Positions 1-64,000 of a DNA stretch of 64,000 bases are shown here, one piece after another. The stretch spans positions 1 through 64,000 of IMG/VR virus record IMGVR_UViG_3300008267_000040; one strand, written 5' to 3'. Source of the stretch: a virus. Each line of letters opens with the position of its first letter. Positions within the stretch are counted from its first letter, which is position 1. The notes beneath the pieces are model-generated. The model was not told where the DNA came from. It made no database searches and saw only the letters and a program-made list of their open reading frames with translations. The translations under genes and the position numbers were made by a program.

Positions 1-972
1 CATGTTGCCCTTTCCTCTACGAGTTCTTTGTGCAATCTGGTTTGCATCACGCTCGATTTGGAAGATAAGACCCTTGAACTTCTCAACTGACCAACGACCG
101 TTGGAGTCAACGTCTAGGTCGAAGATACCTGAAGTTGCTGTGTTTAGAGTTGCACCCTGTTCAGCAATCTTGTAGATGGTTCTGATAACTTCACGGTTGA
201 TTTCAGCAAGAATCTCTGTTGAGAGAATGTTTGCCAACTCAGCCTCAGCATTTAGACCATGGATTGCCTTAAGGTCTTGTGCAAGCTCTAGTGAGTACTC
301 AGCCTTGAGTGCTCTGGACTTTGCAGTAACGGTGACTTTCTCGATTGAGAATGCCATCTCGTTGAATGCACCAGAACCAGAACCATCAAGTGCTTCTGAC
401 TCAGCAGTGCTCATACCTTGACCTACATTGTAGGATCCAGCAGGAGATGCAGTTGGGTTAAGAAGACCTGGGTTTGCACCAGACTGTGCAGTAGTACCGA
501 AACCAGCAGCAACACCAGTTGCTCCTGCGGTATTACCAAATCCAGCATTCTGACCTGAGAATGCGGTATCTGCTTCGTTGAAGAATGCTTCTGTTCCGTT
601 CTGGTTTGTATACTTCGAACGCATTGCGAAGATAAGACCAGTTGGAGCATTCATTGGTTGAACACCTGCGAGGTCATATGCGACCAAGTTAGGCATTGAA
701 CGACGAATGAGTGAAATTAGAACTGGGTCAAAACCAGCAACAGGAGATGATGCTGAACCACTGAAACCTGCAGCACCAGTTGCTGATGGGTCAGTACTTA
801 CAGTTGGGGTTTCGTAGAGGAACTCACGCTCTTCACGGAGTGCTCTCTCTTGGTTTTCTAGCAGGATAGCAGTAACTGCTCTACGGTGGGAATCTCTGAT
901 TTCACCTAGACCGTTATAGTCTAGGAGAGGTGCCCACTTCTCCTGCAATTGTTCTGCATTGAACATTTGCAT
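1..972 (-). CDS. gp23: Major capsid protein gp23 (3' end outside window)
   Basis: The reverse strand stays open from an ATG at 972 to the window edge, giving 324 codons without a stop. The N-terminus begins MQMFNAEQLQEKWAPLLD and continues with features typical of T4-like major capsid proteins: an early acidic/basic helical segment, then IRRSMPNLVAYDLAGVQPM and APTGLIFAMR. An AGAGG ribosome site lies 8 bases before the ATG; a second ATG two codons later (966) is less well spaced. gp23 forms the hexameric lattice of the head. It follows gp22 by about 50 bases, the canonical T4 order 20-21-22-23. A Leu-Tyr-Glu at residues 52-54 fits the gp21 protease consensus and is a candidate maturation site. 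The C-terminal part, probably a third of the protein, is missing only because the window ends. Identification is firm. Confidence 0.96.
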   Translation of the reverse strand, partial: MQMFNAEQLQEKWAPLLDYNGLGEIRDSHRRAVTAILLENQERALREEREFLYETPTVSTDPSATGAAGFSGSASSPVAGFDPVLISLIRRSMPNLVAYDLAGVQPMNAPTGLIFAMRSKYTNQNGTEAFFNEADTAFSGQNAGFGNTAGATGVAAGFGTTAQSGANPGLLNPTASPAGSYNVGQGMSTAESEALDGSGSGAFNEMAFSIEKVTVTAKSRALKAEYSLELAQDLKAIHGLNAEAELANILSTEILAEINREVIRTIYKIAEQGATLNTATSGIFDLDVDSNGRWSVEKFKGLIFQIERDANQIAQRTRRGKGNM

Positions 973-1025
973 TGTTTTTACCTCTGTATGGAAATTGTTA
1001 GTTTGATATTTTTATTATATAAAAA

Positions 1026-2225
1026 TCACTTTTTAGAAACTCTTTCAAGTGCTTGGAGATAAGCACCCATTGTTCCAGTAACTGGTTGTGAGTAGTCAGT
1101 CTCCTCTGCCATATAGTCTTGATTGTCTCTTTGAGTAACTACATTTGATGGGAAATATGATTCCCTCAAAGTTACTAGTTTCTCACGATAGTCTTCTTCA
1201 CTACCAAACTCAACATTTTCTGCAAGAGAAGCGAGCTTGTCTTTCTGTGAAAGTGCAAGTCCTTCAGAAACTTCCGCAAAAATTACGTCAGTTACTGATT
1301 CTGCTAGTCTCTTATTTAGAGCAACATTTCTTTCGATTTGCTCGTTGAGTTTTGACTCCATTTCATCAAGTTTTTCTACCATGCTTTCAAGCACATCATA
1401 TTTATCTTCAGGGATTGTTACATAATGTTCTTCAAAAAGTCCTTTCAGACCCATAAGGAATGATTCAGTTGCTTGAGATTGAATTCCTCTTTCGATTGCA
1501 ATTGCATTCTCCTGAATCCACTCATCAGCAACATACTCAAGATAAGCATCAAGTCTTTCTTCTAGTGCTTCCTCAAGTTCAGCAACTTCTTCTGCTAGTT
1601 TCTCTTCATAATGCGTAAGAATTGCTTCTTCGATTTGTTGAGTTCTAGCATTTAGTGCTGCTTCGAAGATTGTTCTTGCTTTGTCTCTAAACTCTTCTGA
1701 TAAATCTTCACCAGAGAGTAAAGCATCAACATCTTCTTGAATTTCATTCTCAATGGCAATAAATGCCTCTTTCATTTTCTTCTTCTTGCCGTCTTCTTCT
1801 TCACCATCTTCTTCATCATCTTCTTCTTCTTCATCTTCATCTTCATCATCTTCACATGATGCTGCTTCTTCTAGTTCTTCTTCACCTTCTTCGAGTTCGT
1901 ACTCATCTTCTACGAGTTCTTCATCTTCGTCTTCGGACTCCTCTTTCATTGCTTTCATTGGGTCTGCAGACTTAGCACCCTTATTTACAACATCCTTAAC
2001 TTGTGCCAAAGTTGCACCAGGAGTCTTCAGCTTTGCAGAATCATCTGTAGACTTATAATTTTCTGGAGTAGGACCACCAAGGTCTTCCCAACTTCCTGTT
2101 TGACCAGCAACTGCTCCTGGAGCAAGTTTATGCATTGCTTCTGCTGCAGCAGCGTTTGCATTTACAGCAGTTTTAGATTGTTTAGTGCCTGTTTCCATTT
2201 CTTGTAAGTTTTTACCACGGGACAT
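1026..2225 (-). CDS. gp22: Prohead core scaffolding protein gp22
   Basis: This 399-aa protein has an N-terminal segment ending in DLGGPTPENYKSTDD, followed by an extremely acidic low-complexity stretch (about residues 90-150, long Glu/Asp runs). A long charged, helix-forming region follows (residues 155-340) with a pattern suited to coiled coils. In T4-like phages gp22 is the major internal scaffold on which gp23 assembles, and it is later degraded by gp21. The position between gp21 and gp23 and the scaffold-like composition support the call. A GGAGAG ribosome site precedes the ATG, and an exact TATAAATA late promoter lies about 40 bases upstream. It is longer than T4 gp22 (about 270 aa), mainly because of the acidic insert. 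The Ser-rich plus-strand reading of the acidic tract is an artefact of GAA/GAT repeats. Confidence 0.9.
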   Translation of the reverse strand: MSRGKNLQEMETGTKQSKTAVNANAAAAEAMHKLAPGAVAGQTGSWEDLGGPTPENYKSTDDSAKLKTPGATLAQVKDVVNKGAKSADPMKAMKEESEDEDEELVEDEYELEEGEEELEEAASCEDDEDEDEEEEDDEEDGEEEDGKKKKMKEAFIAIENEIQEDVDALLSGEDLSEEFRDKARTIFEAALNARTQQIEEAILTHYEEKLAEEVAELEEALEERLDAYLEYVADEWIQENAIAIERGIQSQATESFLMGLKGLFEEHYVTIPEDKYDVLESMVEKLDEMESKLNEQIERNVALNKRLAESVTDVIFAEVSEGLALSQKDKLASLAENVEFGSEEDYREKLVTLRESYFPSNVVTQRDNQDYMAEETDYSQPVTGTMGAYLQALERVSKK

Positions 2226-2265
2226 TTGAACTCTCCGATTTTACTATATATCTAAAATCTATATT

Positions 2266-2273
2266 TATTTATA
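2266..2273 (-). promoter_or_regulatory. T4-type late promoter upstream of gp22
   Basis: Exact TATAAATA on the minus strand, 41 bases before the gp22 ATG, between gp21 and gp22. T4 late promoters consist of this single octamer read by the gp55/gp33/gp45 sigma system. Confidence 0.75.
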
Positions 2274-2275
2274 AA

Positions 2276-2926
2276 TCAAAGATTTGATAAAAATTCTTGG
2301 AACAAATTTAGCTTCTGCTCATCAAGAATTTTTTGATCAACTAATGTATTTATTCTCTTATAAGTCTTCTGTGCAAGTTGCTCACGAAGAATTCCACCTT
2401 CCCAAACCCACTCCTTGCCTTCCATAATTCCAGATACAAAAGCATCAGGTGCTGAAGGATCTGCAACAATATCTGCTGCAGTTGCTAACATAAAATCTTC
2501 ACCAACAACTGAATATCCTTCATTGGTTGGCATCAATGAACCAACACCACGAGAAGAAACACCAAGCATTACTCCTTCACCAAGAAGAGAAGAAGCAATT
2601 TTACCCATTGGAGTTTCAAGGATTTTTGCTTTTCCTACGAAATTACTTCCACTTCTATAAAGTTCACAAATTTTGTGTGAAACTCTATCAAGATTTACAG
2701 TTGGACCATCGGGATGTCCAAGTTCTCCAAGAGCACGACCTTTTTGGATAAAGTTTTCATTATACCTTTTAACCTCTCTCTCAAGAGTTCTCATTTCATA
2801 GAGTCTCTTGTTTCTGTTTGGTTTGTCTGCTTGGAGGAAAATTCCTTCAATAAAAAGAGATTTTTTACCGTTCTTTTCTTCGGTAATAACTTTAACCTTT
2901 TCGATTTCTTCTGTGATTAGTTTCAT
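2276..2926 (-). CDS. gp21: Prohead maturation protease gp21
   Basis: A 216-aa serine protease of the T4 prohead family, close to the T4 length (212). The segment FIEGIFLQADKPNRNKRLY matches the conserved N-terminal strand of the family. The ALGELGH motif places the catalytic His at residue 71, and GVSSRGVGSL places the catalytic Ser at about residues 124-125. The later DPSAPDAFVSG is the usual C-terminal conserved block. In T4 this enzyme resides in the prohead core and cuts scaffold, capsid and internal proteins after (Ile/Leu)-x-Glu. Its N-terminus carries ITE at residues 4-6, a possible self-cleavage site. It lies directly upstream of gp22, with an exact late promoter just after its stop codon. 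Confidence 0.93.
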   Translation of the reverse strand: MKLITEEIEKVKVITEEKNGKKSLFIEGIFLQADKPNRNKRLYEMRTLEREVKRYNENFIQKGRALGELGHPDGPTVNLDRVSHKICELYRSGSNFVGKAKILETPMGKIASSLLGEGVMLGVSSRGVGSLMPTNEGYSVVGEDFMLATAADIVADPSAPDAFVSGIMEGKEWVWEGGILREQLAQKTYKRINTLVDQKILDEQKLNLFQEFLSNL

Positions 2927-2931
2927 TGTTC

Positions 2932-3201
2932 TTAGTTAGTGAATCCTACTTTTGCTGCTTTAACAGTATTTGCAGATGCAAAAATTACATCAGTCGGAAG
3001 TTTTTGTAAGAATTCAACAGTTCCAGTTGGCATTGTGAATGTTAAAGTTGATGCAGCACCAACAGCAGTAGAAATACTTACAGTGGCAGCAGCACCAGAA
3101 CCGTTATATAGTCTTACGCAGGTAGCTTCACTAATACTTGATGCAGTACCAGCAGTAGTTGGCATTGCAATCTCAGTTGTAATTATTTTAGTTCTTTGCA
3201 T
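2932..3201 (-). CDS. Small virion-associated protein of unknown function
   Basis: An 89-aa protein whose stop codon is 5 bases before gp21. After an 11-residue lead (MQRTKIITTEI) it is an alternating Ala/Thr/Ser/Val beta-type sequence containing ATCVRLYNGSGAAATVSI, then TPTGTVEF-like hydrophilic strands, and ends KAAKVGFTN. This looks like a small beta-sandwich subunit, and its place in the head operon suggests a decoration or head-completion role. IIT-T-E near the start resembles a protease consensus but is not convincing. The family is one I associate with marine T4-like phages as a structural protein, without a known function. The AATAAATA about 35 bases upstream is one mismatch from the late promoter. 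Confidence 0.6.
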   Translation of the reverse strand: MQRTKIITTEIAMPTTAGTASSISEATCVRLYNGSGAAATVSISTAVGAASTLTFTMPTGTVEFLQKLPTDVIFASANTVKAAKVGFTN

Positions 3202-3243
3202 TTGTATAATAAAGACCTTATTAGTTATTTATTATTTTAATAA

Positions 3244-4518
3244 TTACCTCTGTTCAATCCAGTTCAATGCTGCAAGTGCTTTTTTGTTAGTATTAGGACT
3301 TGCACAAGCAAGAGTATAAGTATCACTGATTGTTCCAATACCACTTCTACCCAACTGAAGTGCTGCTCTAACATCAAGATCAATTAATGAAGAAGTACCT
3401 GCAACGACAAAACCACTCAAAAGATCACTTCCACCAGATACTGCAGTTTGAGTAATATTATACTGCATAAAAGAGTTTGGATCGGGATGATCTACCCAAG
3501 TTCCTCCAGTCAATGTTGCATTCTGAAGAAGTTTCCAATAAATGTTTGTATTATCATTGGTTGCTGCTTGTAGTGACCTTAAAAGCATTACACCAGTTAG
3601 ATTATTGGACTTCAAACGAATACTTATAATTGGATAGAATGTATCTGAAGATGGCATCGTTGTCCCTGTGATGGGATTGGATATACTCAAAAGAGTTCCA
3701 AGTTTCTCTGGTTCTCCTTCCTGAATAAGAGAATTAGAACCCTGGTATAGGTAATGATTTCCTGCAACACCAGTTACATTTTCAATCTCAAGTCTAATTG
3801 GTAAGAATGGAGTAGAGCACCAAACTCCAGTATTAGTATTTGAGTTCTCAAAAGTATGACTTGGGATAGTTTCGTTCTTTATCAACCAAGCAAATTCTAC
3901 AATTCCAGCACCATACCATTCATAATTGATAGAGATCATTTGTTGTTTTGTTGGATCTGCAACAACTCCTGTATATCCATTACCATCAAACTTTTCACCA
4001 TTCCAATCATCCCTATACACTCTAGTTTCTGAAACAATTCCAGTTACACTACTACGAATAACATAAGAGTATGTTCCTCCGTCATCCTCAAAGTATGCAC
4101 CATTATATTCATCAAACAATCCAAATCTTCTGCGAATACCTACCTGTGGTGTAGTAAGACGAATTGCAAATGCTAGAGTTGCACCCCTACCAGGAATGTA
4201 TCTCATCACATTCTTGGTTTGTCTAATAACTTTACTTCCTGCAGTCGATCCAACTTGCATTATCACATTACTAGATGCTGTATTGTGAGCTGCAGTTCCT
4301 ACTCCAACTATTCTTTCATCCCATACATCAGTCTCTTTACCATACTGGAAGGTGTTAAAAAACACTGTTTGATATGGAGATATTTTTAATCTGTCATTGT
4401 TGGTAAATTGAGGTCTCCAGTCCGTCTGGTTTCCCCAGTGATCTGCAATATTAAAGACCTCAAAGAGACTTCTCTCTTGATTTAGATAATCTTGTGTATT
4501 CTTATTCCACTGTGCCAT
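3244..4518 (-). CDS. Fibre-domain protein in the head gene cluster
   Basis: A 424-aa protein lying between the head core genes and gp21. The N-terminus (QERSLFEVFNIADHWGNQTDW) resembles an attachment segment. Residues about 95-245 contain RYIPGRGATLAFAIRL, GLFDEYNGAYFEDDG and INYEWYGAGIVEFAW, followed by FLPIRLEIEN. The same ordered landmarks recur at about residues 980-1290 of the 1681-aa virion protein at 16721-21766 (KYIRYQSGKGVMYTTGALF, GAFDDQNGIFWQYDG, YTWYGAGFIDWML, NLPVRYEVINEG). The two are therefore paralogous modules, presumably beta-rich and surface-exposed. Position suggests a head fibre or a head-neck decoration; the sequence gives no enzyme motif. It is probably a virion structural protein, and the exact role is inference. 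Confidence 0.65.
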   Translation of the reverse strand: MAQWNKNTQDYLNQERSLFEVFNIADHWGNQTDWRPQFTNNDRLKISPYQTVFFNTFQYGKETDVWDERIVGVGTAAHNTASSNVIMQVGSTAGSKVIRQTKNVMRYIPGRGATLAFAIRLTTPQVGIRRRFGLFDEYNGAYFEDDGGTYSYVIRSSVTGIVSETRVYRDDWNGEKFDGNGYTGVVADPTKQQMISINYEWYGAGIVEFAWLIKNETIPSHTFENSNTNTGVWCSTPFLPIRLEIENVTGVAGNHYLYQGSNSLIQEGEPEKLGTLLSISNPITGTTMPSSDTFYPIISIRLKSNNLTGVMLLRSLQAATNDNTNIYWKLLQNATLTGGTWVDHPDPNSFMQYNITQTAVSGGSDLLSGFVVAGTSSLIDLDVRAALQLGRSGIGTISDTYTLACASPNTNKKALAALNWIEQR

Positions 4519-4520
4519 TA

Positions 4521-4835
4521 CTAATCAGTCCAAGTTAGTCTTTCTGGTTGATATCTTTGCGAACTCTTAATTTTTAAAGAACTTGTTGTTTGTGGATAGA
4601 TGTTATGAACGATTGCTCCTGGATAATCTCCTTGAAGATTTTCTGCAAGTTCATTTTTTGACATCATTTTACCTTCTACTTCAAGACGATATAATTTTCC
4701 TTCCCAAATTACATCGGCAACAAAAGATTCACCAACTGGTTCTGATTGATTTTCAGAACCGTTGATGTATAGATTTCCATTGAAATCACCAGCAATATTA
4801 ACTGATTCTGAAATAAATTGTCTGTATGATTTCAT
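4521..4835 (-). CDS. Small capsid-targeted internal head protein (predicted)
   Basis: A 104-aa protein starting MKSYRQFISESV. This N-terminus closely resembles the T4 internal-protein capsid-targeting peptide (recalled as MKTYQEFIAEA), which gp21 cuts after the Glu. Here Ile-Ser-Glu at residues 8-10 fits the (Ile/Leu)-x-Glu rule. The rest is a compact module: GDFNGNLYING, then VIWEGKLYRLEVEG, SKNELAENL and YPGAIVHNIYP. The W-x-GK...SKxE...YPGAIV pattern also occurs at the C-terminus of the 349-aa protein at 11878-12927, which has the same kind of N-terminus. It sits 9 bases after the gp67-like gene, inside the head core operon. I infer a protein packaged in the prohead and possibly delivered with the DNA. 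No function is known to me. Confidence 0.7.
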   Translation of the reverse strand: MKSYRQFISESVNIAGDFNGNLYINGSENQSEPVGESFVADVIWEGKLYRLEVEGKMMSKNELAENLQGDYPGAIVHNIYPQTTSSLKIKSSQRYQPERLTWTD

Positions 4836-4844
4836 TTTTATGAC

Positions 4845-5009
4845 TCACTCTTCTTCTGTGTTGTCTTCTAAATCAAACATGTCCGAAACAACATGGGGTC
4901 TAACGGTTTCGATTCTCTCCAATGCTTTTTGCATTAGCATTTGTTTGATTTCGTCACTAACTTCCATGGGAGATTCACCTGTTGCGATTTTACTAATTAA
5001 GTCACTCAT
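4845..5009 (-). CDS. gp67: Prohead core protein, gp67-like (54 aa)
   Basis: A short reverse-strand gene, from an ATG at 5009 to a TGA ending at 4845. It reads MSDLISKIATGESPMEVSDE, then a helical segment with QKALERIE and RPHVVSDMF, and an acidic tail ending EDNTEEE. T4 gp67 is likewise a tiny helical prohead core protein with an acidic C-terminus, encoded between genes 20 and 21, and this gene lies directly downstream of gp20. An exact TATAAATA late promoter overlaps the gp20 stop codon 25 bases before this ATG. Only a 9-base gap separates it from the next gene. The assignment rests on position, size and charge pattern, not on strong identity. Confidence 0.65.
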   Translation of the reverse strand: MSDLISKIATGESPMEVSDEIKQMLMQKALERIETVRPHVVSDMFDLEDNTEEE

Positions 5010-5033
5010 AGTCTTTAAATGTTAATTTAAAAT

Positions 5034-5041
5034 TATTTATA
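5034..5041 (-). promoter_or_regulatory. T4-type late promoter upstream of the gp67-like gene
   Basis: Exact TATAAATA on the minus strand overlapping the gp20 stop codon, 25 bases before the ATG at 5009. Confidence 0.72.
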
Positions 5042-6701
5042 TTTGTCCTGCTTCTGGTTCCATTACTGGAGATCCCATTGAAGCATTAGATTGTGGTTCT
5101 GTTTGTTGAGGAATCTGTTGCCCATCTTGAGGCATTGCCTCTGGGGGCATTGCATTTGGATCTGGTAAAATTCCCTTTTCTATTTCTTTTTTAATTTGCT
5201 TATCAATATCAATAATATCTCCATCAGTTTGCTTCAGGATCTTTGTTCTTACATACTGAACTGAAAAATACCTACCAAGATATGGTTCCATCGCAGCAAC
5301 CACAGCAAGTTTGTCATTCATCAATTCAGATTCTTTTAATTCAGCAAAATGATTATCATAAAGAAAATCATACTGAATGTGATCTGAAAGAACATTCCAG
5401 TCTTCTGGAGTTACAATATTCTTAAGAATAAGTTGTGTTTTTAGAATGTCATTAAATAAATTAGAAAATCTTTTTCTTAGTCTCCCCACAAACTTTGTAA
5501 ATCTTACTTCATCTCTTAGGATTTCTGAAGAACGACCAAGACTAAAACCACTACTAGAATTTGTTCTAGTTTCTGGAACATTCAATGAACGGAATAATTT
5601 CTTTTGGAAATACTCAATATCTGCCAATTCCCCAAGATTTTGCCCACCAGGAAGAGTGGTAATTTCTGTTCCTCTTCCTCCTTCTCTACGTGGCAACCAG
5701 AAATCTTCAAGCATTGCCATATATTTTCTATCATCACGAATCTCTCCAGTGTCTGCGTTATAGACTAATTTGTTTCTATAACGATTCATTACATCACGAA
5801 GATATTGTTCTGCTTTAATCTTTGGAAGATTGCCAACATCAATGTAAAAAATACGACGTTCTGGAGCACGAGATAGTCTATAAATCACAAGACTATCTTC
5901 AATCATTCTAAGTTGATTAAGTGCCTTAATTGCTTTATGTAGATATGATAATACTGTTTGCCTATTCCTATCTACTAATCCAGAAGTAATGTAAGTGACA
6001 GAATCTTTAGACAATCTAACCATTCTAGCATCATTCTTATAACTGTTTGATGTCTGACTACCACCAGTTTGCAATGCTGCATTTGGATTATAAATGTAAT
6101 ACTCTTCCATCTCTGGATTGGTAAAATCAATTGTATTATCCTTATTGATAATAGTATTGAGAGTTCCAGTTAAAGTCTGCTTATCATTTTTTAATTTTCT
6201 GATATAACGAATCTTTAATGGGTCAATGTATCTTACTTCTTTAATACCATCTGCTGGTTTGGTTACATCAATAACTTTGTGGTAATATAATCTTCCATCA
6301 ATATACCAATTCCTAAAAATTTCATGGGCTTTTTTATCAAAGTCCATGATTTCTTTGATGTACTTAAACTCGTTTCTAATTGCTTCTTTTAATTTGTCTG
6401 AAGCAGGAAGATTTGAAAGTTCTATCTCTACTGGAGAATCATTCAAATCCGAAACAATTGCCTCGTCTACAATATCTTCAATAGCACTATCACACTCAGG
6501 GTGAAGTGCCATTTCTCTGTATCTTCTTACTAAATCTTGTTCATTTTTGTATACACCTTCAATATCTACATACTGGCCATAAAACCCACTAGAGATATAA
6601 TAATCTGACTTATCTTCGTCATTTTGAGGAACAGGGGAAAGAATTTTTTCTGAATTTTCTCTCCCCTTATCTTCAAACTTGTAACCAAATAATTTAGGCA
6701 T
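5037..6701 (-). CDS. gp20: Portal vertex protein gp20
   Basis: A 554-aa portal protein, close to T4 gp20 (524 aa). Recognisable blocks include YREMALHPECDSAIEDIVDE near the N-terminus, NEFKYIKEIMDFDKKAHEIF-type helical wing sequence, RRIFYIDVGNLP, and the stretch REGGRGTEITTLPGGQNLGE that is nearly invariant in marine T4-like portals. The C-terminal 50 residues are Pro/Gln/Met-rich and probably flexible. The portal forms the dodecameric vertex that nucleates the prohead and through which gp17 pumps DNA. It follows gp19 by 26 bases, and an exact TATAAATA late promoter overlaps the gp19 stop, 24 bases before this ATG. Confidence 0.96.
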   Translation of the reverse strand: MPKLFGYKFEDKGRENSEKILSPVPQNDEDKSDYYISSGFYGQYVDIEGVYKNEQDLVRRYREMALHPECDSAIEDIVDEAIVSDLNDSPVEIELSNLPASDKLKEAIRNEFKYIKEIMDFDKKAHEIFRNWYIDGRLYYHKVIDVTKPADGIKEVRYIDPLKIRYIRKLKNDKQTLTGTLNTIINKDNTIDFTNPEMEEYYIYNPNAALQTGGSQTSNSYKNDARMVRLSKDSVTYITSGLVDRNRQTVLSYLHKAIKALNQLRMIEDSLVIYRLSRAPERRIFYIDVGNLPKIKAEQYLRDVMNRYRNKLVYNADTGEIRDDRKYMAMLEDFWLPRREGGRGTEITTLPGGQNLGELADIEYFQKKLFRSLNVPETRTNSSSGFSLGRSSEILRDEVRFTKFVGRLRKRFSNLFNDILKTQLILKNIVTPEDWNVLSDHIQYDFLYDNHFAELKESELMNDKLAVVAAMEPYLGRYFSVQYVRTKILKQTDGDIIDIDKQIKKEIEKGILPDPNAMPPEAMPQDGQQIPQQTEPQSNASMGSPVMEPEAGQI

Positions 6702-6724
6702 ATTTCAAAAATAGACGTTTCTAG

Positions 6725-6732
6725 TATTTATA
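6725..6732 (-). promoter_or_regulatory. T4-type late promoter upstream of gp20
   Basis: Exact TATAAATA on the minus strand overlapping the gp19 stop, 24 bases before the gp20 ATG at 6701. Confidence 0.72.
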
Positions 6733-7363
6733 CGTCTTCCTTCGTGCCTAAAATACTCTTTTGGTCACTTCCAAGAGAATCATACCATTGAACTTGTAAA
6801 TCTACACTGAATTCTTCAATAGCATCTGCATTATCGTAGGATAATTCAATCGCACTAACTGATGTTGGGAAAGTTCCGTAGAATTTGTATGATTTCAAAA
6901 TAGGAATCTGTGATTCTGTATTTGGAATTGCCCCAGCATCTGAAGATTGACCAGTAATTCCTCTTCCCAATTGATGAACAACCATTTCGGTTTGATATGC
7001 ATTTGGTGTAATAACACCAGCATTGTCATCGTGTCTATTCATAAAGTTCATCCACTTCTCAAATGCATCTCTAATCTTAAAGTTTGTATCATTAATTACT
7101 GTGATTGACCATGGATCAAATGTTCTATCACCAGCAATCTTTAAGTTTCTTCCTCTAAATGGAATATCAATTACATTAATATTTGATGCAGGAAGACTTG
7201 CTGCTTTAATCATAAATCTATAATCATCATCTTCAAGAATTCCTAGACCGCCTGGAAATTTAATTACACATTCAAATAGATTAGGTCTTGCTCCTCCTCC
7301 GATTAGCTTTCCTTTAAAACTGGATAAAGTTCTTTCTGTGTAGTTTGGTAAATTGTTTGCCAT
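6728..7363 (-). CDS. gp19: Tail tube protein gp19
   Basis: A 211-aa protein, slightly longer than T4 gp19 (163 aa). Landmarks are PNLFECVIKFPGG, FMIKAASLPASNINVIDIPF, GRNLKIAGDRTFDPWSITVI and FEKWMNFMNRHDDN, all typical of contractile-tail tube subunits of this group, and an EFSVDLQVQWYDSLG end. It polymerises as the inner tube inside the gp18 sheath. It is 20 bases downstream of gp18 and 26 bases upstream of gp20, in the canonical 18-19-20 order. The start is the only ATG in a suitable place and has a GAGGT-type ribosome site. Confidence 0.94.
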   Translation of the reverse strand: MANNLPNYTERTLSSFKGKLIGGGARPNLFECVIKFPGGLGILEDDDYRFMIKAASLPASNINVIDIPFRGRNLKIAGDRTFDPWSITVINDTNFKIRDAFEKWMNFMNRHDDNAGVITPNAYQTEMVVHQLGRGITGQSSDAGAIPNTESQIPILKSYKFYGTFPTSVSAIELSYDNADAIEEFSVDLQVQWYDSLGSDQKSILGTKEDV

Positions 7364-7383
7364 TTTTAGTTACCTCTATTAAA

Positions 7384-9768
7384 TTAAACAGTTCCGACTA
7401 CTTCGGAGAAGCTTACGCCAGTGCGGGTGGCAACAAATGTCAGACCAATATAATTAATTGATCTTGCAGGCTTTATGAAGATATCTGCCTTGAATTGATT
7501 TGAATCAATTACATCTGGAGTATTGTTTGATTCATCACAAACAACAATAAATTCAGAAACTCCTCTCTTTGCTTTTACATCACGTAAATAAGGTTCGACA
7601 ATGTTTATAAAGTTTGTCCTTGTGATGAGGTCATTGAATTCAAATAGTTGCGATCTTGCTGCTCTTTCAACTGCTTTTTCTAGGGTTAGGAATAAACGAC
7701 GAACGTTAATTCTATCAAATGCTGATGGATAACCGAGAGCAGTTTTATCACCAAACAAGATAATACCAGCACCAGGAGAAGCAATAACTGGATTAACTCT
7801 CTTGGAATATAGAAGATCTCTTTGTGTTTGTGATGGATTATAAGCAAGTTTGATTGCGTTGTTAAGTGCTCCTCTCACAGATCCTGCTGGGGAGAACCAT
7901 GCATACTGCTCACTAGAAGTTCTTGCCATTAAACCAGCAATATCTGCATTTGTTGGTAGATATAAGAACTTATTATTGAATCTATCTAATGTATATTTAA
8001 ATCCAGTATCAAAAACAGCGTATGAACTAGATGCCAGAGGTTCAAAGAATTCAATAATTTTATTCGTTTGTGTAGTTGAATTTGGTTGATTAACTACATC
8101 ATCTTTATGGGGAGAAATACATGCAATACAATCTTTTCTTTCCTCGGCAATTGCAATCAAAGCACTTGCTTTTGCTTGAGATTCATAAATTGTTGCCCCA
8201 CCAGAAGGACCTTGAATTAGGAAATCCAAAGTATATTCTGCAGGATTTTCAAACTTTTTGTATGCAGAAACAATATTTGCAAGAGTTGCTGCCATTCCAC
8301 CAGAGTTGGAATAATCAGAACCTGCAGTTAGTGTGTATGATTTATTTCCCTGAACACTAAATTTAATTGATTGTGCAGCAGAACCCCAAGAACCAGTTTC
8401 TAGAGTATATGCTCTAGCATTGCCTGAACTTGGAATTAGACCTGAAGCAATATTTGCTCTTGCTGCACCAACATATAAGTTCTCAGAATTTTTTGAAATA
8501 TAATCTTTATAGTAAATTGCTTGAGATGGACTTATCTTTGCGTCAGATGCTTTTGATAAGAAGGTATATTTTTCAATTACATTTGAAGCACTTCCAGTAA
8601 TTTTTCCAGAATCATCAACAACAACTATATGGACCTGATCATTCTTTGAACTTCTTTCTAGTGCATATTGTGATGAACTTGGTTTTGGTGCAATATTTTT
8701 CCAGTAAATGGTTGCATTTGATAGACCAAGTGTTTGTTGGTCATACCAATCCTTTGTTCCCAAATCAGTAGTAAATGTAGAGGTTGTGACACCTGCAGTA
8801 GTTACTACATTGATAGCTTCTACTGTACCAAAAGAATATGCATTAGTAGATTCTCCTGGATTTTTATAGTCAATTGGTTCAGATACACCAGATGAATTTA
8901 CTCTATCTGTAATTTTTACACTAATCTGCTCTCTTCCAACTTCAGTAATAATACCTCTAATAAATCCATCAAAGTTATTTACAACTCCACCAGAAGCATA
9001 TTGGGCAGAAAGTTTTTGTGTTACTGCAAGTCCAACTTGTACTGTTGTTGGTGTTACTACAGTAGATACTTCATTGAATGTAAAAGATGCACCAGTTTCT
9101 ACTGTAGAGTTAGTAGAATCTGCACTTAAAATTAAAGTACTTGAACCAATTGAAATAATATTTGTTCCAGTTGCAAAAAATCCACTAACAATTCTATTTC
9201 CAACAGTAAGAGACGAAGTGTTAATACCAGTAACTAAATTCGTTGTAATTCCAAGATTACCAGTTTTAGTTCCAATATTTGTTGTTACTGTGGTTGTTAG
9301 TGATGTTGTTCCGATTCCAGAGATGATTTGATCTGCTAAAGCATCAATAGAACATACCTTTAATTGGTTTGCCCATGTACCTGGTGTTTTTGCTGCAAAT
9401 TCCCAGGTAGAATCATTTAGATGGTTACTCTGATAATCATCATCTGATTCTATTTTTAGGGTTGATAGTGCATCTGAGTTTGCATTATACAGAGTTGGTC
9501 CATCTGCTCTAACGACTCTCAGTACTCCACCATAAGATAAAAATGAAGATGCGGATAACCAGTACTCGTTCTGGGAATCTTTTTCTAGTGGTTTTCCAAA
9601 ACTTCTTAGTAAGTCTGCTTCAGTTTCTACTAAAACAGGAACTCCAATAGGTCCTTTCTCGAATGGACCTGCAAAAGCACCAACTTGATCAGTTACTGCA
9701 TCAATTCTACCAATAGTTAAGTCAACTTCTCTTATTTTTACCCCAGGTGATACTAAATTTAACGCCAT
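7384..9768 (-). CDS. gp18: Contractile tail sheath protein gp18
   Basis: A 794-aa sheath protein (T4 gp18 is 659 aa). It begins MALNLVSPGVKIREVDLT, the usual start of T4-like sheath subunits, with AFAGPFEKGPIGVPVLV following. The C-terminal core is clear: SPAGSVRGALNNAIKLAYNP, VNPVIASPGAGIILFGDKTA, DRINVRRLFLTLEKA, then a basic/acidic domain and the terminal FVATRTGVSFSEVVGTV. The middle third (about residues 140-340) is Thr/Ser/Ile-rich and variable, which accounts for the extra length. The sheath contracts to drive the tube through the host envelope. An exact TATAAATA promoter lies about 39 bases upstream of the ATG. Confidence 0.96.
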   Translation of the reverse strand: MALNLVSPGVKIREVDLTIGRIDAVTDQVGAFAGPFEKGPIGVPVLVETEADLLRSFGKPLEKDSQNEYWLSASSFLSYGGVLRVVRADGPTLYNANSDALSTLKIESDDDYQSNHLNDSTWEFAAKTPGTWANQLKVCSIDALADQIISGIGTTSLTTTVTTNIGTKTGNLGITTNLVTGINTSSLTVGNRIVSGFFATGTNIISIGSSTLILSADSTNSTVETGASFTFNEVSTVVTPTTVQVGLAVTQKLSAQYASGGVVNNFDGFIRGIITEVGREQISVKITDRVNSSGVSEPIDYKNPGESTNAYSFGTVEAINVVTTAGVTTSTFTTDLGTKDWYDQQTLGLSNATIYWKNIAPKPSSSQYALERSSKNDQVHIVVVDDSGKITGSASNVIEKYTFLSKASDAKISPSQAIYYKDYISKNSENLYVGAARANIASGLIPSSGNARAYTLETGSWGSAAQSIKFSVQGNKSYTLTAGSDYSNSGGMAATLANIVSAYKKFENPAEYTLDFLIQGPSGGATIYESQAKASALIAIAEERKDCIACISPHKDDVVNQPNSTTQTNKIIEFFEPLASSSYAVFDTGFKYTLDRFNNKFLYLPTNADIAGLMARTSSEQYAWFSPAGSVRGALNNAIKLAYNPSQTQRDLLYSKRVNPVIASPGAGIILFGDKTALGYPSAFDRINVRRLFLTLEKAVERAARSQLFEFNDLITRTNFINIVEPYLRDVKAKRGVSEFIVVCDESNNTPDVIDSNQFKADIFIKPARSINYIGLTFVATRTGVSFSEVVGTV

Positions 9769-9806
9769 TTGTTTCCCCTCTTGAAGAAGTTCATTTAGTC
9801 TAAAAG

Positions 9807-9814
9807 TATTTATA
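9807..9814 (-). promoter_or_regulatory. T4-type late promoter upstream of gp18
   Basis: Exact TATAAATA on the minus strand, 39 bases before the gp18 ATG at 9768, in the 85-base gap after the zinc-ribbon gene. Confidence 0.75.
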
Positions 9815-9853
9815 ATTTAGACCCTTTATAATGGGGAAATCAATAGTGAACAA

Positions 9854-10087
9854 TTACCAGTCTGGATACTCCCATTTACTTACTTTTTTGTGATTAGTTT
9901 TTCTGCTTTCCTTTATCCTGTTTATCGTACATAATTTACATTCATATGAATAAGCAGAATGGATATTTCCCCTCCCCTTTCTAGTCAAGTAAAATCCATC
10001 TACCAAGTCTTTTATTTCCCCACACACTCTACATTTTCTTTCGGTGAGAAATACACAGTCTAATTCAAACTGTTCTTCTAAATCCAT
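9854..10087 (-). CDS. Small zinc-ribbon-like protein of unknown function
   Basis: A 77-aa protein starting at an ATG that shares one base with the gp17 stop (TAATG), so it is probably translationally coupled to gp17. An alternative GTG start 15 bases upstream is possible but less likely. Two Cys pairs, CRVC (residues 19-22) and CKLC (about 51-54), are about 30 residues apart, with GEIKDLVDGFYLTRKGRG between them. This spacing suits a zinc ribbon like those preceding many phage HNH endonucleases, but no HNH catalytic motif follows. The C-terminus is basic. It may bind DNA or act near the packaging motor; that is inference from position. The following 85 bases to gp18 carry only the gp18 promoter. 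Confidence 0.7.
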   Translation of the reverse strand: MDLEEQFELDCVFLTERKCRVCGEIKDLVDGFYLTRKGRGNIHSAYSYECKLCTINRIKESRKTNHKKVSKWEYPDW

Positions 10088-11739
10088 TATCTGTAATCCC
10101 ACATATAGGACCTATCACCATATTCATCTGTATACCATCTATCACCATTATTATCCACAAAGGTTGTTTCCATTTCCGATAATCCATCAGATATAAAACC
10201 AAAAGGTGACATATCCTGCTCTATCTGATTTTTTTGTTCATCGTAAATTCTTTTGCGGATATCATTATCCGTCATTTCCTTAAAGTATGGTTGAACAATC
10301 AACCAGGATAATATGACCAAACACATTGCTAAGTCATCATTACAACCATCCTCTGCTTCAAATGATTGACTCTTTTGAATAAAAGTAGTTAACTCACTGA
10401 TTACATCATAGTCTTTGATAATTAATTTATCATCTTCTATAATTGTTTTTAAGTTTGAGCATCCAACCTTTTTAACATTTTTAGACATCTTTACACCAAG
10501 TTGAGATTTCTTCCCAGAGAAACCTTGCCCCACTAATTGACCTGCACGACCTCTCATCGCACACATCAAAAGATTGCTATACTCCAAATCGAAGTGGAGC
10601 ATATTTGATACTTGCTCACCAATATCATTCACCTCCACAAGAATATATGAGTAATTATATGCTCTCCCAACTTTGTCAATAATTGATGGAAATAGGATTG
10701 GTTTTATATCATTATCTCTATATTTTGCCACTAATGTATATGGGAAAGTTGTTATGTCAACAACAACAAATGCAGAATAATCTTTACCAGTTCCTCTAGC
10801 AACGTCAACTGTCATCATATAATTATGGTCTTTTATTGGTTCCTCATAAACATCAAGACCTTTATTTGATGTCAGTGGGTCTTCATATACCATTGAACGA
10901 AGTTTTGATGGTGCAATCAATGTATCAACCGAACCCAGGAACTCGCATTCAAATTCCTGTGTAAACTGACGTTCAGAAGTATTGCGTATCGTTTCTTCTT
11001 TCCATGCAGCATCTCTGCCAGGAACTGCACTCCAGTGAACTTCCAATGGTCTATACCCATTTCTACCCCTCTCGGCATCGTGCCAGAGTTTGTAGAACAT
11101 GTTCATCCCATTTGGAGTTGAGATGATAATAACCTTAGTTGTCTTACCAGAAGAAATTGTAGGATATACAGAACTAAAGAACTGTTCTGCAATATGATTT
11201 GGAATGAACGCAAATTCGTCCAAGAAGATGATATTAAATGAGTTTCCTCGGACAGCAGATGATGAGGTAGATGCTGCTACAATCTTACTACCATTCTCAA
11301 GTTCTAATGAACCTTTGTTCCAAGAACCAACACCCTGCTGTAACCACTTGGGTAGGTTCTCATAAGAAAGTTGCAATCTTTGAAGAAGTTCTCTAGCAGT
11401 TTCTGCTTTGTTTGCAAGGATTGCAATTCTTATGTTATCATTAAACAAAGCATAGTGAAGCAAATATGAAACTACGGTAGTAGATTTCCCTGTCTGTCTA
11501 GGTAATTTCGCAATATTAAATCTATTATTATGGAAGTTTGAAATTAACTCTTTTTGAAAATCATACATTTCAAAGGGAATCAAACCTTCATCAAGTGAAA
11601 CAATCTTGACATAGTTCATTGCAAAGTAAACTGGGTCGTCTTTGCACCTTAAGTATTCTTGAATTTGATCTGTTGTAAATTCAATTTGGACATTCTCTGC
11701 CTTAAGGTTTGGATTGCCCTTATAATGTTTTTCAGTCAT
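10087..11739 (-). CDS. gp17: Terminase large subunit gp17 (packaging ATPase/nuclease)
   Basis: A 550-aa terminase (T4 gp17 is 610). The ATPase domain shows a Walker A-type motif RQTGKST at residues 81-87, the Q-motif-like MYDFQKELI before it, Walker B IIFLDEF with Asp174-Glu175, and the coupling motif STPNG. The RNase H-like nuclease domain shows VDVARGTGKDYSAF (Asp312), LVEVNDIGEQ (Glu369) and CNDDLAMCLV (Asp468/469), the three acidic positions of the T4 enzyme. The motor docks on gp20, translocates DNA and cuts the concatemer. Its ATG overlaps the stop of the 59-aa gene upstream (ATGA). All key residues are present. Confidence 0.97.
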   Translation of the reverse strand: MTEKHYKGNPNLKAENVQIEFTTDQIQEYLRCKDDPVYFAMNYVKIVSLDEGLIPFEMYDFQKELISNFHNNRFNIAKLPRQTGKSTTVVSYLLHYALFNDNIRIAILANKAETARELLQRLQLSYENLPKWLQQGVGSWNKGSLELENGSKIVAASTSSSAVRGNSFNIIFLDEFAFIPNHIAEQFFSSVYPTISSGKTTKVIIISTPNGMNMFYKLWHDAERGRNGYRPLEVHWSAVPGRDAAWKEETIRNTSERQFTQEFECEFLGSVDTLIAPSKLRSMVYEDPLTSNKGLDVYEEPIKDHNYMMTVDVARGTGKDYSAFVVVDITTFPYTLVAKYRDNDIKPILFPSIIDKVGRAYNYSYILVEVNDIGEQVSNMLHFDLEYSNLLMCAMRGRAGQLVGQGFSGKKSQLGVKMSKNVKKVGCSNLKTIIEDDKLIIKDYDVISELTTFIQKSQSFEAEDGCNDDLAMCLVILSWLIVQPYFKEMTDNDIRKRIYDEQKNQIEQDMSPFGFISDGLSEMETTFVDNNGDRWYTDEYGDRSYMWDYR

Positions 11740-11915
11740 AAACTATTAAAATTTAAACTTGCTAGTGTTTCTTGATACTTTAAATGGAGTTTTACATATG
11801 ATTTTGCAATATTTTTAAGTTGCTCTACATCATTGCATGAATCAATTTCCCTTGAAATCCTTTCGTATTCAAAGTTTTTATTTAGGTTTTCTAGGGTTAT
11901 TTTGGACGGATCCAT
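11736..11915 (-). CDS. 59-aa protein upstream of gp17
   Basis: A short gene too small for most ORF cut-offs. It starts at an ATG at 11915 inside the 3' end of the 349-aa gene (38-base overlap) and stops in a TGA that overlaps the gp17 start (ATGA). The product begins MDPSKITLENLNKNFEYERI, continues with helical, charged sequence including DVEQLKNIAKSYVKLHLKY, and ends LASLNFNSL. It looks like a two-helix or coiled-coil peptide with no motif. Tight coupling to gp17 suggests an accessory of packaging or a translational coupler. I recall similar small proteins in this location in other marine T4-like phages, without an assigned function. Confidence 0.75.
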   Translation of the reverse strand: MDPSKITLENLNKNFEYERISREIDSCNDVEQLKNIAKSYVKLHLKYQETLASLNFNSL

Positions 11916-12927
11916 TCTGTTCTCCCGTGAATAATAATGGTTTTGTGGGGTCTTTTGGGGTTGGTTTCCAAGATAGAACTATTGCTCCTGGATATATTTT
12001 ATTAATTTCAAATGAAACTTGCTCTTTTGATGGTCTTGTAAATTGTGGGAAGAATATTTGAACCCCCAAAGTCTTGCCCCTCCAGTTTAACATTATACCA
12101 TAAGTTGTGCCACGAGATTGTATAAAAGAATAATTTTCTTCTACTGAAGAACCTCTTAGTGGAGATGGTTTAATGATATCAGTAAATATGTACTCAACTG
12201 GTTTAAATTCATCTCTCCAGTTTGAGTAATCATAACTTTCTTTTTTGGTTTTATTTCCCCAATTTGCTGCTCCAACTTTACGACATTTAACTAATGCCCC
12301 AGATGCATAAGCACTGGGCCATACAGAGTAACGAGATTTTACCTTACTGTAGCAGGCATCCTTTTTCTCAATAATAGTCTCTTCCGTTGCAACATTAGTT
12401 GGTTTTGCTGCACCTGTCTTTTCTGGTTGATTTGGGTCTTTTCTATTTTTTCTTCTAAATGCTTTATCCTCTTCGTCATCTGATAAGTTTGCTGCCATCT
12501 TAGAACTTCCACATTTTGGAGTAGAGGTTTGTCCTGGTTGACGGGCACAAGGAGCACCTGCATATTTACCTCCAAGTTGTCTCCAACCTGGAACTTTTCT
12601 TCCTGTTTTGGGGTCAGTTGCACTTGATTTTCTAAACCAATCCCCAAGGGTTTCATCTCCAGATGCTGTCTCTTCTTTTATCTTCTCTGCTTTTTTTAAT
12701 CTAGAATAATAATCTGGTAATTCTTCAAGATGCTGCAATGCAATCATTCTTGCCATCTTCTTACTTCCAGTATGTTCACTCTCTACTTTAATTCCCATCT
12801 CCAACTGAGAATTTAAAGCATCCATTGTGATTTTGTGCTTTTTCACAATTTCTTCTGGGGACATATATTTTTTGATAGGTCCCTTTGGGTCAGTTGCTTC
12901 TGAAATAAATTGAGAAAAAGGTTTCAT
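11878..12927 (-). CDS. Capsid-targeted multidomain protein, probable internal head protein
   Basis: A 349-aa protein starting MKPFSQFISEAT, very like the T4 internal-protein capsid-targeting peptide, with Ile-Ser-Glu at residues 8-10 as predicted gp21 cut site. Modules in order: residues 22-85, a helical unit with GIKVESEHTGSKKMA and HLEELPDYYSRL (pattern of DUF5661); residues 96-145, GWRQLGGKYAGAPCARQPGQ then PKCGSSKM, a short basic Cys-containing unit; residues 190-228, ACYSKVKSRYSVWPSAYASG followed by ALVKCRKVGAANWGNK, another small basic unit (DUF5872-like, name uncertain); residues 278-322, NWRGK...SKEQ...YPGAIV, shared with the 104-aa protein at 4521-4835. The basic middle could bind nucleic acid. 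It sits between gp16 and gp17. Function unknown; packaging into the head is inference from the N-terminus. Confidence 0.75.
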   Translation of the reverse strand: MKPFSQFISEATDPKGPIKKYMSPEEIVKKHKITMDALNSQLEMGIKVESEHTGSKKMARMIALQHLEELPDYYSRLKKAEKIKEETASGDETLGDWFRKSSATDPKTGRKVPGWRQLGGKYAGAPCARQPGQTSTPKCGSSKMAANLSDDEEDKAFRRKNRKDPNQPEKTGAAKPTNVATEETIIEKKDACYSKVKSRYSVWPSAYASGALVKCRKVGAANWGNKTKKESYDYSNWRDEFKPVEYIFTDIIKPSPLRGSSVEENYSFIQSRGTTYGIMLNWRGKTLGVQIFFPQFTRPSKEQVSFEINKIYPGAIVLSWKPTPKDPTKPLLFTGEQNGSVQNNPRKPK

Positions 12928-12947
12928 TTGAAAAATAAGTTCTCTAG

Positions 12948-13388
12948 TTATTTAGAATCTTCTACCTGTGCGAGATTTTGCTTAAGAAGTTTTTGTAGTT
13001 CTGCAGTAGAACCAACAAATAGAGTATTGTTATTGGTAACACTTCTTGGTGCTGAAGGATCTTCTTCTTTTAATTTTTTCATTTTCTGCTGAAGGTCCAA
13101 TAACTTATCTGTTGTGTCCGCAACATTTTTAATTAACTGTCCAGCGACTTCAAATGCTCTTGGTGAGTCGGATTGCTGTGCTATTTCTAATATACCATCA
13201 ATTGCTTCTTGTCCTTTTTCAATTAAACTATAAAGTTGTCCTCTAGTATAATCATAATCGTAGTCACTCTCATCGTCTCCTTTCTTTGGTGATTTTACTA
13301 TTTTTGGAGACTCAGAAACTATTTCTTTGGATATTGATGATACTTCTATATCTAAAGACTCATTTATTGCATCAAAATCATTTTTCAT
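12948..13388 (-). CDS. gp16: Terminase small subunit gp16
   Basis: A 146-aa protein with a disordered acidic N-terminus containing DESDYDYDYTRGQLYSLIEK, a helical core (EAIDGILEIAQQSDSPRAFE, then AGQLIKNVADTTDKLLDLQQ and KMKKLKEE) and a C-terminal VTNNNTLFVGSTAELQKLL. This is the pattern of small terminase subunits in marine T4-like phages: two central helices that assemble the ring and a C-terminal peptide that contacts gp17. T4 gp16 (164 aa) is of similar size. It recognises DNA ends and stimulates gp17. Its ATG overlaps the stop of gp15 by four bases (ATGA). Confidence 0.85.
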   Translation of the reverse strand: MKNDFDAINESLDIEVSSISKEIVSESPKIVKSPKKGDDESDYDYDYTRGQLYSLIEKGQEAIDGILEIAQQSDSPRAFEVAGQLIKNVADTTDKLLDLQQKMKKLKEEDPSAPRSVTNNNTLFVGSTAELQKLLKQNLAQVEDSK

Positions 13389-14431
13389 ACATCAGCACCT
13401 TTTCTTGAACTATAAATTCTTCCATCTCCAAAATCAAAACGATTCTCATCAAATCCAAATTCATCTCCGTAAGTTATCAATTCTTTATCTGCTGAATTTA
13501 TTACATTGACCGCATCACCTTCTTCGTGAATTCCAGGCAAACTATTATCCCTTCCTCTAGAAACATCAATTGTGTTTCCTGTAATTTTGCTAATAAACAT
13601 TTCCTCGGCATTTATCATAATATAAGTATCAACAATTAGTGAAGATGAATCTGATACAAGAATTTGAGTGTCGTCCCTATCTACATTCCTAGTCAATACT
13701 GTTGTTGCATCATTATTATAATCTTTGATTGGTCTTGGTTCTGCAGTATATCTTAATTGTCTTGTTGCATTGGCTCTATCTGTATTTGAATAATAATCAA
13801 CCTGCACTTTTTTAATTATTGGAGATTTTGTATCGGAAATGGCACCAAAAATAGCAGTCTTTGCTGTAAAATTTAAAGTATATACTAGACTTCTTCTTGT
13901 TGAGTAATCACCCTCATAATCATCTGACATTGCTATACTTTCTAAAATTATTGGAATATCTCTTTTCTCACCAATAGAATTTACCAAATCTACAGTAACA
14001 TTAAGTTGTGGCTGAAAGTATGGGAGTATTTGCTCAATAATTTGAAGCATGTCATCTTGATACTTAGTTATAATACTAAGTTGTATTCCTATATTATAAG
14101 GTGCTGGCATATACACCTGAACTGGTCCAGTTCCAGATTTATTTGCTTGAAATGTTTGTATTGTTGATACTTTTCTTGATGGGTCATACTGAATGCCAGT
14201 CATTTCAAATGACATTCTCGGTAAAGTTATAGCAACCCTGTTTCTAGGATCTGGTTTTTCATCAAGTCTTGATAGAAATTTTTGAATTGGTCCATACGCA
14301 ATAGGAACTTTGATAAGGCTAATATCATTATCTGCCCCATCTTGATGTCTAATCTGGATATTATTAAATAATGTTCCGAAAGAAATAATTGTTCTTTTTA
14401 TTATCTCGTGATATGCGTATTTTCCAAACAT
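13385..14431 (-). CDS. gp15: Proximal tail sheath stabilisation/tail completion protein gp15
   Basis: A 348-aa protein (T4 gp15 is 272). The start FGKYAYHEIIKRTIISFGTL followed by FNNIQIRH matches the family, as do DISLIKVPIAYGPIQKFLSR, LPRMSFEMTGIQYD, and YMPAPYNIGIQLSIITKYQD. In T4 it caps the tail tube and sheath terminus and joins the tail to the neck. The C-terminal extension (about residues 245-348) contains a beta-type unit with TYIMINAEEMFISKITGN, a pattern that recurs in other large virion proteins here (a -x-NELI-Y- type motif), then a Gly/Asp-rich end. It overlaps gp16 by 4 bases and follows gp14 by 24 bases. Confidence 0.9.
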   Translation of the reverse strand: MFGKYAYHEIIKRTIISFGTLFNNIQIRHQDGADNDISLIKVPIAYGPIQKFLSRLDEKPDPRNRVAITLPRMSFEMTGIQYDPSRKVSTIQTFQANKSGTGPVQVYMPAPYNIGIQLSIITKYQDDMLQIIEQILPYFQPQLNVTVDLVNSIGEKRDIPIILESIAMSDDYEGDYSTRRSLVYTLNFTAKTAIFGAISDTKSPIIKKVQVDYYSNTDRANATRQLRYTAEPRPIKDYNNDATTVLTRNVDRDDTQILVSDSSSLIVDTYIMINAEEMFISKITGNTIDVSRGRDNSLPGIHEEGDAVNVINSADKELITYGDEFGFDENRFDFGDGRIYSSRKGADV

Positions 14432-14455
14432 TTCATTAGTACTAATATAATATAT

Positions 14456-15880
14456 TTAGAATTCCCCAAAGGGATTTTTCTCAGAGAAATCAATGATGGT
14501 ATCTGCCTTTTCTTCAATAGTGTGGTTTTCGGCAAAGGCATCATAGATATTGTCAGTTATTATTGATAATACTTTATAACTTGCTCCTGCACCAACAACG
14601 GTTTCACCTAATGCAAAATTTCCACTTACAATAGAAACTTTAAGAATTCTTGTATCATAATTCCAACTCTTGACATATGCACTAGTTCCAGTTGAAACAC
14701 CTCTAATGACTTCATTAAACTCATAATCTCCTGTTGAAATCCCGACTGGAGAATCTATTTGTAATGTTGGGGGATTTGCCTGAGATAAGTGATAATTTGA
14801 ACCAGCATTTGTAAATCTCACTGCAGTAACTATTCCTGCTGATGTTAATACTACTTCTGCTGTTGCAGAATTTATACCAGATAATGGGAACGGTGAATTT
14901 GGATCAACAGGACCAGAGAATCTAACTTTAGGAACAGTAGAATACCCAACACCACCAGAATTTATTATGATAGGAGCAAGAACACCATCAGATATGATTG
15001 CTGTTGCAATTCCACCACTTCCAGCAGAACTATTGCTCTTTATTGTTATTGTTGGTGGGATTGTATAACCAATTCCAGGATTTGTAATAAGAATTTTACT
15101 TATAGAACCTCTATCCAAAATAGATATTCCTTCTGCCCTTATTCCAAATCCACCAGGTTTCGAGAAAGTAATAGTAGGTGGTGACTTATATCCATAACCA
15201 CCATCAAAAATATCAATTCTTGCAACTGATTTTCCAGAGATTCCAGGGTAACGTGCTGTAGCAAGACCAACGGAAAGTGAGGCAGAAGAAGCAGCAGCAC
15301 CAACCATTTGTAAAGTGGCAATATATCCAAAATCTTTCACATTCTTATCAACATCATCTAATCCAGTATCAATAATTTCATCTTCATATTCAAAGAGCTC
15401 ACAACGCAGCTCATAAACATAGAGATTGTTCAATTGATAAAAAGGTGTTTTTGATTCTACATATTTTATTTCAAATAGTGCATTATCTAGTGGCAAATAA
15501 ATCAAATCTCCTTCTTGTGGTCGTTTTGCGGTCTTTATAATTTCTTTGCTGAATAAACTCAGTTTTGGTGTAATAAAATCTTCATATCTCTCTTTGGATA
15601 TAATAAAAGTTATTTGGTCCGTACTTCTTACCCCAAACTTACTTAAAATGTCTGCGTTACCACCAAATCCATCAAAAGTTGATATATATGCTTCTAATCT
15701 AAAACTGTCATCAAATTTTGATACAATTACCTCTTTAATTATTTTTTTCTCATTAATAATCTTTCTGGGCATGTAAACAACATCTTGCCCATAAATTGAC
15801 AATTGTTCATTGATTAAATCCTGAACTAATCTTTGTTCACTTGGTGAACCTTGTAAAAAATAGGAATTTAGTGGAGTCAT
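14456..15880 (-). CDS. gp14: Neck protein gp14 with inserted GxGY repeats
   Basis: The 474-aa protein begins MTPLNSYFLQGSPSEQRLVQ with DLINEQLSIYGQDVVYMPRK, the conserved N-terminus of gp14, and ends with IIDFSEKNPFGEF, the usual gp14 C-terminus. T4 gp14 is 256 aa; the excess is a block at about residues 215-420 of repeated beta units with the signature G-x-GY (GGYGYKSPPTITFSKPGG, NPGIGYTIPPTI, SGGVGYSTVPKVRFSG). The same unit recurs in the gp7-position protein, gp8 and the 2516-aa protein. With gp13 it forms the neck that closes the filled head. Its ATG shares one base with the stop of gp13 (TAATG). Confidence 0.9.
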   Translation of the reverse strand: MTPLNSYFLQGSPSEQRLVQDLINEQLSIYGQDVVYMPRKIINEKKIIKEVIVSKFDDSFRLEAYISTFDGFGGNADILSKFGVRSTDQITFIISKERYEDFITPKLSLFSKEIIKTAKRPQEGDLIYLPLDNALFEIKYVESKTPFYQLNNLYVYELRCELFEYEDEIIDTGLDDVDKNVKDFGYIATLQMVGAAASSASLSVGLATARYPGISGKSVARIDIFDGGYGYKSPPTITFSKPGGFGIRAEGISILDRGSISKILITNPGIGYTIPPTITIKSNSSAGSGGIATAIISDGVLAPIIINSGGVGYSTVPKVRFSGPVDPNSPFPLSGINSATAEVVLTSAGIVTAVRFTNAGSNYHLSQANPPTLQIDSPVGISTGDYEFNEVIRGVSTGTSAYVKSWNYDTRILKVSIVSGNFALGETVVGAGASYKVLSIITDNIYDAFAENHTIEEKADTIIDFSEKNPFGEF

Positions 15881-16692
15881 TATCCAATCATATCCATTGG
15901 AGGAAGTTCATATTCTGTCTTAAGTGCTCTTTCTATTTCTTCTAATTCTCTAATTGCATCTTCATACAACTGTCTTCCATTTAGACTTATTCCGCCAGGA
16001 AGTTGAACACCATTAAATTTAATCATATTTTGTCCCCACTGCCTTTTAATTAGAGCAGTTAGGTATCTTTTTAACCAAAAATCATTATAAATTTTTGGAA
16101 AATCATTTGGATTTACAATTCTATAGCAATCTAAGACTACGTACTGGTCAGAAACTTGCTGCCAATCAATATCTAGATATAATCTGTGTTGTTTTTTATT
16201 AAATCTCAATTGAACATCTGGAGTTAATATTCTACTAATATCCTCTAAATGAGTTTTCACCATTGCATAGTTTAATAAATCTAATGCACCATAATAGTAT
16301 AAATCATTTAAAAATATTTGATATTTAATATTAAATAAACCACTTGATATGGTACTAGAATCAACTTTAAATACATTATTTACACCAATAATAGTATCTG
16401 GCAAGGCAAGGAAATTTGTTGTTTCTTCAAAATTAACCACAGTTACTCCAATTCCAGCAGTACCTGTAGTTGTTTGAATACCAGATCTAATAATACTTCT
16501 TTCTGATGATGAGAGTTTATGCTTTAAGTAAACTCTTTCTATCCCATCAAAATGCCTTTCGTGGAAATATTGCAATGCATCATCGACCAAATCACCGATT
16601 TGGTCATCATCGACATTTATCTCTAAAACTGGTTTCCCAAGTTTCCTGAGACAATATTCTATTAAACCTTGACGAGAATTTGGTGATGCCAT
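15880..16692 (-). CDS. gp13: Neck protein gp13
   Basis: A 270-aa neck protein (T4 gp13 is 309). It begins MASPNSRQGLIEYCLRKLGK with PVLEINVDDDQIGDLVDDAL and FHERHFDGIER, the strongly conserved start of this family. Internal landmarks are NNVFKVDSS, LYLDIDWQ and YRIVNPNDFPKIYND, and it closes with YELPPMDMIG, the usual end. gp13 and gp14 make the ring on which packaged heads are sealed and tails attach. A CATAAATA sequence, one base from the late promoter consensus, lies 26 bases before the ATG and overlaps the end of the preceding gene. Confidence 0.94.
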   Translation of the reverse strand: MASPNSRQGLIEYCLRKLGKPVLEINVDDDQIGDLVDDALQYFHERHFDGIERVYLKHKLSSSERSIIRSGIQTTTGTAGIGVTVVNFEETTNFLALPDTIIGVNNVFKVDSSTISSGLFNIKYQIFLNDLYYYGALDLLNYAMVKTHLEDISRILTPDVQLRFNKKQHRLYLDIDWQQVSDQYVVLDCYRIVNPNDFPKIYNDFWLKRYLTALIKRQWGQNMIKFNGVQLPGGISLNGRQLYEDAIRELEEIERALKTEYELPPMDMIG

Positions 16693-16717
16693 TGCAATAT
16701 ATACACCCTATAGAAGG

Positions 16718-16725
16718 TATTTATG
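16718..16725 (-). promoter_or_regulatory. Near-consensus late promoter upstream of gp13
   Basis: CATAAATA on the minus strand, 26 bases before the gp13 ATG and overlapping the stop of the 1681-aa gene. It differs from TATAAATA only at the first base, as do the GATAAATA copies elsewhere. Confidence 0.5.
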
Positions 16726-19700
16726 CTTGTGCTTCTGACCAACGCAGAACTAGATTGCTCGTAATGTTACTGCCATTTGTTAAGTAGACGTTAATTGCAA
16801 GAACATCGGGGCCATTCGGGAATGTGCCTCTTCCACCAATTGGTGTGTTGTTAAGCTCTTTAAGTTCGGAGAGGTCAATGGTTGACTTATCTGTTGCTGT
16901 TGCAACAAAAGAGAATACAGTTTCTCCAGGTGCAGCAGATACGGTGTTTGCTGTAAATGTGTAAGTAGTTCCTGATGGACCAGAATTTACAGAGTTAGAA
17001 AACTGCACATAATTTCTATTCGCATCACGTCTAAAAATATTAATAACTCTTGTACCACCAGGAACACCTGTTCCACTAACAAAGAATCCAATTCTTACAT
17101 TTGCTACATCTACTGCATTAAAGACTTGATACTGTGTAAAATAGTTTTGAACTTCTGCTGTTGCTGCATTTATTGTTTGTGCTCCACCTTCCCAAGTAAT
17201 TGCAGATGCGTTGGCAATTTGTGCAAATGATGGTTGTCCACCAGCACCCTGTGATGTAAGAGTAAACCACTGAACTAAAGATGGATTTGATGGATAGTTG
17301 GAAGGATTCAAAATACCTTCAATGATGACTGCTTGTGATGTTGAACCACCTGTTGGAGTGAATTCGAGTGACTTCAATAGCAATTGTGCTCGGTTTATTA
17401 ATTCTCTCTGTCCTAAGTCTCCAGTAATCGCATTTGAAACACTAGGAGAAAGTCGAATCATGAATGCAGTCGTCTTTGTTGTTGATATAGTTCCACCAAC
17501 ATATGGATAGTTAAAAATATATCCCCTATCACTATCAAATAAACCATCGGTTAAGAATGCAGAACCCCAGTGACTGATTACTGGAGTTGCAGTATTACTT
17601 AATAAAATAGCACCAGAACCTTCCGAGTGGGATGCTGCTGCTCCTGCAGTATATGTTCTAAATGAACCAGAAGAATAATTTCCGAATGATGCTGCTCTTG
17701 TGATACCAGTTAAAGTATTTCCAGATTTTCCTGTATAATTTATTAATTCATTATCAACATAAATTGTTCCTGAGGATGGATATAGAGAAGCATCTACTAG
17801 GGAAACTGTTGTTTGTGATTGAGATATAGTTGAAGCAAGTTTAGATTTGGGACCTTCATTGATGACTTCATATCTAACTGGTAGGTTACCAGATCTCATA
17901 TATGCTTCTGTATTTGAGTTATTATTCTTTAATCTATGAACGAATAAGTAATTTCCATCTGGACCACGTAACATCCAATCGATAAATCCAGCACCATACC
18001 AAGTATATTGGAAACCAATCATTTGCATTTTATTGATTTCAATTTCATAACCACTAGCACCAGTTCCATCAGCTTTATCGATATTCCATTGAGTTTGTGG
18101 AATAATTCTATCTTGAACTAATGTTGCTTTTGCACCTGAAATTGAACTTACCCCTCTAAAGTCTGGTGATACCGTAATCGCATTATTTCCAATAATTGTT
18201 GTTACAACATGAGTCATTCCCCTAATAACAATTCTATCTCCTACAACTAATTGATCAGTAAATCTTGTATTTGCTCCAGTCACCAAATTGGAATCTGGAG
18301 TAGCAGAAATTGTTCCAGCAAGTTGGAATGTTGCCGATCTTAGTCCAACTGCCAAATTAATTCCATCATATTGCCAGAAAATACCATTTTGGTCATCAAA
18401 TGCACCAGCACGTACTGTTGCACCTTTCCATCTATAAAGTGATAAAGTGGGTGGTCTTCCCAGAACTGGACTTGTTGATGCCAATGAATTTACTGCTAGT
18501 ACTGTAAATGTGTTCTCATTAATTACGCTATTTACAGTATAATGACCATTATATCCTGGAGTTTCAATATTACTAATTGCTACCTCTGCTCCTACCTGAA
18601 CACCGTGTTCAGTGTCATCAGTTGTTATTGTAACGACACTTCCAATTGAGGTTGATGCTGCAGAAACACTTCTAATATCATAACTTGGTGCGAACAAAGC
18701 ACCAGTGGTGTACATTACACCTTTACCTGATTGATATCTAATATACTTTTTGGATTGACGAACTGCATGTGCTCCATGGGCAGGTCCACCGACACCCAAT
18801 TGAACTCCACCATCAAAAGGTCTATGAACATAGAAGCAGTCTGGTCTTGGGTATACAGTTCCAGCAATTCCAGATGCCGAAACAGAACCAGGTGTTCTTG
18901 CATTAAAAACAATTGAATTGCTAGTTGGAGTACTGTCAATAACGAATGGACCTGATGCTAATGAATGTCCTGTTCCCGCAGAAGTTACTGTTGATGTAAT
19001 GGTGTCTCCTGGAACGAGACCATGTGCATTTGCAAATGAAACCTGGAATCTTGCTAAAGATGAATGAGAAATTGAAGCACCATCTGAAATTGGAGAAGAT
19101 GTCAATTCCGAAACAGCAACTGATGGGAAGAAGTTTAATATTGCTCCAGTATTTGGTGTTCCAGTAGCAACTACTGTTTGTATTCTTCCTCTTGTTGAAC
19201 TATCTGGTGTAGTAGTAGAAACTGTAATGAATAAATCATTCGATGGAGTTGTTCCTCCTAATAAATTTCCCAAAATCTTTAATTGGTAACCTGGGAAATA
19301 TCCAGTTCCTTGAGCATCAGGAGTTACAATATACCCACCAGCAGATTTTGTAATATTAAATGTTCCACCAGAACCAGTAAGAATTGGAGCAACATTGGTG
19401 TATGAAACATTTCCAGAAATAGAAGTTCCAGAAACAGTAAATGCAGAAATTGCACCACTACCATCTACAGAAGTTGCTGTAATAACTAAATTATTTGTTC
19501 CAGAAGAACCACCTAAAACTGAACCATCAATTGTAATGGTATCGGACAAAGCATATGCCGATCCAGTTGATGTTTGTCCTGTTCTAAAAGTTACAGTATA
19601 TGCTCCAGAACCAGATCTATAAACATCAAATTCTGCACCAACACCAAAACCAGTTGTTATTCCTGTTATACCAGAATAAGTTCTATAACTTGGTACTGCA

Positions 19701-21766
19701 ACCCCATATGCATCATCTGCAATGACAGTAGAATTGGTGACACCATTATAATTTAAGAGTAATTTTGTATAAGCATCTGGATAGAATGGAGAACCAAGTC
19801 CAAAAATATCCAGAGATGCAACTTCAAATGATGACCCACTATATCTAGAATTTCCAATCGAAAGTCTAGTAGCATCAAGAAATCCAAAGAATCCTTGAGA
19901 ACCACTAAAGTTATTACCAATTTTTACTTGAGATTGTGGATATGAATTTGTATCCGTATATACACTTCCTTCTTGAATTCCATTTACATATAATCTTGTT
20001 GATGTTCCATTTCTTGTTACTGCAACATGTGTCCAAGAACCTGCAGTAATAGATGTTACTCCAACAATCCTTTCTGAACCATTTACATAATAAGATAATA
20101 CATCGGCAGAGGTGATTCTAAGCATTGGAGCAACAGAAGGTTCTGCTGTTCTCATATCAAATAAAACTTCTTGTGTTGCTACTCTATTTCTATAAACCCA
20201 AGTTTCAAATGCAAAATCAGAAGTTTGAATTTCAAAATCAATATTTGAATCAACAACCAAAGAATCCGCAGTAGATCCTGCAGTTGGGTTTAGCAGTAAA
20301 GAAGAATTACCCCATTTTTTCTGGGATTGAGATATTGCAGCATCACCCAAAGCAGTAACACTCTTTGAAGTCGTGAATGTTGCAATCCCTGATGCACCAG
20401 CATCCACTCCTCTAACATGAATGACTAAATCATTATCAGAATTTCCACCTAAACTTGACCCTGGAATAATTAATCTTTGATTGTTCTTATATAAAGCACC
20501 AGCAGAATTTAAATTTACTAAGTATCTTCCTTGAGTTCTATCTATATCAAAAGTTCCACCACCACCAGTATTAAAGTTTTCTGGAACTGCGGATAATATT
20601 CCAACATTATTTGAACCACCAGAAGCATTTACTAAGTATGGACTGGAAAGTGTGATAGTATTTCCGTCAATGTTAGTTACAAATGTCGAATGTCCAGTTC
20701 CATCACTTACAGCAGAACCAACTTGAACACCTGAAACACTAGTAACTACTAAAGTATTTGATGGAGCAACAACATCCTCTAGCAATGTAGTTGTTGCAGT
20801 ATTAGTCGTAATACCAGTTACTTGTGTTCCTGAGGGAATACCACTTGCCGTTAAAGGAGAACCTAAAAGTGCATTATTTACTCCAGTATATGCAATTCTA
20901 TTTGAACCAGAACGTGTTATAAATCTTGAAGTAAACGAACCAGTAACACCATTTGATAGTAGAGAATATGATGGTGATCCTATTGCTGCTCCAGTGTAAA
21001 ATCCACCTCTTCTTAATTGAGAATATGGGGCAAATAGACTTTCAGTTGGATCACTTGTTCCCACTTTTCCCTTGGCAAAATATGTAAACACATTTGCATT
21101 TGGGACTGTTTCTACTAAAAATGAACCTTCTGCCCTAGATGAACCAGAAACAGTTTCTAACAGACCAAAAATTCTAAATGGTTGTCCAGCACCAAACCCA
21201 TGTGGTTCTACTGTTTGTACGGTTATAATTGATGCACCAACACCTCCAGTGTTTTGGCTTGCATCTGTTTGTACATTGGATATTGAAATATCAGAACCTG
21301 GAATTTCAAATGTACTTGGGTAACCTCTTAAGTGGTCAATTGTCTGCCACTTTGTTGGTTGAATTCCATATTCAAAGTCAGCATCAATCATGGACTGAGG
21401 TGTTGCCACTCTCATCCTTTCTACCGCATCAGTTCCAAAATTATATGGTCTGAATCTTACTTCTTCATCTTCAATAAAAATAGTTATAGAATCAGTTGCT
21501 TGCTGATCTGATGTATCGAATTCAAAGTGTATAGTTGTTACACCATTAGAGATTGATGATGCATATGGAAACTCTGCACTATTGCCAGGAGTAAATTCTA
21601 CAATAATTGGATTTACTGGATCCGCAAAATTATAAAGTATTTTATTACTTGTTACATTGACAAGCATCAGAATCTGATTTTTTCTGACCTTATCTAAGAT
21701 TTTTAAATTTCCAGACCCAGCAACTCCAGGTGAAAAAACATAATCTCTAATCTGTCTCTTAGCCAT
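16721..21766 (-). CDS. Large virion structural protein with LamG-like lectin domain
   Basis: A 1681-aa protein, one of the largest in the window. Residues 1-170 resemble a virion attachment region (MAKRQIRDYVFSPGVAGSGN, then FGTDAVERMRVATPQSMIDA). Residues about 460-675 look like a laminin-G/concanavalin-type jellyroll: WGNSSLLLNP, FAFETWVYRN, SWTHVAVTRNGTSTRLYVNG, then KIGNNFSGSQGFFGFLDATR. Beta-rich G-x-GY units surround it. Residues about 980-1290 carry the WYGAG module shared with the 424-aa protein at 3244-4518. It ends LVLRWSEAQA. Position next to gp13 is where T4 has fibritin, but there is no coiled coil here. Glycan binding is a family-based inference; a structural role is likely. Confidence 0.8.
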   Translation of the reverse strand: MAKRQIRDYVFSPGVAGSGNLKILDKVRKNQILMLVNVTSNKILYNFADPVNPIIVEFTPGNSAEFPYASSISNGVTTIHFEFDTSDQQATDSITIFIEDEEVRFRPYNFGTDAVERMRVATPQSMIDADFEYGIQPTKWQTIDHLRGYPSTFEIPGSDISISNVQTDASQNTGGVGASIITVQTVEPHGFGAGQPFRIFGLLETVSGSSRAEGSFLVETVPNANVFTYFAKGKVGTSDPTESLFAPYSQLRRGGFYTGAAIGSPSYSLLSNGVTGSFTSRFITRSGSNRIAYTGVNNALLGSPLTASGIPSGTQVTGITTNTATTTLLEDVVAPSNTLVVTSVSGVQVGSAVSDGTGHSTFVTNIDGNTITLSSPYLVNASGGSNNVGILSAVPENFNTGGGGTFDIDRTQGRYLVNLNSAGALYKNNQRLIIPGSSLGGNSDNDLVIHVRGVDAGASGIATFTTSKSVTALGDAAISQSQKKWGNSSLLLNPTAGSTADSLVVDSNIDFEIQTSDFAFETWVYRNRVATQEVLFDMRTAEPSVAPMLRITSADVLSYYVNGSERIVGVTSITAGSWTHVAVTRNGTSTRLYVNGIQEGSVYTDTNSYPQSQVKIGNNFSGSQGFFGFLDATRLSIGNSRYSGSSFEVASLDIFGLGSPFYPDAYTKLLLNYNGVTNSTVIADDAYGVAVPSYRTYSGITGITTGFGVGAEFDVYRSGSGAYTVTFRTGQTSTGSAYALSDTITIDGSVLGGSSGTNNLVITATSVDGSGAISAFTVSGTSISGNVSYTNVAPILTGSGGTFNITKSAGGYIVTPDAQGTGYFPGYQLKILGNLLGGTTPSNDLFITVSTTTPDSSTRGRIQTVVATGTPNTGAILNFFPSVAVSELTSSPISDGASISHSSLARFQVSFANAHGLVPGDTITSTVTSAGTGHSLASGPFVIDSTPTSNSIVFNARTPGSVSASGIAGTVYPRPDCFYVHRPFDGGVQLGVGGPAHGAHAVRQSKKYIRYQSGKGVMYTTGALFAPSYDIRSVSAASTSIGSVVTITTDDTEHGVQVGAEVAISNIETPGYNGHYTVNSVINENTFTVLAVNSLASTSPVLGRPPTLSLYRWKGATVRAGAFDDQNGIFWQYDGINLAVGLRSATFQLAGTISATPDSNLVTGANTRFTDQLVVGDRIVIRGMTHVVTTIIGNNAITVSPDFRGVSSISGAKATLVQDRIIPQTQWNIDKADGTGASGYEIEINKMQMIGFQYTWYGAGFIDWMLRGPDGNYLFVHRLKNNNSNTEAYMRSGNLPVRYEVINEGPKSKLASTISQSQTTVSLVDASLYPSSGTIYVDNELINYTGKSGNTLTGITRAASFGNYSSGSFRTYTAGAAASHSEGSGAILLSNTATPVISHWGSAFLTDGLFDSDRGYIFNYPYVGGTISTTKTTAFMIRLSPSVSNAITGDLGQRELINRAQLLLKSLEFTPTGGSTSQAVIIEGILNPSNYPSNPSLVQWFTLTSQGAGGQPSFAQIANASAITWEGGAQTINAATAEVQNYFTQYQVFNAVDVANVRIGFFVSGTGVPGGTRVINIFRRDANRNYVQFSNSVNSGPSGTTYTFTANTVSAAPGETVFSFVATATDKSTIDLSELKELNNTPIGGRGTFPNGPDVLAINVYLTNGSNITSNLVLRWSEAQA

Positions 21767-21792
21767 TTAAGAATATCTCCTTGTAGTGCAAA

Positions 21793-22869
21793 TTAAGAAA
21801 GTGCGATTGCCATTACAATTGCTCTTACATCAACATACTTTTTATTGGCAGCATCCGAATCAGAAGTTGCAGTTCCAACATTTATAACTTTATTATTTAG
21901 TGCATTGATTGTTGAACCAACACTTAAAGAGCCTCCTATTACAGCACCATCATTGATTGAAATGCTTTCCGATAAAGATAAATTTGCAATATCATTTGAT
22001 ATTGTTAAATTTAAATTTTTATTTGCTGATAATGTTCTAGCAACTCCAACTGGACTTTGGTTACTTCTAAATCTTATAGTGGAAGAAACGTTTGTTGGAG
22101 TATTTCCAGTTAGATTAGCTGCATTTAATGAAGCATTTACTGAAGTGGCAGTAATAACACCAGATACATTTAAATTTCCACCTATTGTGGCAGAATTAAC
22201 AACTGTAAGATTTGAAAATGTATTTGGTGGTGCTGTTTCCTCTACTGATTTTCCAAATACAGTAAAAGATACTCTAGAGTTATCAGATGAAGAGTATACT
22301 AATGTTTGTCCGTTTGATAATTTTAAATTAGTTCTTACATAGGATTGATTTGGTGAAACCAATTCATCATATTCTACATACTGTGAACTATTAAAATCTA
22401 ATGCAGACGAAGTTGCAATTCCCAATCTTACTTTAGAATTTAAAGATCCAAGATTGCAAGCAACTACTGTTACTTCAACTGACCTTCCAGAAGGTGCTGT
22501 ATATAAAGCAAGTCTTTTATTTTTTGTAGATATTTCAGAGTTTAAAATTACAGAATCTGTTGTGTCTGCATATTCTTCACCATACAAAAGAAAGTTTGTA
22601 TTTAATGATGATGATTGTATAATTAAACTCTGTCCATTTCCAAAATAAATATTTTCAGATTCATATGTTTCTCCCCTCTCTAATACTGTAGAGGCAATGT
22701 AGTTCAAATCAATAGAATTTGTAGAAATACCTACTTTGATTCTTACTGGTTCAAAATTTTTATGTGAAATGGAAATTTTTCCATCAACTAAAATACCAGA
22801 TGAAGAGGTATATAATATAGTATTTTTATTTGGAACTGGTATTGAAGACGATAAAAGGCCAAAAGCCAT
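21793..22869 (-). CDS. Tail-fibre-like virion protein with duplicated N-terminal module
   Basis: A 358-aa protein. The first 215 residues are two tandem copies of an approximately 85-residue beta module: ILYTSSSGILVDGKI...VGISTNS...LIIQSSS...FLLYGEE and ALYTAPSGRSVEV...RLGIATSS...QTLVYSSS...FTVFGKS. A single stand-alone copy is encoded at 34423-34743. The second half has NLTVVNSATIGGNLNVSG fibre-shaft repeats and ends with NKVINVGTATSDSDAANKKY, a motif common at the end of phage fibre shafts before a folding domain. The C-terminus is short, so no large receptor domain follows. Position suggests a whisker/fibritin-like or short fibre role. An exact TATAAATA lies 23 bases before the ATG. Confidence 0.7.
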   Translation of the reverse strand: MAFGLLSSSIPVPNKNTILYTSSSGILVDGKISISHKNFEPVRIKVGISTNSIDLNYIASTVLERGETYESENIYFGNGQSLIIQSSSLNTNFLLYGEEYADTTDSVILNSEISTKNKRLALYTAPSGRSVEVTVVACNLGSLNSKVRLGIATSSALDFNSSQYVEYDELVSPNQSYVRTNLKLSNGQTLVYSSSDNSRVSFTVFGKSVEETAPPNTFSNLTVVNSATIGGNLNVSGVITATSVNASLNAANLTGNTPTNVSSTIRFRSNQSPVGVARTLSANKNLNLTISNDIANLSLSESISINDGAVIGGSLSVGSTINALNNKVINVGTATSDSDAANKKYVDVRAIVMAIALS

Positions 22870-22891
22870 AATCTACAACTTAACTTTTAAT

Positions 22892-22899
22892 TATTTATA
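22892..22899 (-). promoter_or_regulatory. T4-type late promoter upstream of the 358-aa fibre gene
   Basis: Exact TATAAATA on the minus strand, 23 bases before the ATG at 22869. The same bases read TATAAT on the plus strand at 22896-22901, 10 bases before the hldD start, so this 41-base gap may be a two-way promoter. Confidence 0.72.
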
Positions 22900-22910
22900 A
22901 TTCACTTATT

Positions 22911-23696
22911 ATGATTATTCTTACTGGATATTCTGGATTTATTGGGAAAAAATTTCTTGAAAAAATAAATCAACCAATTATTAAAGTTGAAAAGGAGGAT
23001 TCTTTTAAATTCTTATCCTCCTTTACTGACTGGGACAAAGTATCATTAATTTTGCACCAAGGGGCAATTTCATCAACAACTGAACGTAATATTTCTACTC
23101 TGCATCACCATAATGTTGCATTTACTTTGATGCTGTTTGACTATGCCATTCAACACCAAATCCCAGTAAAGTTTGCATCATCTGCATCGGTTTATGGAAA
23201 TACTTTGGGTACTATTAATCCATTAAATCATTACGCAATCACTAAATTGCAAATTGATTATTTTATTCAAGACAATATCGATAAATTTTCTTCTATTCAA
23301 TCATTCAGATATTTTAATGTATACGGTCAAGGAGAAGACCATAAAGGAGACCAAGCATCACCAATATCAAAGTTCACTAAACAGATTAAAGAAACTGGTA
23401 AACTTAAACTATTTGAAGGTTCTGATAAATTTTTGAGGGACTTTATATGTGTTGATGATGTAGTTGATATTGTTATGAATAGTAATGTTCCTTCTGGAAT
23501 TTATGATTTGGGAACTGGTGAACCAATTTCATTTCAAGAAGTTGCAGAACTAGTCACAAAAAAAGAAGGAGGTGAGATTGAACTCATCCCCTTCCCAGAA
23601 CATCTTAAAGGTAAATATCAGGACTATACTAAAGCAAATATGCAATGGATTGACAAATATAAATTTACTACTGTCGAAGAGTATCTCCTTCGATAA
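22911..23696 (+). CDS. hldD: ADP-L-glycero-D-manno-heptose 6-epimerase (HldD/RfaD)
   Basis: The only plus-strand gene. The 261-aa product is an extended SDR epimerase: NAD-binding ILTGYSGFIGKKFL at the N-terminus, the heptose-epimerase block HQGAISSTTERN, SSASVYGN, catalytic Tyr108-x3-Lys112 (NHYAITK), then YFNVYGQGEDHKGDQASPIS containing the second HldD catalytic Lys (145), RDFICVDDVVD and PFPEHLKGKYQDYT. These blocks match HldD specifically rather than generic sugar epimerases. It converts ADP-D-glycero- to ADP-L-glycero-manno-heptose. It is about 50 aa shorter than the E. coli enzyme. No clear ribosome site precedes the ATG, and a TATAAT lies only 10 bases upstream. Its 3' end overlaps the convergent cupin gene by 29 bases. 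The other heptose genes lie on the opposite strand. Confidence 0.93.
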   Translation: MIILTGYSGFIGKKFLEKINQPIIKVEKEDSFKFLSSFTDWDKVSLILHQGAISSTTERNISTLHHHNVAFTLMLFDYAIQHQIPVKFASSASVYGNTLGTINPLNHYAITKLQIDYFIQDNIDKFSSIQSFRYFNVYGQGEDHKGDQASPISKFTKQIKETGKLKLFEGSDKFLRDFICVDDVVDIVMNSNVPSGIYDLGTGEPISFQEVAELVTKKEGGEIELIPFPEHLKGKYQDYTKANMQWIDKYKFTTVEEYLLR

Positions 23697-24039
23697 CTCT
23701 AATACTATCTTCATCAAAATGCTCTGTAGAAAATTCAAATAATTCAGTATCTTCTAGAGCATACATCCTATGTCTAAGTCCTACAGGAACATGGAATTTA
23801 TCACCTTTCCGTAGGACTCTTTTTTGTGCGAGTTCAATATTATCGTCTTCCCCATAGAATAATATAAGTTTTCCAGACTGAATATAAAATGTTTCGTCTT
23901 TAACTTTATGGTAATGCCAGGAGCATTTTTTTCCTTTTACAAAGTAAAGGAGTTTACCACAATACTGGTCACAATTTACAATCCACTTTTCAAATCCCCA
24001 TCCTTTGGGAACAAATTTAATTGAAGAAGTCATTAGCAT
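23668..24039 (-). CDS. Cupin-fold protein, sugar isomerase-like
   Basis: A 123-aa single-domain cupin. Motif 1 is WHYHKVKDETFYIQSGKL with His42, His44 and Glu49 as metal ligands, and motif 2 is KGDKFHVPVGLRHRM with His83/His90. Relatives include the cupin half of mannose-6-phosphate isomerases, lyxose isomerases and small sugar-binding cupins of polysaccharide clusters. It starts (ATGCTAATGAC) inside the 3' end of the HAD gene with a 23-base overlap and ends by overlapping hldD convergently. Context in an ADP-heptose cassette makes a sugar-phosphate isomerase plausible, and it could stand in for the missing GmhA step, but that is speculation. The fold call is strong and the substrate is unknown. 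Confidence 0.8.
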   Translation of the reverse strand: MLMTSSIKFVPKGWGFEKWIVNCDQYCGKLLYFVKGKKCSWHYHKVKDETFYIQSGKLILFYGEDDNIELAQKRVLRKGDKFHVPVGLRHRMYALEDTELFEFSTEHFDEDSIRVIEGDTLRQ

Positions 24040-24349
24040 TCATTCCTTTATCGTCTATGTATATATCTCCACTTGGTTTTCCAAGTATTAGTTCATGGTA
24101 CTTGCAACCCCATATTTCTAGTTGCATTTTAGTTAAGTTGTAAAACTTTTGGGTTGCTTTATCACTATCATCTTTACATCTTCCCATACCACGGGCAGTA
24201 AAATATTTAATTATATGTCCATCATCAAATAAAGAATTAATTTTGTTTATTCTTTCTGGAATTGGAGAACTCCCTTCATACTTACATGAAGAGCAATCAC
24301 CATTGGTACAAATAGTACCATCAATGTCTATTACAAATGTCATTAACAT
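24017..24349 (-). CDS. HAD-superfamily phosphatase of the heptose cassette
   Basis: A 110-aa minimal HAD hydrolase. The nucleophile motif is VIDIDGTICTN (Asp8, Asp10), motif II is FTARGMGR (Thr51), and the C-terminal motifs are GKPSGDIYIDDKGMN (Lys91, Asp99/Asp100). No cap domain fits in this length. Close relatives are annotated as capsular polysaccharide phosphatases. In the heptose pathway a HAD enzyme (GmhB) removes the 1,7-bisphosphate's C7 phosphate between the two HldE reactions; this protein could do that job but belongs to a different-looking subfamily, so the assignment is inference from context. Two Cys in CSSC (19-22) after the nucleophile may bind a metal. It overlaps the kinase by 29 bases and the cupin by 23. 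Confidence 0.8.
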   Translation of the reverse strand: MLMTFVIDIDGTICTNGDCSSCKYEGSSPIPERINKINSLFDDGHIIKYFTARGMGRCKDDSDKATQKFYNLTKMQLEIWGCKYHELILGKPSGDIYIDDKGMNANDFFN

Positions 24350-25091
24350 CTTTTTGATTTAATACGTAAGTTCCTTGATTTTGAATTGCTATAGATGCTG
24401 CTCTATTTGCCAATGATATTGATTTGTTTATGTCATTTGTCTTTAAATATCCATATGTTAATGCTGCAAGAAAAGTATCCCCAGCACCAACGACATCATA
24501 TACATTAACTTTTTCTGCTGGGTAATGAGTGTCTCTATAGTAACAACCATCAGAACCTCTTGTGACAATTAAATTAAAGTATTCATATTTGTTTTCTAAT
24601 TTTTCATATTCAATATCATTTATTTTGATAAAACAATTTTCTTTATTTGGCAATACAGTTTTTTTACTATCAATAAAAACTGGAATACTAGATGACTCTG
24701 CAATTTCAAATAGTTTTTTAATTGTCAAATAACCTTTATTATAATCTGATATTACAATAGCATCAAAATTTGTACTGCTCACAGGAAGCATTAATGGTTT
24801 TATTGGTTCTTCATTATCAACCCTAAGAAGTTGTTGATTTGATTTTTCATCTATGAACCTAGTTTTAACTAGTTTTTCAGAGTTAGTCAGAAAAGTAACG
24901 TCTATATCAAATGCCTGAAGATTAAAACAGACATTTGCTGCCATTCCTGCTTTAGTTTCTATTTTGGAATAGTTCATCACTGGAACTGGTGCTTCTGGAT
25001 TTAGTCTTTCGCACCTCCCATAGATATATTCATCTTCGCAACTATCCCCTATCAATAATACTTTGAATGATTTTTGTTGAGGAGTATTCAT
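24321..25091 (-). CDS. hldE1: Heptose-7-phosphate kinase, HldE N-domain homologue
   Basis: A 256-aa PfkB/ribokinase-family protein corresponding to the N-terminal domain of HldE (RfaE). Landmarks: VLLIGDSCEDEYIYGRCERL with NPEAPVPV (the heptose-kinase version of the N-terminal glycine/substrate motif), ETKAGMAANVCFNL, DAIVISDYNKGYLT, VTRGSDGCYY and the catalytic GAGDTFLAAL with Asp205. It is about 60 aa shorter than the E. coli domain and has no fused adenylyltransferase. That half is the overlapping upstream gene, read in a different frame, with a 50-base overlap. It would phosphorylate heptose-7-phosphate at C1. An intact reading frame and all motifs argue against decay. Confidence 0.9.
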   Translation of the reverse strand: MNTPQQKSFKVLLIGDSCEDEYIYGRCERLNPEAPVPVMNYSKIETKAGMAANVCFNLQAFDIDVTFLTNSEKLVKTRFIDEKSNQQLLRVDNEEPIKPLMLPVSSTNFDAIVISDYNKGYLTIKKLFEIAESSSIPVFIDSKKTVLPNKENCFIKINDIEYEKLENKYEYFNLIVTRGSDGCYYRDTHYPAEKVNVYDVVGAGDTFLAALTYGYLKTNDINKSISLANRAASIAIQNQGTYVLNQKDVNDICNRH

Positions 25092-25443
25092 TTATTCTAT
25101 CGAAAAATTTTAATTCTTTTGCATGTTGTGATCCTATAACTGGTTTATCCTTCCAATCAGATCCTACCACCATTATATCAGGTTTATAGTATTCTACAAG
25201 GTCTTCAAGTTCTCCATCACTATCAAATGTTCTGACCTCATCAATAGTAGAAAGATTTGCAAGCATAAACGCACGTTCCCATAAACAATTAATTGGTCTC
25301 GTTGGTCCTTTTTTCTCTTTTACTCTTTCATCAGAATCAATTGCTACTATCACATAATCACCTAAAGATTTTGCATATTGAAATAGAGAAAGATGTCCCG
25401 TATGTAGGACATCGAATGTGCCATTAACAAATACTTTTTTCAT
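25042..25443 (-). CDS. hldE2: Heptose-1-phosphate adenylyltransferase, HldE C-domain homologue
   Basis: A 133-aa cytidylyltransferase-fold protein. NGTFDVLHTGHLSLFQYAKS holds the HxGH nucleotide motif (His14 to His17), and GSDWKDKPVIGSQHAKE and EYSSTKIIQSI match the C-terminal HldE domain, where the last is the ISxT-type motif. It transfers AMP to heptose-1-phosphate, giving ADP-D-glycero-D-manno-heptose. In E. coli this is fused C-terminal to the kinase; here it is a separate gene encoded before the kinase, so the order is inverted as well as split. Its start overlaps the end of the carbamoyltransferase gene by 20 bases, and its end overlaps the kinase by 50. Confidence 0.93.
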   Translation of the reverse strand: MKKVFVNGTFDVLHTGHLSLFQYAKSLGDYVIVAIDSDERVKEKKGPTRPINCLWERAFMLANLSTIDEVRTFDSDGELEDLVEYYKPDIMVVGSDWKDKPVIGSQHAKELKFFDRINEYSSTKIIQSIIDRG

Positions 25444-27016
25444 TTGGAATATAAATCAATTTATTAATTTCTGGGAGATATAGATATTCAATTTTACTAG
25501 TACGAAGAGTATTGAGAGCATCTTCCATAGTATCAACAATAGTGTCACCTGCTTTATTGAATGATGTATTAAAAAGTATAGGGACTCCAGTTAAGTTATA
25601 AAACTCTGATATCAAATTATAGTAATTTTTATTTTGTTCTTTTTTCAGGGTCTGAATTCTACAGGTTCCATCAACATGAGTTATTGCTGGAATTTTTTCT
25701 GGGTATAAAACATTAACGGTATACATCATATTTGGACTTTCTATCAATTCTCCCATATCAAACCATTCATGAGTCCGTTCAAATAAAACAGTTCCAGCAA
25801 ATGGTCTGAAAGATTCCCTTCCTTTCACTTTATTTACTATATCTTTTCCATTAGAAACTCTAGGGTCAAATAAGATAGATCTATTGCCTAGTGCTCTTGG
25901 TCCAGACTCTGACCGTCCTTGTGCTATCGCAACTATATTTCCATCTACTATTAAGTTTGCTACTTCCTTTGGTAATATAGGTTTTTCTATTTCATTTTCA
26001 AGAAGAGTGTAGTCGTATTTTAATTTTTCTCCAAGATATAAAGTTGAAATTGATTTTCTATCAGTTAACCCACCACCTTCTCTTCCCATTTCACAGAAAT
26101 ATGCTGCTCCGAGGGAAATACCACTATCACTAGAGATTGGTTCAACATAAAGATTTACGTCTTTTGGTAATTTTTTTCTTAAATTAAAATTAGCAACGCA
26201 ATTTAAAGCACATCCACCAGTCCATACAAGATTTTTATTTCCAGTTAGTTCTAGTGTTTTTAATACAAAGTCTAATACATAGTCTTCAAAATCTTTTTGG
26301 ACTCTATATGCTATGTCTTCTTTTTCTATATTTTTTAACCAGGAATAATCTCTTAATGAATACCCAATTAGACCTTGTTTTTTTGCAGTATTTTTAAATA
26401 GTGTGGTTACTCCACCCCTTTCAGTAATTAATTTTTTAACTTTTGGGTTTTCTTTTCCATACGAAAATAAACCCATAGTTTTTCCACACTGAATTGGGTC
26501 CCAACCCAGATAAGAGGTTACTGCAGCATATACTTGTCCAGCACCAATAAATCCCTCACCAGAATAATTTTGTTTAATTGTATAAAAAGTTTGTGGTTTT
26601 GTAAAAGTAAAAATACTCTCAATTTCAATTTGTGTAGGTGATATATTAGCACCGCCCCCATCCATAACCATAACGGCAGCGTTATCAAATCCTGAATGAA
26701 CAAAACCACAAGTAGCATGAAGAAGATGATGATCCTGAGATAAATTCACGACATTTTTTACAGTAATGCCAAGAATTTGTGTTATGTACTTATAGTAAGT
26801 TTTTACAGAAGACTTATTTTCGTCTAAGTGTAAAAATGTATAAGCACATATATCAACGGTATCGGTGTATTCTTTAACTTTTTTTAAAGCATTTAATGGT
26901 GAGGAGTCGTATTTTTTATGAGTTATACGTTCTTCTTGTATATGAAAAACAACCTCACCGTCCTTTAATAAAGTTACAGATGCATCGTGTGTTATGTTAA
27001 ATGCAAGGATCCACAT
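25424..27016 (-). CDS. Carbamoyltransferase, NodU/CmcH/TobZ family (copy 1)
   Basis: A 530-aa two-domain O-carbamoyltransferase. The Kae1-like N-terminal domain shows NITHDASVTLLKDGEV, the metal ligands HHLLH (His96/His100) and MDGGG (Asp119), and GGCALNCVANF. The YrdC-like C-terminal domain shows GRSESGPRALGNRSILFDPR, RESFRPFAGTVL, HVDGTCRIQT and PILFNTSFN. These enzymes use carbamoyl phosphate and ATP to carbamoylate hydroxyls of sugars, nodulation factors or antibiotics; relatives in phages have also been linked to modified DNA bases (recalled, not checked). It is paralogous to the next gene but clearly more AT-rich. It overlaps the adenylyltransferase by 20 bases and follows copy 2 by 14. 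The acceptor is unknown; a glycan is likely from context. Confidence 0.93.
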   Translation of the reverse strand: MWILAFNITHDASVTLLKDGEVVFHIQEERITHKKYDSSPLNALKKVKEYTDTVDICAYTFLHLDENKSSVKTYYKYITQILGITVKNVVNLSQDHHLLHATCGFVHSGFDNAAVMVMDGGGANISPTQIEIESIFTFTKPQTFYTIKQNYSGEGFIGAGQVYAAVTSYLGWDPIQCGKTMGLFSYGKENPKVKKLITERGGVTTLFKNTAKKQGLIGYSLRDYSWLKNIEKEDIAYRVQKDFEDYVLDFVLKTLELTGNKNLVWTGGCALNCVANFNLRKKLPKDVNLYVEPISSDSGISLGAAYFCEMGREGGGLTDRKSISTLYLGEKLKYDYTLLENEIEKPILPKEVANLIVDGNIVAIAQGRSESGPRALGNRSILFDPRVSNGKDIVNKVKGRESFRPFAGTVLFERTHEWFDMGELIESPNMMYTVNVLYPEKIPAITHVDGTCRIQTLKKEQNKNYYNLISEFYNLTGVPILFNTSFNKAGDTIVDTMEDALNTLRTSKIEYLYLPEINKLIYIPNEKSIC

Positions 27017-27030
27017 TATTCATTTAGTAA

Positions 27031-28713
27031 TCAATTGGGAATATGAACAAGTTTTTGAATTTCTGGGAGGTACATATACTCAATATCACTTTTTTTCAGA
27101 GTATCAACACCATCTTCAACAGTCTCAACCAAGGGATCACCACCCAAATTAAAACTAGTATTGAAGAGAATTGGAACATCACTCAATTTTTCGAAGGCAT
27201 CAATCAGATTATAATAATGTTCGTTTTGTTCTGGAGTTACAGTCTGAATGCGACAAGTTCCGTCAACGTGAATGACTGAAGGAATCTTTTCTTCGACACC
27301 ATCTTGACACTTCACTGCATACATCATATGAGGAGTTTCTTCACGTCCAGTAAGGTCAAACCAATCATGCACACATTCTTTTTTGATTGAACATGCAAAT
27401 GGACGGAACCATTCACGACGTTTTACAGTGTTAACAATATCTTTACCGTCTTTAATAGTTGGGTCAAACAGAATTGAACGATTGCCAAGGGCACGAGGAC
27501 CACCTTCAGAACGACCTTGATACATGGTAACGATATTCCCTTCACGAATTAGTTGTGCAACTTCATCATAAGAAGTGTCAGTTACTTCAAGTCCATCTAG
27601 AGCATCTTCATATGTATTTGGATTATATTGAGGACCATAATAGACGGAAGACTGCTTTTGTGGTGTTTTATTTGAGGTTACCTTATGCCAAATATACTTT
27701 GCTCCACCAATTGATGTGCCACCATCATGGGAAATGGGTTCACAGTAGATGTTTAGATCTGGGAACTCTTTCCAATACTTATAATTGGCAACGCAGTTAA
27801 GACCATAACCACCACAAATAACAATATTCTTTTCTCCAGTTTCTTCGTGTGCCTTACGAATCAGTTCAACCATTCTATCCGAAGTTGCTTCTTGGATAGC
27901 ATATGCCATATCTTTTTGGATTTCTGTATACTCATTCTGTTTGTGATTTTCTACATCATCCATTAAGATTGAATATCTTCCAACATTTATTTTTGCAGCA
28001 TTTGGATATGTGGGAAGAATCACTTCTCTGTTTCCCCATCCATTAGCAAAGAATTTGGGAAGTGAATCATTTGGGTTTCCATATGGGGCAAGACCCATTA
28101 GTTTTCCTGCTTCGATTGCGGGAAAACCACAGTATTCAGTCACTGCTTCATACATTTTTGTATGACCAGGATATTCAGTTATAAAAATACCATCCTTAAC
28201 TTGATTGCAACCTATTGGTGCTTTTGTTCCGAGGTGTTTATAAACTACTTCGAAGTTTTTAGGATAAGATGCTTTAAAAATAGTTTCAAATTCAAATACA
28301 ACATCGTCAATTCCTTCAAATTGAAGAAAACTTCCAGCACCATCAGCAATTACACAAGCAGCGGTTTCAAATCCTGAGTTATAAAAACCACAGGCAGCGT
28401 GCATTTCATGATGAATGTTATCGATAAAATGCACTTCAAAGTCAAACTTTTTCTTTGCAAGTTTCCTTACCCATCCATGGTATAAATCTTCACCAGTCCA
28501 GTCTAACTGGGGTCCATGCCTATGGGTGTGACAAACAACCAAATGGTCAATATGGTCTACGTAATCAAATACCTTTTCAAGCCCCAATAGTGGAGAACCA
28601 TCATATTTAAATTTGGACAATCTTTCTTCTTCTAGATAGAAAATAACTTCACCATCTTTTAAAAGAGTTGTGCTTCCATTATGTCCACGAGCACATGCTG
28701 CAATAATAGTCAT
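27031..28713 (-). CDS. Carbamoyltransferase, NodU/CmcH/TobZ family (copy 2)
   Basis: A 560-aa paralogue of the preceding entry. Motifs: CARGHNGSTTLLKDGEVIFY, metal-site HHEMH (His102-His105 region) and ADGAG (Asp124), CGGYGLNCVANYKYW, GRSEGGPRALGNRSILFDPT, REWFRPFACSI, HVDGTCRIQT and PILFNTSFNLGGDP. Both copies retain the catalytic residues I can name, so both are probably active, perhaps on different acceptors. A GAGGAG ribosome site precedes the ATG. The base composition is visibly richer in G+C than the 22911-27016 block and closer to the core structural genes, suggesting a different history from copy 1. It lies 10 bases after the GT9 gene and is probably co-transcribed with it. Confidence 0.94.
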   Translation of the reverse strand: MTIIAACARGHNGSTTLLKDGEVIFYLEEERLSKFKYDGSPLLGLEKVFDYVDHIDHLVVCHTHRHGPQLDWTGEDLYHGWVRKLAKKKFDFEVHFIDNIHHEMHAACGFYNSGFETAACVIADGAGSFLQFEGIDDVVFEFETIFKASYPKNFEVVYKHLGTKAPIGCNQVKDGIFITEYPGHTKMYEAVTEYCGFPAIEAGKLMGLAPYGNPNDSLPKFFANGWGNREVILPTYPNAAKINVGRYSILMDDVENHKQNEYTEIQKDMAYAIQEATSDRMVELIRKAHEETGEKNIVICGGYGLNCVANYKYWKEFPDLNIYCEPISHDGGTSIGGAKYIWHKVTSNKTPQKQSSVYYGPQYNPNTYEDALDGLEVTDTSYDEVAQLIREGNIVTMYQGRSEGGPRALGNRSILFDPTIKDGKDIVNTVKRREWFRPFACSIKKECVHDWFDLTGREETPHMMYAVKCQDGVEEKIPSVIHVDGTCRIQTVTPEQNEHYYNLIDAFEKLSDVPILFNTSFNLGGDPLVETVEDGVDTLKKSDIEYMYLPEIQKLVHIPN

Positions 28714-28723
28714 AGTTTACTCC

Positions 28724-29884
28724 TCAAACTGTTTTCATTGTGTCCATAAATCCTAATGATTTTTTATTTCCATTAGATTTGATGCCATTCTCTTCTAGAA
28801 CTGCATCTATTGAATTAAGTGCTTTTTTTGTTTGCTCCGATGATGCTCCAGTAAGTTGAGGTGCTTGTTCCAACTTTGCGGGAGGCATACCACAAGATGC
28901 TTGTTGCTGTTCCATTGTTGGAAGAACAACAGAATCAGTCTTCTTTACATAATATCTATTCATCAATTTATCGACCGACTGAAGAATGACCGACTCAACT
29001 TTGTCATTCATTGCCATAATACCATCATTTGTTCTGCCACTTACTTCATCCATTGTAATACGAATTGGATCGTAGATTCTTAGACCTTCACCCATATCAA
29101 GAACTTCAAATTTATCACAATTTGGATAACTGATATTTTCTTTACAAGTTGCCCCAACTATAACTACAGCAGGAATATCCAAAGAATATGCCATATGCTG
29201 ACCAACAGAATCGCACCCAATGAAAAGATCTGACTCAGCAATAATACCTGCCCATTGTCTTAAGTCAATACCTCTTGGGCAAGCAACTGGATCTTTACAA
29301 CCTTCTTTCTGGAAGTCTAGTTCAACTTCCCCCATATAAATTACGGAATATTTCTTTTGTAGTTTTTTTATGATTGATACAACGTTAGTAAATTCAAAAC
29401 TTCTACCACTAGAATCAGTAATGAAATTGCCCATCACCTGAGTTCCACGTCCAAATGGTTGGAAGACTACAACTTTTTCTTTCTTTGTTTTTTGCTTAAC
29501 TTCCTCTACTACAAATTTACCATTAATCATTTCTTGTCTAGAAAGTTTAATGGTCGGTTTTTGAAGTTCTCGAACGCCTTTACCATTGATTTGAATATCA
29601 AAAGCCTGAGATAGATTACACTTTTGATTATAGTATTCCCAGATACGATATGGTTCTGTTGTAACGATGTCCATATCCTTCAGTTTATCTCTGAAGAGAT
29701 TTTTGTGCCAATGGTCGTAAACTTTTTGGAAAAGAGTTGGGTGTCCTTTGAAGAAATCTGTGCCTCCTTCGCAGACAATCAAAAAGTCTTTATCTGGGTT
29801 TTCTTCTTGGTATTTTTCAAATGCTGGTATCGAGCAAATCACTCTGCCTGCCCCACCATTTACAAAAAATGCTTTTGATCTCAT
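28724..29884 (-). CDS. Family 9-like glycosyltransferase (heptosyltransferase-like)
   Basis: A 386-aa protein. The N-terminal NGGAGRVICSIPAFEKY matches the GxG-x-(V/I)-P-ALxxL start of GT9 enzymes, and the C-terminal Rossmann domain shows VVVFQPFGRG, YMGEVELDF, and around residues 220-255 QWAGIIAESDLFIGCDSVGQ with HMAYSLDIPAVVIVG, the usual nucleotide-sugar site of ADP-heptose:LPS heptosyltransferases. About 90 C-terminal residues (LPTMEQQQASCGMPPAKLEQ onward) are low-complexity and unlike the family. A donor of ADP-heptose would match the hldD/hldE genes nearby. It is first after the terminator at 29944-29967; an AATAAATA (one mismatch from late promoter) lies 45 bases upstream. Family assignment is good, donor is inferred. 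Confidence 0.78.
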   Translation of the reverse strand: MRSKAFFVNGGAGRVICSIPAFEKYQEENPDKDFLIVCEGGTDFFKGHPTLFQKVYDHWHKNLFRDKLKDMDIVTTEPYRIWEYYNQKCNLSQAFDIQINGKGVRELQKPTIKLSRQEMINGKFVVEEVKQKTKKEKVVVFQPFGRGTQVMGNFITDSSGRSFEFTNVVSIIKKLQKKYSVIYMGEVELDFQKEGCKDPVACPRGIDLRQWAGIIAESDLFIGCDSVGQHMAYSLDIPAVVIVGATCKENISYPNCDKFEVLDMGEGLRIYDPIRITMDEVSGRTNDGIMAMNDKVESVILQSVDKLMNRYYVKKTDSVVLPTMEQQQASCGMPPAKLEQAPQLTGASSEQTKKALNSIDAVLEENGIKSNGNKKSLGFMDTMKTV

Positions 29885-29934
29885 TTTATCGCCTCAAACA
29901 AATGATGATGTTTTAATTATACAATTTTATTTAT

Positions 29935-29967
29935 TATATAAAAAAAGGAGGGTTTTCCCCCTCCTTT
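29935..29967 (-). terminator. Intrinsic terminator after the 292-aa gene
   Basis: On the minus strand a 9-bp stem AAAGGAGGG/CCCTCCTTT with a 6-base loop is followed by a T-rich run. Arms are 29944-29952 and 29959-29967. It lies 34 bases after the stop at 30001 and separates the adhesin operon from the sugar cassette. The A-rich flank makes it weakly bidirectional. Confidence 0.88.
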
Positions 29968-30000
29968 ATTCTAGCAGTTCAAAATTAAAACAGTCAATTA

Positions 30001-30879
30001 TTAGTTTTCTGATTCTTCTGTATTTTCTTCTTCTTCTGCTGAATCACTAATTTGTGGTGGTTCTATAGTCGAGATATCAATTTCTTTTCCGTCTCTATAC
30101 GGTTTACCATCAACATATTCAACTGGACCTTCTGGTTTTGGAGGTGCTTCTGTTCCTGTTTTGTTATCAATACCAAATGCATTTCCATTTGATGCACTCC
30201 AATTATCCAATCCCATTGGATTCGATGGGAATGGAACCATCCAAGGAGTATCTAAATAGTCTGCATATTTAACTGTAACATTATCAAGTGCAGTTAAATA
30301 TGCTGCCCATTTTGTCTTTTGTGTGGAAGTAAATCCAGTTGTTTCTACTTGTTTTTCTAGTTCTTTGATTGACTCTAAGGCATACAAAAGTTCTTCTTTT
30401 GTAATATGTGGTTTTTTCCATGGGAATGGTTTTTTCCATTCTTTAGTTTCGAAATCAAATTCAACCTCTCCCACTTCAATTGTTTTATTTGGATATGGTG
30501 GATTTGGTCTAGTATAAAATGGTTCTGTCTCTCCATCCAAAGTATACGTCTTATGTGGTACTTCGTCTATAGATGGACCTATTGAATTACCAACAACTGC
30601 TGCTAAAAGTAAGGGTTCTTCTTCTACGTCAATCAAGGCATAATCATATGCTAAACCAGAGAAAGTATCTGCAGCTGCGTCATTTTCTTCTCTAGTTCTA
30701 TCATCCTCATATAACATCCAACCCAACATGCTATTAATTTTTTTGGTATCTTTAAGTATCATAACATAAACTTTGTCTGGACCTTCATAAGTCCATTCAG
30801 CAGTCAAACCAAGTTTATTTGTTTGCAGCAAATAATCGTCTGGTATATTATATGTGAATTTTTTAGTCGTTTTTGCCAT
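30001..30879 (-). CDS. Hypothetical protein, possible fibre assembly chaperone
   Basis: A 292-aa protein with a basic start (MAKTTKKFTYNIPDDYLLQT), a beta-type domain to about residue 105 (VYVMILKDTKKINSMLGW), a linker with KEWKKPFPWKKPHITKEELL, a helical segment ending with TALDNVTVKYADYLDTPWMV and PFPSNP, and an acidic tail (SAEEEENTEESEN). The helical block followed by a Trp/Pro-rich end is reminiscent of caudoviral tail-fibre assembly proteins, and it lies directly downstream of the three adhesin genes, where such chaperones are usual. I do not recognise the family firmly. A strong intrinsic terminator follows 34 bases after its stop, closing this transcription unit. Confidence 0.6.
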   Translation of the reverse strand: MAKTTKKFTYNIPDDYLLQTNKLGLTAEWTYEGPDKVYVMILKDTKKINSMLGWMLYEDDRTREENDAAADTFSGLAYDYALIDVEEEPLLLAAVVGNSIGPSIDEVPHKTYTLDGETEPFYTRPNPPYPNKTIEVGEVEFDFETKEWKKPFPWKKPHITKEELLYALESIKELEKQVETTGFTSTQKTKWAAYLTALDNVTVKYADYLDTPWMVPFPSNPMGLDNWSASNGNAFGIDNKTGTEAPPKPEGPVEYVDGKPYRDGKEIDISTIEPPQISDSAEEEENTEESEN

Positions 30880-30921
30880 AATACTTAACCTTTCTCCTGT
30901 TTTTTATTTATTTAAATCTAA

Positions 30922-31881
30922 TTAAACATACCTTACGGTTACACGTACTGCACCTGCCCAACCAGGGTTTCCACAGCAGCAACCACCCGCACATACAGTT
31001 GCAGAAGCACCACCTAAACCAGGAACATAATTATGTTCAATATAACCACCAAAACCTAAATTACCTGCTGCCCATGTTTGATTCCAGTTTCCGCAAGTAG
31101 AATTTTCACATTGGTGTGATGAGACCCAACCACCTTTTTGGTTTACTAATCCTCCTGGATAAGCAATGTGGTACAAGTTCCAGCAACGGTTTTGGTGGCA
31201 GAACAGACCATAAGCACCAGGAAGACCAAATGCCCCACCATCCGCACCAAAATAACGAGCACAACATCCAACACACGAAGTATTAAGACCTACAATATTG
31301 TCAGTTCCACCAAATCCTTCAGAAGCACCTATTGCAGTTTTCCAATAACATTTCTTACCACAAAACTGAGTAATACAGAATGAGCAACCACCCCATCCAC
31401 CTTCAGCATAAAATCCAGTAAGTCCAGTTCCAGTTACTGTAGTGCATTCACCTCTTAAACCAGTAACATCAGGAACTTTACATGTTGGTGAACCAATTCT
31501 AAAGACATATGGTGTTCCAGATGCTACACCAACAACGGTTTTGAATGCATATGCACCAGCACCTCCAGGAATTCCGTAAGCACAGCAGCAAGCACCTGCT
31601 CCACCGCCACCAGCACCCCAAATTTCAAAGGTAATTGCAGTTGTACCTGCTCCAGGATATGAAGGAACTTTCCAGCAACAATATACAAAATTGTTAAAAC
31701 CCATCGTATAGTCACCTGCTGGTGCTTGACAACAAGTGGTTTCATAACTACCATCGGTATTACCGCACATGTGTGCCATGAAATAAGTTACTTGACCCTC
31801 TCTGAGTCTTCCAATACCACCTGAATGAATTCCTGTGAAATTTGGTTCTGCTGAACCCAACAGAGTTCTAAGATTTGCCAT
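30922..31881 (-). CDS. Cys/Gly-rich tail adhesin paralogue A
   Basis: A 319-aa protein with about 25 cysteines. It opens with MANLRTLLG, a short N-terminal signature shared with the next two genes. Residues about 80-120 read FEIWGAGGGGAGACCCAYG then PGGAGAYAFKTV, the pattern of a glycine-rich tail-fibre domain in which flexible Gly positions are joined by Cys triplets. Later units are FYAEGGWGGCSFC, YFGADGGAFGLPGAYGLF, AYPGGLVNQKGG and GLGGASATVCAGGCCCGNPG, ending VRVTVRYV. Glycine-rich motifs of this kind form polyglycine-type lattices in receptor-binding tips. A GATAAATA lies 23 bases upstream of the ATG. Probably a receptor-binding protein; the role of the cysteines (metal or disulfide) is unknown. 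Confidence 0.75.
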   Translation of the reverse strand: MANLRTLLGSAEPNFTGIHSGGIGRLREGQVTYFMAHMCGNTDGSYETTCCQAPAGDYTMGFNNFVYCCWKVPSYPGAGTTAITFEIWGAGGGGAGACCCAYGIPGGAGAYAFKTVVGVASGTPYVFRIGSPTCKVPDVTGLRGECTTVTGTGLTGFYAEGGWGGCSFCITQFCGKKCYWKTAIGASEGFGGTDNIVGLNTSCVGCCARYFGADGGAFGLPGAYGLFCHQNRCWNLYHIAYPGGLVNQKGGWVSSHQCENSTCGNWNQTWAAGNLGFGGYIEHNYVPGLGGASATVCAGGCCCGNPGWAGAVRVTVRYV

Positions 31882-31903
31882 TTTTAATATTTCCTCTTAA
31901 AGG

Positions 31904-31911
31904 TATTTATC
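31904..31911 (-). promoter_or_regulatory. Near-consensus late promoter upstream of adhesin A
   Basis: GATAAATA on the minus strand, 23 bases before the ATG at 31881, overlapping the end of adhesin B. One mismatch to the late octamer. Confidence 0.4.
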
Positions 31912-32869
31912 TATAGGTGATTCTAATTAGACCAGCTGTTCCAGGTGCAGCAACGCAGCAACCACCAGCACATACAGTTACGGAGGGGTGACCTGCTCCT
32001 CTCATTCCCATACTACAGTTACCATTTCCAGGCCATTCACCCAACCAACATTGTGCTCTTTCATTGCAGCAAGCATTTCCTGGATTTCTATTAATAACAT
32101 ATCTTGTTTCTCTGTCACGGACTCCGCCTGGTTGAGGAATTCCAAGTCTTACAAAGCAATTATTTCCACAAATACAATCTACACGGAACCATCCCATTCT
32201 TCCAGGAACACCGAAATCTGCTCCATAAAAACAAGCACAATCACAAGCTCTGCAAGTACCAGGAACTGGATCTAGTGAATAGCAACCTAATGAGTTTCTT
32301 GGTGTTGTTCCAGTTGTTCCTCCAGGACCATATGTTCCAGTTATATTAGAACCATGGGCATCATGGTAAATGAAACAACATGTTCTGCCTGGCATTCCAC
32401 CTTCAGCACAGAAGTTAGTAAGTCCACATCCAGTAATCCATGTTTTGCATCCAGTACTACCTAAGCAGGCTGCTGAGCAAGTTGATGGTGGACTAAGGCA
32501 CCATAGATAACAAAGACCCCCTAAGGAATTTAGTCCCATGTCACTTGCACAAAGAGTCTTCATTGCATATGCACCAGAACCACTTGGAGTTCCTTGCATA
32601 CAGCAACATCCTCCTGCACCACCTCCTCCACCACCCCAAATGTGGAATTGGACGGTAGTTACTCCAGGATAGACACAAAATCCACCACACCACTGCCTGT
32701 AATTGGTATCACAGGGAGTAAGCCAACAGTGTCCACCAAAAAACATATCAAAACCCTCTACAAGAGTATTGCCCCATCCATTTCCCCATTGGGTGGAACG
32801 AAATCCGCACACTCTTTGTTGGAGTTCAACTTGATTTTCTGTATTTAATAATTCTCTTAATCTAGCCAT
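31907..32869 (-). CDS. Cys/Gly-rich tail adhesin paralogue B
   Basis: A 320-aa paralogue with about 33 cysteines, the highest density of the three (about 10%). N-terminus MARLRELLN; core FHIWGGGGGGAGGCCCMQG with PSGSGAYAMKTLC; then WITGCGLTNFCAEGGMPGRT, CDCACFYGADFGVPGRMGWF, QPGGVRDRETRYV and the terminal SVTVCAGGCCVAAPGTAGLI before RITYR. The framework positions (IWG-Gly run-CCC, NFCAEGG, FYGAD, PGG, AGGCC) align with the neighbours while the segments between differ in length and sequence, suggesting conserved scaffold and variable loops. It is 25 bases after paralogue A's start and 13 bases before paralogue C ends, so the three form one operon. Role inferred as adsorption. Confidence 0.75.
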   Translation of the reverse strand: MARLRELLNTENQVELQQRVCGFRSTQWGNGWGNTLVEGFDMFFGGHCWLTPCDTNYRQWCGGFCVYPGVTTVQFHIWGGGGGGAGGCCCMQGTPSGSGAYAMKTLCASDMGLNSLGGLCYLWCLSPPSTCSAACLGSTGCKTWITGCGLTNFCAEGGMPGRTCCFIYHDAHGSNITGTYGPGGTTGTTPRNSLGCYSLDPVPGTCRACDCACFYGADFGVPGRMGWFRVDCICGNNCFVRLGIPQPGGVRDRETRYVINRNPGNACCNERAQCWLGEWPGNGNCSMGMRGAGHPSVTVCAGGCCVAAPGTAGLIRITYR

Positions 32870-32882
32870 TTAAAATCTCCTA

Positions 32883-34022
32883 TTAACCGTAAGTGATACG
32901 AACCATTCCAGAATGTCCTGGACCACCACAATAGCAGTTTCCACTTTCTGAAGAAGCTGATCTTCCACCCAACCCAACAATACCTTCTTCTGCACGTAGA
33001 GAACTATGTCCAAAGTAATCTGAGAATCTATATTGGGCACCATCTGCACCAGCAAGATTCATAGATGCATGTCTATATGGAAGATAACCACCTCTAGTAT
33101 TAATTAGTCCACCAGGGAATGGATGATACTGAAGAACCATACACCAGTCCATTGCTTGATTGCATGGTGAACCTAACAGTCCAGGAAGACCTCTTGCTCC
33201 ACCATCAGCACCATAGAATGGAGCACAATAAGCACATTGATTGGTGCATAGACCACCGTAGCAAGGATTGAGTCCATGACCATAATAAACTCTACGTCCA
33301 TTTGAACCGAATGTAGTTCCAGCACCAATTAAATCATATTGGAGTTCTGTTACGTCTTGATACTCAAGTGGATAATTTCCAATACCACCACCAGGAGTAA
33401 AGCAAGAATGTCCACAATTTCCCCAGTGAGGACCACAAGCTTCACACATGTGTCCACCATATGGCATTGCTTGGCTTTCATTACATGAGTGACAATAATC
33501 ACATATGCAATACATTTCAAAAGTGCTTTCTCTGTTCATGCAGTTTGAACAGAATGATGCACCACCAAAACCACCTTCCGCACAGAAGTTGTTCAATCCG
33601 CATCCAACTACAAATGACTTACATCCACGAGACCCCCACTGGACTGGTGTGCAGCAAGAAGCAGATGCAACACATATTTCGTATGGCTGTCCACCTAAAT
33701 CAAATCCAGTGCAAATACACTTAAAAGCATATGCACCAGATCCACCAGGAGTTCCCCACATGCAGCAACATGTACCAGGTCCTCCACCACCTCCACCCCA
33801 AATTTCGAACTTGATAAAGGTAGTTCCCGCTGGTGGTCTCCAAACATAGCATTCAAAATACCTAAATCTATTTACAGCGCAATGGGTTCTGAATTGTACT
33901 TGATGATACTCAGAACCAGGAAAACTAATAGGTGTTGATGGAACCGTACTAATTCCTGTTGTTTGGAATGACGCAATTTGTTGTTGGTCGGTATAACTAA
34001 TTAAATCTCTTAAATTTGCCAT
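32883..34022 (-). CDS. Cys/Gly-rich tail adhesin paralogue C
   Basis: The longest of the three at 379 aa, with about 31 cysteines. N-terminus MANLRDLIS; core FEIWGGGGGGPGTCCCMWG with PGGSGAYAFKC; GCGLNNFCAEGGFGGASFCS; then an insert (about residues 170-255) with clustered Cys/His such as MYCICDYCHSC and MCEACGPHWGNCGHSC, resembling metal-binding knuckles. The framework resumes with FYGADGGARGLPGLLG, PFPGGLINTRGG and GLGGRSASSESGNCYCGGPG, ending MVRITYG. The Cys/His insert is absent from the two paralogues and may bind zinc or form disulfides. It is first of the trio to be transcribed, after the 112-aa gene. Probable receptor-binding protein by family resemblance. Confidence 0.75.
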   Translation of the reverse strand: MANLRDLISYTDQQQIASFQTTGISTVPSTPISFPGSEYHQVQFRTHCAVNRFRYFECYVWRPPAGTTFIKFEIWGGGGGGPGTCCCMWGTPGGSGAYAFKCICTGFDLGGQPYEICVASASCCTPVQWGSRGCKSFVVGCGLNNFCAEGGFGGASFCSNCMNRESTFEMYCICDYCHSCNESQAMPYGGHMCEACGPHWGNCGHSCFTPGGGIGNYPLEYQDVTELQYDLIGAGTTFGSNGRRVYYGHGLNPCYGGLCTNQCAYCAPFYGADGGARGLPGLLGSPCNQAMDWCMVLQYHPFPGGLINTRGGYLPYRHASMNLAGADGAQYRFSDYFGHSSLRAEEGIVGLGGRSASSESGNCYCGGPGHSGMVRITYG

Positions 34023-34053
34023 TTTATATCTCCCCTAATTTTTTTGGCAATTA

Positions 34054-34392
34054 TCATGCGTTCAGAAGAACCCATCCATATTGTGAGCCAGAATAAAGAA
34101 GATCTACAGCATTATTAGGAATATTTAATATTAGGGGCTCATTCAAGTTAGCAATTTTTGTAGTTGTTGTATTGACTCCTACAGTGCAGAAATTTGTTCT
34201 CCAGTTCCCTGTTGGGTCAACGATGGAAACTCTATCTCCAATATTTGCTGTATCAGCACTTGGAATATTAATTGTAATAGCAGTGCTTGTTGTATCAACA
34301 AGATAAGTTCTGCCAGATATTGCAGTAAATGGTGTAGTACTTACAGTTACAACTTCTGTCGTAAATGTTGGTGCAGAAATGAAACGTCCCAT
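34054..34392 (-). CDS. Small beta-rich virion protein
   Basis: A 112-aa protein: about 20 residues of N-terminal tail (MGRFISAPTFTTEVVTV), then a single beta domain with AISGRTYLVDTTSTAITINI, GDRVSIVDPTGNWRTNF and a C-terminal strand ending GWVLLNA. The same domain, in the order KYHADTT..., GDYISLFDSKSFWSINN and YWRVSV, forms the C-terminal two thirds of the 149-aa protein at 38747-39196, so the two are related. This domain is widespread in phage fibre-associated proteins and often follows a shaft; here it is nearly free-standing. Its location between adhesins and other fibre proteins suggests a fibre-tip or collar subunit. Function unknown. Confidence 0.65.
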   Translation of the reverse strand: MGRFISAPTFTTEVVTVSTTPFTAISGRTYLVDTTSTAITINIPSADTANIGDRVSIVDPTGNWRTNFCTVGVNTTTTKIANLNEPLILNIPNNAVDLLYSGSQYGWVLLNA

Positions 34393-34422
34393 TGTTCTAA
34401 ATTACTCCTATATGGTTGTTAA

Positions 34423-34743
34423 TTAAAGTGTGGATTGCTCAACACCGTAAACGTTAACGCTTACATTGCTGGAATTAGAGAAAGCAATTACTCTTTTGCC
34501 AGCATCCAAAACTAATCCAGTTCTCTCCAGAACACCATTGGGTGCAATAAAAGAATTAAATTCAATAAATTCAGCATTTGTTGGTGTTGCGGTTGCTGCA
34601 ATTGCTACACGAACAGCAATGTCAGTAGCATTTCTATTTGCCACGTTAACATTAACGTATGCAAGTGTGTTAGTAGGAACAGTATAAACTGTTGTGAAAG
34701 TTGTAGAAGCAAGTGCTACTTGTCCTAGTACTCCAGATGCCAT
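34423..34743 (-). CDS. Small virion protein, single copy of duplicated fibre module
   Basis: A 106-aa protein that is essentially one beta module: TVYTVPTNTLAYVNVNVANR, VRVAIAATATPTNAEFIEFN, LERTGLVLDAGKRVIAFSNS and VNVYGVEQSTL. The 358-aa fibre-like protein at 21793-22869 carries two tandem copies of the same module with the landmarks YT-x-PSG, V-RxGIA, Y-x-EYD, xNGQ-L and F-x-VxG in the same order. The product is therefore a stand-alone domain, perhaps a trimerisation or attachment unit. An exact TATAAATA lies about 42 bases upstream of the ATG, so this gene opens a transcription unit that runs through the adhesin genes to the terminator at 29944-29967. No enzymatic feature is visible. Confidence 0.68.
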   Translation of the reverse strand: MASGVLGQVALASTTFTTVYTVPTNTLAYVNVNVANRNATDIAVRVAIAATATPTNAEFIEFNSFIAPNGVLERTGLVLDAGKRVIAFSNSSNVSVNVYGVEQSTL

Positions 34744-34784
34744 TTAAATCTCCCAATCTTTGTTTATTCAATCTTATATGCAAA

Positions 34785-34792
34785 TATTTATA
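34785..34792 (-). promoter_or_regulatory. T4-type late promoter upstream of the 106-aa gene
   Basis: Exact TATAAATA on the minus strand, 42 bases before the ATG at 34743, in a 60-base gap. It would drive the adhesin operon down to the terminator at 29944-29967. Confidence 0.75.
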
Positions 34793-34803
34793 ATGCACAA
34801 CAA

Positions 34804-37800
34804 TCAAGAAGTTGCAACCCAATAAGTAAATGGTCTTGATTTAATAATTGTATTGTCAACGTATGCCTTCACTGCCGCTTGAGTGGAAACTTTTTCATTA
34901 CTATTTTGAGAGAGTGTAATATCAGTAGAGAATTCATTAATTTGAGCTCCCAACTGAGCACCGATAGAACCCAATCTCAATGAGGTTAGACCAGAAAGGT
35001 CGAACGCAGAAGCATTCAATGTTGCTGCACCAGTTGCCTGGTTAACACGGAAATACTTACCTACACGGAAGTTACCATTTTGGTCGGTGGATACGTAGTA
35101 AACACGACCAGGATAATCTTCTGTAACTTCTCTTGATGGGATTGGATCTACTGTTGGTACACCAGGCCAATTGGTTGTTGATGTTCCACCAGTACCAATC
35201 TGCAAGAAGTCATGACCAGTCAATCTAACTTGTGAATACAAGTATCTGATTCTAAATACTTGCTCATCGTAAGTTTTATTTGCTTTTTCTTCTGCGAGAA
35301 TCAATGTAGTTCTTCCTGTGGTATCGATACCAATAGAAGTAACTTTCATGAATTCACTATCAATCTTAATAAAGTTATCTGTACTAAAACCAGTTACATT
35401 ATTTACTCTCACGAAAGATTGTACAGGAGTCTGGTCCTTAATGATTTGAGTTCCAGAAATAGTATTTGCGACTCCAATTGCTCTGAATGATGTTCCATTT
35501 GAATAACCAGTTGCAATTCCTGCTCCTTCTTGTGCTCTCAATACAGTCATTGCAATGGATGAATCCAAACTCACAATCTTCATTAATTCATTTGTTGGTG
35601 TTAGCACAAATCCATTTTGGAAGAATCCTGCAGTTGAACTTACAACAATTTGAGTATCATTAGTACCAATTGGAGCCGCAACTGTTGCAATAACGTTTGT
35701 CCAAGGATAATTTCTAATATTATTATTAGTACCAAAATGCTTTGCTGCAGTTGTGGTGAGTTGTGCTCTATTTACACCAATATTTCCTCTGCCATCTGGA
35801 GCAACATAGCTTACGTTCTGGATAACATAGGTAAATGGATCTGCACCAGTAATTGTAGTTGCCGCAGTTCCAATAACACCACCGTTTCCACTACCAGTTA
35901 CGAACTCGACACTTCCACCTGTTTGAAGATTATTCTGAAGACCTCTTACAACAATAGTGAAACCACTTTGTCCAACGTTTGCATCAGTATTATTTGTTAA
36001 AAATGCTTGAGTTCCAGAAGTTTGTCCAGTAATCAGTTCGTTCTGTCTAAATCCAGAACCATTTGGTCCAGATGTAACTACACTATAATAAAGTGCGGCA
36101 ATAGAAGTCTGGACGGAGGTTAATTCCCCAACTGCTCCTGAAGTTGCACCAATAATTCTTTCTCCTTGAGTAAATCCAGGAGCAGTGATTGTTTCAACAT
36201 TATACTTTAATTGAAGACCTTCTACTGTTCCAGATAAGAATGATTCATCAGTGTTATATCCAGAGCTGACAATAGCATAGTTGCCCCATGAGCTGTTTCC
36301 TGCGAGAGAACGAATTCTTCCTCCACGAGTTGAACAGTAACTAACATGTGCATAATAAGTAAAGCAGGAAACCATTTCTGCTGCAGCATTATTGGTAATC
36401 CAGAATCCAACACCATTGTCATGGATATTTGTCCAAGAGTCAAAAACGATAGACTTATTAGATCTTTGTGGAGTATTATCGTATTGTTTGTGTACTTTTC
36501 CATCGACTACTGCTCCAACACCACCAGTTGAAAACGCAGAGCAGTTAGAAACGTATGGTGATTTTGTAATTGGTGAATTTGGATTCAGTTTTACAAATAC
36601 ACCACGAACTGTTGCATTATTTAAATCTCTATCACTAGCAGTAAATGTTATAGGTGTGGATGAAACTGTTTGTGCAGTATCTACTTCTACCTGTGTTGTA
36701 CTTAGATATGTTACTACTTTGGTTCCAACTGCAATTCCAGTTCCACTAATGACAGTTCCAACCAAATCTGGTTCCATTTCTGCGGTTGAATTGGTTAAAA
36801 TTGTCCCAGAAATTGAAGCAGTTGCAGTTTTGAGAACACCAGCAGGAACAAAACCAGTCATTCCGTCCATAACAATGTCCTTAAGCATAGTTCTGTCACT
36901 AAGCATAAACATTGTTGATTGAGCATTAGTCAAGGTAACTGCATTATCTACAGTAATATCAGAGGCGCCATTTTCCCAAGTATCAACACCTGATACCCAT
37001 ACACCACCAGTAAGTGGTTCAATTTCTACCTTTGTCTGTGAAAAGTTGAAATCTAAAATTCTAGCAGTTTTAGTTCCAGCACCATTAGCAATAGTTGCAC
37101 CATACTGCATAGCAGTTGATGGAGCAGAGTTTAAAGTTAAAACTTGATGATTTGAATTTCCTGCTGCTGGTACTATCTTTGTTGTTCTTAGGTTATCACC
37201 TACAATTGTTACATTGGGTGGAACTGTAATAGGAAGTTGCTCTTCATAAGTTCCTGCTTTTACATAAATTGTTGCTGGACCAGTTACGATTCCACATGCA
37301 TGTTTAATTGTGGCATATGCACGATTAATGTTCTTACCGTCATTGGAATCACTTCCTTCTTCTGCTACATAGAAAACTGGATAAGTTACATTATTTGTTT
37401 CCCAAACTGGCACTCCTGATGGAGAAACAGTTAATACTTTTCCATTAGTTCCAATTGGGAGAGATGCTGGACCTGCACCAGATTGGTAAATAATATCACC
37501 AGTTGCAGAAAGAACATTAGTTGCAGAACCCTGAGTTAATGGATTCCAATATGTGCCGAGAGAATCTGTGGCAGGGTCATTATTAAAGTTAGTTGATGCA
37601 ATACTAACATAACTGTTTGAATTTCTATAAATTGTGTCACCTTGTTGATATGTGGTGACTGATGACCATGCACCTTTCCACTCAAATCCCTTAACAATTA
37701 AATCCCACTTGTTAGGAACTTGAACTGGATTGCTGGTCATTCCAGCACCAACTTCTTCCTTAGCAACGTAAGAATAACCACCAAAACGAATTACTTCACC

Positions 37801-38337
37801 TGGAAGGTATGAAGTAGTGGTTGAATATGCTCCAATAAAATCAAAACCAGTTGATAGTGTATCCCAATCGGATGTATTAGAACTTGGTGCTTTATTGGTG
37901 TTTAATGTTTTGGAAACATAGTTGTTTCCACCGTATAGAACAACATCCCCTACTTGATATGCTGTTCCTGAGTTCCAAGCTCCTTCATAATTGAAACCTC
38001 CAAAATATGGAGTTAGATTAGAAGAATTGAAATTGGAGGTTGAAGCAAAAGAAGTAACTACTCTATATTGAGTATTACCAAATTTTACTAAATCATTAAT
38101 CTTGTAAAAAGTTGATGGTGCCCAATCACCTCTATTTGCAATACCCTCAACGTGCAAAGACCACTTTGCTAGATCCGTTGAGTACCAGTTTGTTTCTGAT
38201 GATACAGAAGTGTGATTCTGGGTACAGACATAAGTATTCGCACCGAACTTAACGATATCATCAATAACATAGTCTGTACTTGCTGTCCAAGCACCTCTCC
38301 AGTTAAATTTTAGTCTTCCTAATCTAAAATCAGCCAT
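34804..38337 (-). CDS. Large tail fibre with N-terminal carbohydrate-binding-like repeats and beta-helix
   Basis: An 1177-aa fibre protein. Residues 1-300 contain five repeats with W-x-GAW...Y...GD-V...G..YV (for example FNWRGAWTASTDYVIDDIVK), the pattern of type 5/12 carbohydrate-binding modules. About residue 330 FYVAEEGSDSNDGKN with YATIKHACG and IYVKAGTYEEQLPITVPPNV starts a parallel beta-helix of the pectate-lyase-like type, running to about residue 760. The C-terminal quarter has DFLQIGTGGT, PGRVYYVSTDQNGNFRVGKY and TSLRLGSIGAQLGAQINEFS, ending SKPFTYWVATS-type sequence, a layout recurring in marine T4-like fibres. Right-handed helices of this type often bind or cut glycans; catalytic residues cannot be picked by eye. 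Probable long or side tail fibre component. Confidence 0.78.
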   Translation of the reverse strand: MADFRLGRLKFNWRGAWTASTDYVIDDIVKFGANTYVCTQNHTSVSSETNWYSTDLAKWSLHVEGIANRGDWAPSTFYKINDLVKFGNTQYRVVTSFASTSNFNSSNLTPYFGGFNYEGAWNSGTAYQVGDVVLYGGNNYVSKTLNTNKAPSSNTSDWDTLSTGFDFIGAYSTTTSYLPGEVIRFGGYSYVAKEEVGAGMTSNPVQVPNKWDLIVKGFEWKGAWSSVTTYQQGDTIYRNSNSYVSIASTNFNNDPATDSLGTYWNPLTQGSATNVLSATGDIIYQSGAGPASLPIGTNGKVLTVSPSGVPVWETNNVTYPVFYVAEEGSDSNDGKNINRAYATIKHACGIVTGPATIYVKAGTYEEQLPITVPPNVTIVGDNLRTTKIVPAAGNSNHQVLTLNSAPSTAMQYGATIANGAGTKTARILDFNFSQTKVEIEPLTGGVWVSGVDTWENGASDITVDNAVTLTNAQSTMFMLSDRTMLKDIVMDGMTGFVPAGVLKTATASISGTILTNSTAEMEPDLVGTVISGTGIAVGTKVVTYLSTTQVEVDTAQTVSSTPITFTASDRDLNNATVRGVFVKLNPNSPITKSPYVSNCSAFSTGGVGAVVDGKVHKQYDNTPQRSNKSIVFDSWTNIHDNGVGFWITNNAAAEMVSCFTYYAHVSYCSTRGGRIRSLAGNSSWGNYAIVSSGYNTDESFLSGTVEGLQLKYNVETITAPGFTQGERIIGATSGAVGELTSVQTSIAALYYSVVTSGPNGSGFRQNELITGQTSGTQAFLTNNTDANVGQSGFTIVVRGLQNNLQTGGSVEFVTGSGNGGVIGTAATTITGADPFTYVIQNVSYVAPDGRGNIGVNRAQLTTTAAKHFGTNNNIRNYPWTNVIATVAAPIGTNDTQIVVSSTAGFFQNGFVLTPTNELMKIVSLDSSIAMTVLRAQEGAGIATGYSNGTSFRAIGVANTISGTQIIKDQTPVQSFVRVNNVTGFSTDNFIKIDSEFMKVTSIGIDTTGRTTLILAEEKANKTYDEQVFRIRYLYSQVRLTGHDFLQIGTGGTSTTNWPGVPTVDPIPSREVTEDYPGRVYYVSTDQNGNFRVGKYFRVNQATGAATLNASAFDLSGLTSLRLGSIGAQLGAQINEFSTDITLSQNSNEKVSTQAAVKAYVDNTIIKSRPFTYWVATS

Positions 38338-38351
38338 TTTTGTTTAATTCC

Positions 38352-38750
38352 TTACTTAGGTCCTGCGGTATTGTAATCGTATGTGCCACCAACTCTGGCA
38401 ACAAAGTATCCATCATCATCGATGAAATAAGAAATTCTTCGAAAATCAAACCTGAACTGTTGATATTTATCAGCAGGGTGATTGGTATATGTTTTTTCTT
38501 CTGTAGTTTCTTCGACGTAATCAATTCCCTCCAAAAAGTCGGGATACTGACTGCCATCTGTTCTATAAAAATCACCAACTACATTGGAATCAGTTGATCT
38601 TACTTGTGTATAATAAAGCATTCCACTAGAATCTCTGCGAAGAGCGTGAATATACCAATCATTTTCTTTTTTTAGAGTAGAAGTATCATTGAATGAATTA
38701 CTTCCACTCGAAGAAGAAGATGTCATACTTCCGCTTAAGAACATTGTCAT
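38352..38750 (-). CDS. Virion-associated protein of unknown function
   Basis: A 132-aa protein with a low-complexity Ser/Gly start (MTMFLSGSMTSSSSSGSN) and a compact acidic/aromatic body: WYIHALRRDSSGMLYYTQVR, FYRTDGSQYPDFLEGIDYVE, YQQFRFDFRRISYFIDDDGY and FVARVGGTYDY. It looks like a small globular domain joined to a flexible linker. Its ATG overlaps the stop of the 149-aa gene (ATGA), and a second in-frame ATG lies two codons in. The large beta-helix fibre gene begins 14 bases after it. I recall similar proteins in marine T4-like phages in the same neighbourhood, annotated only as structural. The position implies a fibre-joint or tip role. Confidence 0.6.
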   Translation of the reverse strand: MTMFLSGSMTSSSSSGSNSFNDTSTLKKENDWYIHALRRDSSGMLYYTQVRSTDSNVVGDFYRTDGSQYPDFLEGIDYVEETTEEKTYTNHPADKYQQFRFDFRRISYFIDDDGYFVARVGGTYDYNTAGPK

Positions 38751-39196
38751 ACAGAGACCCTCCAGTAAGTACCTTCCCAGATCAATTCGACACTAGCACC
38801 AGAAACATCACATACAAGTGGGGCATCAATTAACCCAGAAGCATTTTTAAATTTCTGATTATTTTGAGTGACTACTATAAGATTATTTATGCTCCAGAAA
38901 GATTTTGAATCAAACAGACTAATATAGTCACCTGTGTTGATAAGAGTTGGTAAAGTTACTGAATATTCGGCATTAGTAGTATCTGCATGATATTTTGTAT
39001 TTGCCTTTAATGTTGTTGCTGATGAAATAAGTGTATATCTTGCTTTTGATACTTCAAAACCACCAGTTGTCAAACCATCATGGACTCTTATTACACTTTT
39101 ATCCGTATCAACGGTAACTTCAGCCAAAGCACCAGTAAACGAAGCATGTTCTTGCTCAGTACCTTTTCTGAGTTGAACTCGTTTTGTATTTGACAT
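38747..39196 (-). CDS. Fibre-associated protein with Mtd-type N-terminal motif
   Basis: A 149-aa protein. Residues 1-50 (KRVQLRKGTEQEHASFTGAL, then EVTVDTDKSVIRVHDGLTTG) match the short N-terminal module found in many phage fibres, including the major tropism determinant family, which folds at the attachment end. The remainder is the small beta domain also encoded at 34054-34392 (KYHADTTNAEYSVTLP, GDYISLFDSKSFWSINN). It contains no C-type lectin domain and no diversity-generating element is nearby. GATAAATA lies 23 bases upstream, overlapping the stop of the repeat protein gene. A role in attaching or capping a fibre is likely. Confidence 0.7.
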   Translation of the reverse strand: MSNTKRVQLRKGTEQEHASFTGALAEVTVDTDKSVIRVHDGLTTGGFEVSKARYTLISSATTLKANTKYHADTTNAEYSVTLPTLINTGDYISLFDSKSFWSINNLIVVTQNNQKFKNASGLIDAPLVCDVSGASVELIWEGTYWRVSV

Positions 39197-39218
39197 TGAT
39201 ATAAAGATTGTATATCTT

Positions 39219-39226
39219 TATTTATC
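39219..39226 (-). promoter_or_regulatory. Near-consensus late promoter upstream of the 149-aa gene
   Basis: GATAAATA on the minus strand, 23 bases before the ATG at 39196, overlapping the stop of the repeat protein gene. Confidence 0.4.
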
Positions 39227-42200
39227 AAATTATGTATATTCTTATTGGTTTTGGTGAATCAAATTCAACATATCTATTTGTTGATATTCCATTAAATTGT
39301 GCTTGAGTAATTCCAACATAACCAGCACGTCCAAATGTTTCTTTAGATACACCAGATAGTCTAAAGAGTATTTGTGTTCTATCATAAGGAACAACTCTTG
39401 CGATACCTGCAGACTGGAATCCAAATATTCTTCCTGTTCCAAAATATGCTTCGGTATTCTTCTCGACAGCATTTCCTGTGAACTTGAATAGATTTGTTGT
39501 TGGTGGTGAGAATGTAACTGATTCCGTCTTGCTGACAAATGCAAATAGTGAACCAGTACCAACATAAGTTGCTGGAAGTACGGATTCTTTTGCAGAACCA
39601 GTAATTTTGAATAGTCCACCAGTTGTACTGACAACTGCAGAAGATTCTGCAGCACCAATAAATCCGAATATACTTCCAGATCCAGCATAACTCTTACTCT
39701 TTCTTTCTTCGGCAGTTCCAACAAAGTCAAATAGTGTTGTTGAAATTGCTGGAGTGAAGGATACTCTTTCTGCACCACCACCAAAACCAAATAATGTTCC
39801 AGTAGTAGTCCAGTTTGTATTTCTTTCTGTTTTTGCTGCTCCACCAAACTTGAACAATGTAGTTGAAGTTGGGGGTACAACAGTAGAAGACTCCTGAGCA
39901 CTGACAAAGATGACTTTGCCATTGATATCGAGAATTGAATCCCTGGTACGGAATCGAACAAGACCAGAACCAATATAAGATTCTGTATTCTTTTCTGCCG
40001 CAGATCCAGTAAACTTGAATAGTGTTGTTTTTGTCTCTGCAGAACTGGTTGTTTCTGTCTTGCTGACAAACGTAAAGAGAGAACCAGTACCAATGTGAGT
40101 ATAAAGATTGCGTACTATACCAGAACCAGTGATTCTGAATAGAGTCTTGAATTCTGGTAGTTTTCTGCCAATAGACTCTGCACCACCAGTAAATCCAAAG
40201 ATGCGTCCAGAACCAACATAAGATTCTGTATTCTTCTCGATTGCAGAACCAAATATAGTTGTTTTTCCAGATCCAATATGCTTCAGTCTTGCAATTATAT
40301 TTGCATTTCCAGAGAGTTTTGTCTCTGTTGAACCAGTATAAGATTCTACATTCTTCTCTACTGCAGATCCAGTAAATCTGAATAGTGTTCCACTTACTGG
40401 TGGTCTGCTTGCCGCAACAGTTACTGAAGAATTTAAACCAAAGAGTGAACCAGTTCCGATATATGGTCTTGCTCTTGGTGTTTCAGCACTACCATTAATC
40501 GAAAGTTGTCCTTGACCAACGTGAACTGGTTTTGTTTGCGTTCTTGCATTTCCAGAAAGGGTAATGAAACCAGAACCAACTTCTCCGTAGATAAAGAATA
40601 GTGTGACAACACCAGTTGCTCTGAATAACGCACCATCAGTTTTTGGAACAACTGTGTTCCTTTCAATTCCAGAGATATAACGTTGTTTTTCACGAGCATC
40701 AAGACCAGAAACTCTTTGTCTGAGATTGAATGTTCCTCCTCCAACTTCTGTTAGAGTGAATCCAATTGCGGAAGAACCACCAAATCTGAATAGTGCTCCC
40801 TGTGGGAGCAGTGAACCAGAAACAACAGAAGTTGAACTGTCGAATGTAAAGAGTGAACCAGAACCAACATAAGATTCTGTATTTCTCTCGTCTGCAGATC
40901 CAGTAAACTTGAAGAGACCTGTTGAAACCTTGGTTGCTGCAGAAGACTCGGTAGAACTGATGAAGGTAAAGAGTGAACCAGTACCAACATAAGATTCTGT
41001 ATTCTTCTCAATTGCATTTCCTGCAAACTTGAAGAGACCTGTTGTTGATGGAGCATTTGATTTGACTTCTGATGCACCAGTGAATGCAAAGATGCGTCCA
41101 GTACCAACATAAGATTCTGTATTCTTCTCAATTGCATTTCCTGCAAACTTGAAGAGTACTGTTGCAACAAGAGAACTTGAGGTAGATTCTGCTGCTCCAG
41201 TAAACGCAAAGATACGACCAGAACCAATATGTGGTGCGGGAGTAATTGCTTGCGGAGAAGATCCAAAGAACTTGAAGAGACCTGTTGCTGATGGAGCATT
41301 GGACTTGACTTCTGTTTTGGTTCCAAATGCGAAGAGTGAACCAGAACCAACATAGGATTCTGTATTCTTGATATTTGTTGCTGCACCAAATAAGGTAATA
41401 GTACCAGAACCAATATGTGGTTCTTGAGTAATAGATTCTTGACCACCAACAATTGCAAAGAGAGATCCAGAACCAACATGAACTAAACCAAAACCTATAG
41501 TTGCAGAACTAATTCTGGTTATTTGTAGGTTTCCACTACCATTATATCCAAATGATCTATATGCAGGTATTGGTGTCGAGAATACTTTTACTCGACCAGT
41601 ACCAAAGTAGGATTCTGTATTTCTTTCTGTTGCAGTTCCAAATAATGTAATTCCACCAGAACCAATATGTGGTTCTTGAGTAATAGATTCTTGACCACCA
41701 ACAATTGCAAACAGTGAACCAGAACCAACATGAGATAGAGATGCTTTTAACTGGGAAGAACCAAGGAACTTGAATAGTCCAGTTGTTTCTTGTGCAGATA
41801 GTCTTGTCTCTGAAGCACCAGTAAATGCATATAATGTTCCAGAACCAACATGAGATAGTGCTGCTTGTACTGATGCCTTATTATCACTAAATCTAAATCT
41901 TCCATATGGGAAGATATTTTCATTGTCAGTAATATAACCATAATTAACTTTTTGTTGACCATAATTAGTTGGTTCACTTATGAATCCATAATCATCTTCA
42001 GAAGTATAATTATCAGCAACAAATCCATAATCAAGTCCATCAATAGTTACTACAGAAGATTCGTTGTAGTCATAAGTGACTTTTTCTGCATGACCAACAA
42101 ATCCAAATAGTGAACCAGAACCAATATAGGATTCTGCATTCTTCTGGACTGCAGAACCAAAGAATTTAAATAGACCTGTTGTTGATTTTACTAGTGCTCT

Positions 42201-43538
42201 TGCTTCTCCAGAACCAGTAAATGCATATAATGTTCCAGAACCAATATGTGGTGCAGGAACGATAGATTGACCAGCAGAACCAGAAATCTTAATATCCGAT
42301 TTTTTGATTTCTGTTTTTTCTGCAGTTGCTTTTGATATTGCTGTCCCAACAAATCCAAATAGTGAACCAGAACCAATTTGTGATAAAGATGCTTTTGGTT
42401 CTGAGTTTCCAAATATAGTGAATTTTCCAACACCAATGTGTTTTGGTAAAATGAATAAACGAGCATTTCCAAATATGGAAATTGTTCCAGTGGTAGTTTG
42501 ATTTGGTGAGAATACAATTCCAGTATCGGAACTTAATTTTAACTTACCAAATGGTAATCTTGTATCATTATCGGTAATATAACCATAATCAATCTTATTC
42601 CATGGTTTTTGTGGACTTGGTTCTTCACTTATTAGTCCAAAGTCATCTTCAGAAGTGTAATTATCGGTAACAAATCCATAATCAAGTCCTTCTGGTCTTA
42701 TTACTGATGATTCATTATAGTCATAAGTTACTCTTTCTGCATGTCCAACGAATCCAAATAGGGAACCAGAACCAACATAAGATTCTCCATTCTTTTCTGT
42801 AGCAGAACCAGAGAATCTAAAGATATTTGTTTCTGACTTCGTAATGATAACTCTTGATAGTCCAGCACCAGTAAATGCAGAGAATAGTCCAGTGCTGGAA
42901 TAATTTCCTCTTGAGAATGCATCAAAAGCACCACCAAAAACACGAATGCGGAGTTTTGCTTCTGGTGGTGTATTTGTTGTAGATTTTGCTGCTCCATTGA
43001 ATCCAAACAAAGCACCAGAACCATACTGATACGCAGTTCTGGTGCTTTGAGAATATCCAAATGGTCGAATTCTTCCTGAACCAATATGTATTGGTAATAC
43101 GTAAATTTTTGCCTTTCCACTGACAAGGAAAGTTAAACCACCAACACTATTCCTTACCAGACTTACATCTGCAAACTCTGTAGAAATAGATAATTTTCCA
43201 AATGGTGTCGATGCCGATATAATTGTAATTGTACCGTAATCGAAAATTTGAGAACGACTTACTATGGAATCAGTTACGTCACCAAAATCATCATAATATG
43301 AAACTAAATCCGAAATTAGACCATAATCTTCACTCTCAAATGAAACAATGGCAGATTCATTATATGAATATGCTCTTTGTTCTTCTAGTTCTTCTGAATG
43401 GGAAGAAATTTTAAAGTCTGGATCTCCTATAAAAGTAAAATCCGACAACAAAACTGAGGAGTAGTTGCTAATGATTTCATTAGCATAACGACTAATCCTA
43501 TGGCTGTCAGATCCAGTTGTATAGGAGAATATGGCCAT
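39225..43538 (-). CDS. Giant tandem-repeat virion protein (1437 aa)
   Basis: After about 110 residues of unique acidic sequence (FGDVTDSIVS, FDYGTITII) the protein is almost entirely degenerate repeats. The core unit is about 20 residues, roughly T(G/T)LF(K/R)F-x-GSA-x-(E/R)KN-x-ESY, alternating with a partner (V)GSG-x-(L/I)(F)-x-F-x-G, so two units span about 40 residues. A second interspersed element reads YDYNESSV...LDYGFV-x-DNYTSEDD. Repeats are also nearly identical at DNA level (see repeat entry). The C-terminus returns to unique sequence (ending PKPIRIYII). It could form a long elastic fibre or a surface lattice. Its stop lies 29 bases from the next gene. Long antisense and off-frame ORFs here reflect the repeats. 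Function unknown. Confidence 0.75.
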   Translation of the reverse strand: MAIFSYTTGSDSHRISRYANEIISNYSSVLLSDFTFIGDPDFKISSHSEELEEQRAYSYNESAIVSFESEDYGLISDLVSYYDDFGDVTDSIVSRSQIFDYGTITIISASTPFGKLSISTEFADVSLVRNSVGGLTFLVSGKAKIYVLPIHIGSGRIRPFGYSQSTRTAYQYGSGALFGFNGAAKSTTNTPPEAKLRIRVFGGAFDAFSRGNYSSTGLFSAFTGAGLSRVIITKSETNIFRFSGSATEKNGESYVGSGSLFGFVGHAERVTYDYNESSVIRPEGLDYGFVTDNYTSEDDFGLISEEPSPQKPWNKIDYGYITDNDTRLPFGKLKLSSDTGIVFSPNQTTTGTISIFGNARLFILPKHIGVGKFTIFGNSEPKASLSQIGSGSLFGFVGTAISKATAEKTEIKKSDIKISGSAGQSIVPAPHIGSGTLYAFTGSGEARALVKSTTGLFKFFGSAVQKNAESYIGSGSLFGFVGHAEKVTYDYNESSVVTIDGLDYGFVADNYTSEDDYGFISEPTNYGQQKVNYGYITDNENIFPYGRFRFSDNKASVQAALSHVGSGTLYAFTGASETRLSAQETTGLFKFLGSSQLKASLSHVGSGSLFAIVGGQESITQEPHIGSGGITLFGTATERNTESYFGTGRVKVFSTPIPAYRSFGYNGSGNLQITRISSATIGFGLVHVGSGSLFAIVGGQESITQEPHIGSGTITLFGAATNIKNTESYVGSGSLFAFGTKTEVKSNAPSATGLFKFFGSSPQAITPAPHIGSGRIFAFTGAAESTSSSLVATVLFKFAGNAIEKNTESYVGTGRIFAFTGASEVKSNAPSTTGLFKFAGNAIEKNTESYVGTGSLFTFISSTESSAATKVSTGLFKFTGSADERNTESYVGSGSLFTFDSSTSVVSGSLLPQGALFRFGGSSAIGFTLTEVGGGTFNLRQRVSGLDAREKQRYISGIERNTVVPKTDGALFRATGVVTLFFIYGEVGSGFITLSGNARTQTKPVHVGQGQLSINGSAETPRARPYIGTGSLFGLNSSVTVAASRPPVSGTLFRFTGSAVEKNVESYTGSTETKLSGNANIIARLKHIGSGKTTIFGSAIEKNTESYVGSGRIFGFTGGAESIGRKLPEFKTLFRITGSGIVRNLYTHIGTGSLFTFVSKTETTSSAETKTTLFKFTGSAAEKNTESYIGSGLVRFRTRDSILDINGKVIFVSAQESSTVVPPTSTTLFKFGGAAKTERNTNWTTTGTLFGFGGGAERVSFTPAISTTLFDFVGTAEERKSKSYAGSGSIFGFIGAAESSAVVSTTGGLFKITGSAKESVLPATYVGTGSLFAFVSKTESVTFSPPTTNLFKFTGNAVEKNTEAYFGTGRIFGFQSAGIARVVPYDRTQILFRLSGVSKETFGRAGYVGITQAQFNGISTNRYVEFDSPKPIRIYII
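40978..41156. repeat. Near-identical direct repeat in the 1437-aa gene (120-bp period)
   Basis: A 59-base stretch at 40978-41036 recurs without a mismatch at 41098-41156, exactly 120 bases (40 codons) later. It encodes the KNTESYVGTG-type unit. Such perfect spacing in an otherwise degenerate array indicates recent duplication or gene conversion. Confidence 0.85.
41403..41711. repeat. Near-identical direct repeat in the 1437-aa gene (252-bp offset)
   Basis: A 57-base stretch at 41403-41459 recurs at 41655-41711, 252 bases (84 codons) away. It encodes IVGGQESITQEPHIGSG. A second independent recent duplication inside the same array. Confidence 0.82.
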
Positions 43539-44509
43539 CAGTTAATTTTAAACACCTCCATCTTCGTCCATGAACCATCAACAGTTCCTCTAACAGTTTG
43601 ACTGGTTGGATTTGAAGTATAAACTGTAAAATCAATATAATCTGTTGTTCCGTTCATTGTGACAATTCCACAGACAGTTTGACTATATGAAAAAGTTGTT
43701 ATCCCAACTTGATGTAATGCAAATGTAGTTCCATTTTTTCTTAGTTGAATATTTGATTGATTATTTGTTACAGTTCCTGCTTGCCAGTTCATCATTGCAT
43801 CAACACGATAAGTTCCTGCAACGGTTGGTGTGGTACGAGTTGTAATTCCACTGTACCAACCATTACTATCACTTGTTGCAGTAAAAACAATTAAAGTGTC
43901 AACACCTGTAGTAACAGTTTGATCTGTTGTTCTTGCAAGTTTTACATAATAATTTCCAGGTGCATTGAGATTACCAGTGATTGTTGTGGCACCAGAAACA
44001 CTTAACTGATTTGTAAAAGTAGTTCCAGTGACTGTTACACCAGTGCCAAGAGTTTCAAACTTTTTAGAGTTATCAAAATAAAGTTCTACAGAACCATTAG
44101 TATTAAATTTTGCTTTATTCTCAGTATATGAAAGATCGGTGATAATTAAACTATTATCACCAGCAATATAAAGATCACCAGTTCCAGAATCTGCAATAGC
44201 ACTTATGGATCCATTGTGTCCAATATACAAATCACCACTATTACCAAAATATCCAAACACATTGTCTGCAAAGTAAGCAGAAGTCCCAAAACTTACGGAC
44301 CCAGTGAATGTAGAAAAACCAGTGACTTGCAGTTGAGTGACTGAACTGATACCACCTATGACACTTGTAGATACTCCAGAGGTTGCTGCATAACCAGCAG
44401 TAATAACATAAGTAGGAGTTCCCAACCCAACAACGTCTAGTGCAAGATTATTAATCTCAACACGTTGCTGTTCGAAGGTATAATTTGGACCGACATAACG
44501 TAATGTCAT
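43538..44509 (-). CDS. Tail fibre-like protein with C1q/TNF-like head domain
   Basis: A 323-aa protein. The first 190 residues are a fibre shaft: ITAGYAATSGVSTSVIG, TGFSTFTGSVSFGTSAYF, GNSGDLYIGHNGSISAIADS, then ATTITGNLNAPG. The C-terminal 130 residues (TTDQTVTTGVDTLIVFTATS, GTYRVDAMMNWQAG, IQLRKNGTTFALHQ, YIDFTVYTSN and a KMEVFKIN end) have the strand pattern of C1q/TNF-like trimeric head domains used for binding. The same AGYAATSG-type shaft repeat appears in the partial gene at 63403-64000. Its stop TGA overlaps the next ATG (TGATG) and it follows the 44535-44560 terminator by about 25 bases. Confidence 0.7.
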   Translation of the reverse strand: MTLRYVGPNYTFEQQRVEINNLALDVVGLGTPTYVITAGYAATSGVSTSVIGGISSVTQLQVTGFSTFTGSVSFGTSAYFADNVFGYFGNSGDLYIGHNGSISAIADSGTGDLYIAGDNSLIITDLSYTENKAKFNTNGSVELYFDNSKKFETLGTGVTVTGTTFTNQLSVSGATTITGNLNAPGNYYVKLARTTDQTVTTGVDTLIVFTATSDSNGWYSGITTRTTPTVAGTYRVDAMMNWQAGTVTNNQSNIQLRKNGTTFALHQVGITTFSYSQTVCGIVTMNGTTDYIDFTVYTSNPTSQTVRGTVDGSWTKMEVFKIN

Positions 44510-44525
44510 ATTAATCTCCTACCTT

Positions 44526-44560
44526 AAAAAAATAGGAGGGATTACTTTTGCAACCCCTCC
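44526..44560 (-). terminator. Intrinsic terminator after the 459-aa gene
   Basis: On the minus strand an approximately 11-bp stem (GGAGGGGTTGC with GTAATCCCTCC, two G-T pairs, AAAA loop) is followed by TATTTTTTT. GC arms at 44535-44540 and 44555-44560. It lies 26 bases after the stop at 44586 and just upstream of the 323-aa fibre gene, which has no clear promoter of its own. Confidence 0.88.
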
Positions 44561-44585
44561 ATAATAAAGATATAATTTTGAAAAA

Positions 44586-45965
44586 TCAGTCGAGGCTGAT
44601 ATTTAGAGTAACCTTAATTTGGTCTCCGTTGTTCTGAATGTTGTAAGGACCGTTTGTAAATCTTTCAGCAAACATGATGCTACTGTAAAGAGTAGCACTT
44701 CCAACACCAGCAAGTGCTGGAGTCGTTCTGAATACGTCTGTTCCAACAGTCTCAAAGATTGTATATGTTGATGAAGCAGTTGTTGTATTTCCTGTTCCTG
44801 CTGCGATATAAATTACATCTCCAGGAACTAGTCCGTGACTTGGTGCAGTTACTTGGCTGCAGTTGAAGAATACAGTAGCACCAGTAGCAGCCTGAATGTT
44901 ATTTACCAGGTTGTTGCTTAGGTAAACAATTCTTTCACGTTCATCAAAACCAGTTACTAAAGTTCCTTCTGGGAGTGCATTAACTTCCCCAACAACGTTT
45001 CCATGAGTGACTGCCATACCTACAGTGATGTTTTCTCCAACATTTTCTGTAAATGTAACGATTCCAGCTACTGTTGTTGTATTTCCTTTATCTAATACAA
45101 TAGTATTTGTGCCAGCAACACCAACAACTCTTGCGTTTGGTGCGATTCCAGTACCAACTACTCTTTGGTTAGTGGTGATTCCAGTTGGAGCATCAACTTC
45201 AACTACAAATGAACCAGTTGAACCAACACCAGTTGGACTATATTTCTTATCAAATAAGGTAATATAGTTTCTACCAATGGTTCCTGTTGTTTGGGTTTTT
45301 GCTACTGCTACAGCAGTTGAAACAGTTGCAGCATCTTGAACCCCATGAATTTCAACAGGCATATTATTTGCTCTTACCAAGTAGTAACCATACTGGTTAT
45401 TGGCAGCAGAGCTGAATGTAAATGTTTGCTCTGGGTATGAAGCAGTAGTTGTTCCTCTACCAAATTCCAATGATTGGTTTAGGAAAGTTCCTGTATTTGG
45501 AACAGTAAGAACGATTGTATTTCCATCAATAGCAGCAACTGTAGCACGAGTTCCAACACCACCACCAGAAACGTAGTGACCAACTGCAATATTTGTTGTT
45601 GATGATACAGTAATTGTGTACTGGTTTACAGTTCCAGAACCGTTTGTGGTAACAATTGGAGTGGTGATTGTTCTAACATTCCACAAGTTTCCATTTAGCA
45701 GAATGCCAAATTGTTCTGTATAGTCTTGATCAAATCTATTATTGATTACTCTTGGATATCCATTGGATGGGTCAGTTCCATAACCAATGTTGCCAGAAGC
45801 ATCATATGGTTCATAAAACTTATTTTGAGCAGGAACATCAGATTCCGCTGGGGTTGTGTCACTTGAATATAATTTAAGAATTAAATTCCTTGGAATTTCG
45901 TGACTACTATTTACAAGATATCTTAGGGATTGAAGTTCGCCACAATCTGGAACTAATAGTGCCAT
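44586..45965 (-). CDS. Virion structural protein, baseplate/fibre-associated
   Basis: A 459-aa protein. N-terminus MALLVPDCGELQSLRYLVNS and LILKLYSSDTTPAESD, then YEPYDASGNIGYGTDPSNGY and a Thr/Val-rich beta body with ITVSSTTNIAVGHYVSGGGV, DGNTIVLTVPNTG and PNARVVGVAGTNTIVLDKGN, strand-turn units repeated several times. The closing FAERFTNGPYNIQNNGDQIK is a recognisable end in this family. I associate it with marine T4-like virion proteins of unassigned role. It has an exact TATAAATA promoter 42 bases upstream and a strong terminator 26 bases downstream of the stop, so it may be a one-gene unit with high expression. Confidence 0.68.
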   Translation of the reverse strand: MALLVPDCGELQSLRYLVNSSHEIPRNLILKLYSSDTTPAESDVPAQNKFYEPYDASGNIGYGTDPSNGYPRVINNRFDQDYTEQFGILLNGNLWNVRTITTPIVTTNGSGTVNQYTITVSSTTNIAVGHYVSGGGVGTRATVAAIDGNTIVLTVPNTGTFLNQSLEFGRGTTTASYPEQTFTFSSAANNQYGYYLVRANNMPVEIHGVQDAATVSTAVAVAKTQTTGTIGRNYITLFDKKYSPTGVGSTGSFVVEVDAPTGITTNQRVVGTGIAPNARVVGVAGTNTIVLDKGNTTTVAGIVTFTENVGENITVGMAVTHGNVVGEVNALPEGTLVTGFDERERIVYLSNNLVNNIQAATGATVFFNCSQVTAPSHGLVPGDVIYIAAGTGNTTTASSTYTIFETVGTDVFRTTPALAGVGSATLYSSIMFAERFTNGPYNIQNNGDQIKVTLNISLD

Positions 45966-46006
45966 TGATAATGTCTCCTGACTCGTTATAAATTACTTTA
46001 TATTCT

Positions 46007-46014
46007 TATTTATA
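46007..46014 (-). promoter_or_regulatory. T4-type late promoter upstream of the 459-aa gene
   Basis: Exact TATAAATA on the minus strand, 42 bases before the ATG at 45965, in a 61-base gap. Confidence 0.75.
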
Positions 46015-46026
46015 TATTACTAAAAA

Positions 46027-46734
46027 TCAAATTTTTAGTTTCAAAAATACGGAACACCTTTGTATTCCGACACAACTCAATACTTCAAATCTTAAAACAT
46101 CACCAAGTTCTAATGTTTTTGACCATGTTGTAAGATTATCGTCTTTATTTTTATTTTGATTATTTAGGATGGGGTATTCATTTCCCACAATAGAAGAAAA
46201 ATTATTCGGAAAATTAGTATAAGATGATTTTTCAATGTCAAATGCTATTGTTCCTGTTGTTTCTGATAATATTGTCCATGATTCTAAAGTCCCAGTCACA
46301 TCTAAAGTTAAATATCCTTTATTTCCTGGAGCAATGTCCTGAGACCCATTATCAACCATAAAAACAATGGTTCTTGTTAAATCTGCCGTTGTTTGTAGAG
46401 CTATTCCAGAAAAATTTGATCCAGATACTGGTGGATTTGTAAAATATAAAGTATTTCCAGATACTTGATAATCAACGATTGGTCTTAAAACTATTCCATT
46501 AATTGAAATTACTAATTGTTGCTCATTCGCTGGTGTATATGGTTGACCATTTACTGTCAATAAAAAAGATGTAGTAGACCCATTAAATTGTAATGATATA
46601 TTATCCAATATCAAATTAGTATATTGAATACTTCTTAGAGGTGCCTCATAATTTACACCAATGTTATATTGGTCCTCTTGGACCAAATTGACATTAAAAT
46701 TAGGAGACGATACTACTACATCGTAGTTGCTCAT
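46027..46734 (-). CDS. Virion structural protein, unknown function
   Basis: A 235-aa protein, beta-rich, with VVVSSPNFNVNLVQEDQYNI at the N-terminus, LQFNGSTTSFLLTVNGQPYT, VISINGIVLRPIVDYQVSGN and TLYFTNPPVSGSNFSGIALQ, then a jellyroll-like C-terminal half (TIVFMVDNGSQDIAPGNKGY, SWTILSETTGTIAFDIEKSS). The NGQ-x-YTP...NG-x-x-x-P...DY-x-x-x-G...F block is a small module seen in several marine phage fibre and baseplate proteins, and a related segment occurs in the 1613-aa protein (FVFINDVLQEPIKSYTFNGS). ATGA overlap with the upstream 111-aa gene indicates coupling. Position suggests a baseplate periphery or fibre attachment role. Confidence 0.62.
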   Translation of the reverse strand: MSNYDVVVSSPNFNVNLVQEDQYNIGVNYEAPLRSIQYTNLILDNISLQFNGSTTSFLLTVNGQPYTPANEQQLVISINGIVLRPIVDYQVSGNTLYFTNPPVSGSNFSGIALQTTADLTRTIVFMVDNGSQDIAPGNKGYLTLDVTGTLESWTILSETTGTIAFDIEKSSYTNFPNNFSSIVGNEYPILNNQNKNKDDNLTTWSKTLELGDVLRFEVLSCVGIQRCSVFLKLKI

Positions 46735-47066
46735 ATACTAACTCCAGGAGTAACTAAAAGACTTCCTTGAACAACTCTTGTATTATAATTTGATGGAGAT
46801 GTAATTACAACATCATAAACATATCTTCCACCTTCCATTAGTGAAGTTTCCGTTTTTGCCATTGAAACCATTATTTTTCCCTGTGTTCTATCGGGAAAAG
46901 AAATAGTAAATGGATATGTTTTTGATGAATAAGGGCTCTTTTTGATATAACTTATTGCAGTATAGTTGAATAAGTTCAATCTTGAACCATTTTCATTATA
47001 AATCGTAAAGGTACTTTGAAAATCTGCACCTTGCTCTAAAACGAGATTTATAATCTTAGCAGACAT
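46731..47066 (-). CDS. Small baseplate protein, BppU-N-like
   Basis: A 111-aa single-domain protein: INLVLEQGADFQSTFTIYNE, GSRLNLFNYTAISYIKKSPY, FPDRTQGKIMVSMAKTETSL and GRYVYDVVITSPSN, then VVQGSLLVTPGVSI. The order of strands and the LEQGADFQ...NLFNYTA pattern resemble the N-terminal domain of lactococcal baseplate upper protein (BppU) and similar domains in many tailed phages, where it attaches fibres to the baseplate. GATAAATA lies 22 bases upstream. It precedes the 235-aa gene with a 4-base overlap. Confidence 0.7.
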   Translation of the reverse strand: MSAKIINLVLEQGADFQSTFTIYNENGSRLNLFNYTAISYIKKSPYSSKTYPFTISFPDRTQGKIMVSMAKTETSLMEGGRYVYDVVITSPSNYNTRVVQGSLLVTPGVSI

Positions 47067-47082
47067 TGCAAGAAGTTACTTT

Positions 47083-47286
47083 TTAGTTATTTATCCTTTC
47101 TACCAATAATTTTAGGCAATCTTTTATTTCTTGGATATCTGATTTTATGTTATCCAATTCTTCCCGTTCTTGTATTTTTCTATTTTTTATTTTCATATAC
47201 TCATTGTATTCGTGTTCATTGCAATTCAAAACTGCATTGGTCTCTTCATCTCTAAAGAGACCATTACTATCTTTTATGGGTATCAT
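47083..47286 (-). CDS. Small coiled-coil protein
   Basis: A 67-aa protein. An N-terminal module of about 30 residues (IPIKDSNGLFRDEETNAVLN with CNEHEYNEYM) is followed by a charged helix (KIQEREELDNIKSDIQEIKD and LKLLVERI) with heptad spacing. This head-plus-coiled-coil layout is widespread in T4-like phages as a short protein in baseplate operons. No function is known to me. It starts with an ATG that overlaps the stop of the 2516-aa gene by 4 bases. It probably oligomerises and may act as a small assembly or joint protein. Confidence 0.65.
   Translation of the reverse strand: MIPIKDSNGLFRDEETNAVLNCNEHEYNEYMKIKNRKIQEREELDNIKSDIQEIKDCLKLLVERINN
47088..47095 (-). promoter_or_regulatory. Near-consensus late promoter upstream of the BppU-like gene
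   Basis: GATAAATA on the minus strand, 22 bases before the ATG at 47066. One mismatch to the late octamer. Confidence 0.4.
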
Positions 47287-50200
47287 AATACTGCGATTGC
47301 TCTTAGATCTTTAATTTTTGGTACAACTGATTGATTTTTTCCTGCCATGATAATTTTTATTTGGAACCCATTGAATAATGGTAGGTCTTTAGCAGTATAT
47401 TCATAACTTCTATATTCCGATTCGGAAGAAGAAGGTAAAACATTAATATCTGGAGTACCATCATTATTTTTTGGATCAATCACATTGCCATTTAAATCTA
47501 CATTTCTGAAACCAGGGAACAATTCAAATAGTTGTTGGTCATCTGGAGTGTCAGATCTCAACAATCGATACATTACTATAATTTCATTTGAAACATCTCT
47601 ATAAGCATCAAAGTAAACTTTGAGACTATCTGCACCTTTTTGCAATCTAATTACTTTGGAGATATAAATTGCAGAAGTTGGATCATCATAAAGACTATTA
47701 ACTCTAGGATCAGTTACATAATTTGCAACTGGTCTATCAAGTCTATTCATTGTTGTAATAATATTAACTCTATCCAAGTCTATAATTGGTGAAACTTTAG
47801 TATCACTAGTGGAAAGAGTCATTTCCATAACAAAGGACTTATATCCAAGATAGCTCTGAAGATTTGCAACTTCGTTGACCCTTGATGCAATAATTCTTGG
47901 ATTATCAAAGTAATTATTTGAATTCAATGATATTGATTCAAATTCTCTGGCACTAAATGGTAGTTCAGTCCCATTTACACTCTTTCCAGTCACTGTTCTA
48001 ATTTTTGCATCAAGTGATGTTGTTTCTGGAAGAAGTGATTGAATATTTGGTCTTAAACTATCAAATTGTATATTTTGAGATGCCTTTGGTCCAGAAATAG
48101 TATTTGCTCCAGATGAACCAACATTTAAATCATATGTTCCACCTGTCTTTGTTTCACTAAAGAATAATTGTGGTGGACCAAATCTTCTATCTTTTCCTTT
48201 CTCATCAGTTTTTACTTTAATATGATAACTATCTAGAGTGATTGGATATTTATTGGTATCTACATCCGCAAATGAGTGTGTTCGATTTATTCTTCTCAAA
48301 GAAATACCATTAAACTCATATTTAAATACTGGGGAGCCAGAGAAGTGGTACGGTATAACTGTGACATTAAAAACACCAGGATTGTCGATATCAATTCCTC
48401 TAGTTATACCAGTAAGAGTATTTGCATCAGAGTCATATCCAGTGTATCTGATTATTTCATTATTTACCTTGATATATCCTGGATTGTCCGATGATATCCC
48501 AATATTTTCAAAACTAGTAAAGATTCCAACAGAAGATACTTGGATACTTCCAGTTGCAGCCTGATTGAAGTCACTTACTAATTTTTGTGGAGGTACATCT
48601 GATTCAATTCCATAAAGAGTAACCAGGTTAGTATCAGAATACATTCCATGATTGTTGTGATTTACTTTGAAATGTAATCCATCAGTTAAAAGTTCAGAGT
48701 AATTTACGAGTCCATTTGAAATCGTTGATATTCCATTGCTTGGATTTACATAAGAAATCTCATTAGCAACGTTCGATGTATTGATTTCATCTTGAACTTG
48801 ATCTATAATCAATGAATTGAATGATGAAATGATTCCAACTAAATTCGGAATTGTCAATACCAAATTTCTACCAAATCCACCAGTTTGACTGCTTGGAACA
48901 GTTAATGTATCACCAATAGCATAACCTGTTCCACCAATAGATACTGTTGCTGCAATTGCAACTCCAGATTGGATAGTTAAATTAACTTTAGCACCAGAAC
49001 CTCTACCCGATAATGTGGTTAATGGAAGATTATTGTATACTGTATTTTCGGTATATCCAACTCCAGGATTCGTTATGCTGAGGTTTGAGTTAATTCCTAC
49101 AGCACCTACAATACTTGACAACTTTCCAGAGAAATTAGGATAGTTGGATTGCAATATTGTTGTTCCAGGTACTAAATTGGTAATATCGTAAGTAGATAAT
49201 GTTCCCGAAAGACCGACTAGAATTTTCTTAGAATATGCAACTATTGGATTTGGTCTTAGAGAAGCAATTTGTCTATTTCCTACACCTAAATCGGGGTTGT
49301 AGAATCGGAAACTTCCAGTGGTTGAAGTAAATTCTGCTCTATGTAGAATGAATTTTAGATCTTCCAATTGCGATGGTTCCCATGTAGCACCATTTTGCGA
49401 TTTAAACAATGAACCAAGAGTTGGTTGTTGGGAAACGATGATTTTTTCTGCTTCTGGTTTATTGATTGTCGATACATCAACTTCAGTCATTCTTGAAATC
49501 CAAACATTATATGAGTTTGAATTGGAAATCAATACGATAGCATAATCATTGCCACTTTCTAAGAATACGGGAGCAGGGAAAGTAAATGTTGTTGAGACAG
49601 AAGCATCTTCAGAAATTGTAATTTGATCTGGATTTAAAACAACTTCACCAAATGGAAGAATTTCCTGTGATGGTAAACCAAGATATGATGTTCTTAATTG
49701 TAAAGTTATAGGAATATTTGCTTCATCTTTAGTTCTGAAGAAAATTTCACATTTGGTTATGAATACACCATTGTTATCATTTACTTCAAATGTTTGGGCA
49801 AGTGGGTCTACCCATCTTCTCTGAATTACTCTAGTTGATATTACTGATCTATTTGTAAGAGTTGTATTTGCAACAAGTCTGTCTTCAGTTTCTGTTAAAG
49901 TTCTAGAATCTGTTCTAATATTTCTTTCAATATCAGCATTTCTTACTCTTAAAGTCAAACTTTCTACATTATCTACTGTTCCACTAGAAGTAAAGTTTGC
50001 TTCAGCAATACTATCAACGGAACCACCAATAGTGGAATTGGTTGAACTTGTGGTCAATGATAATGTTTTTGTTCCAGATTCAAATGTTGGATTTGATGGA
50101 ATGGTTGGATCTGGAATGAATAAAGCTCCAATAAATGTTCCAGAGGAATCGGTAACAAGTCTAATGTCTGTTACTGTTGCAATCGCATTGCTCAATGCTC

Positions 50201-53200
50201 CAACTAGTTGCATTGAAGGTGCAACAGATCCAAAGAATCTTGAATCTGCTTGGTTTTCCAAACTAGCAGTATCAACATTTAAAATAGTTGTTGTTGATGA
50301 ATATGAACCAGACAATGAACTTGTTGGATTATATGGATTTTCCTTATAGAATTCTGTTGGTTGATTGTAAGGTCCATATTTGTGATTTTGCTTAGCAAGT
50401 CTAAATGTAATTGCACGATTTACTCCAGTGACTGGCATAAATCCAGTTATAGTTTCACCTTCAATAAAGGTTCCGCTAGTCATTCTAACTTCAAGAAGTT
50501 TAGGGACCATGAATGTGGTCATGTCCCTATTGTCAAAGAATGCGTAGAATCTTGTTGATGGTTTTAATCTTCTTGCTAAAATTTCAATATTTCTAGACCT
50601 CATTAAGGTTAGGATTGCTCTAGATACAACTCTGTCCCCAAGACTAGTTGTATCAAATCTTTCACTGACTCCAAATTGTATACCCTGCCTAGTTTGTTCT
50701 GTTCTTGTTGTTACTGTATTATTTCTAAATTGAGTTAAGGAATCTTGGAAAATATCAGTAGTTGTAATTACATCCCCAGAAGATACTGTTGTTGAAGATA
50801 ATAAAGTTGATGGATTTTGTATCTGTGTGATTACAGGACCTTCAACGGTTGAAGTTCCTGTCCAGTTTGTTTCCCATGCATTCCAATTAATTGGAGATAG
50901 ACCAGTATTGGTATCAACTCCAAGCATTTGAATTGCTGTATTATAATTTCCCTCTACATCCTGAGTTCTTTCAGTTTTTCTTGTTTCTATCCAAGTGTCT
51001 GTAGATGGATTCAATTCAATAGTTCCAATCCAACTTGGGGTATTAAATGGATTTACATTTTCTGTTCTAGTTGCAAATCTATTTTCTGTATAAACTACAT
51101 CAGTATAATCTAAACAAACAATATCACCGATACGTTTTACATTTTTGGAACCAAGATCATTAGCAAATCTTAAATCCACATTTGGATTAGATGTTGTTCC
51201 AATACCAATGACTGCCTCAGACCCAAGTATTAAATCAACGGAAGTTGTATAATGTTGGGGTCTTAGAACACCGAGTGCTGTGTCTACACTTGCTTTATAT
51301 GATTGATTTGCAATGTCTCCACCATTATATGATTTAAAATTATCTACAAAAAATCCAGATTTGAATTTATCAAGACCAGTTTGTGGGTCTCTGATAGAAA
51401 GATTTTTAGTATCTGTTTCTAGTAGAGACAGTGAACTATAATATTCTACGTTTGATAATCTATTTTCAAGTCTTGAGATATCTTTCATTGTATATCTCTT
51501 GTGACTGGAAAGAGAAACTCTAACATCTTTCATATCATAAAGATATGGTGGATAGTAGAAAGTTGCAATCTCTAATGCAGAATCTAAATTGTTTGGTGCC
51601 TTTGGGGAATTTGATGGAACACCATTATTAATAATAAATGTTCCTTCTTTAGTTAGGAACAGTTTATCTATTCTTGGTAGATAATAATTGTAAGAAAGAT
51701 TTATTGTCTTATCTTTAGTGAAAATATGATTTGATGCATTTGCATTTAATGAGAATCTTCTAGATGAATATTCAAAAGGAGATTTTGTAGCAGTTGAAGC
51801 ATCAAATTGCGAAACTCTTGGTCTTAAATCAATAATATCAGTGTTTCTGTATCCATCGATAATTGGTACGTCTTTACTGTATCTATCTTTATCAAATGAA
51901 TCTGCAGAAACAAAATCACCAGGGTCAGAAGAATTAATTGTATAGTTATTAAATATAACTTTTATTTTTTTAGTAGGCGATGAAACTTCTTTTTTTCTAA
52001 TTATTCTTGAATAATCGTAGTATTCTGGTCTTTGACCATTATCCAAGATATAATTATCTTTAATATTTTTATCACCAATGGAAACAGCATTAATAGTACC
52101 AGAGATATTGGTCTCTGAAGATGTTACTCTTTCACCTAATGAAAATCTATTTTCATTTAAGTAAACAATCTCAATGCTGTTTACTCCATCATTTCCAACA
52201 TAAGCAGCAACAGCACCACTGGTACTTCCAATTATTCTTTCACCTTTTATGAAGTTATTTAAACTTGAATTTAAAGATGTGAAATAGATTCTTGGAAGTG
52301 ATGGTTCTGATGTTGTTGAAGATTCATAAATTCCAAGAATGTTAACAACATCTGGAACATTTAAAGATATTGCTTTATCTTGAACTCTAAGACCATATGG
52401 TTTTCTGTAAGTAAGACCATCATTTAATGTAGTTTTTCCAATTCCAGACGAAATTAACGATGAACCATCAATAATTATGCTTGAGCATCTGTTGAATAGT
52501 TTTTTCTTTAGTTTTGTATTTACTTTTTTATATGTTACGGTTAATATTGCTTGTCCATTTTGACTTAGATTAACTAAGCTAACAGTTCTTCCAGAAACAT
52601 AGACTTTTTGATTATCCAGAGATTCTATATTTCCATTTGAAACATATGAAAGACTGTAATCTTCTTCGTCAAATGGTTCTAAAGTTAGGTCAACGTTTGT
52701 TTCCAGATTACCATTAAATGAATTGCTGACTACTGTAATGACATATGATTTTCTTATAGAAATATCTGATGAACTTAAGTCTAAATTGGAAATATTATTA
52801 TTGCCAAGTTTAGCATACAAGAATGCATTAGATGTATTTAAAACATCTAATGTCACTTTTTTGAAGTCATTGGCAGTAATTACAGTAGAAGGTAATGTTC
52901 CATCAGAAACACCAGGAACTGTATTGGTTGGTACTAAAATTAGTTTTTTCTCTGAAGTATCAATACTTACAACTTCATTGTAGGTTGGTACAACATTTCC
53001 TTGCTTTGTATAAGAAACAATATCACCAGTTTTTATACCAACATAAAAATTGTTAGTTGAAGTTGTTACTGTACTGATTCCTGATGCCCCACTAGTGATA
53101 GTATATTGAACACCAGATTCTGTTAGGGATATTTTTTTGTTTAAAATTGGATCAGCAGTAAAAGAACCAATTCCAGCAGCAGTGTTTATACCAACAATTT

Positions 53201-54833
53201 GATGAACATCTGTTAGATTATAATCCCTAACTCTTGTTATGACTCTTCCATCTTCTATGCCGTCAATTATTAAACCTTCATCTTGCTTGAAAGAACCAGA
53301 AACTTGATATAATTTAACTATATTTGAATTGATTACATCAGAAACAACATATCCACTAGAAGAGCTATACTTTCCTTCAATAAATGTGGATGCACTTAAA
53401 GTTATTGAAGCACTTAATTCTATAACTGTATATGTTTGAATATCATAAAGTGAACAATCAAATTCACTTAATGTATTTGCATATCCAGCATTTCTTAGTT
53501 TTAAATCATAAACTCTTGCTACACCAATTTTTTCTCCAGACGCAAGACCAGGAGTTTGTGTTCTTCCAGAATAAAGAGAAATTTGAGATGTAGACCCAAA
53601 ACCAACAGGAAGAGAACCAAAAACATTATTTACTAAAATTTGTCTACCAACACTGAATGGTATGGATTGATTGACTACTTTTTCTGTAGTTCTTGGTTTT
53701 TGAAAATCTACAATAGTAGTATCAATAGTTTCAATGTCGTATCCTCTTACAACTGCCTTTCCTGGTGAAACTAATATACAACCTACAGAATCATTTGGTA
53801 CATTGCCTTGCTTTGTTTGTTGATTTTCTACAAACAAACCGTTGTTGCCAATTTGATCATTTAAAGATTCTTTTAGTGAAATATTAAATGGTCTTACATA
53901 ATAATCACCAGACTCATCATAAGTTCTTCTTGCCAGTTCATCCTTAATTAAATCATAATTAGTAGTTTTGACAAATTTTTGTAGGACACCTTTTTCTGCA
54001 CGTAGTAATTCTACAAAATTTTCATCATTAAAATCACTTAACTCTTTCTTAATTAAAGTTACATCAAACTTTAATCTATCTGCACCAGGTGCAGAAAAGT
54101 TAGAAAATCCTTGAGCATTATCAAACAAATCATTATACGAGTTTGATGCTACTGCTAATTCTTCATTAATAAGTAATCCAACTCTATACGAAGGTGAGTT
54201 TGAGTATTGGTCTAATATTACAGTTTGTGGTTCTACAGTCACAAAGAAACCACGAATAAAATATACACCAGATGCTATTTTTGCTGCGGAACCAATAGCA
54301 GTTGAATTTGAGATAATTGAAGTAGCAAAAGAAGAACCACCTCTAATAGCAGAAATTCCATAAGTTATATCATTAACTGCTAGTAAATTTTCACCATCAA
54401 TAAATGTATTGGTTGAAAAATTAGTGTCACTTGAACTTTGGTACTTAATATAAAGAGTATAGTTTTTTCTATCTGAAGTTGAATTTGAAATATAATTTTC
54501 TACTTTTGCAGTTACACCACTAGATTCACCTTTAATTAATTTTCCAACTAAACTACTAATGTACAAAGATACTGGTATCCCAAGATGAGTTTCGTCAATC
54601 TGGACGCAAGTATAATTTGAATCATAAGAAATTTGTCCAGGAATAACCATTGCACCTTCTTTGAAGAAGTGCTGTCCAAACTTCTCAATTTGATTTTGGA
54701 GAATTGTCTGTAGTGTAGTTAATTCTCTTGCTTGTATTGGAGTTGCTGGTTTAAATAGAACTCTTTGATAATTTTTCTTTGGATCAAAATCATCAAAGTA
54801 TGGAGATACATTTAAATTAGTATTCTGAGGCAT
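47283..54833 (-). CDS. Giant baseplate/fibre protein, DUF4815 type (2516 aa)
   Basis: The largest gene in the window. The N-terminus NVSPYFDDFDPKKNYQRVLF with ATPIQARELTTLQTILQNQI and HFFKEGAMVIPGQISYDSNY is the diagnostic start of DUF4815 virion proteins of marine T4-like phages. The body is strand-rich, with repeated S-x-x-x-Y and NG motifs, then about residue 1930 a G-x-GY block (NPGVGYTEN, GGTGYAIGDTLTVPSSQTGG), IDNPGVFNVTVIPYHFSGSP and a C-terminal domain with KDLPLFNGFQIKIIMAGKNQ and VPKIKDLRAIAVL. Its place directly after gp8 corresponds to the gp9/gp10/fibre region of T4, and the protein likely joins fibres to the wedge. Overlap by 4 bases with the 67-aa gene; 6 bases after gp8. Confidence 0.82.
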   Translation of the reverse strand: MPQNTNLNVSPYFDDFDPKKNYQRVLFKPATPIQARELTTLQTILQNQIEKFGQHFFKEGAMVIPGQISYDSNYTCVQIDETHLGIPVSLYISSLVGKLIKGESSGVTAKVENYISNSTSDRKNYTLYIKYQSSSDTNFSTNTFIDGENLLAVNDITYGISAIRGGSSFATSIISNSTAIGSAAKIASGVYFIRGFFVTVEPQTVILDQYSNSPSYRVGLLINEELAVASNSYNDLFDNAQGFSNFSAPGADRLKFDVTLIKKELSDFNDENFVELLRAEKGVLQKFVKTTNYDLIKDELARRTYDESGDYYVRPFNISLKESLNDQIGNNGLFVENQQTKQGNVPNDSVGCILVSPGKAVVRGYDIETIDTTIVDFQKPRTTEKVVNQSIPFSVGRQILVNNVFGSLPVGFGSTSQISLYSGRTQTPGLASGEKIGVARVYDLKLRNAGYANTLSEFDCSLYDIQTYTVIELSASITLSASTFIEGKYSSSSGYVVSDVINSNIVKLYQVSGSFKQDEGLIIDGIEDGRVITRVRDYNLTDVHQIVGINTAAGIGSFTADPILNKKISLTESGVQYTITSGASGISTVTTSTNNFYVGIKTGDIVSYTKQGNVVPTYNEVVSIDTSEKKLILVPTNTVPGVSDGTLPSTVITANDFKKVTLDVLNTSNAFLYAKLGNNNISNLDLSSSDISIRKSYVITVVSNSFNGNLETNVDLTLEPFDEEDYSLSYVSNGNIESLDNQKVYVSGRTVSLVNLSQNGQAILTVTYKKVNTKLKKKLFNRCSSIIIDGSSLISSGIGKTTLNDGLTYRKPYGLRVQDKAISLNVPDVVNILGIYESSTTSEPSLPRIYFTSLNSSLNNFIKGERIIGSTSGAVAAYVGNDGVNSIEIVYLNENRFSLGERVTSSETNISGTINAVSIGDKNIKDNYILDNGQRPEYYDYSRIIRKKEVSSPTKKIKVIFNNYTINSSDPGDFVSADSFDKDRYSKDVPIIDGYRNTDIIDLRPRVSQFDASTATKSPFEYSSRRFSLNANASNHIFTKDKTINLSYNYYLPRIDKLFLTKEGTFIINNGVPSNSPKAPNNLDSALEIATFYYPPYLYDMKDVRVSLSSHKRYTMKDISRLENRLSNVEYYSSLSLLETDTKNLSIRDPQTGLDKFKSGFFVDNFKSYNGGDIANQSYKASVDTALGVLRPQHYTTSVDLILGSEAVIGIGTTSNPNVDLRFANDLGSKNVKRIGDIVCLDYTDVVYTENRFATRTENVNPFNTPSWIGTIELNPSTDTWIETRKTERTQDVEGNYNTAIQMLGVDTNTGLSPINWNAWETNWTGTSTVEGPVITQIQNPSTLLSSTTVSSGDVITTTDIFQDSLTQFRNNTVTTRTEQTRQGIQFGVSERFDTTSLGDRVVSRAILTLMRSRNIEILARRLKPSTRFYAFFDNRDMTTFMVPKLLEVRMTSGTFIEGETITGFMPVTGVNRAITFRLAKQNHKYGPYNQPTEFYKENPYNPTSSLSGSYSSTTTILNVDTASLENQADSRFFGSVAPSMQLVGALSNAIATVTDIRLVTDSSGTFIGALFIPDPTIPSNPTFESGTKTLSLTTSSTNSTIGGSVDSIAEANFTSSGTVDNVESLTLRVRNADIERNIRTDSRTLTETEDRLVANTTLTNRSVISTRVIQRRWVDPLAQTFEVNDNNGVFITKCEIFFRTKDEANIPITLQLRTSYLGLPSQEILPFGEVVLNPDQITISEDASVSTTFTFPAPVFLESGNDYAIVLISNSNSYNVWISRMTEVDVSTINKPEAEKIIVSQQPTLGSLFKSQNGATWEPSQLEDLKFILHRAEFTSTTGSFRFYNPDLGVGNRQIASLRPNPIVAYSKKILVGLSGTLSTYDITNLVPGTTILQSNYPNFSGKLSSIVGAVGINSNLSITNPGVGYTENTVYNNLPLTTLSGRGSGAKVNLTIQSGVAIAATVSIGGTGYAIGDTLTVPSSQTGGFGRNLVLTIPNLVGIISSFNSLIIDQVQDEINTSNVANEISYVNPSNGISTISNGLVNYSELLTDGLHFKVNHNNHGMYSDTNLVTLYGIESDVPPQKLVSDFNQAATGSIQVSSVGIFTSFENIGISSDNPGYIKVNNEIIRYTGYDSDANTLTGITRGIDIDNPGVFNVTVIPYHFSGSPVFKYEFNGISLRRINRTHSFADVDTNKYPITLDSYHIKVKTDEKGKDRRFGPPQLFFSETKTGGTYDLNVGSSGANTISGPKASQNIQFDSLRPNIQSLLPETTSLDAKIRTVTGKSVNGTELPFSAREFESISLNSNNYFDNPRIIASRVNEVANLQSYLGYKSFVMEMTLSTSDTKVSPIIDLDRVNIITTMNRLDRPVANYVTDPRVNSLYDDPTSAIYISKVIRLQKGADSLKVYFDAYRDVSNEIIVMYRLLRSDTPDDQQLFELFPGFRNVDLNGNVIDPKNNDGTPDINVLPSSSESEYRSYEYTAKDLPLFNGFQIKIIMAGKNQSVVPKIKDLRAIAVL

Positions 54834-54839
54834 TTTTCT

Positions 54840-56405
54840 TTAGAACTCCAATACGATTTTAATATCTTCTTTTTGGCTTGCTGATCTTGGAATTGCCTTT
54901 CTGTTATCGATATAAATTATATCACCAGATTTTTTGTTATATTCTGCCGATGATATTCCAGCAACAAAATTGCTTCCCAACTGGTATGTCCTACTATTTA
55001 TTACTGTACTAATACCCGTAAAGTTTCTATCAATTGATAATGCTGGACCAACAATATTAGGACAATTTATTGTATACGAACCACCAGCAATAGCAGATGA
55101 GGTAAATCCATAAATTCTGTATCCAACACCAACTGTAGCAAGACCAACTGGTTGATAATATTTTAAAACACCAGTTACATTATCCCAAGAAGCAACAAAT
55201 CCAATTGCTGTCATACCTGTACCAATTGTTTGCCTAATTACAGAGTCTACTGGATATGTAGTTTGAGTTGTTAATCCAGAAAGTTTTATAGAATTTAAAG
55301 CACTTACCTGCCCTAAACTCAATCTTTCTGTATCACTACCAAAAATTGTTGGATTTTTTATAATTCCGATTCTGGCAAAATCGTTTCCAAGAATAATATC
55401 TGGATTTTGTTCATCGGTTAGATATCTGGAATAAACCAACACTCGATATGCACCAAGTTCTCTGTAAATATTATATCCATGTCCTCCTTTTGGTGGAATA
55501 ATAACATCAAATGTCGCAATTCTTCCATCATTTGACAATTCTGATGGAATTCCAGGAGCACCAGGTTGGAATTTGATAATACCTTTTGTGTAACCAGATC
55601 CACCATCTGTAACAAAGACTTCAGACACTTTTCCAAAAGAATCTACTGTTATTGTTGCCTTTCCTCCAACTCCATCACCAAGAATTGGAATATTTGTAAA
55701 TGATTTTGAAATGGGTTGATAATTTATTCCTCTATCTGTGATAGTAACAATCTCAACTTTACCATTAACTGCATTATTTTTTGTTGCAATAGTCTCACCA
55801 ACTTCTCCCCAACTTTCTGGGACTGGAATGAATTCAATAGAATCAAATTTCACAATTTCAGATGGTTTAATTGTGAATAGATATTTCCAAATATACCCAT
55901 CACCACTTGTTCCTGCTGGTCTTGCCTCTAAGTCAATAAATGTTGGTTGGTCAAATGATGGTCTTCCATTTGGGTTTTCTGGATCAGTTCCATTTTGAAG
56001 ACAAATATAAACTCTAAAATCTTCATTAATTACATAAAAATTTGATTCGTATAAACTTGGTTGATTCGTTACTGGAGTTTTCTTATAAATTGAATAATCA
56101 TGTCTGTACATTTCATAAGTTGTTCCAGAAGTCCACTGGACTTTTCTAATCATCCTCCTTACATCTTCATTTGTAATTTTTTTCATAGCAATGATGGTTT
56201 CTTTGACCTGATTTTCTTCGTCAAATCCGTCCAATGGAGTCAATCCATCACCCCAAATAGCAGATCCACCTGCCTGTGGATTTAAACTATTTGGTTGACC
56301 AATAAAGGTATAATAATTATTTGCAGTATTACCAACTGAAACTAGACTTTTTACAAAGGTTTCAGCATTCATCACCCTAAATTGTTCAGTTATGATAGCA
56401 GGCAT
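54840..56405 (-). CDS. gp8: Baseplate wedge protein gp8
   Basis: Translation from ATG at 56405 gives 521 aa; a TTG three codons upstream is an alternative but MPAIITEQFRVMNAETF is the conserved start. The core FIGQPNSLN...AIWGDGLTP, VQWTSGTTYEMYRHDYSIY, FYVINEDFRVYICLQNG, GTSGDGYIWKYLFTIKPSEI and FIPVPESWGEV matches gp8, and the terminal GDIIYIDNRKAIPRSASQKE with DIKIVLEF aligns with the end of T4 gp8 (MIYMENRPPIIMAMDQTEEI, then NILFTF). T4 gp8 is 334 aa; the extra about 190 residues are G-x-GY beta units (DGGSGYTKGIIKFQPGAPG) and a Thr/Gly-rich domain (residues about 370-480). gp8 is a dimer in each baseplate wedge. Well supported. Confidence 0.92.
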   Translation of the reverse strand: MPAIITEQFRVMNAETFVKSLVSVGNTANNYYTFIGQPNSLNPQAGGSAIWGDGLTPLDGFDEENQVKETIIAMKKITNEDVRRMIRKVQWTSGTTYEMYRHDYSIYKKTPVTNQPSLYESNFYVINEDFRVYICLQNGTDPENPNGRPSFDQPTFIDLEARPAGTSGDGYIWKYLFTIKPSEIVKFDSIEFIPVPESWGEVGETIATKNNAVNGKVEIVTITDRGINYQPISKSFTNIPILGDGVGGKATITVDSFGKVSEVFVTDGGSGYTKGIIKFQPGAPGIPSELSNDGRIATFDVIIPPKGGHGYNIYRELGAYRVLVYSRYLTDEQNPDIILGNDFARIGIIKNPTIFGSDTERLSLGQVSALNSIKLSGLTTQTTYPVDSVIRQTIGTGMTAIGFVASWDNVTGVLKYYQPVGLATVGVGYRIYGFTSSAIAGGSYTINCPNIVGPALSIDRNFTGISTVINSRTYQLGSNFVAGISSAEYNKKSGDIIYIDNRKAIPRSASQKEDIKIVLEF

Positions 56406-56435
56406 TTTATACAACCGTTTTTTCTTTATTTAGTT

Positions 56436-59400
56436 CTATTTTAGACCACGAGTTCTATATACGTCTGGAGCAGTTGATAATCCAATCAATCCATTATTGG
56501 TATTTACGGGGAAATTTCTTGGTTGGAATCTTGTTCTATTTTGGAAATCATAAATCTTGCCCCAAGTATATTTTCCATAAATTCCATTTTCATTAGTGTT
56601 AGTATCTACTTGGATTGGAATGTTTCCTGGTCCAGTTGTAAAGTAGCATCTTACTGTAACTATTCCAGAAACAGCAGGTGAAACTGTGCCAACTCTATAA
56701 ACACCATCAAGATACGAAGTTGCAGTTCCAACTCTTGATGCTGGATAATTATTCATTCCCCCCATTGAAGTAGTAATTCCAGTTAATGCATGACCAACTG
56801 TAGAATTGCTATTGTAAATTACAAAATAATCATTTACTTCTAATTGACTATTTGTTACTCCAAATGTATTCAGTGAGGAATAACCAATACCCAAAGTTAC
56901 ATTATCATATTGCTCACTCTTCAGTACAAAATCAATATGAGTAGCACCAACACCAACATAAGTAATTACACCAAAATCACCTTTAGATTTGATTGAATAT
57001 ATCTTTTCACTAACTGCATCATCACCTTCAAGAAGAACTGGTGGTGGAGTTGATTGCGAATAACCAAATCCAGGATTTACAACTCGAATTGAAGACACAG
57101 CACCATTTGATACTGTGGAAACTCCTGTTGCTCTGTTGTAAATTGGTTCAGCATACATTGTGGTTCCAGAAGTTCCAACGAGTAAATATCTACCCTCTTC
57201 AGCAATAATTGGTCCAATTGGTCTTATTTCTGGAGGTAATGGAGCAGGTATAAATGCAAGATCTTTTACTACATTGTTCTGGTTTGTTAACCTTTGTGTC
57301 CAATATTGTAAATCCAAGGAGAATAGTAATTGATTTGTGCCAGTTAAAGCAACATATACACCATACTCGTATTTTATATTAATTAGGTCATCTGATATAT
57401 TTGGAATTATTCTTTCCCAACCAGTATTTCCAGTTGTAGAAACAAAAATTGTTGCATTTTGTCCAACAGCAACAAATTGAGTTCCTGTCCATATAACTTT
57501 TTCAAAATTTCTGGTTGTTGGTAAAGAAACAATTCTGTCCCAAATATTTCCATTAGTAGAATGAATAATTGTTCCACTATCACCAACGACAACAAATCTT
57601 GCGTCATTGTTGGCAACACCATTTAAATTAGTAAACACTGGTGGATTTTTCTTAAAGAATGCAGTTGTTCCAATTCCTACACCAGTAAATAGACCAATTC
57701 CATCACCAACTGCAACAGCAGTCCTTCTCAATGAGGAATAACTAATATCATTAAATGTATTGTAATAACTACTAAAATTGATGATAGGATCTGGAAGACC
57801 AACGACAACCTGCTCTTCAAGTAATTTTATTTCTGTCCATGCAGATAAAGTTGTATTAATACCAACTGATGTTGCAATCTTTGCAAATTCACCAACAACA
57901 TAATAACGATTAGGTTCTGCAACAGATACGGAGTTGAAAGATATTGTCTGTCCATAACCTATGGATGATTGGGACCATTCTATTCCATTTGTAGATATTG
58001 CAACTATTCCACTTGAACCAACAGAAACAATTGGATTTCCTATTACAACTTTATTTAAAGTATAAGAAGAAGATATTCCATTGTTTGACCCTTTCCAGTT
58101 ATAAATTGGGTCTTTTCTTTGTATGAATGCTGAAGATATTGCAACAATTGGATTTGTTAATGTATTATAACCAGTTCCTGCATACGAAATAGATAGACTC
58201 GAAATTGTTGACGCAGAAGAAACAATAGCAGTAGATATTGCTGGTTGAATATCATTTACATCTACAATAATAACATCTCTTAAGTTTTCACTCAGTAAAT
58301 CAACCTCACTGAAAAGTGGGAATGCATTATTAACGTATATCTTTTCATCTTCGGAGAAAACATTTGCAATTAACTTTGTATTTGGGGTTATTCTTGATTT
58401 TAAGTCTGGTCTGGATTTGGAATATAAGACACCATTGATAATTCTATCTACAGTTTGCTTTGCCCATCTCAATGGCCTTTCTTTTGTTACATCGGTGTTT
58501 ATGCCAATGCTATCATATGTAAATGTATCTAAAGCATCAGAGGATACAATCTTTTTGACAATTCTTTCAAATTGTGGTCTATCTCCAGGGTCTAAAATAT
58601 TTTCTCCAATTTGTATGGTATCACCTTCTTTTATTGTTTTTGGTGGGTCAATTTGTTCAACATCTAAGTCAGATCCTCTAAAGAATAGTATGGTGCATTT
58701 TGAATTTTCTTTTGGTGCTTCAGTAAAAGTAAGTCTAGATCCGTTAAATGTGTATGATTTTATTGGTTCCTGCAATACATCATTTATAAACACAAATAGA
58801 TTATTTTCAATCTGAACATCTGTGCTAGGGTCAGATTTTAGACTCAATACTTCTGTTGTTCCTCCTTGAGATATGGTCAGTGTGAATTTTTTCTTTGAAC
58901 CAGTAAAGTATTTTGCTATGTCATCAAATTGTATAAATTGACCTGGATAGAAACCACTAAACTTATCTGTCAGTGTTTCCTCTACTGTAATTCTAAACTC
59001 ACTAAATCCAATTCCAATTGATGGATTTGTTGTTACACCAACTACTTTTAATACATCACCTACCTTATAATATAATCCTGGTTCTTCAATATCAAATCCA
59101 ATTACATTTCCTTGATTTCCTACAATAACTGAAGCCTTTGCACCAAATCCATTTCCTGTGGACCCAGAAATATACTCTAAAGGCAAATCACTATAACTTG
59201 ATGGAATTCCAATTAATACTCTTGGAACTGGTGATGTTGTATATCCAGTTCCTGGATTGACAATGGAAATTGATGTAATAGTTCCTCCAGTTCCTATTAT
59301 TGCAACTAAAGAAGCACCAGTACCGACATTTGATAAAATTTCAATTTTTGGTGGAGTCCTATACCCACTACCGAAACCTTTTATAGTTACTGCTGATATT

Positions 59401-61277
59401 GTTCCTGCAGCAGAAACTGTTACTGTTGCACCAGCACCAACTAATGGTTGATAACCATATCCAGTAGTAATCCCAGTTCTAACAATTTTACCTGCGCCTG
59501 GTGTTCCAGTTAAGAATTTAATTCTATTTTTTGCTGGATTGTCAATAACAAAATCAGTATTTGATATCTGTGGAATATTATTAATTAGTACAATTGGATT
59601 ATTATTAACATCAATTGAACTTGTTAAAACTGTGTTGGTATTTGTATAAATTCCTACAATATCTTGATCATAATTCTGGAGGAAAAATTCTGTTGAAGAA
59701 GCACCAACAAATTTTGTCGATATGTCATCGAAAATCACATTTTTATCATTTGGAGTTCCTGGGTCAAACTTTCTTGTGAATGCTCTTCCAGAAAAACTAG
59801 ACGTTATTTTAAGTCCTTCATATCCAGATGGTCCATATGGTGGTGTAGTGAAATGAATTTCATCTTTAGATATATTAAAATCACCTCTAAGGATAGTAAC
59901 AGCAGCACCAACTGTATGATAACCAACCCTAGAACCCAAGTACCCTCTTGTTACATTGAAGGCATTTGTAGAACCTATTCCGATGGTATTAATTTTTAAA
60001 TACTCAGAATCAATTTGGATTGTATCTAATGATGTGATTGATGAGATTCCCGAAAGATAGATTATGTCTGTGGTGACACCAACTATTGAAACTAAAGATA
60101 CAGATAAATCTCTCTTATATAAAGGACTTTGAATAATATTATCTACTGATATAATTGCACTAGCATTTGGATTATTAAATGTAAATGACTGATATCCTGT
60201 CCCATAAGAAATGATATCCAATTCATTTGATGTAGATAGTCCAGATACTTTATAATTATCATTGTCTATCTTAGAGACATACAATGTTGATGGTAATTTA
60301 TCTGTTCCTAAAACCTTCGGAGTTAAATATAAATCATCAGCAGGAGTTACACCACCAACTGAAGAACCTAAAATTTTGATTTTATCTGTTAATGCATATC
60401 CAACACCACCATTTGCCACAGTGATGGAAGACACATCACCAAAAGAATTTCTAGATACATTAAATCTAGCACCAGAACCAAATCCAATTATTGTTGAACT
60501 TGGGAGATTTGAATATGAACTTCCTGCTTGACCAACAATCCTAGTGTTAGCAACAGAGGAAACAGTAAATGATAAATCATTTGTCGGACTTGTTCCATTC
60601 ATAAAGGTTCCAGAAATTGAAACCGTATCACCAACTGCATATCCTCTTCCACCTTCTCTCAAAACTAAAGATGTAGAAATAGGATATCCAGTAGATGAGT
60701 TGTAAACAATGAAGACATTGAACTTTGCTCCAGTTCCAACCCCACTTGTTGAGTATGCTGGGAATGGGTCAAAAAATCCGTAGAATCTATTTTGATTGAG
60801 GGAAAAATCTGGAGTTATTGAAGCAGATGTTCCAACAATAGCAGTTGAGATAGCAACATTGTATCCATTCTCAAAAATTGAAGTCCCATTTCCACCTTCA
60901 ACCTGCATGATGATTGAAGATTCCGTAGATGCTACAGACAAATATGGAGCAGTATCTGGTCCTTTTCTGACTATCAATGAACTTTCAACATATGATGTAG
61001 TCGCAATTCCAACTTGTGTCCCCAAATCTTCAGTTGTTGGAAAATATCCAGATCCAGAATTTAAAATAGCAACTCTTCTAATTGAACCATCAACAATTAC
61101 TGGATAAAATAAACCTTCAACAAGAGGCACTTTTGTTCCAGATATTTCTATTTTTGGTGGGTCAGTTGATGCATAACCAGCACCACCATTTAAAACATCT
61201 ATAGATGAAACACCATACTCTGAATTAAAGTTAGGTCTTAAAACAGCACCTGAACCTGGAACTTCTCTTGTTGACAT
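56436..61277 (-). CDS. Large baseplate-region protein in gp7 position, GxGY and BNR-like repeats
   Basis: A 1613-aa protein immediately upstream of gp8, the place of T4 gp7, but with no visible sequence link to gp7 (about 1030 aa). Residues 1-740 are dominated by beta units carrying G-x-GY (GGAGYASTDPPKIEISG, GGVGYALTDKIKILG, FGSGYRTPPKIEIL). A middle block (about 840-1000) has FINDVLQEPIKSYTFNGSRL and FDDIAKYFTG-type sequence. Residues about 1060-1375 have BNR/Asp-box-like repeats with IVAISTNGIEWSQSSIG, GTIIHSTNGNIWDRI and IFVSTTGNTGWERI, each preceded by F-x-AVG, a likely beta-propeller. The C-terminus contains TTGPGNIPIQVDTNTN and NRTRFQPRNFPVNT. A structural baseplate role is likely; a glycan or host contact by the propeller is possible. 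Confidence 0.75.
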   Translation of the reverse strand: MSTREVPGSGAVLRPNFNSEYGVSSIDVLNGGAGYASTDPPKIEISGTKVPLVEGLFYPVIVDGSIRRVAILNSGSGYFPTTEDLGTQVGIATTSYVESSLIVRKGPDTAPYLSVASTESSIIMQVEGGNGTSIFENGYNVAISTAIVGTSASITPDFSLNQNRFYGFFDPFPAYSTSGVGTGAKFNVFIVYNSSTGYPISTSLVLREGGRGYAVGDTVSISGTFMNGTSPTNDLSFTVSSVANTRIVGQAGSSYSNLPSSTIIGFGSGARFNVSRNSFGDVSSITVANGGVGYALTDKIKILGSSVGGVTPADDLYLTPKVLGTDKLPSTLYVSKIDNDNYKVSGLSTSNELDIISYGTGYQSFTFNNPNASAIISVDNIIQSPLYKRDLSVSLVSIVGVTTDIIYLSGISSITSLDTIQIDSEYLKINTIGIGSTNAFNVTRGYLGSRVGYHTVGAAVTILRGDFNISKDEIHFTTPPYGPSGYEGLKITSSFSGRAFTRKFDPGTPNDKNVIFDDISTKFVGASSTEFFLQNYDQDIVGIYTNTNTVLTSSIDVNNNPIVLINNIPQISNTDFVIDNPAKNRIKFLTGTPGAGKIVRTGITTGYGYQPLVGAGATVTVSAAGTISAVTIKGFGSGYRTPPKIEILSNVGTGASLVAIIGTGGTITSISIVNPGTGYTTSPVPRVLIGIPSSYSDLPLEYISGSTGNGFGAKASVIVGNQGNVIGFDIEEPGLYYKVGDVLKVVGVTTNPSIGIGFSEFRITVEETLTDKFSGFYPGQFIQFDDIAKYFTGSKKKFTLTISQGGTTEVLSLKSDPSTDVQIENNLFVFINDVLQEPIKSYTFNGSRLTFTEAPKENSKCTILFFRGSDLDVEQIDPPKTIKEGDTIQIGENILDPGDRPQFERIVKKIVSSDALDTFTYDSIGINTDVTKERPLRWAKQTVDRIINGVLYSKSRPDLKSRITPNTKLIANVFSEDEKIYVNNAFPLFSEVDLLSENLRDVIIVDVNDIQPAISTAIVSSASTISSLSISYAGTGYNTLTNPIVAISSAFIQRKDPIYNWKGSNNGISSSYTLNKVVIGNPIVSVGSSGIVAISTNGIEWSQSSIGYGQTISFNSVSVAEPNRYYVVGEFAKIATSVGINTTLSAWTEIKLLEEQVVVGLPDPIINFSSYYNTFNDISYSSLRRTAVAVGDGIGLFTGVGIGTTAFFKKNPPVFTNLNGVANNDARFVVVGDSGTIIHSTNGNIWDRIVSLPTTRNFEKVIWTGTQFVAVGQNATIFVSTTGNTGWERIIPNISDDLINIKYEYGVYVALTGTNQLLFSLDLQYWTQRLTNQNNVVKDLAFIPAPLPPEIRPIGPIIAEEGRYLLVGTSGTTMYAEPIYNRATGVSTVSNGAVSSIRVVNPGFGYSQSTPPPVLLEGDDAVSEKIYSIKSKGDFGVITYVGVGATHIDFVLKSEQYDNVTLGIGYSSLNTFGVTNSQLEVNDYFVIYNSNSTVGHALTGITTSMGGMNNYPASRVGTATSYLDGVYRVGTVSPAVSGIVTVRCYFTTGPGNIPIQVDTNTNENGIYGKYTWGKIYDFQNRTRFQPRNFPVNTNNGLIGLSTAPDVYRTRGLK

Positions 61278-61282
61278 ATTTT

Positions 61283-61513
61283 TTACTTATTATAAACACC
61301 ACGGGGGAATAATTGTCCTTTTGCTGGTCTTCTTCCTGTAAGATAACCAGGGGTAGATATGTCCTCATCTCTCAATGGAAGATTACCAATAGAAATTGTT
61401 CCATTTGTCTCTGGAATTACAAATGGAGTTGTTGCCGAATCAAATGTATATTCAACATTTGCATCTGTTCCAGAAACTTGAGGATCTAGTGAAATGAAAG
61501 TGAATTCAGGCAT
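61283..61513 (-). CDS. Small virion protein
   Basis: A 76-aa protein, MPEFTFISLDPQVSGTDANV, then FDSATTPFVIPETNGTISIG and RDEDISTPGYLTGRRPAKGQ, ending LFPRGVYNK. The C-terminal GYLTGRRPAKGQ-x-FPRGVYN segment is a motif I associate with small structural proteins next to the baseplate genes of marine T4-like phages. The start is fused to the stop of the 627-aa gene (TGATG), and only 5 bases separate it from the 1613-aa gene, so translation is coupled throughout. It looks like an extended linker peptide rather than a folded enzyme. Confidence 0.62.
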   Translation of the reverse strand: MPEFTFISLDPQVSGTDANVEYTFDSATTPFVIPETNGTISIGNLPLRDEDISTPGYLTGRRPAKGQLFPRGVYNK

Positions 61514-63396
61514 CAGACTACCCTCGCACAGAATAAAATACCAGTTGTCCTTACTGTCTGAATATAAGAACCATTAATTACCTTATAAACTTCAGATGGA
61601 CTTACTGTAACAGTATCATTTTGTTGAATATTTACACCTGGTAAGTTGTAAGAAAATTCAATTAAAACAAAATCATCAGGGATATAATATGGAACTGGAA
61701 CTAATTGTCCATTTATTGGTATTCCTTTAATTACAGCATTAAAATCTGCATTAGATGCTATTTGTCTGTTGCCATTATACCCACCAGCACCTCTTTCTGG
61801 TGATTGAGATGCACTTCTATAATAGATTCTTTTACTTGAATTATTCGTAGAATAATAATATTCATTAGGATTATATGCAGCAGTAGAAACATACACATCC
61901 TCAGTATAAATGTTTGCATAATTAGAAGATGAATTTAGTGTGCTATATCCAAATTCTGCTGCTCTCTTTGACTGCCCACTGGCATAGTCTGTGTCTATAT
62001 TTCCTGCAGTCCAAGTTCTAAAGGTTATACTTGGTCTAAAATTTCCTGACCCAGATGGACCTGGAAGAACTTGAGTAAAACCACTTATGAATAACTCATC
62101 CAAGTCCCATAAGTTTGGATTTTCAAAATTATGTAAAATAAAAGTCCCGTAAGTATTATCTGAAATTTTTTGACTAGAAAGAGTTGGTGCTTTATAAGAT
62201 AATACTGAGAATGATGGGTCAAGACCTGAACGATAAATGTTTAAATCTAATTTATACCCAGTATTTGAACCAGTAATTATTTTATTTCCACTATTTCCAT
62301 TTTGAGATGAATATCTTCTCAAGTTATTAAGATTTTCAAAAGTACTATAGAAATCTGTTGGTCTTGTTTGGTTATCAAGTTTTTCTGATCCAACCCATCT
62401 TCTAGAATATGACATTCCACCAAAAGTCAAAGATCCAGCAGCATATGGATGGAATCCACTTCCTGCACCTAAAATTAAATTATAATCATCATAAATTAAA
62501 AACATCCTATATGTTGTTCCATATTTTTTATTTGGATTTATTGGTTGTTTTAATATAGCACCACTATTGTATCCACTTGATGAAAGTTGCTTATAGTAAA
62601 ATGAACTTGTTGTTCCATATCCAATTGGATTTACATCTCCAGTATTTGCTGGGAGAACAACAATGGTGCCTCCATTTATACCAGAACTAGTATTATCTTC
62701 AATATAATACGTTCCTGCCTGACCAGGAAGAGGTGACCAAGTTAAACTAAAACCATTATTAATATTATATGGTGCATTAAACGCAAGAGAATGTATAGCA
62801 TAAGCATAACCAGGAGTAGTTGTTTTTGCAATTCCTAGAGTATAACCATAACTATTAGTAAGTGTTAAAGTATCTCCTTCTCTAATGGTTATGGTTGTAT
62901 TGGCACCACCAACCGTACCATTTCTATCTTGTCCATTTATAATAAAATTATTACTAGAAATATTGGAAAATGTACATGCATATGATACGTTTCCAGTTAC
63001 AGTTGCTGCTATTGCTACTTTAACTTGGAAATTAACAGCTCCATTTGCTGCACCACCAATATCTGCTGCAGGTACTGTTACTATTTCTCCCCCAGTATAT
63101 CCATATCCTGGTCTATTTACATTGATATTGATAATTATTCCAGAACTTCTATAAACATCTAATGTGAGACCAGTTCCTATTCCAGATTCCGATGTTGTGG
63201 GAACATCAAAGTAATCATCATTGGTTGTACCAACAGTTCCACCAATACCAGCAGTAAATGTTGTAACTCCAACAACAAGACCACTATCAGTCCCGCCATG
63301 AAGATCCAACCAATCAAAAGCACTTTCTAGTTGATCGATTAAACTACTGGATGCCCATCCAGGATTTACAGAAATTGTTGTAGTTGTAATTGCCAT
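61513..63396 (-). CDS. Virion structural protein with cupredoxin-like domain
   Basis: A 627-aa protein. N-terminus MAITTTTISVNPGWASSSLI with DQLESAFDWLDLHGGTDSGL, then a G-x-GY unit (NRPGYGYTGGEIVTVPAADI). Residues about 135-255 show a cupredoxin-like strand order: FSNISSNNFIINGQDRN, ITIREGDTLTLTNSYGYTLG and GQAGTYYIEDNTSSGINGGT. Domains of this kind in phages normally carry His/Cys metal ligands in the last part (YYQCSNH-type), but here those positions are not filled, so no copper site is expected. The C-terminal 370 residues are beta-rich with YRMFLIYDDYNLILGAGSGF, FGGMSYSRRWVGSEK and a terminal FARVV-type end. It is probably a baseplate or fibre component. Confidence 0.68.
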   Translation of the reverse strand: MAITTTTISVNPGWASSSLIDQLESAFDWLDLHGGTDSGLVVGVTTFTAGIGGTVGTTNDDYFDVPTTSESGIGTGLTLDVYRSSGIIININVNRPGYGYTGGEIVTVPAADIGGAANGAVNFQVKVAIAATVTGNVSYACTFSNISSNNFIINGQDRNGTVGGANTTITIREGDTLTLTNSYGYTLGIAKTTTPGYAYAIHSLAFNAPYNINNGFSLTWSPLPGQAGTYYIEDNTSSGINGGTIVVLPANTGDVNPIGYGTTSSFYYKQLSSSGYNSGAILKQPINPNKKYGTTYRMFLIYDDYNLILGAGSGFHPYAAGSLTFGGMSYSRRWVGSEKLDNQTRPTDFYSTFENLNNLRRYSSQNGNSGNKIITGSNTGYKLDLNIYRSGLDPSFSVLSYKAPTLSSQKISDNTYGTFILHNFENPNLWDLDELFISGFTQVLPGPSGSGNFRPSITFRTWTAGNIDTDYASGQSKRAAEFGYSTLNSSSNYANIYTEDVYVSTAAYNPNEYYYSTNNSSKRIYYRSASQSPERGAGGYNGNRQIASNADFNAVIKGIPINGQLVPVPYYIPDDFVLIEFSYNLPGVNIQQNDTVTVSPSEVYKVINGSYIQTVRTTGILFCARVV

Positions 63397-63402
63397 TTAA
63401 AC

Positions 63403-64000
63403 TTATGCCTCCAGTTGAAGAATGGTTAAATCTGCTGTAATGGATTGGGTAGTTCCCGATAAATTTTTAATTGATGCGTAAATTAGACCGACTTTCATCA
63501 AAGCATATGATTTGAATCCAGCAATATTTGTATTGCCAATACCGTTATTAGCAATTGATGTTGTTACACCAGTAACTACAACTCTTGATTGTAATGAACC
63601 ACCAGATGAGGTTACAGTAACAACTCCAGCAGAAACTGGTGAGACATCTAATCCTGAACCAAAATTAATTGTTCCTGCAGTACCTACTATTGCATTATCA
63701 TCTTTAATTTCAATACCAGTTCCAGATGCTATAACACCAAACAATGCACTTCCATCAAGAGCAGGAAGTGCTCCCACCAAAGATCCCGAATTAAGATTGG
63801 TTAGATTTGCTCCAGAACCAGAGAATGATGCTGCTGTAATAAAACCAACAGTGTTAATATTAATTGTTGTTGAAACTGCACTAGATATTCCAGCAGTAGT
63901 TGCATATCCAGCAGTTCCTGATGCCGTAGATACTCCAGCAGTTATTGCATAATTAGAAGTTACAGATACTGTCGATATTCCAGCAGTTGCTGAATAAGTT
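63403..64000 (-). CDS. Fibre-like protein, 5' end beyond the window
   Basis: The frame is open from the window end at 64000 to a stop at 63403; a TTG at 63780 is only an internal codon. The visible 198 residues start in shaft repeats of the type Y-A-x-TAG-(I/V)-ST (TAGVSTASGTAGYATTAGIS), pass through ITAASFSGSGANLTNLNSGS, then a hinge with IEIKDDNAIVGTAGTINFGS and VSPVSAGVVTVTSSGG, and end in a compact beta end IYASIKNLSGTTQSITADLT. The YATTAG shaft repeat also occurs in the 323-aa fibre protein at 43538-44509. It is a tail-fibre or baseplate fibre protein and continues upstream. Six bases separate it from the 627-aa gene. Confidence 0.72.
   Translation of the reverse strand, partial: TYSATAGISTVSVTSNYAITAGVSTASGTAGYATTAGISSAVSTTININTVGFITAASFSGSGANLTNLNSGSLVGALPALDGSALFGVIASGTGIEIKDDNAIVGTAGTINFGSGLDVSPVSAGVVTVTSSGGSLQSRVVVTGVTTSIANNGIGNTNIAGFKSYALMKVGLIYASIKNLSGTTQSITADLTILQLEA

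Follow-up and report, generated by a model that had tools for sequence, protein, structure and literature searches.

The internal proteins IPII and IPIII of bacteriophage T4 carry a 10-residue N-terminal leader, the capsid-targeting sequence (CTS); they are encoded with gp21 and gp22, and their mature parts are basic. Both ipII and ipIII begin MKTYQEFIAEA, as the initial annotation of the DNA described here had stated. T4 also packages and ejects an ADP-ribosyltransferase, Alt, a head-carried enzyme which is processed by gp21. The Alt propeptide differs from the CTS-type leader. In genetic studies of the CTS, residues 4 and 7 were tied to targeting, and residues 8 and 10 to processing (PMC9026906). 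For giant phages of the SPN3US family, two reports describe ejected head proteins whose propeptides are removed by a gp21-like protease (PMC5694885, PMC10052503); the likeness to the present case is one of general theme, with diverse head cargo and protease-removed propeptides in another phage lineage. No report of a CTS-like leader in cyanophages was found in the open-access literature searched.

The window studied here, a stretch of 64,000 nucleotides from a 103.6-kb viral contig, encodes two proteins with such a leader, P0001 and P0002 (Table 1). Their ORFs have the positions and sizes initially annotated (104 and 349 aa), lie on the minus strand, which that annotation did not give, and start MKSYRQFISES and MKPFSQFISEA, with the Ile-Ser-Glu previously noticed at residues 8–10. 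They are the only ORFs in the contig beginning MK.[FY]..F[ILV][SATG]E; relaxing the leader pattern recovered no further ORFs there. Their placement is also as first described: P0001 lies in the head operon, between gp20 and gp21/gp22, and P0002 between gp16 and gp17. This odd arrangement is a common relocation; among 80 relatives, the phrog_1742–phrog_1645 pair follows P0002 in approximately 39 loci and gp20 in approximately 27. The phrog_1645 homolog S-SZBM1_190 has been detected by mass spectrometry (MS). A Pfam search with P0001 gave no match, and the mature parts of the two proteins have no IP family matches in Pfam or PHROG, in agreement with the earlier view that they are unlike T4 IPs. 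The description of the phage as marine is unsupported, because the nearest isolate for P0001 came from a freshwater reservoir. Identity of P0001 as a gp67 homolog was considered and rejected, since a distinct gp67-like ORF exists. In gp23, the FLYE motif stands where T4 gp23 has its maturation site, FLTE↓A.

Table 1. Features of the window that bear on the CTS-like leader and its carriers
Feature	Coordinates	Strand	Basis or remark
gp23 residues 51–54, FLYE, then T	811..822	-	
gp22 core scaffold, proposed leader receptor	1026..2225	-	PF25623, E 2.7e-76
gp21 prohead protease (Peptidase_S77), proposed processing enzyme	2276..2926	-	PF03420, E 5.5e-37
phrog_1645 virion structural protein, moves together with P0001	3244..4518	-	PHROG match
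P0001, 104-aa protein, phrog_1742 family	4521..4835	-	PHROG match, E 1e-42
P0001 W-x-GK ... YPGAIV module, residues 37–81	4593..4727	-	AlphaFold2 pLDDT about 83–89
P0001 CTS-like leader, residues 1–10, MKSYRQFISE; predicted gp21 cut FISE↓S after Glu10	4806..4835	-	
54-aa acidic ORF in T4 gp67 position (gp67-like)	4845..5009	-	Between gp20 and P0001
P0002, 349-aa mosaic protein, gp16/gp17 interval	11878..12927	-	
P0002 residues 265–349, basic C-terminal segment with YPGAIV module (274–322), predicted fragment 4	11881..12135	-	AlphaFold2 pLDDT 81–94
P0002 residues 188–264, KKDACYSKVKSRYSVWPSAYASGALVKCRKVG Cys module, predicted fragment 3; site VEE264 kept in 31/32	12136..12366	-	
P0002 residues 86–187, phrog_727-type 'DWF...GGKYAGxPC...KCGSSK', predicted fragment 2; site IIE187 kept in 26/32	12367..12672	-	
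P0002 residues 11–85, DUF5661 segment, predicted fragment 1; site IKE85 kept in 32/32	12673..12897	-	PF18905, E 2e-13
P0002 CTS-like leader, residues 1–10, MKPFSQFISE; predicted cut FISE↓A	12898..12927	-	

Both leaders follow the T4 capsid-targeting pattern, with aromatic residues at positions 4 and 7, Ile or Leu at 8 and Glu at 10. The likeness to IPII and IPIII, in which the same positions are key, extends to a hydrophobic residue 8 and a small P1' residue, the sites reading ISE↓S in P0001 and ISE↓A in P0002. The combination of F/Y4 with F7 occurs in 36 of 36 P0001-type sequences, and also in P0002. Among P0001 homologs, which were found by homology, K2, F7 and E10 are invariant and residue 8 is Ile, Leu or Met. 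Synonymous codons of the leader vary among these homologs, and a nucleotide-level origin of the motif was rejected on that ground; F4 is encoded by TTT and TTC equally, and selection therefore acts on the protein. The gp21 protease and the gp22 core are encoded in the same phage, beside P0001. For the leader as a class, the capsid-targeting property is well supported, and the leader can with good confidence be read as a cyanophage form of the CTS that loads cargo into the prohead, where gp21 would free the cargo and also cut P0002. In the proposed sequence of events, F4 and F7 would bind the gp22/gp67 core and so bring the attached protein into the prohead. Cleavage by gp21 after Glu10, at the observed signature of hydrophobic-x-Glu followed by Ala or Ser, would then release the cargo. 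Cargo families remain in the mature virion, as published MS shows for relatives, and, by analogy with T4, part of the cargo may enter the host with the DNA.

The two proteins also share the C-terminal W-x-GK ... SK-x ... YPGAIV module that had been proposed from the sequence. Since plain BLASTP between P0001 and P0002 was too weak (E 0.013), profiles were used, and the profile–profile comparison of the module gave a probability of 96% (E 2.6e-9, 54 columns). A structural comparison, which the initial annotation had called for, yielded AlphaFold2 models that are both beta-beta-alpha-beta, in identical order. Nothing significant was found when both modules were compared by sequence with solved structures, and a Foldseek search of the PDB with the P0002 module gave no match with E below 0.001. 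In Foldseek the P0002 module weakly resembled T7 Gp2 and YkzG, an RNA polymerase epsilon-like protein, and P0001 searched against a viral structure library found its own relatives best, followed by inhibitors of RNA polymerase (E 0.03); structural likenesses to RNA polymerase-related proteins were left out of the functional evidence.

P0002 differs from IPII and IPIII in being a multi-module protein with internal sites. A hydrophobic-x-Glu stands at each module boundary, and it is therefore proposed to be a polyprotein cut by gp21. The protease would probably cut after about E85, E187 and E264 to give four small basic pieces (predicted net charge +3 to +8), a likeness to the basic T4 mature fragments; the pieces, some of which contain Cys, could bind DNA. 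The four sites are kept in 26–32 of 32 leader-bearing P0002-type sequences (31 for FISE↓A in the leader), with the middle residue variable. Directly upstream of modules, [ILVMF]xE was found in 83 of 121 windows, compared with 34 ± 4 after shuffling and 44 for the reversed motif; over whole proteins there is no bias (457 vs 429). Relatedness among the proteins in this test makes its shuffle P optimistic. That these motifs are ordinary acidic linkers and P0002 is packaged whole is somewhat doubtful, but it draws weight from this relatedness and from the fact that the cuts are predicted from sequence motifs; the forward motif nevertheless outnumbers both the reversed motif and the shuffles in those windows, and the sites hold their positions amid variable flanks. 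P0002 relatives are present in published virion MS data, namely S-SCSM1 gp029 and S-CREM2 ORF137 and ORF160. The N-terminal leader is absent from all three, so other signals must exist.

Those detections agree, for P0002, with the earlier suggestion of a set of packaged, possibly injected proteins; for P0001, virion presence is unproven, because homologs are undetected in two virion proteomes and the mature part is acidic (net charge -5), in contrast to the basic T4 IPs. The homologs concerned, S-SCSM1 gp030 and S-SZBM1_191 of phrog_1742, both carry the leader and are absent from the two virion MS lists; S-SZBM1_192, also leader-bearing, is absent from its list. P0001 would share the targeting of P0002; it may be cargo present in few copies, or it may belong to the core and be removed as the head matures. 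The same observations, together with the position of P0001 within the head-core operon of the window, are consistent with a leader that targets the prohead core, with P0001 and perhaps P0002 serving as scaffold or core proteins that are degraded or expelled like T4 gp67/gp68. This is unlikely, given that a gp67-like ORF is separately present, that about half of the relatives place P0001 beside P0002 and gp17, outside the core operon, and that mature virions contain P0002 relatives.

Judged from its distribution in sequence data, the leader is detachable and sits on dozens of unrelated proteins, a further difference from IPII and IPIII, since enzymes are among them. In a scan of IMG/VR at least 120 stretches matched, compared with 11 for a codon-reversed control, in which 10 of the 11 matches have ORFs under 50 aa. 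Among the matches listed, 81 leader ORFs fall into 38 clusters of unrelated proteins. Residue 11, which lies outside the search pattern, is Ala or Ser in 50 of 75 leaders among the matches listed, and in 20 of 36 clusters when the two largest of the 38 are set aside; such an excess is expected after a gp21 cut. Scans of the S-PM2 and S-CBWM1 genomes found no leader genes. S-TIM5 has one leader match, a hypothetical protein adjoining 'virion structural protein and packaging' genes. The spread of the leader, virion-detected enzymes included, had been missed by the initial annotation, as had the modularity of P0002 with its conserved gp21-like boundary sites.

In published cyanophage virion proteomes, 7 of 10 leader genes were detected, where 1.9 were expected (P 4e-4). 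A doubtful S-CREM2 ORF (MNFKKWFKEW, 17943–18947), which follows a relaxed pattern without K2, is absent from the MS list, and the statistics are given both ways: with it, 7 of 11 leader genes are detected (P 0.001). Counting the cytidylyltransferase family once leaves a modest association (P 0.03; 0.055 if the doubtful ORF is included). In S-CREM2 the following genes bear the leader and are all in the MS list: ORF6 (SAM lyase), ORF14 (kinase), ORF136 and ORF154 (cytidylyltransferase). Leader and MS detection also coincide in S-SCSM1 NMNAT, S-SZBM1_140 and S-SM1 T4-GC190. The cyanophage virion cytidylyltransferase/NMNAT (T4-GC190, phrog_395) bears the same leader and is repeatedly detected in virions by MS, and its route into the virion is not explained in the proteome literature examined here. 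These enzymes share with T4 Alt the theme of a head-carried enzyme, but their activities are those of a cytidylyltransferase/NMNAT, a kinase and a SAM lyase. The same tag on virion-detected enzymes suggests that cyanophages carry protein cargo alongside DNA.

One proteome paper regards the cytidylyltransferase, SAM lyase and kinase as possible virion cargo or carry-over, and the S-SCSM1 and S-CREM2 authors state that their MS lists may include carry-over from the lysate; contamination is raised by authors themselves (PMC9602691, PMC10665884). That these enzymes are abundant lysate contaminants, and that the leader has another role such as membrane or replication-site anchoring, is nonetheless improbable: the same families come from several independent purifications, and the leader predicts which non-structural proteins appear in MS. 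In the genomes scanned, none of the ORFs for DNA polymerase, RNR or helicase has the leader at its annotated start, and a divergent S-PM2 homolog of the virion-detected enzyme lacks the leader and was not recovered from S-PM2. The idea that the N-terminus is only a short amphipathic start that arose by convergence, or a nucleotide element (ribosome binding or late promoter), may be set aside as highly improbable, for although the leader is short and the catalogue includes GNAT, HNH, HTH and ParB-like ORFs without virion evidence, F4, F7 and E10 are fixed despite synonymous variation, K2 is present in every match even with position 2 free in the pattern, and the control count, the Ala/Ser enrichment at P1' and the association with MS lists all stand against it.

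Read as a capsid-targeting tag, the leader brings abundant aquatic viruses within the scope of T4-type head targeting, and their cargo is far wider than the set of internal proteins in T4. There is perhaps an even chance that in cyanophages and other aquatic T4-like phages one transferable head-loading tag serves a customisable cargo of ejected effectors, and that these phages also pack polyproteins from which the prohead protease releases several small DNA-binding peptides within the head; the effectors would include SAM lyase, kinase, NMNAT-like, nuclease-like and, possibly, ADP-ribosyltransferase proteins. The question of cargo or contamination becomes directly testable for the NMNAT-like enzyme, the kinase and the SAM hydrolase. 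The leader also gives a handle on many uncharacterised phage proteins, among them phrog_1742, phrog_727, DUF5661, DUF6321 and phrog_3561. It provides a sequence rule for predicting particle-borne cyanophage proteins, and therefore indicates enzymes that may be active just as infection takes place.

The 103,628-base IMG/VR virus record that contains the window encodes T4-type structural genes, and the two open reading frames described in the initial annotation, P0001 and P0002, are both present at their coordinates with the gene neighbours claimed for them (see table). They are the only two ORFs in the whole contig that bear the strict leader pattern at their N-terminus. The phage had been called marine, a label which is not supported because the closest isolate for P0001, S-SRM01, came from a freshwater reservoir.

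Features of the window and predicted modules of the two leader-bearing proteins
Feature	Position	Strand	Description	Neighbours or basis
P0001	4521-4835	(-)	104 aa, phrog_1742	gp20 on one side, gp21-gp22 genes on the other
P0001 module	residues 37-81		beta-beta-alpha-beta	AlphaFold2, pLDDT about 83-89
P0002	11878-12927	(-)	349 aa	flanked by gp16 and gp17
P0002 module	residues 274-322		beta-beta-alpha-beta	AlphaFold2, pLDDT 81-94
Gly/Cys-rich paralogues	31000-34000	(-)	three in tandem, 319, 320, 379 aa; WGGGGGGAG and ADGGA repeats	within fibre region
Repeat protein	39225-43538	(-)	1437 aa; many YVGSGSLFGFxGxA repeats	

The C-terminal module said to be common to both proteins was upheld: their family profiles align over 54 columns (96% probability, E 2.6e-9), and the order of strands and helix is identical in the two predicted folds. 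Independently, a structure search with P0001 returned S-CAM9 gp114 and an S-SCSM1 'virion protein', both P0002-type. Structure comparison also gave the module a weak, non-significant likeness to YkzG, which is RNA polymerase epsilon-like, and to T7 Gp2.

The N-terminus given in the initial annotation for T4 internal proteins, MKTYQEFIAEA, is indeed present on T4 ipII and ipIII. Ten residues of IPIII are enough for packaging, residues 4 and 7 of its capsid-targeting sequence (CTS) acting in targeting and residues 8 and 10 in processing (reviewed in PMC9026906). Judged by sequence, the P0001/P0002 leader follows the T4 CTS pattern. Homology searching collected 36 P0001-type sequences; all of them have K2, F7 and E10, with F or Y at position 4 and I, L or M at position 8. 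Residue 5 is variable, and F4 is encoded by TTT and TTC in equal shares. Where the maturation site falls, gp23 reads EFLYE|T in the window phage, SFLAE|A in S-SCSM1 and GLLTE|A in S-CREM2. T4 gene 61.1 (NC_000866 18966-19130) encodes a 54-aa protein whose N-terminus, MKTFKEFIKE, is a good CTS match; its product is possibly an unrecognised T4 internal protein.

The leader is transferable between proteins. A search of IMG/VR for leader starts, run at codon level with residue 11 outside the pattern, returned at least 120 matching stretches, against 11 in the entire database for the reversed-order codon control (10 of these with ORFs <50 aa). The 81 leader ORFs read among the matches form 38 clusters, including phrog_1742, cytidylyltransferases, P0002-type mosaics and DUF6321 alone. 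Many small, basic proteins belong to the set as well, as do a SAM lyase, a lytic transglycosylase fold, GNAT, HNH and DUF6267. Residue 11 is Ala/Ser in 50 of 75 leader sequences, and in 20/36 clusters with the two largest left out. One leader ORF (L294:10529-11047, minus strand) continues with 'YHGTHISNVESISSTGL' and has an ADP-ribosyltransferase-like look (compare T4 Alt); nothing in Pfam or PHROG matched it. A second module, AKxLGLxGDGHGxWYDxxTGEFVAKTVGGxLKFY (phrog_3561 N-terminus), follows the leader in unrelated enzymes; it is carried by S-CREM2 ORF12 and ORF14, S-CRM01 g128 and the NMNAT genes of P-SSM2, S-SRM01, S-SCSM1 and DSL-LC02, and is a possible cargo adaptor. Among the open-access papers covered, capsid targeting combined with cyanophage or Synechococcus yielded only T4 and SPN3US papers.

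Leader-gene products are present in virions. For S-CREM2, 52 virion proteins are published (PMC10665884 Table 3). ORF6 (SAM hydrolase), ORF14 (APH/ChoK-like kinase), ORF136 and ORF154 (cytidylyltransferase) each begin with the leader, and each is among the 52; ORF6 and ORF14 were discovered blind. ORF13, ORF15 and the Cas9-like ORF12, with leader variants, are likewise listed. In agreement, S-SCSM1 NMNAT, S-SZBM1_140 and the S-SM1 cytidylyltransferase combine leader and virion detection. Across four proteomes, mass spectrometry (MS) detected 7/10 leader genes against 1.9 expected (P 4e-4), or 7/11 with a doubtful S-CREM2 ORF included (P 0.001); with the cytidylyltransferase entered a single time, P lies between 0.03 and 0.055. 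By homology, this enzyme carries the leader in 10/10 cyanophages with a readable N-terminus; the S-SKS1 record, which breaks the gene into two ORFs, lies outside this set. S-PM2 has a divergent, leaderless homolog, which was not detected in its virions (PMC3037559). The S-CRM01 Ser/Thr kinase g130 begins MISFDQFLSE, and a putative kinase is reported from S-CRM01 virions, as cited in PMC10665884. S-SCSM1 gp279 (L194:31626-31835), a 69-aa virion protein, ends in a leader-like motif, KRTFKEFLEYIE.

P0002 homologs are mosaics of short modules. In 83 of 121 windows, a module is preceded within 14 residues by a hydrophobic-x-Glu site, compared with 34.2±4.4 for shuffled and 44 for reversed-motif controls; over whole proteins the motif and its reverse occur with equal frequency (457 against 429). 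Across 32 P0002-type sequences that carry the leader, P0002 among them, the four sites are conserved in 31, 32, 26 and 31, with a variable middle residue. We infer that P0002 may be a polyprotein processed at module boundaries; cleavage there would give fragments 11-85, 86-187, 188-264 and 265-349, with computed net charges of +3, +3, +6 and +8.

The claim that both proteins are packaged was partly supported: P0002 relatives are on MS virion lists; P0001 homologs are absent from two such lists, those of S-SCSM1 and S-SZBM1. S-SCSM1 gp029, a P0002-type mosaic immediately upstream of that phage's P0001 homolog, is annotated 'virion protein', consistent with an MS analysis that detected 45 proteins in its purified virions; S-CREM2 ORF137 and ORF160, with YPGAIV-like, DUF6321 and Cys modules, are also listed. 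All three lack an N-terminal leader, and therefore the leader is not the sole route into virions. A motif, (F/Y)S(N/D/W)WRxE(L/F), recurs across virion and mosaic proteins (P0002 YSNWRDEF at residues 234-241, S-SCSM1 gp280, S-CREM2 ORF155, S-SKS1) and is a possible second sorting motif for leaderless proteins. Mature P0001 is acidic, and the protein could belong to the core or be cargo packaged in few copies. By analogy with T4, some of the cargo would be ejected.
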